Shown here: piece by piece, positions 1-42,373 of the stretch
How positions within the stretch are numbered: the stretch's first letter is position 1
Layout of the letters: every line of letters starts with the position of its first letter
From: a virus
Strand: one strand, 5' to 3'
IMG/VR virus record: IMGVR_UViG_3300018049_000042
Coordinates: 1-42,373 of that record
DNA: 42,373 nt
Notes under the pieces: model-generated
The model's input: the letters and a program-made list of their open reading frames with translations, nothing else
Database searches by the model: none
Told to the model about the DNA's origin: nothing
Program-made: the position numbers and the translations under genes

Positions 1-2519
1 GAAACAATACCTTTTTCATTACTTAATATATCAATATTATCTAATTGAGAAGAATCTGGACCAAAATCCATTTTCAAATCTTTATAATGATCATAATTTT
101 TATTCCAGGCTTCAACGAGTGGAATATTATTAATATAATCGTGTCCTACCGCATAAAAAACACCATTAGCTGAATCTTCTCTTGCAATATCAAATAATTT
201 CATACTTGCTGAGTCATTTGATTGATGAATATTTCTACCCCAACCATGTACCCATTGATCACCTTTAGGAGCAAGTTCTCCTTTTGAATAACCAGATAAA
301 ACTAATTTTCCATTTTCTTTATCTTCAATAATACCAGTAAAGAAATTATCACCAGTTCCACCCCAAGTATAACTTACTGAATTATTTTCATTGTCAACAA
401 TAGTAAGTAATAAATCACCAGTATTTTCTGCACCTGTAGTTTCAGGATGTGCTTCAAGTCTACCAACAAGAGCTTTACGGCCATCTTCAAGATAAATCCC
501 TTGGAAATAATATTCTTCTGATTTACCAGTATTAATTTCTTTTTTATTGTAAAATGAAGGAGACGCGGTTGCAAATTGTAGAATTGAAGTGCCAGTAGCA
601 ATACCTTCTGGTTCAGTGCCTGTACTATATTCAATTTGTGCTGTTGCATGATTATATATTAAATGCCCAGCCTGCAATGCTTGCCTTGTAGTATATGTCC
701 CACTTGTTGTATCATATGACATATGAGAATAACCATCAAATGCACCACCTGCTAAGTCAAAACTATATAAACCTTTTCCATCATAATTACCTACAGCGCC
801 ATTAACACCAGATAATAAAGTGAAAAATTTTGTAGTAGAAGCATTATATTTAAATCCATGCATACGCAAATAATCGTCTGAATCATTAGTAACAATATTA
901 CCTTCAAACGCTAATTGACCTTCAGAATCAAGGGTTGATAAATTACAACTAAATAATTGTGCCCCACCTTGTAATCCACTTGATGCCGCAATATAAAGAT
1001 TTGTACCTACACTTGAAATATAACAATCTGGTTTATATGGTTGTCCTTGAAATTGGAATGGTAAATCAATTTTATTAAGTGTACCAGGTGAAATAGTATT
1101 AGCATCAGTAAATGACCAAATTTGTTGATCGAATGTACCATCTCTTTCGGTAATAACAATTTCACCATACATATTAGCATGAAGTGAACAAATATAATAT
1201 ACTGTTTCTGCAGTTTGAGGAGTAAATGTAAGTGTGGATCCACTTGAACCTCCACCAGACGCACCTGCTACGTTATGAGAAGTAGGAGTAGGTGAAATAT
1301 TAGTGGTATTACGTATATACATTGGGTGAGCAAGATATTGAGAGTTTTCAAACGTAAGAGTATCCCCAACTTTCATATAAATCGTCGGTTGATTTCTTTC
1401 TGCATGAGAACCTTCTCTATCTCTGCCTACTGTTACCGCATAAATAACACCACCACCAACAATATCTGTTACTTCTGCTGTTAAATTAGGTCTTGCTGCA
1501 GCTTCAGTTACAACTGGAACATATATTTTTGAGCCGAACACATGTCCCGCTGAAGCTCTAAACGCGTATGAACTTTGTGTACCTTCAGCATCCTGATTAC
1601 CCCCTGGATAAGGATTAAATACTGCATCAGCTATTTCAGTTTGATCGCCATAGTTTACTTCAGGCGTAAATGAACCAGATGATGATGTATAAGTACGTGA
1701 AAATAAATTCCAGCCATTGGTAGTTTTGCTCATATAAAAAGCATGGAATCTATTGGAACCACCTTTTAAAATACCACCAGGCAAATAGTTAATTCCAGCA
1801 GTATTCGGTAAAGTTACATCATTGTGAGAGTTATGAGCACCACCAACTGAAGGAGTATGAATACGAGCAAGAGGAACTGAATATGAGCTTGAACCTTGTT
1901 TTGCAAGGATATTAATTAAGTATCCAAATTGTTTGTCTGATGGTCGAATATAACCATCTGAACCGAATACGATTCGTCCATCATCATATTTTGAATAGTT
2001 TGAAGGAAGGTGTTTGTGATATTGATAGAATGCCCAATCACCTCCCGCGCTTGCTTGATAAAGTCTATCCCAATAAAAAGCATCATCTTGTAATGTACCA
2101 GCCGCAGTAGTTCCATCATCACCAAAGGTGCCAATATGAGCAAACATATAAGCATCATTTTCAGTTTGGTTTGTAATATCGTTTAAGCCTGGACCAATGT
2201 CTTGTATACATCCACCGTGATAACGAACTTGTGTATTAGCATCGTATACGCCATTCGTAGAATCATCAATAAATGCAATTGTTCCATCTAATTCAACATT
2301 ATTAGTTGTTCCTGAAAGTCTATCAGCAGCAACAACTGGCAATATTGCATCCCATTCATAACTTACAATTGAATTGCCAGCAAGAACATTATTTGAATCA
2401 TAATCTGCTGGATGATAATAATACCAATAACCAGCATCAGAAATATGATGCATAGCTGGCACACCCAGAAAATCTGAATCACCTAATGTTACTTCTCTTG
2501 TTAAATTAGCAATTGCCAT
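1..2519 (-). CDS. Virion structural/tail protein with cupredoxin domain (partial, runs off window)
   Basis: An open frame of about 839 codons runs leftwards from the ATG at 2517-2519 to the window edge without a stop, so the C-terminus is missing. The protein is rich in G, S, T, N and aromatic residues, as phage fibre and adhesin proteins are. Residues about 380-455 read as a cupredoxin (type I copper) domain: a VGDTLTF strand, His398 in an AHP motif, then YYICSLHANM giving Cys444, His447 and Met450, which is the amicyanin spacing C-x2-H-x2-M. The region after about residue 460 has repeated W/Y- and G-rich beta segments that may form a propeller or lectin-like fold; that is a guess. It is the last visible gene of the left structural block and lies only 3 bp beyond the 122-aa gene, so probably in the same transcript. 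The virion role is inferred from context; the exact function is unknown. Confidence 0.75.
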   Translation of the reverse strand, partial: MAIANLTREVTLGDSDFLGVPAMHHISDAGYWYYYHPADYDSNNVLAGNSIVSYEWDAILPVVAADRLSGTTNNVELDGTIAFIDDSTNGVYDANTQVRYHGGCIQDIGPGLNDITNQTENDAYMFAHIGTFGDDGTTAAGTLQDDAFYWDRLYQASAGGDWAFYQYHKHLPSNYSKYDDGRIVFGSDGYIRPSDKQFGYLINILAKQGSSSYSVPLARIHTPSVGGAHNSHNDVTLPNTAGINYLPGGILKGGSNRFHAFYMSKTTNGWNLFSRTYTSSSGSFTPEVNYGDQTEIADAVFNPYPGGNQDAEGTQSSYAFRASAGHVFGSKIYVPVVTEAAARPNLTAEVTDIVGGGVIYAVTVGRDREGSHAERNQPTIYMKVGDTLTFENSQYLAHPMYIRNTTNISPTPTSHNVAGASGGGSSGSTLTFTPQTAETVYYICSLHANMYGEIVITERDGTFDQQIWSFTDANTISPGTLNKIDLPFQFQGQPYKPDCYISSVGTNLYIAASSGLQGGAQLFSCNLSTLDSEGQLAFEGNIVTNDSDDYLRMHGFKYNASTTKFFTLLSGVNGAVGNYDGKGLYSFDLAGGAFDGYSHMSYDTTSGTYTTRQALQAGHLIYNHATAQIEYSTGTEPEGIATGTSILQFATASPSFYNKKEINTGKSEEYYFQGIYLEDGRKALVGRLEAHPETTGAENTGDLLLTIVDNENNSVSYTWGGTGDNFFTGIIEDKENGKLVLSGYSKGELAPKGDQWVHGWGRNIHQSNDSASMKLFDIAREDSANGVFYAVGHDYINNIPLVEAWNKNYDHYKDLKMDFGPDSSQLDNIDILSNEKGIV

Positions 2520-2522
2520 AAA

Positions 2523-2891
2523 TTAAGTTCCTGAAATTGGTGTTCCTGGTCGTAAAACAATATCTGTAGTATTTATAGCAAAGCCAATAAACAATGCCCT
2601 TGTAGAAGTTGTAGGAGTTGGTGGAGAAGCCACTAAATCTCCAGTTGTTCCTAAATAATAAGGAGACCCAGGTGTTAAACCACTAAACCCTGATACCACA
2701 CCAGCTGCATAATACTCACCACCAATTTTAATCAATACGGTTTGTAATTGAGTTGATGTATCAGTATTTGCAGCGTTAACTGCGGTATTAGCTCCTGAAA
2801 TCCTAACTACTTTACCATTATCACCACCAGAAATATTTGGTACTGTAACGGCATCAGCAGAAAGTGTCGAGGTTGATTTGACAAATGCCAT
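2523..2891 (-). CDS. Small virion structural protein (122 aa), unknown function
   Basis: A 122-residue protein starting MAFVKST, preceded by a good Shine-Dalgarno (AAGGAG, 6 nt upstream of the ATG). It is Thr/Ala/Gly/Val rich, predicted beta, with no membrane segment or signal peptide. It includes a GGEYYAAGVV stretch and a LTPGSPYYLGTTG motif of the kind found in phage fibre decoration or cap domains, where short beta modules precede a C-terminal GT-rich end. It sits between the double jelly-roll protein and the partial cupredoxin protein with gaps of 1 and 3 bp, so it is co-transcribed with tail-fibre genes. I infer a small tail- or fibre-associated structural protein; no specific family is recognised. 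Confidence 0.7.
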   Translation of the reverse strand: MAFVKSTSTLSADAVTVPNISGGDNGKVVRISGANTAVNAANTDTSTQLQTVLIKIGGEYYAAGVVSGFSGLTPGSPYYLGTTGDLVASPPTPTTSTRALFIGFAINTTDIVLRPGTPISGT

Positions 2892-2892
2892 T

Positions 2893-3858
2893 TTATACTC
2901 CTTCTCTGACGAGTTCTAAATATGATGTTGAAAGTATTGCGCCTGTGTTATCACTATTTGAAATCATTAATTCTACATAATCATCTTCATTGAATTGAAA
3001 AATTTCATCTAATTCAATAAAATCATTAGCGCTCATAGTTATTGATGTTAAATCTGTCGTTGTTACACCACGAGTTCTTCGTAATGTAATAGTATAAGAA
3101 TCTTGAGAACCAGCTGAACTTGTTTCAATAAAAGCTCTTGCTTTATAAAAACCATTTGCTCTAATAGCAAGTCTTTCTGGTTGGGTATTATACCAATATA
3201 AATCACCAAGAACATTCGCATTAGCATTAAAATCAATATCATTCCAAATTGTAGCAGTTGATACGCTTGTGGTATTTGCAGAAGCGTTTAAGATTGCTCT
3301 TACTCCACTAAATGCTACATGATTACTAATTCCAGTTCCGGGCGCAAATCCAACTCTATAAACTACAAAATTTGATTCTGCAAGTAAAGTTCCAGTACCA
3401 GTCGATTCTTGTCCAAAAATTTCTATATAATCACCAGCATTAAGTGATAATGTTTGGTCATATTGTGTATTTTGATTAGGTCCTAAAGAAGTTGTTTCTA
3501 GATTTGTTCCGTTCTTTTTAATGTTAATTGTATAAGAAGATCCTGATCCTTCTGTACCTGTAAATAAACTGACTTGAATTCTATAAAAACCAGTTGTTGG
3601 AACAACTACTCTTCCGGGAGTACCTTGATAATAGTTATCAACATTAAATTGAAAAGTATCAAATTCGATAATTTCAAGACCACTTGTTAAATTAAATGCA
3701 GAGGTATTTTCTAATTTTACACCACTAAAAGCTTTACGAACAGTCGATGTAATTACATTCCAATACGGTCCATCGCTATCATATTGCCACGTAGCTTGAT
3801 TAGGATCAACGTAAGTATCTAAATGTGCTGGAGTGTTTGGAAATATTAATGTTGACAT
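2893..3858 (-). CDS. Structural protein with two tandem C1q/TNF-like jelly-roll domains
   Basis: A 321-aa protein. After a short N-terminal segment (residues 1-40) it contains two clearly related halves, residues about 42-172 and 180-321. Each opens with an AFSGV motif, and each has a strand with W/I-x-F-D-x-F/I-x-F-N, a GFYRIQ or GFYKAR strand, a SYTI strand with basic residues, and an ending in -Y-I/V-E-L/I-F with a DY/DD turn. This layout matches the C1q/TNF-like jelly-roll found in many bacteriophage fibre tips, where it trimerises and binds receptors; the match is by eye. It lies in the tail-fibre gene block, 1 bp from its downstream neighbour. I infer a fibre tip or virion decoration protein. 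The internal duplication is visible directly; the fold is inferred. Confidence 0.7.
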   Translation of the reverse strand: MSTLIFPNTPAHLDTYVDPNQATWQYDSDGPYWNVITSTVRKAFSGVKLENTSAFNLTSGLEIIEFDTFQFNVDNYYQGTPGRVVVPTTGFYRIQVSLFTGTEGSGSSYTINIKKNGTNLETTSLGPNQNTQYDQTLSLNAGDYIEIFGQESTGTGTLLAESNFVVYRVGFAPGTGISNHVAFSGVRAILNASANTTSVSTATIWNDIDFNANANVLGDLYWYNTQPERLAIRANGFYKARAFIETSSAGSQDSYTITLRRTRGVTTTDLTSITMSANDFIELDEIFQFNEDDYVELMISNSDNTGAILSTSYLELVREGV

Positions 3859-3861
3859 ATG

Positions 3862-5100
3862 TTACTCACTAAATAATACGTTAAGATGGAATTCATCTAC
3901 AATTCCGGTTACTGTTGTTATTTCACACCAAACATAACTATTTGCTGGAATATTAGCATTAGAAACTGTAAGAGTAGCACCAGTACTATTATTTGCTATT
4001 GTACCGCTCGCAATAGTTGTGCCTGTTTGATTTCGCGAAGTTGCATATTTTACGTCTATTTCAACGTCTGTTCCTGCCCTGATCACTCCTCTTATTTCAG
4101 ATATTGTTAAAGCGCTATTTGTAAATAATAATGTTTGTTCATCGTTTGGTTGCGGTGCTAGGAATATTAAACTTCTTGGAGAAATTGTACCACGTGATCC
4201 TGTATAACCTTGTGATCCTGTAAACCCTTCATTACCATCAGCAATTGTTGGATCACTAAATAAAACCCAATGACCATAACCTGAAACGATATAGTACATA
4301 TATGATTTACCAGTTTTAGTATCATACCAAATTTGACCACCCGCTGGAGAAGATGGAGCAGTTTCTGAATAGTTAATTGCACCGGCTGAACCAGTATAAC
4401 CTCTACCTTGAGGAGATGCATCAACCCATTGTTTTGAAGCTGTAGCACTTGAAACAACAGTAATAACTCCAAACATATCAGCATGAACACCACAGATATA
4501 GTAATATGTTCCTGGAGAATTGAATTGATAAGAAACAGAACCTGAACCTCCACCATAATTACTTGCAGGAAGTTCAACATTATAACTTGAATTATAATTG
4601 TTTGAAATTGGATCTAATTGAGTTACAAAGAAAAGTGGATGATTTACTGATTCACCATTATTAATGGTAATAGTATCACCTTGCTGAATATTAATTGCAG
4701 GATCTAAAGATTCTGTTGCGCCATTTGTGTATGACTTCAGACCATTGCGATCAGTCCAACCTGTATCAAATGAATAATTTAAATTTGTAGTATATGTAGA
4801 ATTAACTGTAAGAGTTACAGTAAGTGGACTTGCTGCAGCTGGATCGCCATCATCATAATAAATTTTTAAACGGCCATTAATAGCATCCCACCAAAGATCA
4901 CCTGATCTTAAATTTGCTCCAGCTGGAGCATCACTATCTGCAGTGGCACCACCGCCAGAAATATTAGCAACAACATTACTTGTATTTTTATAATACAAAA
5001 CTCCATCAGCATAGTTTAATGCTAATTCACCATACTCAAGATCTGATGCGGTTGGTTCCTTCCCAGTAACGGAAGATTTTTTAAGTCTAATAGTAGCCAT
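3862..5100 (-). CDS. Tail fibre protein with N-terminal phage repeat domain, cupredoxin domain and collagen-like triplets
   Basis: A 412-aa protein. Residues 1-45 carry the ATIRLKKS...DLEYGELALNYADG motif common to the N-terminus of marine T4-like phage fibre proteins. Residues about 95-220 form a cupredoxin-like domain: INNGESV strand, His154 in NHPLFF, then YYYICGVHADM with Cys203, His206 and Met209 (C-x2-H-x2-M, as in amicyanin), then a GVITV strand. Short Gly-X-Y runs flank the next module (GRGYTGSAG near 230, GFTGSQGYTGSRG near 290), which suggests trimerisation. A C-terminal beta domain of about 110 residues completes it. The upstream gap of 61 bp contains a TATAAATA late promoter, and AGGA precedes the ATG. 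Likely a trimeric tail fibre or fibre-associated adhesin. Whether copper is bound is not known. Confidence 0.8.
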   Translation of the reverse strand: MATIRLKKSSVTGKEPTASDLEYGELALNYADGVLYYKNTSNVVANISGGGATADSDAPAGANLRSGDLWWDAINGRLKIYYDDGDPAAASPLTVTLTVNSTYTTNLNYSFDTGWTDRNGLKSYTNGATESLDPAINIQQGDTITINNGESVNHPLFFVTQLDPISNNYNSSYNVELPASNYGGGSGSVSYQFNSPGTYYYICGVHADMFGVITVVSSATASKQWVDASPQGRGYTGSAGAINYSETAPSSPAGGQIWYDTKTGKSYMYYIVSGYGHWVLFSDPTIADGNEGFTGSQGYTGSRGTISPRSLIFLAPQPNDEQTLLFTNSALTISEIRGVIRAGTDVEIDVKYATSRNQTGTTIASGTIANNSTGATLTVSNANIPANSYVWCEITTVTGIVDEFHLNVLFSE

Positions 5101-5150
5101 TTCTATATCCTAATAAGGAAAGCATTACAGATAAAAATCTTGCTTTACTC

Positions 5151-5158
5151 TATTTATA
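5151..5158 (-). promoter_or_regulatory. T4-type late promoter (TATAAATA)
   Basis: An exact TATAAATA on the minus strand, about 50 nt upstream of the 412-aa fibre gene and just after the stop of the 1867-aa gene. T4 late promoters need only this -10 element, read by a gp55-type sigma. It sits in one of only five gaps of more than 35 bp in the window. Confidence 0.65.
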
Positions 5159-5161
5159 CTC

Positions 5162-8100
5162 CTAATATGTTCCACCATCAATAATTCCATCAATATCACC
5201 ATCAACTTTAATACCTGTTGATGTTCCAAGAATTCTTGATCCACCTGTTGTATTTGTATTTAAACTATTACCCATATATGGATGATTAATACATTGATAT
5301 GCTAATGATCTAGGACCATCTTGTTTTACTTTAATTTGTGCATATGAATTACCAACATCTATATTACCAGCAACTCCAGCATAAATTATATCTGCTGCAC
5401 TATCTGAAACTAATCCAGATTTTGCATCATCCCAATAAAATCTAATATCGTGCGTTGACATAGATGAGTCATTATGGTGGAATCGATATGTAACGCCTGG
5501 TAATAAATCTAAATGTGGTGCTTGGATTTCTTTCGCTGTGTACAAATCGTCTGAATCATAGGCTATAAAGTAGCCTTTAGAAGATCCTTGCTTCCAATAT
5601 CTATGTGCTCCAGTTTTAAATCCAGTTCTTACGTAAATATTTACAAGCCCTTGATTATTTGAATCTTGAGTAATTCCAGATATTAGGTTATTTGAATCTC
5701 TATTTTCATATGAACGCATTACCGTATTATGTGATATACGATAATGACCATTTGAATCGTTTAATACACCTAATAGATCAACTGCGGCTGAATCTGCTTT
5801 AAGATGACCAGCTTTAACTTGTGTCATAGCACCTGATGTGTGCATAACTTTTAAGCCACCGGCGCTATCTTGTAATTTTACATTGCCAAGGGTAATAGTA
5901 GATCCAGAAAGATATAAGTCTTTCCATTTATTACTTACAGAACCTAGATCATATGTTGAATCAAGTGATGGTATAAGATCACTTGTAATACTACCAAAAC
6001 CATTAATAACCGACGTAAACGATCCACCATCTGCTGTACTAATTGTAGCTGTTGAAGTTGCTGAATCCCATGCAAATGCTGTTACACCAGCAACAGAAGT
6101 TGTTCCAATACTATCAACAAAACCGGATGAATTAAGTGTAATTATTGGTACTAATGAAGCTGAACCCCAGACTCCATTATAATCTGTTGCACCTGATCTT
6201 TCAATTGTAGTAAAGTTTGCACTAGTACCTGATATGTTGGTAATAATAGCTGAATCAGCAGTAAAGGTATCAATATCAACTAATGCTAAGTTAATATTAT
6301 CTGCATATAAACTATCGATATGCGCTTGACTTACATTTAATTGTGTAATATAAGCACTATCAACATTTAATTGAGAAGCATGTAAACTATCAATATCACC
6401 TTGTGAAACGTTTATTTGAGTGATATAAGCAGAATCAATCGTTACTTGGCCTAATGTAGCATTATCAATATCACCAGTTATGACATTTAATTGTCCAACA
6501 TAAGCAGAATCAAGTGAAGCATTAGCTGATGTAAGGGTGTCGATATCTCCAGTTGCAACATTAAGTTGGCCAATATAAGCACTATCTAATATAGCATCGG
6601 CCGAAGTTAATGTGTCTATATCAGCAATTGTTACGTTTAATTGGCCAATATAAGCACTATCAAAATAAGCTTTACCATCAACAATATTAATGCTATCAAC
6701 GTCTAATTGACTTACATTTAATTGATCGACATAAAGTGAATCAACATCGGCTTGACTTACGTTTAATTGATCGACATAAAGTGAATCAACATCGGCTTGA
6801 CTAATATTGATTTGATCTGCGTATAAGCTATCGACATCTAATTGACTTACATTGAGTTGACCAATATAGGCAGAGTCTGAAATAAATTGTTTAATTTGGC
6901 CAGAATCAGCATCAAATCTTACAGCTACAGCTGAATCAGCAATTGCAGCTTTTACTCTTGCATCAGTAAAGTATAGATTTGTACCTTCAGCAAGTTGTGT
7001 AGTTGTATGATTAGAAATATCAGATACTGTACCAGTAACATTACCAGTTAAATTAGCATCTACTGTACTTGCATATAATGTTCCAACTTGAACTGGAGCA
7101 AATTCTAATGAAGGATCGGCAAAATTAACATTTGCTTGTGGATCTGGTAAATATTGTTGGAAGAATTTCCATCTATTATCTGCTGGATCTCTAATTAAAC
7201 CTGAATATGCATGTGAATCATCATCTGGATTATAATTACCAACAAGACCAATTTGAACATTAATTGGTGAAGCTTCTCCAGCCCAACTATCGTTTAAATC
7301 ATGACCCGTAGCAGCAGTAAACTTAATACTTATACCATCACTTAATGCAGCTACTAAAGAACCTGCTGATAATACAAATTTAGTAGGTCCAGTACCACCT
7401 GCAGAATCGAATGTTTGTAATACTCCATATTGGCTATCGTAAGACCATTCAATTGTATCTCCTGATCCACCCGCAGAATCAATTCTTACATGATAATTAA
7501 TAACACTATCACCGGTATAATGACCAATGAATACACCATCATTCTGTCCAGTACCACCGAAACTTGTTCCAGCTGCGCCAATAGTATCACCCGCACCTAC
7601 TTCAATAACTGTATCGTCAACCGCCAAACTTTGAGTTGTAGTTTGGATTTGTGAACCAATAACAGTAAGGTTACCACCAATTGTAAAGTTTTGATCTATC
7701 CGGCCAGAACCAGTAACTCTTAATTGTTCGAAAAATTCTTTTTGTTGTGCAATTTGTACACAACCACCAACATTAGCTCCACCCGCTGAGTCTACAACTA
7801 GAACTCTACCAACTTCATATGCAAAGTTTGGATATGTTGGAGCAGTTGTAGTAAACTTACCAGCGCTATCTGCAGATACAAATAGTAAATCACCAACACT
7901 ATATGACGAAGTGTCTAATCTTCCAAGTAAACCTCTATTTAGTACGAGACCAAAAGAATTTGTATTAATACTGTCTTTTAGAACACCAATAGTAGCATCA
8001 ATAGTAGTGATATCGTTTGCTTGTGCTTTCGCAATTGTTGGGAAGTCGTTAGTCGCACCAGTAACATAAACTGGAGAACCACGAGGAATCATAGCGCCAG

Positions 8101-10765
8101 TGTTGTTATAAACTCGTGTTACTGCGTCTTGACCAATTTTAATTGGAGAAGCAGTGGCAGGTTTATAAACAAGAGCATCAGGTCCAGAATTATAGTATAC
8201 TGTACCTTCATCAGTTGTAGGTTTAGTATTATCATCCCAAAGAACTCGATCAAATCTTATAAAGTCTGCCGATACTGAATCGGCATTTAAAATGTCTACG
8301 CTTAAGTTTTCAATTCTTGCAGAATCAACGGTAGCAGCATCAATATGAGCATTCGAAACGTCTAATTGCGTAGCATGTGCTGAATCAATAGTAACTTGAC
8401 CCAATATAGCATTATCAATATCTGCTGTGCCAACATTTAATTGATCAACATGTAAACTATCCGCATCTGCTTGACTTACATTAAGCTGACCAATATAAGC
8501 ACTATCTAAAATAGCATTAGCTGATGTAAAAGTATCAATGTCTGCTGTTGCTACATTTAACTGTGTAATATAAGCACTATCAAAATAAGCTTTACCATCA
8601 ACAATATTAATGCTATCAACATCTAGTTGACTTACGTTTAGCTGTGTAATATAAGCGCTGTCGATAGTAACTTGACCTAATGTAGCATTATCGATATCGC
8701 CGATAACAGCATTAAAATTATCAACGTATAGGCTATCCATATCAGCATTAGATAGATTCAACTGAGAAATACTAATGCTATCAACATTTAACTGACTAAT
8801 ATATGCAGAGTCAGCTCTTAAATATTTAAGACTTAAATCTCCAGCTAAACCACTTGCAGTTTTAATAGAAAGTGATCCCTGGCTATCTTCTAATTTTACT
8901 GTTCCAAGATTAATTGTTTGACCAGATAAATATAGATCTTTCCATTTTTTAGTTGGTGAACCAAGATCATATGTAGAATCAACTGATGGTAAAAGATCTC
9001 CGCCAATATGAATATTGCCGCTTGTGGCATCAATAGAAATTGAGTCACTTGAACTAATTACTAATGGAATTGTAGCAGTAATTTCATCTAAGTTAGCAGT
9101 TGTATTATGTTTAATTACAAGATCATTACCTGCACCAAAGTTTAATGATATATCGTCTTGTATTAAAACGTTACTATTAAAGCTATCGATAATAGTATTA
9201 AATACTTGACCGTCACCAGTACTAATTCTATAAGTATTTGTACTTGAGATCCAACGTGTACTATCTACTGAAGCAACTAAAACTTCACCGATGCTATCAA
9301 TACGACCATAGCTATCAACAGTAAATACTGGCATTTGTGTTGGTGAACCATATGTGCCAGCTGTTGAATCATTAATTGGTGTAAGATCAAAGAAGTTGCT
9401 ATCTGGATACCAATGCAAATTCGAATTGCTATTCATAGCATCGTCTAGGTCAGAGTCAAAATCATCTCTACCATAAACTTGTTGAACGTCAACTGAGAAT
9501 ACACCTGTTGCAGAATCGTATTGAAGGTCACCAGATCCACTTACATAACCACGAATTGTTGCAATAGAAGTGCCATCGCCTAATGCAGAATCAAATCTCG
9601 CTCTTGAATAGTATTGCGCTGCTTCTTGTCGGGCTAATACTGTAATGACTCCAACCATATCTTCATGGACACGGCATTGATAGTAATATGTTCCAGCTGT
9701 ATCAGGCGTCCAAGTTACGGTTGCCGTACCTTGACCTGTTACTCCAGAAGCTAAATCATTAATTCCTGTTCCAGCAACTGTTTTAATTAATAATGGATGA
9801 TCTTCCCAAACGGAGTTATTAAATGTTAGTGTATCACCAACTCTAACTGTAAGAGCTGGATCACCGCCACTTATAGATCCATTTCTATCAGTGCCAGTTA
9901 CACTATAGAAAAAATTGCCAGATGCAGTAACTGAATATGTGAAAGATGCAGTAGGAGGTATTTCTGTACCTTCTTCAAGATCAGTTGTTGTAAATGGATT
10001 TAAATTAATGGTTGTTTGATATAGTCCACCATCTGATGTATTAATACTAAGTACACCAGACCCATTTGAAGAATCATAATTAATCGAATCAAGTGAAGCA
10101 ACCGCTACATCTGAAATTGTTGTAATTTGACCACGAGAATTGGTTGTAAGAATTGGAATACGAATAGAAGAACCAAATGTTCCAGAATCTGCGCCTGTAG
10201 AATCAAGGTCAGTTGTAATAGTAAGAACATTGCCAACTTTTACACCACGAGTAGATAGTCCTCGTCCACCGGCCATAGTGATAGTTTCACCATCATATAT
10301 TTGAACAGAGTCAGTAAATCCATCATCCATTGTAAAGGTAACTTCTTTTACCTTATCAATTTCTTGATCTACATAAAATTTAGTTGTAAGTGAACTATCA
10401 TCAAAAACAGCAAGTTGTCTTTGATTAATACGATCAACTTCTAATCTTCCGTCAATAAATACACCATCTGGAGCAGAGATGTACATTTCATCTAAAATAG
10501 TTGGATCATTAAAATCAACACTAATTTTATTACTATCAATTGTAAAATGATCTATTTTTAATTGTCTTAACGTATTAAGATTACGATATTCAGATGCTGA
10601 TGAGTCATAAACCAAAATATCATTATGTACACCTTCACCAACGTTATAACCAGTTCCAGCATCGCCTGAAATATTAACACCACCGATGTTACTAATATCA
10701 AATGAACCAGCTGTAACTCTTCTTACTGGTGTTCCAACTAATACCTTTTTTACAAAAGTTGCCAT
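5162..10765 (-). CDS. Giant repeat-rich tail fibre (1867 aa) with N- and C-terminal cupredoxin domains
   Basis: The largest protein here. Residues 1-270 are beta-rich. Residues about 290-380 are a cupredoxin with His323, Cys364, His367 and Met370. Residues about 645-830 and 1295-1510 are two arrays of imperfect 11-15-residue repeats (DSAYIxQLNV / QADVDSLYVDQ), suggesting an elongated beta-solenoid or trimeric shaft. Residues about 600 and 1605 carry the duplicated YDLGSxxxKWKDLYLSG motif found in phage fibre C-terminal modules, and a GTNLYFTDARV motif lies just before the second array. A second cupredoxin-like domain is at the end, with His1772, Cys1825, His1828 and Met1831. The start overlaps the stop of the 124-aa gene by one base (TAATG), with a strong GGAGGAG upstream, so translation is coupled. 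Role: probably a long host-recognition fibre; its partners are unknown. Confidence 0.85.
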   Translation of the reverse strand: MATFVKKVLVGTPVRRVTAGSFDISNIGGVNISGDAGTGYNVGEGVHNDILVYDSSASEYRNLNTLRQLKIDHFTIDSNKISVDFNDPTILDEMYISAPDGVFIDGRLEVDRINQRQLAVFDDSSLTTKFYVDQEIDKVKEVTFTMDDGFTDSVQIYDGETITMAGGRGLSTRGVKVGNVLTITTDLDSTGADSGTFGSSIRIPILTTNSRGQITTISDVAVASLDSINYDSSNGSGVLSINTSDGGLYQTTINLNPFTTTDLEEGTEIPPTASFTYSVTASGNFFYSVTGTDRNGSISGGDPALTVRVGDTLTFNNSVWEDHPLLIKTVAGTGINDLASGVTGQGTATVTWTPDTAGTYYYQCRVHEDMVGVITVLARQEAAQYYSRARFDSALGDGTSIATIRGYVSGSGDLQYDSATGVFSVDVQQVYGRDDFDSDLDDAMNSNSNLHWYPDSNFFDLTPINDSTAGTYGSPTQMPVFTVDSYGRIDSIGEVLVASVDSTRWISSTNTYRISTGDGQVFNTIIDSFNSNVLIQDDISLNFGAGNDLVIKHNTTANLDEITATIPLVISSSDSISIDATSGNIHIGGDLLPSVDSTYDLGSPTKKWKDLYLSGQTINLGTVKLEDSQGSLSIKTASGLAGDLSLKYLRADSAYISQLNVDSISISQLNLSNADMDSLYVDNFNAVIGDIDNATLGQVTIDSAYITQLNVSQLDVDSINIVDGKAYFDSAYITQLNVATADIDTFTSANAILDSAYIGQLNVSQADADSLHVDQLNVGTADIDNAILGQVTIDSAHATQLDVSNAHIDAATVDSARIENLSVDILNADSVSADFIRFDRVLWDDNTKPTTDEGTVYYNSGPDALVYKPATASPIKIGQDAVTRVYNNTGAMIPRGSPVYVTGATNDFPTIAKAQANDITTIDATIGVLKDSINTNSFGLVLNRGLLGRLDTSSYSVGDLLFVSADSAGKFTTTAPTYPNFAYEVGRVLVVDSAGGANVGGCVQIAQQKEFFEQLRVTGSGRIDQNFTIGGNLTVIGSQIQTTTQSLAVDDTVIEVGAGDTIGAAGTSFGGTGQNDGVFIGHYTGDSVINYHVRIDSAGGSGDTIEWSYDSQYGVLQTFDSAGGTGPTKFVLSAGSLVAALSDGISIKFTAATGHDLNDSWAGEASPINVQIGLVGNYNPDDDSHAYSGLIRDPADNRWKFFQQYLPDPQANVNFADPSLEFAPVQVGTLYASTVDANLTGNVTGTVSDISNHTTTQLAEGTNLYFTDARVKAAIADSAVAVRFDADSGQIKQFISDSAYIGQLNVSQLDVDSLYADQINISQADVDSLYVDQLNVSQADVDSLYVDQLNVSQLDVDSINIVDGKAYFDSAYIGQLNVTIADIDTLTSADAILDSAYIGQLNVATGDIDTLTSANASLDSAYVGQLNVITGDIDNATLGQVTIDSAYITQINVSQGDIDSLHASQLNVDSAYITQLNVSQAHIDSLYADNINLALVDIDTFTADSAIITNISGTSANFTTIERSGATDYNGVWGSASLVPIITLNSSGFVDSIGTTSVAGVTAFAWDSATSTATISTADGGSFTSVINGFGSITSDLIPSLDSTYDLGSVSNKWKDLYLSGSTITLGNVKLQDSAGGLKVMHTSGAMTQVKAGHLKADSAAVDLLGVLNDSNGHYRISHNTVMRSYENRDSNNLISGITQDSNNQGLVNIYVRTGFKTGAHRYWKQGSSKGYFIAYDSDDLYTAKEIQAPHLDLLPGVTYRFHHNDSSMSTHDIRFYWDDAKSGLVSDSAADIIYAGVAGNIDVGNSYAQIKVKQDGPRSLAYQCINHPYMGNSLNTNTTGGSRILGTSTGIKVDGDIDGIIDGGTY
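6724..6813 (-). repeat. Perfect 45-bp tandem duplication in the giant fibre
   Basis: The 45-bp unit starting GATCGACATAAAG at 6724 is repeated exactly at 6769, giving two copies of a 15-residue SQADVDSLYVDQLNV-type repeat within the second repeat array. Confidence 0.8.
8561..8700 (-). repeat. Long-distance duplicate of the 6641-6780 fibre segment
   Basis: Forty bases at 8581-8620 are identical to 6661-6700, exactly 1920 bp (640 codons) apart, with the flanks more diverged. It places a copy of the INIVDGKAYFDSAYI unit in each of the two repeat arrays, indicating that the arrays derive from a common block. Confidence 0.7.
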
Positions 10766-11139
10766 TAGTTAACTCCTCCGCCACTATGATCAAGCGTTGT
10801 TACACCAGGAGTAACTTGAACTCTACCTTCAAGGATTCTTTCAATTACTGGTTGATTATCACTATCTAAGAAAGAAAGTTCAACGTCATAAACGTATCTA
10901 CCTTTATCTAAAGCTTGTGTTTCTGTATTTGTTAATGAAAGGGTTGCAATACCATCAGTAGGTGGAGTTGCAATAATAGAATTAAAATCAGTTGCGGTTG
11001 CTGATGAATAATTTTTTCTTAATTGGGCTTTAACTGTGTGGTTGGTAAGATCTTTAGCATTACCTTGTTCATCAACTAAATGAATTTCAATGGCCACATC
11101 TGTGCCTTGGTCGATCGTAAATTCTTCGTATTGGGCCAT
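10765..11139 (-). CDS. Small Ig-like/BppU-type structural protein (124 aa)
   Basis: A 124-aa protein starting MAQYEEFTIDQG. The pattern of DLTNHTVKAQLRK, then IATLSLTNTETQAL, then GRYVYDVEL resembles the small Ig-like beta-sandwich proteins of marine T4-like phages and the N-terminal domain of BppU-type baseplate proteins; this is recognition by eye. It is the first gene of the leftward transcript, 51 nt downstream of a TATAAATA late promoter at 11191-11198, and its stop overlaps the start of the giant fibre (TAATG). That coupling suggests a protein made alongside the fibre, such as an attachment or chaperone-like partner; the suggestion is inference from position. Confidence 0.75.
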   Translation of the reverse strand: MAQYEEFTIDQGTDVAIEIHLVDEQGNAKDLTNHTVKAQLRKNYSSATATDFNSIIATPPTDGIATLSLTNTETQALDKGRYVYDVELSFLDSDNQPVIERILEGRVQVTPGVTTLDHSGGGVN

Positions 11140-11190
11140 GAAATCCTCGTTTGTTTCTTTGTCGGTATTACTACCCTGCCGCTTTACCTT

Positions 11191-11198
11191 TATTTATA
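11191..11198 (-). promoter_or_regulatory. T4-type late promoter driving the left fibre operon
   Basis: An exact TATAAATA on the minus strand, 51 nt upstream of the 124-aa gene, the same spacing as at the 5151-5158 site. It lies in the 103-bp divergent intergenic region and faces away from the plus-strand promoter at 11220-11227. Confidence 0.7.
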
Positions 11199-11219
11199 AA
11201 AAAATCGCTTTGTAAATGA

Positions 11220-11227
11220 TATAAATA
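11220..11227 (+). promoter_or_regulatory. T4-type late promoter driving the accessory operon
   Basis: An exact TATAAATA on the plus strand, ending 15 nt before the ATG at 11243 and 27 nt before the GTG at 11255. It is the only exact late promoter in a non-coding position on this strand and stands immediately before the 14-ORF operon, which suggests late expression of the whole cassette. Confidence 0.7.
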
Positions 11228-11242
11228 AAAAAAGTAATTACT

Positions 11243-12637
11243 ATGGAGATATATGTGAAAAAAGAAGTTTTGAAGAATAATTTATTGCGTGGTGGTCCAG
11301 GCGATAAAACAAAACCCGGAGAATATGATACTTCAGCTTGGTTTGCCAAACTTTCCCCAACTGGTAAAAATAAAGAAAAAGATCCAAATTCTATATTAAA
11401 TCTGACTAAGAACAAAAAAATATGGTTTTGTTCTATTCCCTTTACTCAAGTATATTCAGAAATTAATGGCAACTATAAAGCATGTTGCTTTGGTGCGGAT
11501 TCTGGTGTAAAAGTTGAAGATGTTTCATTAAGAGAATGGATGGAAGAAAGCGAATACATGAATAGTATTCGTGAAGAAATGCTTGATCCAAACTCTAATT
11601 TTGAAGCAGTAAATAAAATATGTAAAAGGTGTGTTGATGATGAAAAAAGATATGGAAGATCACGTAGAACAAACTGTATGAAAATGCATACTAATGACTG
11701 GGAACATTGGGATGGAATAGAAAAATCTGCAGATATGTTTAAAGCAAGTGGAATATTTGATTTTGAAGATAGAGTATTTGAAATTCAACTAAAAGTTTTT
11801 GGATCAGAATGTAATTTAGATTGCCATATGTGTATTCATGCTAATTCATCAATGCGCATGGATATGGCTAAAAAGGGTGTATGGGATGAAAAAATTTGGG
11901 GATCTCTCGATAGAAAAAAAGCTATATACGAAAATGTAAGTAAAGATAGAACAAAGGGAATAGTTGAACAGGTTGTAGAATTAGCACCTTATATAAGAAG
12001 CATAAAAATTATTGGTGGTGAACCATTAATTATGAAAAAACAATATGAGTTATTAGATGCTTTAGTTGAGACTGGAGATTCTAAAGATATTAGAATAAAA
12101 TATCAAACTAATTTTACTACAATGGTTGCTGGTAAACATAATTTTTTTAATTATGTCCCTCATTTTAAAAATATTGCTATGGTAGGTTCAGTTGATGGAA
12201 TCGGAAAATCTATAGAATATATGAGAAGAAGAACTAATTGGAATGAGTTAGAAAATAATATCGATATGTGTAATAAGTATCCTAATATTGATGTTGATTT
12301 TAACGGTTTAGTTTCTTTTTTAAGTGTACTTCGTTTTTATGAAGTTATTGATTATTGTAAGGGAAATGATAAGATTCATCAAATAAACTGGGCAATGATT
12401 GAAAGACCAAAACATTTACGTGTTAATAATTTACCAGATAAAATAAAAGAAAATTTATTACCAAAATATAAAGATTGGCCAGATATTCAAGCAGCACTAT
12501 CTAAAGACCCAGAACCAGATATAAGTATTCAAGATACATTTAATTATTTGCTAAAACAAGATAAAGCATATATTGGAACCAAATGGGAAATGCATTTATT
12601 CGATGTATTTCCAGAATTGAAAGAATATTATGAATGA
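11243..12637 (+). CDS. Radical SAM enzyme with N-terminal twitch/SPASM-like Cys domain
   Basis: A 464-aa protein numbered from ATG 11243. The radical SAM core starts at Cys190-x3-Cys194-x2-Cys197 (CNLDCHMC), which binds the [4Fe-4S] cluster that cleaves S-adenosylmethionine, with the GGEP motif at 258-261. Before the core, Cys63, Cys81-Cys82 and Cys127-x2-Cys130 follow a pattern like a SPASM/twitch auxiliary cluster domain, but placed N-terminally, as in the family named twitch domain-containing radical SAM (N_Twi_rSAM). The substrate is unknown. First gene of the accessory operon, overlapping the next by 4 nt (ATGA). Start choice: the GTG at 11255 has GGAG 6 nt upstream, whereas the ATG at 11243 would leave a very short leader without a Shine-Dalgarno, so the true start may be 11255. 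Confidence 0.85.
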   Translation: MEIYVKKEVLKNNLLRGGPGDKTKPGEYDTSAWFAKLSPTGKNKEKDPNSILNLTKNKKIWFCSIPFTQVYSEINGNYKACCFGADSGVKVEDVSLREWMEESEYMNSIREEMLDPNSNFEAVNKICKRCVDDEKRYGRSRRTNCMKMHTNDWEHWDGIEKSADMFKASGIFDFEDRVFEIQLKVFGSECNLDCHMCIHANSSMRMDMAKKGVWDEKIWGSLDRKKAIYENVSKDRTKGIVEQVVELAPYIRSIKIIGGEPLIMKKQYELLDALVETGDSKDIRIKYQTNFTTMVAGKHNFFNYVPHFKNIAMVGSVDGIGKSIEYMRRRTNWNELENNIDMCNKYPNIDVDFNGLVSFLSVLRFYEVIDYCKGNDKIHQINWAMIERPKHLRVNNLPDKIKENLLPKYKDWPDIQAALSKDPEPDISIQDTFNYLLKQDKAYIGTKWEMHLFDVFPELKEYYE

Positions 12638-13845
12638 ATAATGATCTTAAAAATGAACGCAGTTTAGATTATCTAAGAAAACAAACATGGTGGTGTCCAA
12701 GATTATTTGATCATATTTACACAAACACAACTGGAGAATATACCGTTTGCTGTGTTGGAGGATCAAATAAAGAAACAGTATCAAACACGGATCCCCTTGA
12801 TTGGTATTTTGGAAATGTATATCAAAGTTGTCGGAGAGCTGCGCTTGGTTTGGGTGATGATAAAGATAAAAAAATATTAGAGCATCAATGTCAAAGATGT
12901 ATTGAACAAGAAAAAACCCACGGCAACTCTGAAAGAATACAATTATCTAACAAAATAAATGATATTGATGAAGTTATTAAAATCACCAATGATTTTTATA
13001 GAAATGGTAAACCATCTTTACGACAAAATGGTTTAATACTCCAATTTAGACAATTTGGAACTACTTGTAATTTAGATTGTTACATGTGTCATCCATTTAA
13101 TTCATCTGTACGAGAAAAAACTTCAAGAGAAAATAATTATTATGAATTAGTATCATTTGAAAAACCGCAACCTTTTAAAGGAGGAGAAAATCAAAATAGA
13201 TTTTTGGATAATATAGAAAAGATTATTCCATACACAAGAATAATTGTATTACAAGGAGGAGAGCCATTTCTTCTTAAAAAACAATTTGAATATTTAGATA
13301 AAGTAATAGAATCAGATTGGGGTGGAGAAGATATAATATTAGAAATGAATTCTAATCTTACAATATTAGGATCAGGAAATAAAAGCATTTTAGATTATAT
13401 AAAACATTTTGAGTTTCTACAAATCAATATTTCTTTAGATGGGTTTGGAAAATATAACGATTATATTAGAAGGAGATCTTTTTGGAAAGATATTATGTAC
13501 AATTATAATTTGTTAAAAGAATATGAAAATGTACATATGCAAGTATTTTCAACTGTATCACTTTTAAGTATTTTAAGATTTAAAGAATTAGAAAAATGGT
13601 GTAATGAAAACAATTTGGACCAAAGATTATATGTAGTAGATGATCCAAAAGAACTTCATCCAAAAAATTTACCTGATAAAATAAAAAATAAATTGATGCC
13701 TATGTACATTAATAACGAAATAGTTTATAATAGTTTATTATTAGATAGAAACGAAGATGAATATAATAAAGCTATTCAATACATTCGTAAAACTGACGAA
13801 CTATATAAAACAAACTTATTTGAAATATATCCGGAGCTAGCATGA
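12634..13845 (+). CDS. Second radical SAM enzyme of the N-terminal twitch type
   Basis: A 403-aa paralogue of the preceding gene. The core cluster is Cys145-x3-Cys149-x2-Cys152 (CNLDCYMC) and a QGGEP motif follows about 65 residues later. The N-terminal domain has Cys21, Cys39-Cys40, Cys66 and Cys86-x2-Cys89, with the same WxC / GEYTVCC / CQRC-x3-E-x2-G-x-S-x-R layout as its neighbour, so the two arose by duplication and have diverged widely. It overlaps the upstream and downstream genes by 4 nt each, implying translational coupling. The substrate is not predictable. Members of the twitch/SPASM class are known to act on peptides or on sugar and cyclitol carbons. Confidence 0.85.
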   Translation: MNNDLKNERSLDYLRKQTWWCPRLFDHIYTNTTGEYTVCCVGGSNKETVSNTDPLDWYFGNVYQSCRRAALGLGDDKDKKILEHQCQRCIEQEKTHGNSERIQLSNKINDIDEVIKITNDFYRNGKPSLRQNGLILQFRQFGTTCNLDCYMCHPFNSSVREKTSRENNYYELVSFEKPQPFKGGENQNRFLDNIEKIIPYTRIIVLQGGEPFLLKKQFEYLDKVIESDWGGEDIILEMNSNLTILGSGNKSILDYIKHFEFLQINISLDGFGKYNDYIRRRSFWKDIMYNYNLLKEYENVHMQVFSTVSLLSILRFKELEKWCNENNLDQRLYVVDDPKELHPKNLPDKIKNKLMPMYINNEIVYNSLLLDRNEDEYNKAIQYIRKTDELYKTNLFEIYPELA

Positions 13846-14576
13846 AATTATCTTATGGAAACCAAGAAATAGACTTATTTGATAAAAAAATTCCAAGTCA
13901 AGTATTACTTGCTTTATCGGGAGGTTTAGATTCGGCATCATTGTTTTATTTAATCTGTAATAATTTTCCGGAAATTGAAATTATTCCGTATACCGGTTGG
14001 GACAAAACGGCCCCATTTGATTACTTATGTGCTAAAGATATTATTCAATTTATGAAAGAAAAATTTCCAAAGCAAAAAATATTAGAGCATGAAGTTTTTG
14101 AATTTGACATTAATGATAAAGAATGGAGAAATCTTGCTAAAGAAAAATGGGAAGAAGAAAAAGTTATTATTGATGGAAAAAAAGTTGAAAGAGCTAGTTC
14201 TATATCTGGACTCACAAAAATATTAATGAAAAGGCATTTTGAAAACGAACTTAGAAAAAAATGGAATAATGCCTTAATGATTACAGGAATGACTTGTAAT
14301 CCTCCAATAGAAGAACAAAGAAAAAATAATTTTTATGAATTAGCTGAAAGGCGTAGAGATACTAGAAATCAAATGCCATGGTTTAAAACAATATATCAAC
14401 CTTATATAAATATCGATAAGAAGTTTGTAGCGAATGTTTATAAAGAACATGAACTTATGGATACATTATATCCTTTAACAAGTTCGTGTGTAGGTTCAGA
14501 AGAAGAAACAAATTATTTTTCAAAACCATGTGGAAAATGTTTTTGGTGTAAAGAAAAAGAATGGGCGTTTAAATGA
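13842..14576 (+). CDS. PP-loop ATPase, QueC-like with C-terminal Cys cluster
   Basis: A 244-aa protein. Residues 21-32 hold the PP-loop SGGLDSA (Ser26-Gly27-Gly28-Leu29-Asp30-Ser31), which binds and adenylates with ATP in the N-type ATP pyrophosphatase superfamily. The C-terminus has Cys216, Cys230, Cys233 and Cys236 (C-x13-C-x2-C-x2-C), resembling the zinc site of QueC (7-cyano-7-deazaguanine synthase) but with a longer first spacing. The rest does not look like QueC: the middle has TGMTCNPPIEEQRK instead of the QueC substrate motif, and no queD, queE or folE is present in the window. The protein therefore probably activates a carboxylate or carbonyl for amidation, or thiolates, another substrate in this operon's pathway. 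It overlaps both neighbours by 4 nt. Confidence 0.8.
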   Translation: MKLSYGNQEIDLFDKKIPSQVLLALSGGLDSASLFYLICNNFPEIEIIPYTGWDKTAPFDYLCAKDIIQFMKEKFPKQKILEHEVFEFDINDKEWRNLAKEKWEEEKVIIDGKKVERASSISGLTKILMKRHFENELRKKWNNALMITGMTCNPPIEEQRKNNFYELAERRRDTRNQMPWFKTIYQPYINIDKKFVANVYKEHELMDTLYPLTSSCVGSEEETNYFSKPCGKCFWCKEKEWAFK

Positions 14577-15190
14577 CAATAGAAAAAGTATATTCAAAAA
14601 GACAACAGATAAGAATATATCAACAAGATATATATCCATCTGAAACTGATGTGCAAATTTTACTTGAAACAGCATATAAGTTGGTTGCTTCAAAACAAAG
14701 GCTAATGCCATATAGTGTTTATGTTTTAGGTCCAAAACAAAAACAGCTTAAAGAAACTTTTTATGATATGACTACACATACAAATTCATTTAATAATACA
14801 AATGCAAAAGCCCCATATGTGTTAATGTTTACTCCAAGATTAGTATACCCACCCGCATCTATTGCAAAGGCTATGAGAAAAAACGCGGAATTATATAAAA
14901 CATGCGATCCAAATAATTTTGCTGGACCTCAACAAAAAATGGAAACAGCTATAGAAATTGGAATGTTTTGTAAACTACTTACCGGTTTATGCATAGAAAA
15001 AGATATTAATGTTTCTTACTTATTATGCTTTCCAGACCAATTACAAGATAAAAGATGGGACGAAGAATTTAAATTTTTACAAAAACAGCCCGTATTATTT
15101 AGTATGCAATTAGGATATAAAGCTGCTCCTCCAATTCTTGAAGCGCATGAAAAACCTGATGTTGATGAGATTATTAAGTGGGTTGTTTAA
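14573..15190 (+). CDS. Nitroreductase-like flavoprotein
   Basis: A 205-aa protein with the layout of the FMN-dependent nitroreductase family: near the N-terminus Arg10 and Arg14 in a KRxxIRxY motif (phosphate contacts of FMN in the family), a helix LLETAYKL, SKQRLMPYSVYVL at about 40-52 matching the usual S-x-N-x-QP-W-x-V strand, APYVLMF, a helix with E-IGMFCKLLTGLC, and a C-terminal GY motif. Such enzymes reduce or oxidise small molecules with NAD(P)H. In this operon it could supply a redox step in tailoring a product; the substrate is unknown. It overlaps the PP-loop gene by 4 nt and the next gene by 13 nt. The assignment rests on pattern recognition, so moderate confidence. Confidence 0.7.
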   Translation: MTIEKVYSKRQQIRIYQQDIYPSETDVQILLETAYKLVASKQRLMPYSVYVLGPKQKQLKETFYDMTTHTNSFNNTNAKAPYVLMFTPRLVYPPASIAKAMRKNAELYKTCDPNNFAGPQQKMETAIEIGMFCKLLTGLCIEKDINVSYLLCFPDQLQDKRWDEEFKFLQKQPVLFSMQLGYKAAPPILEAHEKPDVDEIIKWVV

Positions 15191-16041
15191 ATATTGTATG
15201 TACTAGTAAACCATGTGATGGATTACTATATTATAGTTATGAATATTGCTGTGCTTTAAATGAAGCCGGTATAGAAACAAATTTAATTATTATTACTAGA
15301 GGAAATTTTAAAGAAGAGGATTATATTAATTCTCTTAAAGAGAAATATATTTACGTTAAATATATTCATATTAATGATTATATTCCTAATGCAGGAGATG
15401 TGACTCTTATATTGGGTAGAAATATGCTTTCTATTCCATACGAAAATATAAATGAATATAATGAAAATCAACGGTTTACATTGCACTTATTATTTGATAT
15501 AATAATATCAGTGTATTCAGAACAAAATGTAAATGGATACACTGAAGCATTAAAATATTTTAACGTTAAATCAACATATGATTTATGTGATCACGAAGTA
15601 TATTTAAAAGGAGTTGGAGAACAATTTGAAAAAATAATTAATTTCGAAATTTATCAAGATCCAGTTGAAAATATATTAGTAGATAATCTTTTCCTTGGAA
15701 CAAATAAAGATTATTATATAACTGCTCAAAAACTTATTAATAATTACGATAATTATGGAATAGTAGCATATGATGATTTTTATGTTGATAAAAGCTTAAA
15801 TAATTTATGGGCTCCAGTAAAAAATTTATTAGGAACATTTAATACATATGTTTATTGTAAAGAACAATTTGATCCTGCTCCAAGAATTATACAGGAATGT
15901 AGATATTACAACATAAATATGATATATGAAAGAGATAAAACTTTACACGATGGAGGATACGTTTATTGGAATAGAGATTTTCAAAAACAAAACCTTAATC
16001 CTATTTTGAAAGCATACGATAATGTACGACAATTGGCATAA
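15178..16041 (+). CDS. GT-B-like glycosyltransferase (GTG start)
   Basis: A 287-aa protein from GTG 15178, which lies within the 3' end of the nitroreductase gene (13-nt overlap). No ATG gives a plausible N-terminus. The N-terminal half has a Rossmann-type beginning (CLNIVCTSKPCDGLLYYSY, a typical GT-B 'SxPxxG' start) and the C-terminal half has FDPAPRIIQE (231-240) near a predicted sugar-nucleotide site, where family members have a conserved P-R-x-x-x-E with Glu240 contacting the donor. A glycosyltransferase is thus likely, although shorter than typical GT-B enzymes of 350-400 aa, and key motifs are not conclusive. It ends 20 nt inside the aminotransferase gene. Acceptor and donor unknown. 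Confidence 0.6.
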   Translation: MGCLNIVCTSKPCDGLLYYSYEYCCALNEAGIETNLIIITRGNFKEEDYINSLKEKYIYVKYIHINDYIPNAGDVTLILGRNMLSIPYENINEYNENQRFTLHLLFDIIISVYSEQNVNGYTEALKYFNVKSTYDLCDHEVYLKGVGEQFEKIINFEIYQDPVENILVDNLFLGTNKDYYITAQKLINNYDNYGIVAYDDFYVDKSLNNLWAPVKNLLGTFNTYVYCKEQFDPAPRIIQECRYYNINMIYERDKTLHDGGYVYWNRDFQKQNLNPILKAYDNVRQLA

Positions 16042-17107
16042 AGAATTTGTAACAAATTTTAGTCATTATATGAAAATATTTAATGACAATATGAATGAAA
16101 ATTATGAAACTGGTATAGAAAAATTAGAAAATGATATATCAAGTTTTAATGGTAGAAAATATTGTGTTGCAGTTGCATCTGCTACTGATGCATTAAAATT
16201 TTCGTTATTAGCACACAATGTTGGACCAGGTGATGAAGTTTTAGTAAGTAATTTTTCGTGGATTTCTTCATCTTCTTGCATTTCCATGGTTGGCGCAACT
16301 CCTGTGTTTTGTGATATTGATTTGAATTCATATCATATAACATTAAAAGAAATTCAAAAAATGTATAGCCCTAAAGTTAAAGCTTTAATCTATACTCATC
16401 TATTTGGCAATATGACTGATACTGCAGAAATAGAAAAATTCTGTAAAGAAAAGAATATTGTTTTTATTGAAGATTCTGCTCAATCATTAGGATCTAGTTT
16501 AAATGGTAGAAAAGCTGGAACTATAGGAAATTGTAGCTCTTATAGTTTTAATTCTAATAAAGTTATTGCTGGAATTAATGGCGGCGGCATTTTTATGACT
16601 GATGAAGAAAGTAAAGCTGAATATGTTAAAGGTCTTCGCCGTCATGGAAAAATTTCTGATTTCGAATTTGTTGGATATAATTCTAAACCATATAGACTTA
16701 ATACTGAAATTATATCTTTTAGATTATCACATTGGAGATCGTGGCAAGATAAAAGACAAGAAATTGCTAAAATATATAATAATGAATTAAATAGTTTACC
16801 AATTATTATGGACAAGGCTTATGATCCAAATTTAGATCATAATTATCACAAATATGTTATAAGGTTCGAAGATCAAGAAACAAGAGATTGGGTAATACAA
16901 GCATTACGTGAATTTGATATTAGATTACAAATTCACTACGATAAACCTCTATCTAAAAATTCTTTATACAATAACATAAAATATAGAAAAAGTAAAGGAA
17001 AAAATGCTGAAATAGCATCTAATACAGTTTTATCATTGCCAATAAATCCATGGTTAACAGAAAGTGAAGTGAAAAATATATGTTCAACAATTCAAACGAT
17101 ATTATAA
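16022..17107 (+). CDS. DegT/DnrJ/EryC1/StrS-type PLP aminotransferase
   Basis: A 361-aa protein of the usual family length (about 360-400). Visible motifs: ASATDALKFSL near residue 54, the GDEVLVSNFSWISS segment, a VFCDID strand, the IEDSAQSLGS motif (Asp-x-x-x, pyridine N contact), and the PLP-lysine region YSFNSNKVIAGINGGG, with the Schiff-base Lys180. RLNTEIISFRLSHW is the usual substrate-binding region. Family members make amino sugars for LPS, O-antigen and aminoglycosides by transamination of keto-sugars or keto-inositols. In this operon it points to an amino-sugar or aminocyclitol product. The start overlaps the upstream gene by 20 nt and its end overlaps the next start by 28 nt. Confidence 0.9.
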   Translation: MYDNWHKEFVTNFSHYMKIFNDNMNENYETGIEKLENDISSFNGRKYCVAVASATDALKFSLLAHNVGPGDEVLVSNFSWISSSSCISMVGATPVFCDIDLNSYHITLKEIQKMYSPKVKALIYTHLFGNMTDTAEIEKFCKEKNIVFIEDSAQSLGSSLNGRKAGTIGNCSSYSFNSNKVIAGINGGGIFMTDEESKAEYVKGLRRHGKISDFEFVGYNSKPYRLNTEIISFRLSHWRSWQDKRQEIAKIYNNELNSLPIIMDKAYDPNLDHNYHKYVIRFEDQETRDWVIQALREFDIRLQIHYDKPLSKNSLYNNIKYRKSKGKNAEIASNTVLSLPINPWLTESEVKNICSTIQTIL

Positions 17108-17751
17108 ACAATGGATTACGTATGCTTAAAAGAAAGCATATTAATATTGATATTACTCATAGGTGCCCTTTAGAATGTCCAAGGTGTCAAAGACAATCTG
17201 CCTTTGTCCATAAAGGACTTAAAGTTCCTGGAAAAGATTTACCTTTTGATGAATTTAAAAAAATAGTTGATCACTTTACCCATATAAACTTTTGCGGACA
17301 AGTTTCAGATCCAGTTCATCATCCAAAATTTATAGACTTTTTAAGTCATATTCATTCTTTTTATAATACTGAAACACCAAAATCTACATCTGTACATCAC
17401 GCAACTGGTTATAAGAAAATGGAATGGTATATTAAAGCATTTCAAGCAAACCCTAGAGCTCGTTGGTGGTTTGGAATAGATGGTTTACCAAAAGATTCTC
17501 ACAAGTATAGAATAAACCAAGACGGTGAAAAACTTTTTGAAATTTGTAAAGAAGCAAAAAATCATTTAGAACAATTGCCTGTTTGGCAATATATTGTATT
17601 TAACTATAATGAACATACAATTGAAGAAGCACATAGTATGGCAAAAGAAGCGGGAGTACAATTTATGTTAGTTAATTCATCAAGATGGCTGGGTGAACAT
17701 GATCCATATAGACCATCTAAAGAACATAGCTTGAGTTTACACGATGGGTAG
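17080..17751 (+). CDS. Radical SAM enzyme, N-terminal catalytic part (split gene, part 1)
   Basis: A 223-aa product. Cys29-x3-Cys33-x2-Cys36 (HRCPLECPRC) is the radical SAM cluster, followed by a partial barrel and a DGLPKDSHKYRINQDG segment, with NSSRW near residue 200. It ends abruptly in HDG-stop where such proteins normally continue into a SPASM-like domain; that domain follows in the next ORF in frame +1. Either the gene is split into two subunits coupled by an 8-nt overlap, or the two ORFs are joined by +1 frameshifting at GGG-TAG, or there is a sequence error. The annotated ATG is 28 nt inside the previous gene; the ATG at 17122, just before the cluster, is a plausible alternative with an equally weak ribosome site. 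Confidence 0.75.
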   Translation: MFNNSNDIINNGLRMLKRKHINIDITHRCPLECPRCQRQSAFVHKGLKVPGKDLPFDEFKKIVDHFTHINFCGQVSDPVHHPKFIDFLSHIHSFYNTETPKSTSVHHATGYKKMEWYIKAFQANPRARWWFGIDGLPKDSHKYRINQDGEKLFEICKEAKNHLEQLPVWQYIVFNYNEHTIEEAHSMAKEAGVQFMLVNSSRWLGEHDPYRPSKEHSLSLHDG

Positions 17752-18109
17752 AGAAATTCCAGATATAGATGAAAATAGTGAATTAGATCCTAAATGTTTT
17801 GATAGGCGACAAGAAGCTTTTGCCTTAACAAACAGAATGGAAGTTATTCCGTGTTGTTGGCTTGATACTCAAGTAAATAGACAGAATTTTGAATATCAGC
17901 AACTATTGTTAGCTAGTAGATTAGAAGATTATGATTCTGTAGAAGAAATCTTTTTAACAGAAGAATGGATTGAATTTCGTAATAATTTAAGTAAAGGAAA
18001 AGGATTTCCATTATGCCATTTAGTATGTAGAAAAAGAAATTCGCCTCAACATAAAAAAGAAATATTTTTAGAGTCTGAGCAAACAAAAGGATATGTTAAA
18101 TCAACATGA
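17744..18109 (+). CDS. SPASM-like C-terminal part of the split radical SAM enzyme (part 2)
   Basis: A 121-aa ORF beginning ATGGGTAG, so its start overlaps the TAG stop of part 1 by 8 nt. It has Cys18, Cys37-Cys38 (VIPCCWLDT), an EEWIEFRNNLSKG helix and Cys91-x3-Cys95 (LCHLVC). The order CC, W-x-x-F, C-x3-C is what the auxiliary-cluster (SPASM) domain of radical SAM enzymes shows at the C-terminus. Without the catalytic half it would have no activity of its own, so it belongs with part 1. It overlaps the next gene by 4 nt (ATGA). If a separate polypeptide, it should bind the first half; if not, the two ORFs make one protein of about 344 aa. Confidence 0.7.
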   Translation: MGREIPDIDENSELDPKCFDRRQEAFALTNRMEVIPCCWLDTQVNRQNFEYQQLLLASRLEDYDSVEEIFLTEEWIEFRNNLSKGKGFPLCHLVCRKRNSPQHKKEIFLESEQTKGYVKST

Positions 18110-18924
18110 AAACTAGACGTGAATTACTTGAAGATGGATATAAAGGAGTTGATTTTTATTTAACAAAATCTTGTAATAAGTCATGTCATTATTGTACAGC
18201 ATGGACTTTGGAAATGAGAAATCTTCATGTTGATATGGATTTTTTACGACATACACTTGAATGTTTTAAAGGGCATAAAATAATTTTTAATATATTGGGC
18301 GGTGAACCAGGCCTAGTTAAAAATTTAACAGAAGTCATTAATATGATAAAAGAGTATGATACATTTGTTGTATCAATTCTTTCTAATTCATTTGTACGTA
18401 AAAGATATTCTGAAGTTTTAGAAGATCCAACTATATATTATATGGAACATTTAGTTTTAGATTTCCACGAAGATAAAATTGAAAAACTTGGCAACTTTGA
18501 ATTTTTTGAAAAAAATAATTTGAATAATTATAACGTAGTAATTATGACACCAAATTATTTTAAATACAGAGAAAATTTTGATTTAAGTATATTAGATCAT
18601 GAAAATACACAGTTTAAAGAATTTAATTCAAGATCTCCTGATTGGACTGAAACAGATCAGGCGCCTGAGTTTGATAGAAGAATGTGCGCTGCATTTCCAA
18701 AGGTTCCGGTAATTGATTTTGAAATAAAAAAATTAAGACATTGTAGTAAAAAAGTAATTAATGGATCTAGACAATTTGATATTACACCAGAAAATATTGA
18801 AAAAATGATGAATTATGAATTATTTGAATTTGAAGAATACTGTAAAAAATGTACAGAGTTTATTGAAAAAAGATTTCCAGAAGATATTTTAGATATTGTA
18901 GCAGCTGGAGCAGTTATGAAATGA
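18106..18924 (+). CDS. Radical SAM enzyme with C-terminal Cys-rich tail
   Basis: A 272-aa protein. Cys23-x3-Cys27-x2-Cys30 (CNKSCHYC) is the SAM-cleaving cluster, and LGGEPG at about 64-69 is the SAM-binding strand. The C-terminal third has Cys residues in MCAAFPKVPVIDF, LRHCSKK and EEYCKKCTEF, compatible with an auxiliary iron-sulfur cluster. Sequence similarity to the twitch pair is limited to the core motifs, and the auxiliary cysteines are on the C-terminal side here. The substrate is unknown. It overlaps its two neighbours by 4 nt each. Confidence 0.85.
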   Translation: MKTRRELLEDGYKGVDFYLTKSCNKSCHYCTAWTLEMRNLHVDMDFLRHTLECFKGHKIIFNILGGEPGLVKNLTEVINMIKEYDTFVVSILSNSFVRKRYSEVLEDPTIYYMEHLVLDFHEDKIEKLGNFEFFEKNNLNNYNVVIMTPNYFKYRENFDLSILDHENTQFKEFNSRSPDWTETDQAPEFDRRMCAAFPKVPVIDFEIKKLRHCSKKVINGSRQFDITPENIEKMMNYELFEFEEYCKKCTEFIEKRFPEDILDIVAAGAVMK

Positions 18925-19934
18925 AATACTTAATTGTCAATGGATGTAGTTTTTCTGCATATACATATGGCCGCAATACTAATTTAGAAGATCGATCATC
19001 AAAACACAATTTTTTAAAAAGTATAAATTACACTCCTTGGCCTGTTCATTTAGCCAAAAAATTAAATATGAAATTAATTAATCTAGCGATTGGTGGTTCT
19101 GGAAATAACGGAATTTATAATCGTACTCTTGATTTATTAAATTATATAGATCATAAAGATATTGGTTTAGTTATACATATGTGGACTGAATCAAATAGGC
19201 GTGATTATGAAGCTCAAGAAACTGAACCTCATTTGATTAATCCAGAATATAAAAATGATTTACCAGAAAAAATGAAAAAATCTGCGTATAAGCATGGTAA
19301 CAACAATTGGTCGCCTGGAAATTACGAAGATTGGATTCATAATTCTTTACGCTATTTTTACATGTTTCAAATCTTATGTGAAAATTATAATATACCATAT
19401 GTACAAATTCAAGGGATGAATTTATATTGGAATTGGTGGAGAGTTACAAGCCAAGATAAGCTTAATTTGATGAATGGAGATTTTCAAGAAAATGAAAACT
19501 TTAAAACAATGATTCCATTCCGTGAAAGGTCTGGTGATAAACGCACAAATTTTACAATTGTAAAAAATTTACATGCACATAATTGGCCTTACAAATCAAA
19601 AAAAGAATTAATTGAGTATTTACCTAACAATATGTATTATGATAAAATTAAAAATTTTATAAATTGGCCAATTGATAAACCTAATAATATAACATGGAAT
19701 AAAAATGATATTACATTTAGCGATCCACCAGAAACACTTAAGTTAAAATGCGAAAAATATGGTTTAGAATTTATACAGACAGAAATAGAAAATAATATTC
19801 AACAAAGATTTACTAACTATGCTAGTAGAAAAAAAACTTGGATAAATTCTAATAGTGATACTATTGGTGGAGATAGTCATCCAAATAATGAAACTCATAT
19901 AAAAATAGCGGATTATATTTATGAAAATCTTTAG
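18921..19934 (+). CDS. SGNH/GDSL hydrolase-like protein
   Basis: A 337-aa protein. The N-terminus MKYLIVNGCSFSAYTYG resembles block I of SGNH hydrolases, with candidate nucleophile Ser10. NLAIGGSGNNGI (54-65) matches block II (Gly/Asn oxyanion-hole region). Near the C-terminus GGDSHPNNETH includes Asp318 and His320 as candidate catalytic residues, one residue closer than the usual DxxH. The middle 200 residues are an Asn/Trp/Tyr-rich insertion. Family members act as esterases or acyltransferases on sugars and lipids. Such proteins occur in other phages as virion-surface or polysaccharide-modifying enzymes. It overlaps the carbamoyltransferase gene by 14 nt. The assignment is from motif pattern only. 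Confidence 0.65.
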   Translation: MKYLIVNGCSFSAYTYGRNTNLEDRSSKHNFLKSINYTPWPVHLAKKLNMKLINLAIGGSGNNGIYNRTLDLLNYIDHKDIGLVIHMWTESNRRDYEAQETEPHLINPEYKNDLPEKMKKSAYKHGNNNWSPGNYEDWIHNSLRYFYMFQILCENYNIPYVQIQGMNLYWNWWRVTSQDKLNLMNGDFQENENFKTMIPFRERSGDKRTNFTIVKNLHAHNWPYKSKKELIEYLPNNMYYDKIKNFINWPIDKPNNITWNKNDITFSDPPETLKLKCEKYGLEFIQTEIENNIQQRFTNYASRKKTWINSNSDTIGGDSHPNNETHIKIADYIYENL

Positions 19935-21414
19935 TGCATCATTTAGTCCTCATGATCATAATACATATGATGGTTTATTTCATAATCAAATAGAAAGATA
20001 TAGTAGATTAAAACATAATCTACCTAAGTTAGATGAAAACGTATATCCATTTAATGGTGTGTTTATACCACAAAAACATTCTAACGAAGCTGGTATAAAA
20101 TTCTATGAAGAATATTATAAACCTGAAAACCATGAAGTGTTTGCTTTCACAACTACTATTGGTGGTGTTAATCAAATAACACCATATAAAATTTCTAAAG
20201 AATATCTTGATTTTAAACCCACTAATCTATGGGATTATAAAATGATTAATAACACATATTATATTGATCATCATCAATCACATGCTGCATATGCTTATTT
20301 AACTTCTGGATTTGAAGAATCAGATATATTAGCAATTGACGGAAGAGGATATAATTTTAATTGTATTTTTATTGATAAAAATCAAAAAATTATAGATTTA
20401 TCTAGCAAAATAAATATTGGTGAACTTTGGAATTTTATCTCTCAATATTTAGGTTTCGGATTTTTAGGTGCAGGAAAAGTAATGGGTCTTTCTGCTTACG
20501 GCGCTTTAAAAGATTCTATCTATCTTATGTTAGAAGAATTACATCAAAACCGAATTGATAAAGATGATTTTATACGTATGGTAGATTCACAAAATGTTTC
20601 ACCAGATTCAATTGCACATACATTACAAGTCTTTACAGAAGATATTATAAGAGAACATGTATATCCTCTGCAATCATCAACAAATTTATGTATTGCAGGA
20701 GGAGTTGCTTATAATGGATATGTGAATGAAATGTTTTTTGAAAAATACGAAAACGTGCATGTACCGCCTGCAGCTGGAGATGAAGGACAGGCATTAGGGA
20801 CATATATGCATGCTGATTATATGTTAAATAATAACATTCATACTCCAAAAACATATGCTGGAAAAAAATATAATTTTAAAGGTAAAGAAAAAGTTAATTA
20901 CAAAGAAATAGCACAAGCAATTGCAGATGGTGCAATTGTTGGTTGGTTTCAAGATGAATCAGAAAGTGGAAATAGAGCTTTAGGAAATAGAAGTATATTA
21001 GCAGATCCAAGAAGGCATGATATTAAATTTGTAATTAATAATACTATAAAATTACGTGAAGATTTTAGGCCATTCGCACCAGCAGTCTTAGAAGAGTGGT
21101 ATGAATATTTTTTTGATACACATAAACCAAGTCCATATATGAGTAGAATTGTAAAAGTTAAACATAAAGATAAAATTCCGGGTGTAACTCACATAGATAA
21201 TACTGCAAGAATACAAACAGTAAATGAAAGTGATAATCCTAAATTTTATAAGTTAATCACTGATTTTTTTTATGCAACTGCAATGCCTATGTTATTAAAT
21301 ACAAGCTTTAATTGTCAAGAACCAATTGTAGAAACACCAGAAGAAGCAATTGCCACTTTTAATAAAACAGGAATGGATCTATTAGTAATTAATGATTATA
21401 TTATAAGAAAATGA
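19921..21414 (+). CDS. O-carbamoyltransferase (NodU/CmcH/TobZ family)
   Basis: A 497-aa protein. The HHQSHAAYAY motif (His117, His118, His121) is the metal-binding element of the first domain. IDGRGYN, LGFGFLGAGKVMGLSAYG and IAGGVAYNG follow, then ESGNRALGNRSILADPR (347-363), DFRPFAP and LNTSFNCQEPIVETP, the diagnostic motifs of the YrdC-like/Kae1-like carbamoyltransferase fold. Family members use carbamoyl phosphate and ATP to make a carbamoyl adenylate and transfer the carbamoyl group to hydroxyls of sugars, for example Nod factor (NodU), cephamycin (CmcH) and tobramycin (TobZ). It overlaps the methyltransferase gene by 4 nt. Function is confident at family level; the acceptor is unknown. 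The length fits the family (about 500-570 aa). Confidence 0.92.
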   Translation: MKIFSASFSPHDHNTYDGLFHNQIERYSRLKHNLPKLDENVYPFNGVFIPQKHSNEAGIKFYEEYYKPENHEVFAFTTTIGGVNQITPYKISKEYLDFKPTNLWDYKMINNTYYIDHHQSHAAYAYLTSGFEESDILAIDGRGYNFNCIFIDKNQKIIDLSSKINIGELWNFISQYLGFGFLGAGKVMGLSAYGALKDSIYLMLEELHQNRIDKDDFIRMVDSQNVSPDSIAHTLQVFTEDIIREHVYPLQSSTNLCIAGGVAYNGYVNEMFFEKYENVHVPPAAGDEGQALGTYMHADYMLNNNIHTPKTYAGKKYNFKGKEKVNYKEIAQAIADGAIVGWFQDESESGNRALGNRSILADPRRHDIKFVINNTIKLREDFRPFAPAVLEEWYEYFFDTHKPSPYMSRIVKVKHKDKIPGVTHIDNTARIQTVNESDNPKFYKLITDFFYATAMPMLLNTSFNCQEPIVETPEEAIATFNKTGMDLLVINDYIIRK

Positions 21415-22139
21415 TTATAGAAAAAGAAATATGGAATGTGTTATGGAAAGCTTTTAACGAAGAAAAGCTTGATCCATATTCATATTTAAAAGTTACTAAA
21501 CCATTATTAGAAGATAAAATTAATAAACATCTATTACAAATGTTATGGACTATAGCATACGAAAAAGAAATGGATATTGTTCATTTTCTTGATAGTATGG
21601 GCCCAAGCCAAATTGAATCTAAAACATGGTTAGTTGAAAAATTATCTTTAGTTATTCCAACATTTTTTGAATTAAATGAGAAAATAAGAGTTCAACTATT
21701 AGGAGGTTGGTTTGGATCTCCATTATCTATAATGCTAAAACAAAATTCAGATCAAATCGAATCAATTGATAACATTGATATAGATCCTAAAACGAAAAAG
21801 TTTTTTGAAAATTTTATGTCAATTTATAATATTGCAGGAAATCATTATTGTCAAAACATACTCGATCCAATTATGGATGACGATAAAACACATGTAGTTA
21901 TTAATACTTCTTCTGAACATATGCCTAGCTTACCTAAAATATTAGAAAATAAAAATTATAGAGAAAATACAATATTTGCTTTACAAAGTAATAATATGTT
22001 TCATGTAAATGATCATATTAATTGTGTTGAAAATGAAGATGAATTATTAGAAAAATCAGGAATTAAACAAAAAATATATAAAGGATCACTTGATATGCCT
22101 AATGGTTATAAAAGGTTTATGGTTATAGGAAAATGTTAA
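21411..22139 (+). CDS. Class I SAM-dependent methyltransferase-like protein
   Basis: A 242-aa protein. After a mainly helical N-terminal 80 residues, VQLLGGWFGSPLS (Gly98-Gly99-Trp-Phe-Gly102) fits motif I of a Rossmann methyltransferase, DNIDIDPK (Asp123, Asp125) fits the acidic motif II that binds the SAM ribose, and THVVINTSSEHM fits motif IV. No substrate motif is recognisable. It resembles unassigned marine-phage methyltransferases that appear next to carbohydrate genes. It overlaps the carbamoyltransferase by 4 nt and the next gene by 7 nt. Likely a late methylation step in the operon's pathway; family-level confidence is moderate. Confidence 0.7.
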   Translation: MIIEKEIWNVLWKAFNEEKLDPYSYLKVTKPLLEDKINKHLLQMLWTIAYEKEMDIVHFLDSMGPSQIESKTWLVEKLSLVIPTFFELNEKIRVQLLGGWFGSPLSIMLKQNSDQIESIDNIDIDPKTKKFFENFMSIYNIAGNHYCQNILDPIMDDDKTHVVINTSSEHMPSLPKILENKNYRENTIFALQSNNMFHVNDHINCVENEDELLEKSGIKQKIYKGSLDMPNGYKRFMVIGKC

Positions 22140-22804
22140 AAATATTTTGTTTATATTATGAAGGAAAATATTCTTATGATTATGTTGAAAAACTTGAAAG
22201 AGGAATATCTAAAAATACGACTATTGATTTTGAATTTTTTTGTTATAAACCAAAAAGAAAATCGCATTGGCACAAATTAGAATTTTTTGATCCAACATTT
22301 ACTGAAACACTCGATGATGTTATAGTTATGGATATAGATCAAGTTATTGTTAACAATATTGACGACATGTTATCATATCCAATTAAAGATAATGAATTAT
22401 TAACATATTCAAGTACAGTAAGTACACTACCGATAAATGGTGGCTTTTATAAATTTAAAGGAAATGCGTTTACTGATCTAACTGATAAATGGTCAAAAAA
22501 TAAAGAGTATTGGGAATCATATTATTATAATAATGGCACTGTAAATATTAAAGGACACGGCGAACAAAATTTTGTTTTTGATAATGTAGAAAACATAGTA
22601 ACTCTACCAGATAATTGGATGGTACGATACTACAATGATGATGCTTTAAATTATCAAATGCAATTAGAATATTGTAAATTATACAATAAAGAATTTATGA
22701 TTATGGATGAAGAAATTGATAAAGATATAAAAATTGTGCATTTTACTAATAACAATTATATACATAAATCTAATACATCTTGGATAAGAAAGCATTGGAC
22801 ATGA
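22133..22804 (+). CDS. Small GT-A glycosyltransferase (DxD)
   Basis: A 223-aa protein. VIVMDIDQVIV places Asp67-Ile68-Asp69 as the DxD metal motif of a GT-A glycosyltransferase (GT8-like). GGFYKFKGN follows, then HGEQNFVFDN and a C-terminal IVHFTNNNY strand with a conserved His, matching the HxxGxxKPW-like end of GT8 enzymes loosely. The N-terminal signature LKIFCLYYEGKY is the usual first beta strand. No signal peptide, so it is probably cytoplasmic. It is shorter than many GT8 enzymes but similar in size to phage glycosyltransferases. It overlaps the next glycosyltransferase start by 4 nt (ATGA). Confidence 0.75.
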   Translation: MLKIFCLYYEGKYSYDYVEKLERGISKNTTIDFEFFCYKPKRKSHWHKLEFFDPTFTETLDDVIVMDIDQVIVNNIDDMLSYPIKDNELLTYSSTVSTLPINGGFYKFKGNAFTDLTDKWSKNKEYWESYYYNNGTVNIKGHGEQNFVFDNVENIVTLPDNWMVRYYNDDALNYQMQLEYCKLYNKEFMIMDEEIDKDIKIVHFTNNNYIHKSNTSWIRKHWT

Positions 22805-23397
22805 GAATTATTTGTGTAAACACTGGAAATAAATTTAGTGAATGGTATGTTGATAATTTAAAACATATGATTGATAATTTTTCTGGTTTACAATATGAAG
22901 AATTTGTGGTAATAAGAGATGATGAATATGAAGGAGTTTTTAATAAGCTTCTTATGTTCGATAGATATAGAGATGGCCAAAATATATATTTTGACTTAGA
23001 CATAATTATTACAGGAGACTGTAATAATCTTGTAAGAAAAAATTTTACTTTATGCCATGCATGGTGGAGAAAGCCATTTCACACACCACTTAATAGTAGT
23101 ATAATGTCATGGTCTGGCGATTACTCTCACATCTATAAAGGATTTGAGAAAGATCCAAATTATTTTATGATTGAATATTCAAGAGGAATAGATCAATTTA
23201 TTTATGAAAAATTTGCTGGAACATTCAATCAATATTTACGAAGTGATAAGTATTGTTCTTATGAATTTATAGAACAAAAAGAAAAAATAAATGTAATTGA
23301 TTATAACGTTTACTTATTTAATCAATCGTATGAAACTATGTTGAATCCTAAGATTCTTCCGCCTCAACTGGGGGAGTTTCTTTTACAATATCAATAG
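22801..23397 (+). CDS. Second small GT-A glycosyltransferase (DxD), last gene of the operon
   Basis: A 198-aa product from ATG 22801, which overlaps the previous TGA by 4 nt like its neighbours; the longer frame beginning at a TTG at 22780 is not needed. MRIICVNTGNKFSEWYVDNL is a typical GT-A first strand and IYFDLDIIITG gives Asp65-Leu66-Asp67 as the DxD motif. LNSSIMSW and a following GIDQFIYE resemble the middle of sugar-nucleotide-dependent transferases. The C-terminal 15 codons lie in a 50-bp overlap with the convergent structural gene, ending at 23397 within its coding region. It and the preceding gene resemble each other in size and motif and may act successively on one acceptor. Confidence 0.75.
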   Translation: MRIICVNTGNKFSEWYVDNLKHMIDNFSGLQYEEFVVIRDDEYEGVFNKLLMFDRYRDGQNIYFDLDIIITGDCNNLVRKNFTLCHAWWRKPFHTPLNSSIMSWSGDYSHIYKGFEKDPNYFMIEYSRGIDQFIYEKFAGTFNQYLRSDKYCSYEFIEQKEKINVIDYNVYLFNQSYETMLNPKILPPQLGEFLLQYQ

Positions 23398-23836
23398 CTA
23401 TAAACAAAGCTTCCCTTGAACTTTTCGCTTTACGTAAAGCCACTTTAGCTTCTCTATTAGTGCTTCTTTTAACTTCGCTTAATTCAAATAAAAATAATTT
23501 TAAAGTGAATAAATGCTGAGTATCACGACCATCTTCTACATTATCATTAAATAAATCTTCTAAAAGATTTCTATACTCAGCTTCATCATTTTTTCTAAAA
23601 ATATTTCTAGCTAAATCTTCGAAGTTTTTTGAAAAATCGACTTTATACTTTTCGCTTGCTTCATCAATTTTCTTTTTAGTCCAGCCAGCTTCTCTAAGAG
23701 ATTTCCATGCTGGATCATTATTATCTTCAAATAAATTATAAATTCGACGAATATCATTTTCGTCAACCCATTCTACTAACACTAAATCTCTGTTATTAGA
23801 ATATCTTGCGTTAATTACGTTTTCTTTTGTAAACAT
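23348..23836 (-). CDS. Conserved small phage protein of unknown function
   Basis: About 162 aa from the ATG at 23836, chosen because it overlaps the upstream stop as TAATG; an in-frame ATG at 23863 would add nine residues. The protein is acidic and mainly helical: KVDFSKNFEDLARNIF, EAEYRNLLEDLFN, and a Lys/Arg-rich segment (REAKVALRKAKSSREALF). No domain is recognised. It is last in the fibre/baseplate transcript and its 3' end overlaps the convergent glycosyltransferase by 50 bp. Its place at the end of the late operon suggests an assembly or structural accessory role, not established. Confidence 0.7.
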   Translation of the reverse strand: MFTKENVINARYSNNRDLVLVEWVDENDIRRIYNLFEDNNDPAWKSLREAGWTKKKIDEASEKYKVDFSKNFEDLARNIFRKNDEAEYRNLLEDLFNDNVEDGRDTQHLFTLKLFLFELSEVKRSTNREAKVALRKAKSSREALFIAIDIVKETPPVEAEES

Positions 23837-24915
23837 TAGTATTGATCCATCTTTAAAGTCCAATATTGTTGAGCCGTTGCAGTTCCAACGGGAAATTCTT
23901 GTGAACGATAATCATTAGCATTCACAAACCTTCTTTTTAAATCACCTGATACTGATGTGATCCTAGTATTAGCAATTACACTTCCTAGCGTTGTACCTGT
24001 ATAAGTAGCCGTTCCTGCTCCAGCGCCATCCGCATCATATGCTAATCTATAACGAATTCTTGACCCAGTATGAGCAGACGCAGCATATTTCATGTAACTT
24101 TTTAATATATCATCTAGCTGAGCTAAAGTATACTCCCTAATATCATTAGGTCCTGCTACTATATAAGCAAGCGCAAGTTCTTCAGTACCACCATAATTTA
24201 AATCATCTGATGCTAATGTAATACTTGGCTCACTTATATTATTTGCTTGTAACAAATAATAGTTACTTACTATTTCAGAAATATCTTGTGTAGTACCAGA
24301 AGCTCCAATTGTTGCTGCTGCACCTGTTGGAGCTGTAGGGGTATCTGTAACATTATATGCACTTTGATCTGCGCGAGTATCAGTAAAAATTGCATCTGTT
24401 GCAACAGCAGTATAACCAGCTAACGTTGTTGCAGTATGCACTCTATATGTTCCAGGCTGACCCACAGATGCCGTTATAGTATCAATTGCTGGCAAAATAA
24501 ATGTATCTAACATATCTGTTTGAGACATAGATCTAAGATCTCCATTTCCATCATAATAAAGTGGAAACCTTACAGAATTAATGTCAGAGGGTTGACTTGC
24601 AGCTGTACGTGTTTCATCAATATAATCATATTGAATTGGTGTAATAATTGTTGGTTCGCCTGTTGTAGCTTCGGCGGGATAAGTAGTTGCATTTGTTGCA
24701 GAGGTACCAGTTTGCCATCTATCATCAATCATATATTGATTCGTACCTTCAACATCAATATGATTGGTTGCACCAGTAGTTACAACTGATAATGTTACAG
24801 TTGGGTCTGTACCATACAAATATCTACATCTATCTTTAATATAAGTTATTTCGGCAGTACTCATTTGCTTGAGATCTCCGCCGTTTAAAACTTTAAGTGG
24901 TGTTACTACAGCCAT
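23836..24915 (-). CDS. Structural protein (359 aa), likely tail/fibre associated
   Basis: A 359-aa protein beginning MAVVTPLKVLNGGDLKQMST. It is rich in Thr, Ala, Asn and Tyr with short beta-prone blocks, contains an ALAYIVAG and a YTLAQLDDILKSYMKYA helix, and ends in RFVNANDYRSQEF...WTLKMDQY. That style fits virion proteins of T4-like marine phages, but no specific family is recognised. The upstream gap (24916-24955) contains GGAG 13 nt from the ATG but no exact late promoter. Its stop overlaps the start of the next gene by one base. I infer a tail or fibre accessory protein. Confidence 0.7.
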   Translation of the reverse strand: MAVVTPLKVLNGGDLKQMSTAEITYIKDRCRYLYGTDPTVTLSVVTTGATNHIDVEGTNQYMIDDRWQTGTSATNATTYPAEATTGEPTIITPIQYDYIDETRTAASQPSDINSVRFPLYYDGNGDLRSMSQTDMLDTFILPAIDTITASVGQPGTYRVHTATTLAGYTAVATDAIFTDTRADQSAYNVTDTPTAPTGAAATIGASGTTQDISEIVSNYYLLQANNISEPSITLASDDLNYGGTEELALAYIVAGPNDIREYTLAQLDDILKSYMKYAASAHTGSRIRYRLAYDADGAGAGTATYTGTTLGSVIANTRITSVSGDLKRRFVNANDYRSQEFPVGTATAQQYWTLKMDQY

Positions 24916-24955
24916 ATTACTATCATCTCCATTATATGGTATTATATATTACGTT

Positions 24956-27900
24956 TTATACACTACCCAAACTCACAATTGTTTTTAGTGTGGTACCTCC
25001 AGAATTTTTAATAAGTAATGTATCTCCTGCATTTACATTAAATGTACCACTACTGTTAGTTATATAATCTCCAGCAGTTACTCCACTTGATGGAGTATAC
25101 CATTCAAATCCTCCATTAGTAGCATTCCATCTAAGTGCTTGGCCACCAGTTGCACTATTAGTATCGAGATCAAGCCCAGGTATTCTAAATCTTGTAATTG
25201 CCGTATCACCGAGCGTAATTTCATTACTTACAGTAGCAGCAGATTTCTGAGCATTTTTACCAATAATAATATTGTTATCACCAGTCGTTCCCGTACTTCC
25301 TGCCAAATGTCCGATGTAAATATTATCAGAAACACCAGAACCTCCATTTGCAGGACCTGCCCCATAACCAAGTGCAACGTTACCACCACCAGTTTGGATT
25401 TCCGCGCCAGCAAATGCACCAGCATTCACATTATTTGTGCCACTACTTATCTCATAACCTGCCTGATAACCTAGTGATGTATTATAATTTCCTGATGTAG
25501 CTGATCCAGCACCCATTGCATTTGCGCCAAAAGAACTATTATAATCACCATTATTATTTTTACCAGATCCGTGTCCTACTGAAGTAGCATAATTCGAAGC
25601 ATTAGTAAGTGACTGTCCTGCATGCCAACCAATACCTACTGAAGATGTACCAAGAACTCCACTTATTGGATTTTGATGACCAATGAAAATAGATTGTGTA
25701 CTATCTTGATCTGCACTTCCTCCTCCGGTATGTATCCCTGGAACTTCGCCAAGTGAATCTAAAATTGATCCACCTAATGAAGTTGATACTCCAGCAATAG
25801 TAATAGCGCTGTTAGCTAATTTATTATTAGCAATTGAACCAGCTAACATGGCATTAGAAACTTGAACTTCAGATACTACACCCCCTGCCGAAGAAGAGCC
25901 AAGAACTCTATTAGCTGTCGCAACATTTTGGATTTTAGCATAAGTCACAGCATCATTTGCAATCATACCAGTGGCTACTTGAACTTCACTAACGTTACTA
26001 TTTGCTGATGTAGATCCAAGGAGTCTATTAGCTGTTAAAACATTCTGCATTTTAGCGTATGTAACTGCGGAATCGGCAATCATATTAGTAGATACTTGAA
26101 CTTCACTAACCACACCATCCGCTGAAGTAGAACCAAGAACTCTATTGGCTGTTACAACATTTTGCATCTTAGCATATGTAACTGCATCATTTGCAATGGT
26201 AGTAGCACCATCACCGGTTGAAGTAACATCGCCTGAGTGATTAGGATGGCTATAAGCATTTGCGCCATCCTCAACATTAAGCATTGTTCTTACATTAGTT
26301 GGAGTAATTTCTTCTATAACTCCAGCACCTGCAGTATCTCTACCTAAAATTCTATTTGTCGCCGATACATTTTGGATTTTAGCATATGTAACTGCATCAT
26401 CGACAATAGTTACCGCGCCAGCACTTGTCATACTGACATCACCTGAAAGTGAATCCGAAGTAAATCCTGTTGGTGTACCAATTAAGATTTGAGCAATTCC
26501 AACCGCTTTATCCGATGGATCACCAGCACTATTAGCATCTCTAACCTTAACAGTGTTTGCACCCATGTTTGCAAGTTTAGCATTAGAGACAGCATCATCA
26601 TTAATATTAGCTCCACTAATACCGCTCTTATCAGATGTGGTTAAGATGGTTTCAACAGAACCATCATTTGCCATAGTGGCTTCCCACTTGTCATTAGTTT
26701 CATTCCATCTTATAAATGCATTCGCTAAATTTCCACGATTAACTTCGAGTCCAGCATTTTCAGTTCCAGCAACATTTGATGCTACGTTAGCATTCAATAA
26801 TATAATGTTGTCATCAATCTCAACTGTTTCGGTATTGACATAAGTAGTCGTACCTTGTACTCTTAAATTACCTTGAATGGTAACTGCAGAATCGGCAAGA
26901 AGTATACCTGAACCACCAGCATCAGTAGTAATAAGTGTATCGCTATCAGCAAATCTTTTAATTGTTAAATATGTAAACTCAGATGCAACACCAGGTCCAC
27001 CATGTCTTAAATCAATTTGTCCGTTGGTAGAATTAGATCTAATAATATTATCATTGAATGTTAAATTATCAACCGTAAGAGAATCATAAATTGCAAGAAC
27101 AGAATCTCTTAAAGAGTTAATAGCACCAACAATACTTGATCTTTGTATTTCATTATCTAAATTGGCTAAAGAACCAATTGTTGTATTCGTTGTTTGTTCA
27201 TTACCTTCAATGGTATCAATAGAACTTTGTAAATCATTTATAGCGTGTCTAATAGATGATTTATCACCAAGATTAGCGTCAAGTTGACCAAGATTACCAG
27301 CATATGTATCTGTACCTGGCGTATAAGTACCAAATGCTGTATTAGGATCACCAAGTCCTAATGCTTGTAAAACGAATGACATTTGTGAGTCAACTTCGTT
27401 TACACCACCAACAACCGAGGTTGCAGTGGTTCTTAAAGTAGTAGTACCACCTAATAAAGTTTTAATTGCTGATTGTGAATCATGAAGTTCATTAATTGCA
27501 CTTTTAATATTAGTTGATAATGTATTAAGAGAGTCAGTGCCCAGTGAATCATGAAGTTCATTAATTGCACTTTTAATATTAGTTGATAATGTATTAAGAG
27601 CGTCAGTGCCTAGTGAATCATGAAGTTCATTAATTGCTTCAACAATAGTTTGCTTTAATGTCGATAGCGTATAGTTATTAACACCACCGCCAGTAGAATT
27701 TCTAAGTGCTGCTTCAAATTCGTTAATTGCTCCTTCGATGGTTGTAGCAGTCGTATTAAAGTTAGATCCACTTCCATCTGGTGTATTATAAAGTTCTGAA
27801 TTAATTTCATTAATAGCTGCAACCACATTATTAGTTGCTGTAGTAGTAAGAGAAGTGTGGTCGCCCAGTTCAGTTCTTAATTCTCTAATCGCTGCAGAGA

Positions 27901-28426
27901 TATTAGTTGCACTTAGACCTGTAAAGGTCATATTACCAATATCAGTTTCATGTTCGTTAATTGCACCAGATACAGTAGATGCTGTTGTGTTAAGTGCTGT
28001 GTCTGGATCTACGAATGTATTAAGTTGATCTACTGAATCATGAAGTTCATTAATTGCACCTTTTATATCGGTTGCCAATGTACCAAGGGCAGCAGTGCCC
28101 ATAGAATCATGCAATTCATTAATTGCAGCTACAATTGTATTTCTATTTAAGGTAACTAAATCAGCTCTGTTGCCAATATCAGAATCAAGTTCATTTACTG
28201 CTCCTACTACTGAGTCAGCTACTGTTGATAAACCCGCAGGATTATATAAACCAAGGAGAGTTATGGTAGCATTTAAAGAGTCATGTATTTCATTAGTAGC
28301 CATAACTAAGCTACTATCTTCAAGTGTCCCTAATAGTGCTAGATCACCAATTTTATTCACAACATCGTTGTGATTAGCGACCCATGTACCAATGGTATTT
28401 TGTAGATTTACATAGACTTTTGCCAT
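24956..28426 (-). CDS. Long tail fibre with INELHDS repeats and a YadA-like head
   Basis: A 1156-aa fibre. Residues 1 to about 470 carry many copies of an A-I-N-E-L/I-x-(D/E)S-type motif (INELHDSLG), probably a trimeric coiled coil or helical shaft. Residues near 530 hold the NTETVEIDDNIILLNAN motif common to phage fibre middle modules. Residues about 720-860 hold three 39-residue repeats (VTYAKMQNV...RVLGSTSA). Residues about 915-1065 have YadA-like head repeats such as TSVGIGWHAGQ, NTSLGYQAG and NVALGYGAG, which in trimeric autotransporters form a left-handed beta-roll. The C-terminus is a short beta module. Likely a receptor-contacting fibre; no C-terminal chaperone domain is visible. Confidence 0.85.
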   Translation of the reverse strand: MAKVYVNLQNTIGTWVANHNDVVNKIGDLALLGTLEDSSLVMATNEIHDSLNATITLLGLYNPAGLSTVADSVVGAVNELDSDIGNRADLVTLNRNTIVAAINELHDSMGTAALGTLATDIKGAINELHDSVDQLNTFVDPDTALNTTASTVSGAINEHETDIGNMTFTGLSATNISAAIRELRTELGDHTSLTTTATNNVVAAINEINSELYNTPDGSGSNFNTTATTIEGAINEFEAALRNSTGGGVNNYTLSTLKQTIVEAINELHDSLGTDALNTLSTNIKSAINELHDSLGTDSLNTLSTNIKSAINELHDSQSAIKTLLGGTTTLRTTATSVVGGVNEVDSQMSFVLQALGLGDPNTAFGTYTPGTDTYAGNLGQLDANLGDKSSIRHAINDLQSSIDTIEGNEQTTNTTIGSLANLDNEIQRSSIVGAINSLRDSVLAIYDSLTVDNLTFNDNIIRSNSTNGQIDLRHGGPGVASEFTYLTIKRFADSDTLITTDAGGSGILLADSAVTIQGNLRVQGTTTYVNTETVEIDDNIILLNANVASNVAGTENAGLEVNRGNLANAFIRWNETNDKWEATMANDGSVETILTTSDKSGISGANINDDAVSNAKLANMGANTVKVRDANSAGDPSDKAVGIAQILIGTPTGFTSDSLSGDVSMTSAGAVTIVDDAVTYAKIQNVSATNRILGRDTAGAGVIEEITPTNVRTMLNVEDGANAYSHPNHSGDVTSTGDGATTIANDAVTYAKMQNVVTANRVLGSTSADGVVSEVQVSTNMIADSAVTYAKMQNVLTANRLLGSTSANSNVSEVQVATGMIANDAVTYAKIQNVATANRVLGSSSAGGVVSEVQVSNAMLAGSIANNKLANSAITIAGVSTSLGGSILDSLGEVPGIHTGGGSADQDSTQSIFIGHQNPISGVLGTSSVGIGWHAGQSLTNASNYATSVGHGSGKNNNGDYNSSFGANAMGAGSATSGNYNTSLGYQAGYEISSGTNNVNAGAFAGAEIQTGGGNVALGYGAGPANGGSGVSDNIYIGHLAGSTGTTGDNNIIIGKNAQKSAATVSNEITLGDTAITRFRIPGLDLDTNSATGGQALRWNATNGGFEWYTPSSGVTAGDYITNSSGTFNVNAGDTLLIKNSGGTTLKTIVSLGSV
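25900..26260 (-). repeat. Three 117-bp repeats in the 1156-aa fibre
   Basis: The AVTYAKxQNV codons recur at 25930, 26047 and 26164 (39-residue spacing) with 80-90% similarity by eye. A diverged fourth copy at about 26374 is out of register. Confidence 0.7.
27481..27690 (-). repeat. Three tandem 69-bp repeats in the 1156-aa fibre
   Basis: Copies begin at 27481, 27550 and 27619. The first two are almost identical over the full 69 bp (23 residues, INELHDSLG-containing); the third is diverged after 30 bp. Near identity at the DNA level implies recent duplication or slippage. Confidence 0.8.
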
Positions 28427-28438
28427 CTTTTTTCTTAC

Positions 28439-28651
28439 CTATAGTTTTTGCATAATTTTTTGGAGCATATCTTTTATCTCCGTTACTTCTTCTTTTAAGC
28501 TTTCAATATCTTTTTCCTGATCAAGTTTTTTCTGTTTTGCTTTTCGAATGTTTTCAATTGTTTCATTGCTATTTATATAGTTAAACACACCGGTATTTTC
28601 ATTTTTTACTAGACCAGGCCTGCCAGCTACTTGTCTTTTATTGTCAATCAT
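28439..28651 (-). CDS. Small coiled-coil protein (70 aa)
   Basis: A 70-aa protein ending in a Lys/Glu/Leu-rich helix of about 45 residues, ending EEVTEIKDMLQKIMQKL, with heptad hydrophobics typical of a trimeric or dimeric coiled coil. The N-terminal 25 residues are basic and Gly/Asn-rich. It is sandwiched between the 549-aa structural protein (3-bp gap) and the long fibre (12-bp gap), so it is co-expressed with them. A role in fibre assembly or attachment is reasonable from position; the family is not identified. Confidence 0.7.
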   Translation of the reverse strand: MIDNKRQVAGRPGLVKNENTGVFNYINSNETIENIRKAKQKKLDQEKDIESLKEEVTEIKDMLQKIMQKL

Positions 28652-28654
28652 AAA

Positions 28655-30304
28655 TTATGTACTCAGTGCTATTGCTCTGAACTCCCTTAAAATAGGCGCT
28701 TTAATTGCATTATTTGCTTTCATTGTAATTTTAAATTGAAACTGTTGAAATGGTGTAGTAAACCCAGATTGACCACCAATCAAATATTCATAATCTTTAA
28801 ACACTCCTCTTTTTTCAGAAGTTGTTGGATTATTTGATGGTGCAATCAATACCCATGCTTGAGTAGATATATTTGTATCAAGTTCAGCAACTCTATAATA
28901 AAGATCAAAACTTCCACCAGATAATACGTTTCCGGCAACTGCTACTCTAAGTCCTATAGCGCTTGATTCAAGTGGAAATATTTTAGTAATGTGTTTAGCT
29001 AATGTTGTTCCACCTTCTGGTAAAGTTTCAGCAATCGGATTTATTACCATATTTTGACCACTGCTACTATTAACAGTTAAACTTGGATTATCAACTGCTG
29101 CATACATTGTAGCAATGCTAGCTCTTTCTAAATCAACAAAAGGCATAACATTAGCTGGATCTTCAGAAGAAAGTGTTATTCTCAAATCAAAAGATTTATT
29201 ATTTGGAATTGAAGTACCAGGATTATCACCTTCCATTTCAGTGCTAGCAATTAATCCTGGATTATTAAACATAAACATAGTTTTATTTGGCATAACTTGA
29301 GAGTATGCAGTGTCTCTTACGTATGCACCAGCTTCAGAATTATATGGATTTTTTCCTGCAGCCATAGTTTTTACGCCATAAAAACTGGCAGTATTATGAG
29401 TTTTTAAAACACTAACACTTGGAACAAATGTACTATATAAAAAATTTCTATCAGCCTTAACATTAGCCCCGCCCCCAATTTCATTTGTCAAAGTTGTGTT
29501 TGCAGTACCACTTCCAGTTTCTAAAATATATCCTTGCCAATCACGAGAAGCAACGTTGCCTGATCCGGATTTTATTGTTCTAAGTCCATTAATATTATTA
29601 ATATGAATTCCTCCAATATATCCAGAATTTGATGTTACTCCAGAAATATTTACCTTATCACCTTCTTGGAATCCATGATGTTTATGCGATATGATAATAT
29701 CAGTAGTAGCACCGTCAGTAGTTATTGGGTTATTAGGAAGAATTTCTTGAGATATGGCTTTATTTTGAAGAGATACATTTGCTCGTGTCCCTGACCAATA
29801 AGCTGCCCAATTAGCTTTATATATTTTGAATTTTAAATCTTGGTTTTGATTTTCAGACCAAGTCACACCATTTTGAGAATAAAAAATAGATCCACTTACT
29901 GGATTTTTATCAACCAATTTTTCAGTAGAATTAAGAACATGGTCATAAATTTCTGCATAGTATAATTCATATTCAGAACTTCCAGTTTCAACTGTAAAGG
30001 CATAATATTTAAAAGGCTCTAAATAAACTGGATGCGCAAATGTAAATTTTATTTCATTCGTGGCATTAGGATTAGGAATAGAAGCACTTATATTTGAATA
30101 ACTTTGCTCAGCTTTAGCAATATATACGTATCCATGAGGAACCCCACCTTCAAGAGCTCTAATGGTTACATATACCGGTTGACCCGTTGTGTCAGGTGCA
30201 GACTTGAAAAATAATCCAATATCAGTAATAAATATGCCACTATTTTTATCTACATAAAATGATTGAGCTATTCTGCTCGTATTTTGTCTACTTACTTCAG
30301 GCAT
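28655..30304 (-). CDS. Virion structural protein (549 aa), baseplate/fibre associated
   Basis: A 549-aa protein with Shine-Dalgarno AGGAG before the ATG. Its first 150 residues are a beta domain: RIAQSFYVDKNSGIFITDIGLFF, then YVTIRALEGGVPHG, then FAHPVYLEPFKYYAFTVETG. This is a shape commonly seen in lectin-like or Ig-like modules of T4-like baseplate proteins. The rest is Asn/Thr-rich beta with YYRVAELDT and a C-terminal FQFKITMKANNAIKAPILREFRAI. The order after gp8 and the DUF4815-type protein matches where marine T4-like phages carry further baseplate/virion proteins. Possible analogue of T4 gp10, but not shown. Confidence 0.75.
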   Translation of the reverse strand: MPEVSRQNTSRIAQSFYVDKNSGIFITDIGLFFKSAPDTTGQPVYVTIRALEGGVPHGYVYIAKAEQSYSNISASIPNPNATNEIKFTFAHPVYLEPFKYYAFTVETGSSEYELYYAEIYDHVLNSTEKLVDKNPVSGSIFYSQNGVTWSENQNQDLKFKIYKANWAAYWSGTRANVSLQNKAISQEILPNNPITTDGATTDIIISHKHHGFQEGDKVNISGVTSNSGYIGGIHINNINGLRTIKSGSGNVASRDWQGYILETGSGTANTTLTNEIGGGANVKADRNFLYSTFVPSVSVLKTHNTASFYGVKTMAAGKNPYNSEAGAYVRDTAYSQVMPNKTMFMFNNPGLIASTEMEGDNPGTSIPNNKSFDLRITLSSEDPANVMPFVDLERASIATMYAAVDNPSLTVNSSSGQNMVINPIAETLPEGGTTLAKHITKIFPLESSAIGLRVAVAGNVLSGGSFDLYYRVAELDTNISTQAWVLIAPSNNPTTSEKRGVFKDYEYLIGGQSGFTTPFQQFQFKITMKANNAIKAPILREFRAIALST

Positions 30305-30312
30305 TTTTGCTC

Positions 30313-33300
30313 CTATTCATTTGTAAATAAACCAATCGCAAAGAATTGCGCTGTTCTAAAGTAATAGTTTAATGCAGGTTTTAACCCTTTCTTTAAACCT
30401 CTACCATAAGCTACAAAGTCTTTAAACTCTTGATAATGTTTATGCGCTTCACCTCGTTCAATCGCTCTATTTCCAAGGTACCTATAACCGCGTCTAAATG
30501 CTTCTCCATACCATGTTCCATGATATTTCTTTTCGCACCAAATCTCAGCTTTAGCTTTATCCATTAAGCTAAATCCTTCTACATTATTTTGCGTAGCATG
30601 TGTAGCAATTACACATACGTCATTACCTCCACATGAATTTGCATCTCCAACATTTGGACCTGGTCCACCAAATGCGTCTAATCCCGGAGAACTGAAATTA
30701 TCATTACCACCACTATATCCATCATCTCCTCCACCAGAATTATTAGTTACTACTGGGGCTGTATAAACAGATTGATCACCTTCAATTTCAATATACCTTG
30801 TAGATGTCCATACTTCTTCATAAAGTTTTAATGTGCCTTCAGCGGTATAATTAGTAACTGCTCGTGATAAATAGTTTTCATTTCCAGATCCAGTTACATC
30901 TTTTAATTCAAACTTGACATTTCCACATAAGAAAGATATTGCTGAAGTAGCTGGAATAAAGAATGATCCTTCAATAACTCCGAACTCATCGGAAGTTAAT
31001 TGTTGACTTCCACTAGGGTGTCCAGTCGCATTAATGTATTCTGTACCATAATCAGAATCATAAGCAAAATCATTACGCCATGTACTTGTAAATGTTTCTT
31101 CTTTCACCCAAGCATCCACTGAAACATTATCGAAGAAAGCATAGTGTTTAGCATTTGGTCTTAATCCAGTAGCTTTAAACCTAACTAGTCTAGCTCTTAC
31201 TTTTGGAATTGATTCTGTGCGTACTAATCTATTTTCAACAAAGTCTTCTTGAATAAAAATATTTTCCACTACATTCCAAGAAGTAGTAGTGGTTCTTCCA
31301 GAAGTAGATGCTGTAGTATTAGTTTTATCACCAGTTTGAAGAGATTCTAAATCTTTTCCAAGCCAATTCCATTCATGATTATTCCATTGATATGCACCAT
31401 CAGATAAAATTTCTGATCCTTGATAGTTAACTACTTTCTCAAAAGGAAAACGAGTTTCATACCAATTATCTGAAGATGGCGATAACTGAATAGTCCCATT
31501 GAAATTATTAACTTGAAATGGATTTACTTGTAATGCATCACTTGCGTATTCATTTTCCATATATAATTCTGTATCATATCTAGGTACAATGAATCCTCCT
31601 CTTAATGCTACATTTAGCGCAGGAGATGGATTATTAGTATCTGAATCATATTCTAAATCAATAACCCGTTCGATATTTTGAGGAAATAGTAATCCAGAAG
31701 AAAAATCCATAGATGATCTTAAATTTGAATTATTTTTATCAGTTAAAGCATGACTTGTAAAGTTATCAACTATAAATCCACTTTTTAATCTAGGATCTCC
31801 ATTCGCATCAAACTCAACAATATCAGCTGCTTTATTTTCTAATAAACTTAATGATACTGCATCTTCTAATCGACCAAGTCTTTTTTCTAATAAATTAATT
31901 TGACTCATAGTATATCTTTTATGGTCTATTCGAGTAATAGTTATATCATTATTGTCGAGAGTATTAGCATCATATTTAACTTTAAATAATTCCATAGTAC
32001 CTTTAGGTGTTTCTGGAGGACTTGGTGCAAATGAGGACGCACCTGGAATAACTCTAATCTTACCATTTTGATCAATTATAACTTTATCAATTCTTGGTAA
32101 ATAATAAGAAACATCTAAATCGATTACAGTGGCTGGATCGGGAATTTCGTTTGTAGATCCACCATTAGCCACTTCAAAATCACCATCTGAATCAACAGTT
32201 GGTCTAAAATCTAAAGCATCCGCTAAAAATATTTGCTCGCCATTTTGAAATGTATGAGTTGGAATGTCTTTATAATCAACTTCACCATCATATGAATTTT
32301 TACTAAAAAAGCTTTTACCTGGTTCATGTTGAAAATAATCCCATCTTATGCGTAATCCAGTAGTGGTTGCATTAGGTGGAAGAGCTCCAGTTAAAAACAA
32401 TCTACCATTGTCATAGAAATTATCTTTTCTACCATCGTCTAAGGTAAAGTTACCTAAATAACTCTGTGTACTATCATTTGGATCTTCAATATGAGTAACT
32501 TCAATAATATCTGGTTTATGTAAATTAATAAATTGCTGATTTGTAACACCGTCTGTTATAACTTTAAATACTTTATTAGCAGAAGTTTTTGTTTTAGACC
32601 TAGAAGTTTCATTACTTTTTCTAACAAATGCTGTTACAGCTACAGAAACTCCAGCTGAAAGCCCACCAATTCTTGCTGTCTTATCTACGTTTTGTAATGT
32701 AATTGTTGCGCCAGGAATATCACCATTTAAATCGGTAATAAGCCAATCACCTTCATTTAAAAATATTTCAGTACTATTATCAGTTGTAATATCAAATGTA
32801 GAACCAGTTGGTGTAAATCTAAATTGCCTTTGAACCGTTATATCAGCATTCGTAATATTTTCTGGTCTTCTATTTGGAAGAGGAAAAATTAAACTATTTA
32901 AAGTTCCACTATTATTAAATGGTCCGTTATCTCTTGAATTTTGATTAATATTAAAATATGCATTAGCACCAGTACCAATACTACCTATGTCGCCAATTCC
33001 AGATCCAGAATTAAGAACTAAGTTTGTTATATAAGCCCTATATCCAGCTCCGTCTTCTTGAATAAATCTTACAAAGCATGTTCCAATTGTAGCTCCACCA
33101 TAATCTGCTCCATCTCTAACATTTTGTTTTTCAAATCCAACTGAATTAGTTATATCTGGCATTTGTGCTGGAACAGAATCTAATTCAAAAAAGTTACCAA
33201 ATGAAATTGGTACGAATTGATCTGCAATATTAACAGTGGATCTTGCTTTACGTACTCTTGGAGGAGTATCAGAAGTATACACTGAAGCACGATAACCATT

Positions 33301-34293
33301 AACTACTGCAACGCCACTTGAAGTTTGAGCTAGTAAGAAATTATCATCTGAATCATCAGCGTATCTTAAATTAAATGGTTTTACAATATAGTCTCCAGAA
33401 TTTTCTTTTATTCTTTGTGCTACAAATTCTCTAGGTTTGTTATATTCATTTCCAACTGGAGAAGTTGCTACGATTTTTCCATTAACAACTTTTGCTTTTC
33501 TAATGAATGTGTCTGTTGGGCCCATCTCACTTTCAAGAGATAGTTCTAATCTAATTCTAAATCTATCCGCACCAGGAGCAGTAAGATTAGGTGACGCCCC
33601 TTGATTATCAAATAAAGCAGTATCATCTGCACTTGTTACAACTTCATCAATTCTTTTAAAACCAACTACCACCGTTGGAGTATTTGTATATTTAGAAATT
33701 ATTTTTTCTTGTTTATCTGCAAATATAAAGAATCCTTTGGAATAATAAATTCCTCCATCGGATAAAAATCTAGAACCAAATCCTGTAGATTGCGCAGAAT
33801 TTTCGACTCTAATATTTGGTAAGTTTGTTCCTTGCATTACTTCATTAGGTTGAGCAACTGCTTGTTGATCAGTTGCTAGCGATGAATTTTCTGTTGAAGT
33901 ATATGTTCCATATAAGGTTAATGGATCAGTTACAGGATTAACTCCAGCTTCTACAACCTCATCAACTCTAAATACAACCTGAGAAGTAACTCCTGTATAT
34001 ATTGCACCAACTAAACTTTGAGGATCACTAATTGGTTCATTAGTAGTATTTAATCTAATAAACTGGTAATTATTATCAACTTGAGCTGCTGCTTGTTTAA
34101 TAACACTATTATCTGCAAATAAATTATTTCCCATTCTTTCAATTTGCTTTTGAATAATGGTTTGCATTTGTGTTAATTCACGAGCTTGAAGTTTCTTTCC
34201 ACTATTAAAAAGAATTCGATAGTATCCATCACTATCAGCAAAATCATCTCGATAAGTTGATGAAAAAGTATTTTTATTTACGAGTTGTGCCAT
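30313..34293 (-). CDS. DUF4815-type structural protein with CFI-box-like C-terminus (1326 aa)
   Basis: A 1326-aa protein. The N-terminus NTFSSTYRDDFADSDGYYRILFNSGKKLQARELTQ...QKQIERMG is the start of DUF4815-type virion proteins of T4-like marine phages (the motif run is broken here for length). Long beta-rich middle. The last 100 residues (from about 1224) form a separate domain, CVIATHATQNN...WCEKKYHGTWYGEAFRRGYRYLGNRAIERGEAH, similar to the C-terminal domain described in other proteins as CFI-box (CFIATA), with Cys, Trp and two conserved Gly/Arg patches. It lies between gp8 and the 549-aa protein with gaps of 8 bp on both sides and AGGA before the start. Role: baseplate periphery structural protein; details unknown. 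Confidence 0.75.
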   Translation of the reverse strand: MAQLVNKNTFSSTYRDDFADSDGYYRILFNSGKKLQARELTQMQTIIQKQIERMGNNLFADNSVIKQAAAQVDNNYQFIRLNTTNEPISDPQSLVGAIYTGVTSQVVFRVDEVVEAGVNPVTDPLTLYGTYTSTENSSLATDQQAVAQPNEVMQGTNLPNIRVENSAQSTGFGSRFLSDGGIYYSKGFFIFADKQEKIISKYTNTPTVVVGFKRIDEVVTSADDTALFDNQGASPNLTAPGADRFRIRLELSLESEMGPTDTFIRKAKVVNGKIVATSPVGNEYNKPREFVAQRIKENSGDYIVKPFNLRYADDSDDNFLLAQTSSGVAVVNGYRASVYTSDTPPRVRKARSTVNIADQFVPISFGNFFELDSVPAQMPDITNSVGFEKQNVRDGADYGGATIGTCFVRFIQEDGAGYRAYITNLVLNSGSGIGDIGSIGTGANAYFNINQNSRDNGPFNNSGTLNSLIFPLPNRRPENITNADITVQRQFRFTPTGSTFDITTDNSTEIFLNEGDWLITDLNGDIPGATITLQNVDKTARIGGLSAGVSVAVTAFVRKSNETSRSKTKTSANKVFKVITDGVTNQQFINLHKPDIIEVTHIEDPNDSTQSYLGNFTLDDGRKDNFYDNGRLFLTGALPPNATTTGLRIRWDYFQHEPGKSFFSKNSYDGEVDYKDIPTHTFQNGEQIFLADALDFRPTVDSDGDFEVANGGSTNEIPDPATVIDLDVSYYLPRIDKVIIDQNGKIRVIPGASSFAPSPPETPKGTMELFKVKYDANTLDNNDITITRIDHKRYTMSQINLLEKRLGRLEDAVSLSLLENKAADIVEFDANGDPRLKSGFIVDNFTSHALTDKNNSNLRSSMDFSSGLLFPQNIERVIDLEYDSDTNNPSPALNVALRGGFIVPRYDTELYMENEYASDALQVNPFQVNNFNGTIQLSPSSDNWYETRFPFEKVVNYQGSEILSDGAYQWNNHEWNWLGKDLESLQTGDKTNTTASTSGRTTTTSWNVVENIFIQEDFVENRLVRTESIPKVRARLVRFKATGLRPNAKHYAFFDNVSVDAWVKEETFTSTWRNDFAYDSDYGTEYINATGHPSGSQQLTSDEFGVIEGSFFIPATSAISFLCGNVKFELKDVTGSGNENYLSRAVTNYTAEGTLKLYEEVWTSTRYIEIEGDQSVYTAPVVTNNSGGGDDGYSGGNDNFSSPGLDAFGGPGPNVGDANSCGGNDVCVIATHATQNNVEGFSLMDKAKAEIWCEKKYHGTWYGEAFRRGYRYLGNRAIERGEAHKHYQEFKDFVAYGRGLKKGLKPALNYYFRTAQFFAIGLFTNE

Positions 34294-34301
34294 ATTCTAT
34301 C

Positions 34302-35759
34302 CTATAAACTTACGATGATTTTAATGTCATTTGTTTCAGTATCAAGTCTTTTAATTGCTGGTCTACTTTCTACGTATAATAAATCTCCAGAAAAAGGATT
34401 AATGTCTGAACTATCAATTAGATGAGTAGGACTAATATTATTAAAATTCTGAGAACTGTTTTCAATTTGAACATTTGATATCGGTACAAAACCAGTCGAA
34501 TCCGTTTGATAATAATAACACGTATCACTATCAACATCTGCAACAATAGCAGTAAATCCTGTGCTCTGAGTAATAATTGGATCTGTTAGATTTTTTAATT
34601 GTTGGACATCTGCTCTAACACCTCTAAAAGATTTCATCATTCTACCACTAAGTTCTGTATATAGATTTCCATCAAAATCTCTAAGATTTTTAAATAATCC
34701 AACTTGACGGTAATCTCTATCATCAACTATAAAATCTCTAAATCCATCTGCGCCAGCTTCTCCACCTTCAATTTTAACATTAAACATTAGTGATGTAGAT
34801 CTTAAATCAAATACTGGATTTGCTCCTACACCTGAATCGTTACCATGAAGAACTGCTCTAGCTGTAGCATCTCTTGATGCACCTCCACCAGAAATAATTA
34901 CATCGGCATAATCATAATTACGACCAGCTTCTAACACACTATCAGAAACACTACCAATATTTGAACTAGAATCAATTTCAATTTTAGTAACGAAACCACC
35001 AGAACTTGGATCAATTGTTGCTGTTGCTGTAGCTTTAGGAGTATATTGATTACTACCAACACTATCCCCATTTCCTATAATTTGAACAGTAGGAGCACTA
35101 GTATATCCTGCGCCAGGATCAATAATTTCAATACCTAAAACTTGTTTTGGAACAGCAGCATCTCTTATTAATGCTTGTTGATCTTGTAATGAGTTTAATC
35201 CAGCTTGTCCAGTTTTAACATATTCAACAGGCATAAAGTTTGCTGATAGAAACGCTGAAGATTTTGCACCACCAATAGCATATAAAAATTTCCATACATA
35301 TCCATCAGTTTCTTTTTTTGGTTTATTTGAAGTTCCTGTTGGTTGTACTGTAGATCTTAAAGCTACACCATTGGCATCTCTTGGTTGTTTCAAACAAATA
35401 TAAACTTGATTTTCATCTGTTAAAATATAATACGGATATATATTTGCTGCACCTGAAATACCAGGCGTAATACTTCTATTATCATCATATTGTGAATATA
35501 TTGAACCCGATGTCCAATTAAATCTTGGTACTACAAAAGAAACATCTGCTACTTTTTTTGCCGATTGCGCTCTTAGTCTAAAATCTCTTTCTTCTTTAAT
35601 AGAATTAATTGGTGTATTGGGTGGAACTGTATCGTCTGATGTAACCCATTCTTCACCGTGGCCAATAGAAATAAAGTAATTTGCAAGTACGTCATTCACT
35701 TCATCGTACATTACTTGCAAAATGTTTCTTTTAATTTTATCTGTTAATACTGCTGGCAT
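34302..35759 (-). CDS. gp8: Baseplate wedge protein gp8
   Basis: A 485-aa protein. The N-terminus (MPAVLTDKIKRNILQVMYDEV...DVLANYFISIGHGEEW) with an ISIGHGEEW motif and the TDGYVWKFLYAI segment are characteristic of T4 gp8-like baseplate wedge proteins. It is about 150 residues longer than T4 gp8 (334), due to an insert with GAGYTSAPTVQIIGNG-type beta repeats (around 210-310). gp8 joins the wedge arms with gp7 and gp10 in T4. It sits between the 347-aa fibre-like protein and the DUF4815-type protein, with the expected late, minus-strand orientation. AGGA lies upstream of the start. Confidence 0.88.
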   Translation of the reverse strand: MPAVLTDKIKRNILQVMYDEVNDVLANYFISIGHGEEWVTSDDTVPPNTPINSIKEERDFRLRAQSAKKVADVSFVVPRFNWTSGSIYSQYDDNRSITPGISGAANIYPYYILTDENQVYICLKQPRDANGVALRSTVQPTGTSNKPKKETDGYVWKFLYAIGGAKSSAFLSANFMPVEYVKTGQAGLNSLQDQQALIRDAAVPKQVLGIEIIDPGAGYTSAPTVQIIGNGDSVGSNQYTPKATATATIDPSSGGFVTKIEIDSSSNIGSVSDSVLEAGRNYDYADVIISGGGASRDATARAVLHGNDSGVGANPVFDLRSTSLMFNVKIEGGEAGADGFRDFIVDDRDYRQVGLFKNLRDFDGNLYTELSGRMMKSFRGVRADVQQLKNLTDPIITQSTGFTAIVADVDSDTCYYYQTDSTGFVPISNVQIENSSQNFNNISPTHLIDSSDINPFSGDLLYVESRPAIKRLDTETNDIKIIVSL

Positions 35760-35768
35760 TTTTTAATC

Positions 35769-36812
35769 CTATGCGTTAATAGTCAATAATCTGTTTCCAT
35801 TATGGTCACTATCTAGTCCACCCATGATGAACCATCTATCATCACTCCAAATAAGTTGTGCTGCTCCATTTGGATGAATGGTGAGAGAAGTACCTTGTGC
35901 AAAATTATTTGCGGTTGGAAACGCAACTTCAATATTTCCTGATCCACCATTAGTATATACTTTGGTTTCACCATTTATTGTTCCATTATGTTGTTGAATA
36001 TAAAGTGATGTAGCTTTATCTCCTCGTATATGTCCGCTTGGTTGGAAGTTGGCATTGTTACCAGAAGTTACTGGTGCACCTACTGTATCTCCACCTGTAG
36101 AAATTTCTAATGTGGCATGTGCCACTTTACTTATTTCCACCGATCCAGTTCCAGCCGCATCGATATTTAAATGAGCATTTGTAAGAGTAGTTTGGGCTTC
36201 GATAACTGGATTATCTGCATTTGTAAATCTAATATGACTAGCCGTGCCTACTCTTAAAAATTCAAGCAATGGTTCACCGACACTATCGGAAATCATTTGC
36301 TCAACTCTAGGTCTATATAAAGTCTTATTACTTAATTGCTGAGTTGCATTATTAAATGTAAATTGATCATCTGTACTAATATTTGGTAAAGTAACATTTA
36401 CATTTGAAGTTAATGATCCAGAAATAATATTATAATCGTGAGAAGAATCTCTATCTTTTATTAATAAACCATTTAATTGAGCACTATCTATTTCAGGTCT
36501 AACAATTCTTTTATTTGCAATAGTTTGAATTGCGCTATCAACTAATATAGCTCCTGTATGATCAGGAAGCGTTGCAATTCTATCGGCTGTTGGATTTTCA
36601 ACAGTAAGAGTAGTTTCATTATTATCTGGTACTGAACCTTCAAAAATAATACCATTAGATGAAAATTGTAAACCAGTTGTTAATGCATTACCATCTCCAA
36701 ATTGTGTATAAATCTCATCAAAATTAGCATTTACTTTAGAACCAGCAGATCTTAATGTATCTCCTGTTCCATCGTTGGCTACAGTGCCTAGTGATATTGC
36801 TTGCTTTGCCAT
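35769..36812 (-). CDS. Tail fibre-like structural protein (347 aa)
   Basis: A 347-aa protein whose N-terminus, LGTVANDGTGDTLRSAGSKVN-type, with NANFDEIYTQFGDG, is the well-known attachment module found at the start of many phage fibre proteins. The middle has the PTADRIATLPDHTGAI and NKTLYRPRVE motifs, followed by a beta C-terminus with DDRWFIMGG. It begins 24 nt after a late promoter and ends 9 bp before gp8. In T4-like marine phages such a gene occurs in this position between gp6/gp7-like and gp8. Role as a short fibre or baseplate peripheral protein is inferred from motif and place. Confidence 0.75.
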   Translation of the reverse strand: MAKQAISLGTVANDGTGDTLRSAGSKVNANFDEIYTQFGDGNALTTGLQFSSNGIIFEGSVPDNNETTLTVENPTADRIATLPDHTGAILVDSAIQTIANKRIVRPEIDSAQLNGLLIKDRDSSHDYNIISGSLTSNVNVTLPNISTDDQFTFNNATQQLSNKTLYRPRVEQMISDSVGEPLLEFLRVGTASHIRFTNADNPVIEAQTTLTNAHLNIDAAGTGSVEISKVAHATLEISTGGDTVGAPVTSGNNANFQPSGHIRGDKATSLYIQQHNGTINGETKVYTNGGSGNIEVAFPTANNFAQGTSLTIHPNGAAQLIWSDDRWFIMGGLDSDHNGNRLLTINA

Positions 36813-36836
36813 GTTAAACCTTTGAAAATTTAATTC

Positions 36837-36844
36837 TATTTATA
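36837..36844 (-). promoter_or_regulatory. T4-type late promoter upstream of the 347-aa fibre-like gene
   Basis: An exact TATAAATA on the minus strand in the 41-bp gap between the gp7-like gene and the 347-aa gene, 24 nt before the ATG at 36812. Confidence 0.65.
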
Positions 36845-36853
36845 TAAAAATTA

Positions 36854-37873
36854 TCATCTATAGTGATATTGTTCGTCATATCTTGTAAACATATCTTCAT
36901 CTAATGTTTCTTTATCATTATCGAAGCTCATTACTGGATCAGCTGAAGAGTCTTCATCAAATGTTCTTGAATTTGGATGACCTATTTCTCCAACCACATA
37001 ATGTCTTGCCAATTCCTCAGCAGTGACATTCTGATATTTATCAATAATAGTCATAATATAATGATCTTCACTTGAATCTTTTTGATCTGGTTGATTAGTA
37101 ATTCTGCCATCTCTTACCTTTATAGTACCGCCAAATTCTGCATAACTTACATCATCCTGCCCAATTGATACAGAACCCGTATAACGTGATTGGTGGAACA
37201 ATGGTTGATAAACTTCAGTAATTGAAGATACAAAGATTGAATCTTGCAAAGCTTCTTGTGCAAATAGATTTAAATTAGCTTCAGTTGCAAATGAAACCAA
37301 TCCTTCAAAATACCAACCAGCTGGATGTGCAAACTTTTTATACAGAGATCTATACTGAGAAACTGATAAACCAATTTTTAAAAGAATAGAATATGTTTGA
37401 TACCTTGCATAGTTTTGTATATAGTTTTCATAATCAGGACCAATTTCATCTTGGCCTACAATAAAAATATCTTTCTTCGGATATTCAACTTCAACTTCAG
37501 TTCCAAAAAATAATTTAAAAAATTCTTCAGTACCTTTTAATGTTCCTTTATCTCTATAAAAATATGGAAGTCTTCCTAAAGCAAATCTTTCATCATTAAA
37601 TTTATCTACATTTTCTAATTTAGATCCAATTTCATATACCAATAAATTTAATAAATCATTTGGTATTTCTTCTACATCTCTAAATGAAAGAATATTATGA
37701 ATATCAGATTGAAATGCTTTAGCACCATCAGAATCTAAAAAATTATAATATTCATTTAAGAAGCTTACAATTTTTGGATGATTCTCTTTTATATGTTCAG
37801 GTAAAGCTTCATCAACTTTACGATTGAAAAAGAGTTCATCTTTTCTTCCAGTATTTTTAAGCGTATGAGGCAT
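36854..37873 (-). CDS. gp7-like/tail protein I-like baseplate protein
   Basis: A 339-aa protein. Residues 20-120 contain a helix-rich stretch, HPKIVSFLNEYYNFLDSDG, and RDKGTLKGTEEFFKLFFGTEVEVEYP, which fits the phage tail protein I (GpI/gp7 middle) domain that connects gp6 to the wedge arm. The C-terminal part is acidic and has a GTIKVRDGRI segment. It directly follows gp6 (its ATG abuts the gp6 TAA), as gpJ/gpI pairs do in other contractile phages and gp6/gp7 in T4. It is far shorter than T4 gp7 (1032 aa), so it likely represents only the core. Confidence 0.75.
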   Translation of the reverse strand: MPHTLKNTGRKDELFFNRKVDEALPEHIKENHPKIVSFLNEYYNFLDSDGAKAFQSDIHNILSFRDVEEIPNDLLNLLVYEIGSKLENVDKFNDERFALGRLPYFYRDKGTLKGTEEFFKLFFGTEVEVEYPKKDIFIVGQDEIGPDYENYIQNYARYQTYSILLKIGLSVSQYRSLYKKFAHPAGWYFEGLVSFATEANLNLFAQEALQDSIFVSSITEVYQPLFHQSRYTGSVSIGQDDVSYAEFGGTIKVRDGRITNQPDQKDSSEDHYIMTIIDKYQNVTAEELARHYVVGEIGHPNSRTFDEDSSADPVMSFDNDKETLDEDMFTRYDEQYHYR

Positions 37874-39715
37874 TTAGAGAGTTACCTGTAATTCTTGATA
37901 GTCTAAGATAGCGCTTGCTGAACTCAATGATTCATCAAAATTTAAAGTATAATTACGTAATGGTGCAACAGTACTTTGATTGGCAGGAACAACTGAAACT
38001 TTTAGTTCTCCACCACCATCAATTGTAGATGGATTAAATCCTTCTAATTGAACTATACCACTACCTTCTTCATAATAACCAACATTATCTTTTATAATAT
38101 CACCACCAACTGATACTATCTCTAAAATATTTGTTTTAAGTCTATTTCTAATAAAGCAACTAATTCCTGCTATTGAAAAACGAGCAGAAGTAACTCTATG
38201 AAATTCATCATCTGGCGCAGCTATTTGCATTGGAAATGTTAATTTATAACCTAAAGATTTATTAGTTATTGGTAAAAATCTTTGCTGAACTTTTACAGTA
38301 ATTGATGAATTTAAGATGGCGGCATCCAAGTCATCAATCTCAGCAAGCAATTTTGACCGTCTAAAAACTGTACCAAACTTATTTAAGTTTTCCACAAAAT
38401 GATCTTTCATAGCTTGAACAATAGCATTTTGTGTTGCTCTAGGTGTAATAGCTGATAAGTCTGGATCATATCTAAATTGACAGTTTAATTCAATAAATGT
38501 ATCTATTGGATCAGTAAACTCTGTACCAATAGACATAATTCCTAAATTGGTTGTAAGTAAATTTACAATATCGTCTTTTGTTTGAGCTTTAATAACATCA
38601 CTTGTAGATGCTTTAAATTTAAGTCCTACATAAACTACGCCATATTTAGGAGGATCATTATCAGCACCACCCCATGTAATAACATCATCAAGAACGTTTC
38701 CATAGCGAGATAAAATCTGCGCTGTATAGTCTTCGGCTGTAACTAATCTTTGTTGAGAAGAAAAAGCGATTGGAGCGTTTTGTCGAATTGAATCTATAGA
38801 TTCTTTTTTAGCTCCTCCTGCCGATTCAGATACAGTTGTTACATTTACATTGTAGTTACCATAACCAGAAACCGAAAGTTGAGAAGCTGCGGTAAATACT
38901 GTAGCATTATTTGCTGGAGCACCTATAGATGATAAGTATGTTACTATAATTTTGTTACCGCTAACAGGTCTTTTACCTGTTACGATGCCATCGCCAAATA
39001 CTAGTTCATAGGTCCCGTTAGGGACCTCGCGAATTTGATAATGAGTACTATCTGCTGTGATTCGCACCGCATCTTTAATTGGTGTATAAGCTTCAGCATC
39101 TTCATCTGGAGAAGCAGCAGTTGGATATACTTTTACTTCCACAGTTGCGGTATCAATTGTTTTATCAGGAATGACATATACTTGTTCATCAGCAAGTTCA
39201 CCGACATAGAATGTTTTCGTTTTTTGCACGCCTTCGTATAGAGATACAAGATCAGATCCATCGGAGAGTGTAAAAGAATAAAATCCATTACCATTATCAT
39301 TTGCTGAGATTTTCTCAAGAGTTCTGAAAGTATAAGATCTTCCCTCTACCGATGTGTTGAAAAGAAAATTCTTTGGCATAAATACTGAAGATGGTCTCAC
39401 TGCATCAAGTATATTAATCGATAAATTTACAATAGCTTGACTAGTTGTAACTGACCGAGGAACATAACCAAGTGCAGTAGCTAAGGAAATCACTGAGCTT
39501 CTCAATTGTGCGGTATTGAGAAAAGATTCATTTGTAGAGAAATTAGCAATTAATCCATTTAGATGAGTATTATATGCTAATACATCCAGAATGTTACTGA
39601 GTGCAGATCCCTCAAAATTATAGTCTGTAAATTCAGACTTTTGTTTTAAATAATCTTTTAATTCTGCTTTAATATTCGCAAAATCAAGATCGGAAGATTT
39701 TATTGATGTGGTCAT
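37874..39715 (-). CDS. gp6: Baseplate wedge protein gp6
   Basis: A 613-aa protein (T4 gp6 is 660). The N-terminus DFANIKAELKDYLKQK...FTDYNFEGSALSNILDVLAYNTHLNG is diagnostic of gp6/gpJ baseplate proteins. The RLVTAEDYTAQILSRYG motif near residue 320 and the C-terminal QRFLPITN...LTFPMQIA segment are further family marks. gp6 dimers form the continuous inner ring of the baseplate and bind gp25 and gp53. It overlaps gp25 by 4 nt (ATGA). A short stretch (38930-39070) is GC-richer than the rest of the gene and includes a perfect 7-bp hairpin at 39010-39027. Confidence 0.92.
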   Translation of the reverse strand: MTTSIKSSDLDFANIKAELKDYLKQKSEFTDYNFEGSALSNILDVLAYNTHLNGLIANFSTNESFLNTAQLRSSVISLATALGYVPRSVTTSQAIVNLSINILDAVRPSSVFMPKNFLFNTSVEGRSYTFRTLEKISANDNGNGFYSFTLSDGSDLVSLYEGVQKTKTFYVGELADEQVYVIPDKTIDTATVEVKVYPTAASPDEDAEAYTPIKDAVRITADSTHYQIREVPNGTYELVFGDGIVTGKRPVSGNKIIVTYLSSIGAPANNATVFTAASQLSVSGYGNYNVNVTTVSESAGGAKKESIDSIRQNAPIAFSSQQRLVTAEDYTAQILSRYGNVLDDVITWGGADNDPPKYGVVYVGLKFKASTSDVIKAQTKDDIVNLLTTNLGIMSIGTEFTDPIDTFIELNCQFRYDPDLSAITPRATQNAIVQAMKDHFVENLNKFGTVFRRSKLLAEIDDLDAAILNSSITVKVQQRFLPITNKSLGYKLTFPMQIAAPDDEFHRVTSARFSIAGISCFIRNRLKTNILEIVSVGGDIIKDNVGYYEEGSGIVQLEGFNPSTIDGGGELKVSVVPANQSTVAPLRNYTLNFDESLSSASAILDYQELQVTL

Positions 39716-40167
39716 CTGATCCTCGTAATATCTACTGTGACTTGTGCAATTTCACCGGTATTCACTACTTGAAATTCTACGGTTACATCGCATTTGTTTT
39801 GTTCACCATTCATGTCTATTTCAACATTTCTTAAAATAGCTCTTGGTTCATATATTTCTAAACTATTCGCAATTTCTTCTTCAATTATATCTTCATCAAG
39901 TTCTGTATCTAATTCAAATAAAAGATAGTTTAATTGACTACCAAATACTGGCATAAAAGGTTTTTCACCTTGATTTGTTAAAAGGATATTTTTCACAGCT
40001 TGTTTTACTGAATTAAGATCCTGTACTTTGCGAAGATCAGTACGAACATTATTATCATTTTCGATATTCCGAAAATCAAAATCAACGTCCGAAAACTTTT
40101 TCTCCCGTGTAACAACAAAGGAAGCATCGGTAGGGTTATCTTCTGCAGCAAAAGCTCTCACAGCCAT
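39712..40167 (-). CDS. gp25: Baseplate wedge protein gp25
   Basis: A 151-aa protein of the gp25/lysozyme-like (GPW) family. LLTNQGEKPFMPVFGSQL (63-80) and the core YEPRA (Glu107-Pro108-Arg109) are the family signature. gp25 links gp6 to the sheath and hub in contractile machines. A late promoter lies 20 nt upstream of its ATG (40188-40195). Overlaps gp6 by 4 nt. T4 gp25 is 132 aa, so this one has about 20 extra N-terminal residues. Confidence 0.92.
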   Translation of the reverse strand: MAVRAFAAEDNPTDASFVVTREKKFSDVDFDFRNIENDNNVRTDLRKVQDLNSVKQAVKNILLTNQGEKPFMPVFGSQLNYLLFELDTELDEDIIEEEIANSLEIYEPRAILRNVEIDMNGEQNKCDVTVEFQVVNTGEIAQVTVDITRIR

Positions 40168-40187
40168 GTGTAATTATCCTTTCTTTC

Positions 40188-40195
40188 TATTTATA
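40188..40195 (-). promoter_or_regulatory. T4-type late promoter upstream of gp25
   Basis: An exact TATAAATA on the minus strand in the 39-bp gap before gp25, 20 nt before the ATG at 40167. It would drive gp25, gp6 and the gp7-like gene, which are joined without gaps. Confidence 0.65.
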
Positions 40196-40206
40196 CCGCA
40201 AAGAGA

Positions 40207-40869
40207 TCATGTTCCATATAAAACTGTTCCATCACTTGGTTGTTCAAGTACTTCTACAAATTCACCAGTTGTGAGATTATGTCCATTATATTTTGTTTCT
40301 ACTTGATTCGGTGTAAATGAATATCTTACATTCCATCCATCTTGAATTTCGGGCATAATGAGAGTAACTTGAGAATGGAGTTTTCCGCTTGGATTATAAT
40401 TGTCATAAGATAAAATAGTTTTGGCTGGCATAACACCGCCATATCTATGAGTAGAAAAATGGAGAGCTAAATCAAAACTTTTTAAATTATCGACATTTCC
40501 ATCTTCACCATATATTTCATATACTACTGCCCGGCCTTTATTTCGTAGATATAATATACTATCTACATCATATACACGACTTTTATCTGTTATTCTATAA
40601 TAACCCTCTGCCACTTTAACCCTATATCGAGAGAAGGGTTTTATACGGCACGATAAAAGGGCTGTCGCTTGCATAATATATTGTTTCGCAAGTTTATATT
40701 TATTTTCATCAGATACATTTTCGGTAATATGATCTATACCATTTGGATTACTACTTCCATATATAAATTTTGCCATACTTATTCCAGCAGCTAATTTTGT
40801 ACCACTCGTAATATTAGCTTGCCATTCTGGATTATATTGTTGATCTACTACAAATTGTACACCTGCCAT
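40207..40869 (-). CDS. Baseplate-associated protein (220 aa), function unknown
   Basis: A 220-aa protein starting MAGVQFVVDQQYN. It has a central RVKVAEGYYRITDKSRVYDVDSILYLRNKG with mixed alpha/beta prediction and a C-terminal TKYNGHNLTTGEFVEVL. It does not resemble T4 gp53, although it occupies the gap between gp5 and gp25 where wedge or hub proteins occur in marine T4-like phages. It lies 1 bp downstream of the gp5 gene, so in the same transcript. The 39-bp gap before gp25 carries a late promoter. Identity open. Confidence 0.7.
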   Translation of the reverse strand: MAGVQFVVDQQYNPEWQANITSGTKLAAGISMAKFIYGSSNPNGIDHITENVSDENKYKLAKQYIMQATALLSCRIKPFSRYRVKVAEGYYRITDKSRVYDVDSILYLRNKGRAVVYEIYGEDGNVDNLKSFDLALHFSTHRYGGVMPAKTILSYDNYNPSGKLHSQVTLIMPEIQDGWNVRYSFTPNQVETKYNGHNLTTGEFVEVLEQPSDGTVLYGT

Positions 40870-40870
40870 A

Positions 40871-42337
40871 TTATAATCCTCTTTTCTTTAATTGATCTTC
40901 GAGTCGAGTATTTGTACCCATTGTAAATTGTTTACTTCCACCTCGAGTAGTTTGTCCAAGATTTGTACTACCAGTTAATAATGCATCTACAGGATTTACT
41001 TGCCTGCCTGTATATAAAGGAACTACATTGCTATATAAACTCGATATTTTTCCAGCTGCTAATAAATTACCAAGAAATGTATCATTATTTGTATTATCTG
41101 GATCTTTTAATAAAGCCCGTACCTCAGATATATTAGGATCCTTATCAGTAATACCACCGTAAAAATCACTTCTATTAATAGCTTTTTTCATATAGTCACC
41201 TGGATCTATAGATACTCTAATATATGCTCTATCACTATTATCTAAATAGTCTGATAAAATTGCACTTGTAGGTCTCGCTGTTTCGGTAAGGTCTGTGGCA
41301 GTATTTGTATTAGTCCAATTTTCCGCACTACCTGGTCCACCTCCATAAGAAGCATATACCGCAGTATCAGAAGCTATAGCTTCATCTGCCCTACCAGTTA
41401 AATCCCCATGGAATGTAGGGGCTGTTACTCCCTCAGTAAAACTTCCACTCTTACAAAATACATTCTGGAAATATCCCGTTATAGTATCTCCACCAAACGT
41501 TCCAGTGGCACCAAAAACGGATAAATCATTCGCTGCTATATTCATGTCTGGGCTTGAGAGAATAACTTCATCTTCCGATGTCAAAGATAACGTACCTTTA
41601 CAGGCCTGTATATAGTCACCTTCAGCTAGCACCGTAAAAACGCCCTTTGTTACGCTATACCGTTGACCGAGAGTCTGATCAGTAATAGATCCCGCTACCA
41701 TAGAGACTTCATTACCTTTTACAGTCTTTTGGTGCTTCTTCCCTATCGTGACACCGACCGAGCCATCAGTCTTCCTTACTTCATTTCCACCCACCTCAAC
41801 GTTATAGTTACCACCAACCTTCACATTAAAGTCACCAGAGACGTCTAATGTTAAATTGCCATTATAACTTAAGTGCGCGTCTCCTTCTACTACAACCTTC
41901 TCATCTTTCTGTACCACGCGCACTGTATTACCTACACTACTATAGATAGAAGTTCCGTCGGCAAGAAGTTCTACACCAGATCCTGTCTTATGGTATATCA
42001 TGATTCTTTCTGAACCAGGCGTATCGTCGTATTCAATGGTATGACCAGATATAGTCTCATGTACAGACGTCTTACCATACTGTGAGCTCGATCTTCGCGA
42101 CGCTGGAATGGCGTCTACATAGTCGACTATTTTATCTCCACCACCGGTATAGACATAGTTTTTCCTACCACCACGCGATGTTTTATTTACCGAAGATTGG
42201 TGTGAATATGGGAGTTTAGGGAACTCATGAGTTTTATCAGCACGTACCGAATTATTTGTTTTTCCGCGAGTCGCTTCTTCTCGTTGAGTTGGTCCATAGT
42301 AATTATATTCATCATCTACAATTATTTTTTCAGCCAT
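40871..42337 (-). CDS. gp5: gp5-like baseplate hub protein, beta-helix C-terminal domain without lysozyme
   Basis: A 488-aa protein. From about residue 120 to 290 it has the gp5C/VgrG-type triple-stranded beta-helix repeats (VRVVQKDEKVVVEGDAHL, NLTLDVSGDFNVKVGGNYNVEVGG, KTVKGNEVSMVAG). The N-terminal 110 residues are polar, with no recognisable OB fold, and no lysozyme domain (EDxT-type) is visible. That is known for marine T4-like phages, whose hub lacks the muramidase of T4 gp5. After the helix comes a region with GVTAPTFHGDLTGRADEAIASDTA. A strong Shine-Dalgarno (AAGGAGAAC) precedes the ATG, and it is the first gene on the right. Its 5' half (41640-42120) is nearly 50% GC, unlike other genes here. 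Confidence 0.8.
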   Translation of the reverse strand: MAEKIIVDDEYNYYGPTQREEATRGKTNNSVRADKTHEFPKLPYSHQSSVNKTSRGGRKNYVYTGGGDKIVDYVDAIPASRRSSSQYGKTSVHETISGHTIEYDDTPGSERIMIYHKTGSGVELLADGTSIYSSVGNTVRVVQKDEKVVVEGDAHLSYNGNLTLDVSGDFNVKVGGNYNVEVGGNEVRKTDGSVGVTIGKKHQKTVKGNEVSMVAGSITDQTLGQRYSVTKGVFTVLAEGDYIQACKGTLSLTSEDEVILSSPDMNIAANDLSVFGATGTFGGDTITGYFQNVFCKSGSFTEGVTAPTFHGDLTGRADEAIASDTAVYASYGGGPGSAENWTNTNTATDLTETARPTSAILSDYLDNSDRAYIRVSIDPGDYMKKAINRSDFYGGITDKDPNISEVRALLKDPDNTNNDTFLGNLLAAGKISSLYSNVVPLYTGRQVNPVDALLTGSTNLGQTTRGGSKQFTMGTNTRLEDQLKKRGL

Positions 42338-42373
42338 GTGTTCTCCTTTGAGCTATACTCATATCCGCTGTTC

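Follow-up and report, generated by a model that had tools for sequence, protein, structure and literature searches.

A candidate late-type operon for glycan tailoring and transfer in a pelagimyophage-type host recognition cluster

A stretch of viral DNA of 42,373 nt, called the window below, contains a run of 14 plus-strand ORFs (positions 11243-23397) that we propose to be a late-type operon for glycan tailoring and transfer within the hypervariable host recognition cluster of a marine T4-like phage, with host LPS as its most likely target, a reading to which we give about an even chance. The content, packing, site and promoter motif of the operon are established, as are the occurrence of much of the operon at this site in other phages and its replacement in phage C48C1. 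We infer that the product is probably a sugar bearing amino, carbamoyl and methyl groups, to be transferred to a surface glycan that is most likely the host LPS.

Results

Re-analysis recovered the 14 ORFs of the first-pass annotation with their coordinates, their overlaps and their orientation, antisense to the genes on either side. All 13 junctions overlap, by 4, 4, 4, 13, 20, 28, 8, 4, 4, 14, 4, 7 and 4 nt; the size of some longer overlaps depends on the choice of start codon, and the last value is for ORF14 read from ATG 22801; with the TTG at 22780, from which the ORF finder reads a longer version, it becomes 25 nt. By comparison, 3 of 16 same-strand junctions overlap between minus-strand genes of the window, counting ORFs of at least 80 aa (3 of 17 with a dropped 70-aa ORF at 28439-28651). 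In a set of 98 loci, made up of the window, phage Mosig EXVC030M (MT647606) and 96 from IMG/VR, overlaps occur at 66% of the junctions that join two genes of operon families (n = 515) versus 38% of those that join two other genes (n = 476), both percentages being inflated by the use of longest-start ORFs. Such overlaps do not imply that the genes are made in fixed proportion, as had been supposed. The GC content is 27.6% in the operon and 34.5% in the rest. An assembly chimera is unlikely, because a 104.8-kb record contains the full length of the window at 99.94% identity, and ORF1 and ORF11 recur at 100% amino-acid identity in a 67.7-kb record that has another sample code.

The suggestion that the operon has its own late promoter was borne out at the level of sequence: a TATAAATA motif, which we take to be a T4-type late promoter -10 element, is found at 11220..11227 on the plus strand, in the right orientation and 16 nt before ORF1. 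The motif occurs 8 times in the window, with no excess over the expected mean of 12.1, and 6 of the 8 copies are correctly oriented and no more than 60 nt upstream of a gene start (a binomial test with uniform background gives p 4e-9). When sequence was shuffled inside the 33 upstream zones, the mean was 0.5 copies and none of 2000 shuffles had as many as 6. The operon is probably expressed late. Seven terminator-like sites were detected in 10700-24000, versus 3.0 expected; a single transcript is not established, because 5 of the 7 are on the plus strand inside the operon.

Five ORFs had been assigned to the radical SAM enzymes; four of them (ORF1, ORF2, ORF7 and ORF9) carry CxxxCxxC, invariant in the alignments and, for ORF9, read from its own sequence, but ORF8 lacks it. 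ORF1 (11243..12637, +) is a twitch-domain protein with a CNLDCHMC motif, scoring 292 bits against NF033640 (cut-off 170) and 25.2 bits against Pfam Radical_SAM, under the cut-off of 29.5. It has extra conserved N-terminal cysteines, and invariant cysteines in alignment A1. Its predicted model (pLDDT 86.9) gave radical SAM matches in structural searches: at E <= 0.001 Foldseek returned exclusively peptide-modifying enzymes (5why/5wgg and 8ai4), the best being the thioether-forming 5why (E 1.0e-4), and VIA matches included BlsE (Z 10.5), viperin (10.3), SkfB (10.2), SuiB (10.1) and DesII (9.1). The second twitch-domain protein, ORF2 (12634..13845, +), is 29% identical to ORF1, reaches 239 bits against the twitch family and, with 44.2 bits, is the only operon ORF above the Pfam Radical_SAM cut-off. 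ORF7 (17080..17751, +; 19.5 bits, below the cut-off) corresponds to a radical SAM catalytic half, and ORF8 (17744..18109, +), its putative partner, to a separate SPASM/twitch-like half with invariant cysteines 18, 37, 38 and 95; family searches with ORF8 alone gave no match. An ORF8-type domain is fused to the ORF7 family in two relatives (L027 and L076), so that the two ORFs resemble a single enzyme split in half. ORF9 (18106..18924, +) scores 28.0 bits, just under 29.5; its family adjoins the carbamoyltransferase in 23 of 29 relatives, 3 more being at contig edges. The twitch family, with 358 viral relatives versus one weak match in 84,980 prokaryote genomes, appears almost virus-restricted in these scans.

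Most of the enzyme guesses were upheld by family, profile and structure matches. ORF3 (13842..14576, +) is a PP-loop ATPase with invariant SGGxDS and four invariant C-terminal cysteines, above the Pfam QueC cut-off (PF06508, 1.2e-6, 28.7 bits versus 22) and with weak PP-loop matches in profile comparison; we call it QueC-like and not QueC because it scores 23.8 bits against the equivalog for 7-cyano-7-deazaguanine synthase, whose cut-off is 150.3. ORF4 (14573..15190, +; homologue of Mosig_00082) has no Pfam family alone and is nitroreductase-like by its profile A2, which matches the putative nitroreductase 3gfa in the PDB (1.7e-8). ORF5 (15178..16041, +; homologue of Mosig_00083) has no family match by sequence; its predicted model (pLDDT 90.3) best matches BshA (3mbo_C, Z 15.2, rmsd 4.1) over 248 of 287 residues, the GT-B two-domain fold extending across the whole model, and it is a probable GT-B glycosyltransferase. 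GT-B folds include epimerases, which are also among the structural matches of ORF5. ORF6 (16022..17107, +) is a DegT/DnrJ/EryC1 PLP aminotransferase (Pfam 6.5e-80, 7b0d 1.3e-58), ORF11 (19921..21414, +) a NodU-type carbamoyltransferase (Pfam 4.6e-63 and 2e-24, phrog_1601 1.8e-102) and ORF13 (22133..22804, +; homologue of Mosig_00092) is glycosyltransferase-like (phrog_1962, 8.1e-8). Three assignments are weak: ORF10 (18921..19934, +) is SGNH hydrolase-like from motifs seen by eye on A7, with sub-threshold DUF6071 as its only Pfam match; ORF12 (21411..22139, +), with nothing above family cut-offs by sequence, is Rossmann methyltransferase-like from the KsgA and spermidine-synthase types matched by its profile A8 (best 4.5e-4); ORF14 (22801..23397, +) is a small glycosyltransferase-like protein (phrog_1962 at 0.0036 only), 54% identical to its homologue Mosig_00094 over 138 aa. 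A hydropathy scan of the ORFs revealed no clear transmembrane helix, the single segment above 1.6 being the PP-loop of ORF3. No gene for nucleotide-sugar synthesis, glycan flipping or polymerisation was recognised among the 14, so that the pathway, described at first as complete-looking, has no recognised maker of its nucleotide sugar.

The operon is flanked on the left by a minus-strand gene (10765..11139) homologous to L-shaped tail-fibre assembly proteins (phrog_3304, 8.1e-22; also phrog_1084, unknown, 9.5e-25), which has its homologues on this side also in C48C1, in Mosig and in two further viral contigs, G003 and G005; in the last three, other genes intervene. On the right, a minus-strand gene (23348..23863), convergent with ORF14, is homologous to Mosig_00095, whose family directly follows the operon in Mosig, G003 and G005. 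Tail-fibre PHROG matches occupy 5162-10765 and 24956-28426 of the window. On contig G002, VrlC homologues (53840-59478) are followed by the operon (64736-76890) and by homologues of the C48C1 head-tail adaptor and head closure genes (99405 and 100156), presumably gp13 and gp14. By sequence and layout, the operon sits between VrlC and the neck gene gp14, as in the pelagimyophage host recognition cluster; the pelagimyophage type is assigned from this island layout. Passages of a 2020 study (PMC7029224) place tail fibres, glycosyltransferases and radical SAM cassettes in this cluster, treat the site as an accessory-gene hotspot and interpret the island as O-chain modification. The same passages describe the cluster as non-syntenic, whereas here one sub-operon stays at the same site, with its order largely retained, in the four phages compared. 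The glycosyltransferases of the island include ORF5 (from its model), ORF13 and a 1090-aa protein of G002 with glycosyltransferase and methyltransferase matches. Island content varies: in C48C1, which has the closest terminase (70.7% identical) and whose record gives no host, homologues of both flanking genes enclose two other genes, and the operon is therefore a swappable cassette.

Mosig_00082-00094 include homologues of 11 operon ORFs out of 14 (ORF4-ORF14), which occupy the same site in a similar order, on one strand, with all junctions overlapping and homologous genes on either side. Counterparts of ORF1-3 were not found in Mosig, which has in addition a GT8-like gene (Mosig_00091) and a sub-threshold nitroreductase (Mosig_00093), carries its DegT and SGNH genes at other positions and has about ten other minus-strand genes between operon and left-flank homologue. 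G003 and G005 also have the operon at this site. The combination had been thought undescribed in phages; the Pelagibacter isolate Mosig and the islands in the published passages (PMC7029224) contradict this. The scattering named in the first-pass annotation as a refutation was seen in part: 2 of 6 related contigs split the genes over two or three places, but the four components searched for were present in all six.

ORFs 5, 6, 9 and 11 are 46-65% identical between phages, compared with 26-42% for flanking virion proteins, and are the core enzymes of the operon; the remaining ORFs are mostly not better conserved than those virion proteins. ORFs 1-3 belong to a second module, located among other genes in related phages; in other phages the twitch module lies between genes that by eye are gp23/gp19 and uvsW, or PAAR/gp25 and gp5. 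Translations reveal fusions of PP-loop ATPase and twitch protein (L024), of twitch protein and carbamoyltransferase (L019) and of PP-loop ATPase and radical SAM protein (L059 and L060). In or beside the operons of relatives we found nucleotide-sugar genes, a UDP-glucose/GDP-mannose dehydrogenase (L103) and an SDR epimerase (Mosig), and a sub-threshold mannose-6-phosphate-isomerase-like protein (L100). Among 50,697 phage records, relatives of ORF5 and ORF9 at E <= 1e-5 occur in one, Mosig; carbamoyltransferase relatives occur in 144 and are common in marine phages without other operon genes. HTVC008M and cyanophage clusters also have a NodU-type carbamoyltransferase, but it is about 30% identical; in HTVC008M it is near methyltransferase and UDP-glucose/GDP-mannose dehydrogenase genes.

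Discussion

In the proposed pathway, a radical SAM enzyme would oxidise or otherwise ready a sugar supplied as host nucleotide sugar, a step rather like those of BtrN or DesII. BtrN is a twitch radical SAM sugar enzyme, and DesII and DegT enzymes work together in sugar pathways; the operon follows the same radical SAM and DegT logic, and DesII is among the matches of ORF1. It differs in its extra cysteine domain, N-terminal in ORF1 or a separate protein (ORF8), and its function is predicted. ORF6 would then aminate the sugar, the PP-loop ATPase, SGNH enzyme, carbamoyltransferase and methyltransferase would add amide, acyl, carbamoyl and methyl groups, and the GT-B enzyme and two small glycosyltransferases would move the product onto a surface glycan. 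Host LPS modified in this way may mask receptors, keeping out rival phages and preventing progeny from being caught on debris. The glycan reading is favoured by the enzyme set, the ORF5 model, the Mosig homologues of operon and flanking genes, the shared site in G003 and G005 and the replacement in C48C1, by the nucleotide-sugar genes of relatives, the fusions linking the parts and the lack of a clear transmembrane helix in the ORFs, and by the O-chain interpretation in the published passages (PMC7029224). It is weakened by the lack of a recognised nucleotide-sugar, flipping or polymerising gene among the 14 ORFs, by the weak methyltransferase, SGNH and ORF14 assignments, and by a Mosig core without ORFs 1-3 and a carbamoyltransferase common without the rest. 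A late promoter also suits rival exclusion less than an early one would.

The sugar may instead go on tail-fibre or baseplate proteins of the virion, altering receptor binding or hiding the particle. We regard this as unlikely, even though tail-fibre assembly and fibre genes adjoin the operon in all four phages (window, Mosig, G003, G005), the late-type motif is common to operon and structural genes, and the location of the twitch module among apparent tail-tube and baseplate genes suits a virion target as well as host LPS. No fibre feature was found to co-vary with the operon: DS dipeptides are enriched in the window fibre (66 versus 20.6 expected), an enrichment that is about twofold in G003 and absent from the Mosig fibres examined, and the site is an accessory-gene hotspot in these phages according to the published passages (PMC7029224). 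A pathway evolved by marine T4-like phages themselves, using a virus-restricted radical SAM family together with a radical SAM enzyme divided into a catalytic and an Fe-S half, with parts dispersed among virion genes or merged, as here, into a late operon, and with a sugar or other decoration not known in cells placed on the virion, appears decidedly unlikely.

Sugar chemistry is itself questioned by the Foldseek result, since the best matches of ORF1 are thioether-forming peptide enzymes, a sactipeptide synthase (5why/5wgg) ahead of the epimerase EpeE (8ai4), and SkfB and SuiB are among its VIA matches. It is nevertheless improbable that a protein or peptide is the substrate of the radical SAM enzymes, in a RiPP-like manner and with the glycosyltransferases as incidental neighbours: BlsE and viperin tie with SkfB and SuiB, all these matches are to the radical SAM core, the ORFs of at least 60 aa include no recognised precursor peptide, and twitch proteins are fused to carbamoyltransferase and to PP-loop ATPase. 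A set of auxiliary metabolic genes aiding the host without a glycan or surface role would fit the Fe-S assembly protein (PF01521) that several contigs have in the vicinity of the twitch module, and a T4-like virus whose genome carries 12 radical SAM genes as well as Fe-S assembly genes, described in passages of PMC5332604; the glycosyltransferases, DegT and carbamoyltransferase, the fibre-gene site and the C48C1 replacement make it very improbable. Modification of a nucleotide, DNA or RNA would fit the Pfam QueC match of ORF3, the contact of ORF9 with a QueE model (27.7 bits, cut-off 260) and a DNA alpha-glucosyltransferase that ORF5 matches as a GT-B protein (Z 13.5 against a best of 15.2). 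It is nonetheless most improbable: the QueC match of ORF3 is countered by its equivalog score, QueD and FolE were not recognised (Pfam and PHROGs for 14 of 14 ORFs, NCBIfam for 10 of 14), and the DNA glucosyltransferase matches no better than many others.

The proposed glycan-tailoring operon thus appears, from sequence comparison, to be a variation on an already published type of pelagimyophage island, much of the set recurring at the site. It replaces the vague label "LPS-related" on the hypervariable island of marine T4-like phages by a defined operon that recurs and is testable in an isolate, Mosig on Pelagibacter HTCC1062, and its radical SAM family, almost virus-only in these scans, may catalyse chemistry unseen in cells.

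Organization and transcription signals of the operon

The 14 ORFs of the operon (11243-23397, plus strand) were found where the first-pass annotation had placed them, and neighbouring ORFs do overlap at every junction. All 13 junctions of the operon are overlapping, compared to 3 of the 16 same-strand junctions of the minus-strand genes in the window, the length of some of the longer operon overlaps depending on the start codon chosen. Over 98 loci, 66% of 515 junctions overlapped for the operon gene families against 38% of 476 for the others. The GC content is 27.6% in the operon and 34.5% in its surroundings. The window is an entire IMG/VR record and matches part of a separate 104.8-kb record at 99.94% identity, so that an artefactual arrangement is unlikely. 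The operon is real and recurring.

The operon had also been credited with its own late promoter, and a T4-type late promoter motif is indeed present upstream of ORF1. This motif suggests that the operon, as a candidate single transcript, is probably transcribed together with the virion genes. Scanning of positions 10700-24000 returned sigma-70-like sites at chance level (93 vs 96.2 expected) and 7 terminator-like sites vs 3.0 expected, some of them inside the operon and none at its 3' end. A hydropathy scan detected no clear membrane helix in the operon proteins.

Enzymes encoded by the operon

The scores of ORF1 and ORF2 exceeded the twitch-domain radical SAM cut-off of NCBIfam. ORF3 belongs to the PP-loop ATPases and, though above the Pfam QueC cut-off, falls far under the QueC equivalog cut-off; a 7-deazaguanine pathway, for DNA or tRNA, was rejected on this ground. 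Profile searches gave a nitroreductase fold for ORF4, and family searches identified ORF6 as a DegT aminotransferase and ORF11 as a NodU-type carbamoyltransferase. No name was obtained for ORF5 from any sequence library tried, and a PDB sequence search gave nothing usable; its confident structural model (pLDDT 90.3) predicts a GT-B fold over the whole length, matching BshA with Z 15.2. The homologue of ORF5 in Pelagibacter phage Mosig EXVC030M (MT647606), Mosig_00083 (L040:13412-14278), carries a molybdenum cofactor enzyme annotation, which is probably wrong since ORF5 models as a GT-B protein. ORF7 and ORF9 contain CxxxCxxC and matched radical SAM PHROGs, both scoring under the Pfam cut-off. 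On weaker evidence, ORF10 may be an SGNH protein, ORF12 a methyltransferase and ORF13 and ORF14 small glycosyltransferases. An ACP domain on the Mosig DegT protein was unsupported on inspection by eye.

A radical SAM enzyme probably in two parts

ORF8 has conserved cysteines without CxxxCxxC. Because two relatives, L027 and L076, carry this domain as a natural fusion with ORF7-family proteins, ORF7 and ORF8 are best read, from their sequences, as a single enzyme in two parts. An origin by frameshift or pseudogene formation is ruled out by the Mosig genes, which are also separate with an identical 8-nt overlap, and by the existence of both gene orders and of natural fusions. Elsewhere, the ORF8 family (SPc) precedes the ORF7 family (rSa) 31 times and follows it 10 times. 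Among 52 rSa genes, 41 are next to an SPc gene, one sits at the edge of its contig and the remaining 10 lack a directly adjacent SPc; the latter oppose a strict pairing, one of them being the L027 fusion and another a longer protein (L076:18693). Between SPc and rSa, a small gene resembling MazG-type pyrophosphohydrolases by eye was seen at L005:13333-13656, and also in L006, L007 and L036. Neither a separate SPASM protein nor the operon itself was found described among the papers listed in the literature searched (the first 15 to 25 entries of the longer lists), a scope that left out bioRxiv preprints and most subscription journals. The Mosig announcement (PMC7892664) gave no match to six terms.

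Genomic site and conservation among relatives

Homologues of 11 of the 14 ORFs form one plus-strand run in Mosig, all of them overlapping. Contigs G003 (170.8 kb) and G005 (61 kb) share, at the same site and antisense to the virion genes, the order GTx-rSa-SPc-SGNH-DegT-small ORF-rS9-Carb-MT-GT-GT-GT (GTx, rS9, Carb, MT and GT being the families of ORF5, ORF9, ORF11, ORF12 and ORF13/ORF14), with a second rSa-SPc pair in G005. By position and sequence, the gene after ORF14 belongs to the Mosig_00095 family in the window, Mosig, G003 and G005; the tail-fibre assembly gene directly adjoins the operon in the window only and is separated from it by other genes in the remaining three. C48C1, the nearest relative by terminase (70.7%; next 48%), has only two genes between the homologues of the two genes flanking the operon in the window. 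They are directed like the virion genes; by eye, one resembles a glycosyltransferase and the other a 2OG oxygenase, with no family model backing either. The operon site corresponds to the host recognition cluster, placed between VrlC and gp14 in an excerpt of PMC7029224; the neck genes were located in the present analysis.

ORFs 5, 6, 9 and 11 are 46-65% identical to their counterparts in Mosig, G003, G005, G004 and G007, and ORF7 35-55%; ORF14 is 54-56% identical in the three relatives where it was found. Flanking virion proteins are 26-42% identical (matches of at least 100 aa; homologues turned up in two or three relatives, the search in the G004 and G007 pieces being limited to 21 kb), and ORFs 4, 8, 10, 12 and 13, at 25-41%, are no better conserved than these flanks. 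The conservation of the core enzymes (ORFs 5, 6, 9 and 11) suggests either that phage lineages have exchanged the operon or that those enzymes are under stronger constraint. ORF9 had no relative among 72,556 plasmid records.

A minus-strand tailoring set adjoins the operon in Mosig (L040:6551-12804, Mosig_00072-00081; similar in L005, L013, L026 and L033), with annotations including Asp/Arg hydroxylase, taurine dioxygenase, FMN reductase, aminotransferase, desaturase and methylase. In the G002 phage, the neck genes are immediately preceded by a 1090-aa protein (L050:16090-19362; G002:C1:96090-99362) whose different parts match glycosyltransferase and methyltransferase PHROGs.

The twitch module and its dispersed partners

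ORF1 has relatives in 358 viral stretches, of which the best 80 were kept, three weak ones (23-29% identity) among 50,697 phage records and a single weak one (25%) among 84,980 prokaryote species genomes. Restriction of the twitch family to viruses is thus suggested by scans with short peptide patterns, which can miss distant relatives; the prokaryote scan covered this family only, with two patterns, one a residue longer than the viral version.

Many phages carry twitch genes, a nitroreductase-like protein and ISO, a protein resembling cysteine hydrolases by eye, as a small set, the 96 IMG/VR loci having been chosen by twitch similarity and being therefore skewed to twitch-bearing phages. This set lies between gp19 and uvsW or, where PP-loop and rSa/SPc genes join it, has PAAR/gp25 on one side and HesB/gp5 on the other (gp19, uvsW, gp25, PAAR and ISO are labels by eye, the Pfam check being limited to HesB, dehydrogenase, epimerase and GT8). 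ISO gave nothing in a PDB sequence search and, for the members tried, no Pfam or PHROGs family. Carbamoyltransferase, DegT, PP-loop and rSa genes occurred somewhere in all six contigs tested out of seven above 60 kb (L003, with the same operon as the window, was excluded), at two or three separate sites in two of them. Fusions join PP-loop to twitch (L024), twitch to carbamoyltransferase (L019) and PP-loop to rSa (L059/L060) proteins.

The Mosig stretch searched has no counterpart of ORF1-3, which indicates that the operon core can apparently do without them. At L026:6504-8651, a GTx protein is fused to a degenerate twitch protein with no visible CxxxCxxC, and some twitch copies may on this basis be non-catalytic partners. 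A Fe-S assembly protein (L061:7851-8159, PF01521; family also in L062, L064, L107 and L110), at most three genes from the twitch/PP-loop module, perhaps supplies clusters to the radical SAM enzymes.

Proposed pathway and target

Beyond the gene identities, we infer a pathway that would start from a host nucleotide sugar and proceed by radical oxidation or rearrangement, transamination, then attachment of carbamoyl and methyl groups, perhaps also of acyl or amide groups, before three glycosyltransferases would pass the sugar to a surface glycan. In relatives, nucleotide-sugar genes adjoin the operon, in agreement with this proposal. The ORF1 product might instead modify a peptide, as the best Foldseek matches of its predicted fold tend to be peptide-modifying enzymes; VIA, the other structure search, returned a tie among nucleoside, sugar and peptide enzymes, and a substrate class read from this fold was rejected.

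Following the published reading of the island, the target of the proposed sugar pathway would be host LPS; virion proteins are a possible alternative. A fibre of 1867 aa (window 5162-10765) contains 66 DS dipeptides vs 20.6 expected. Such repeats were dismissed as the glycan target, the enrichment being missing in the Mosig fibres examined and about twofold in G003. Off-diagonal self-matches also revealed repeats in two large fibre-like genes, at 27475-27637 (98% over 94 bp, 69 bp apart) and 6558-8640 (85% over 163 bp, 1920 bp apart). Published excerpts report that HTCC1062 was the only strain among those tried that Mosig lysed (PMC9004378) and that Tasman Sea viral contigs are enriched in radical SAM and glycosyltransferase genes (PMC7150976).

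Surprising features of this system are how rarely the twitch family turned up in cells in the present scan (a single weak relative), the apparent division of a radical SAM enzyme into two proteins and the dispersal of co-occurring parts among virion genes.
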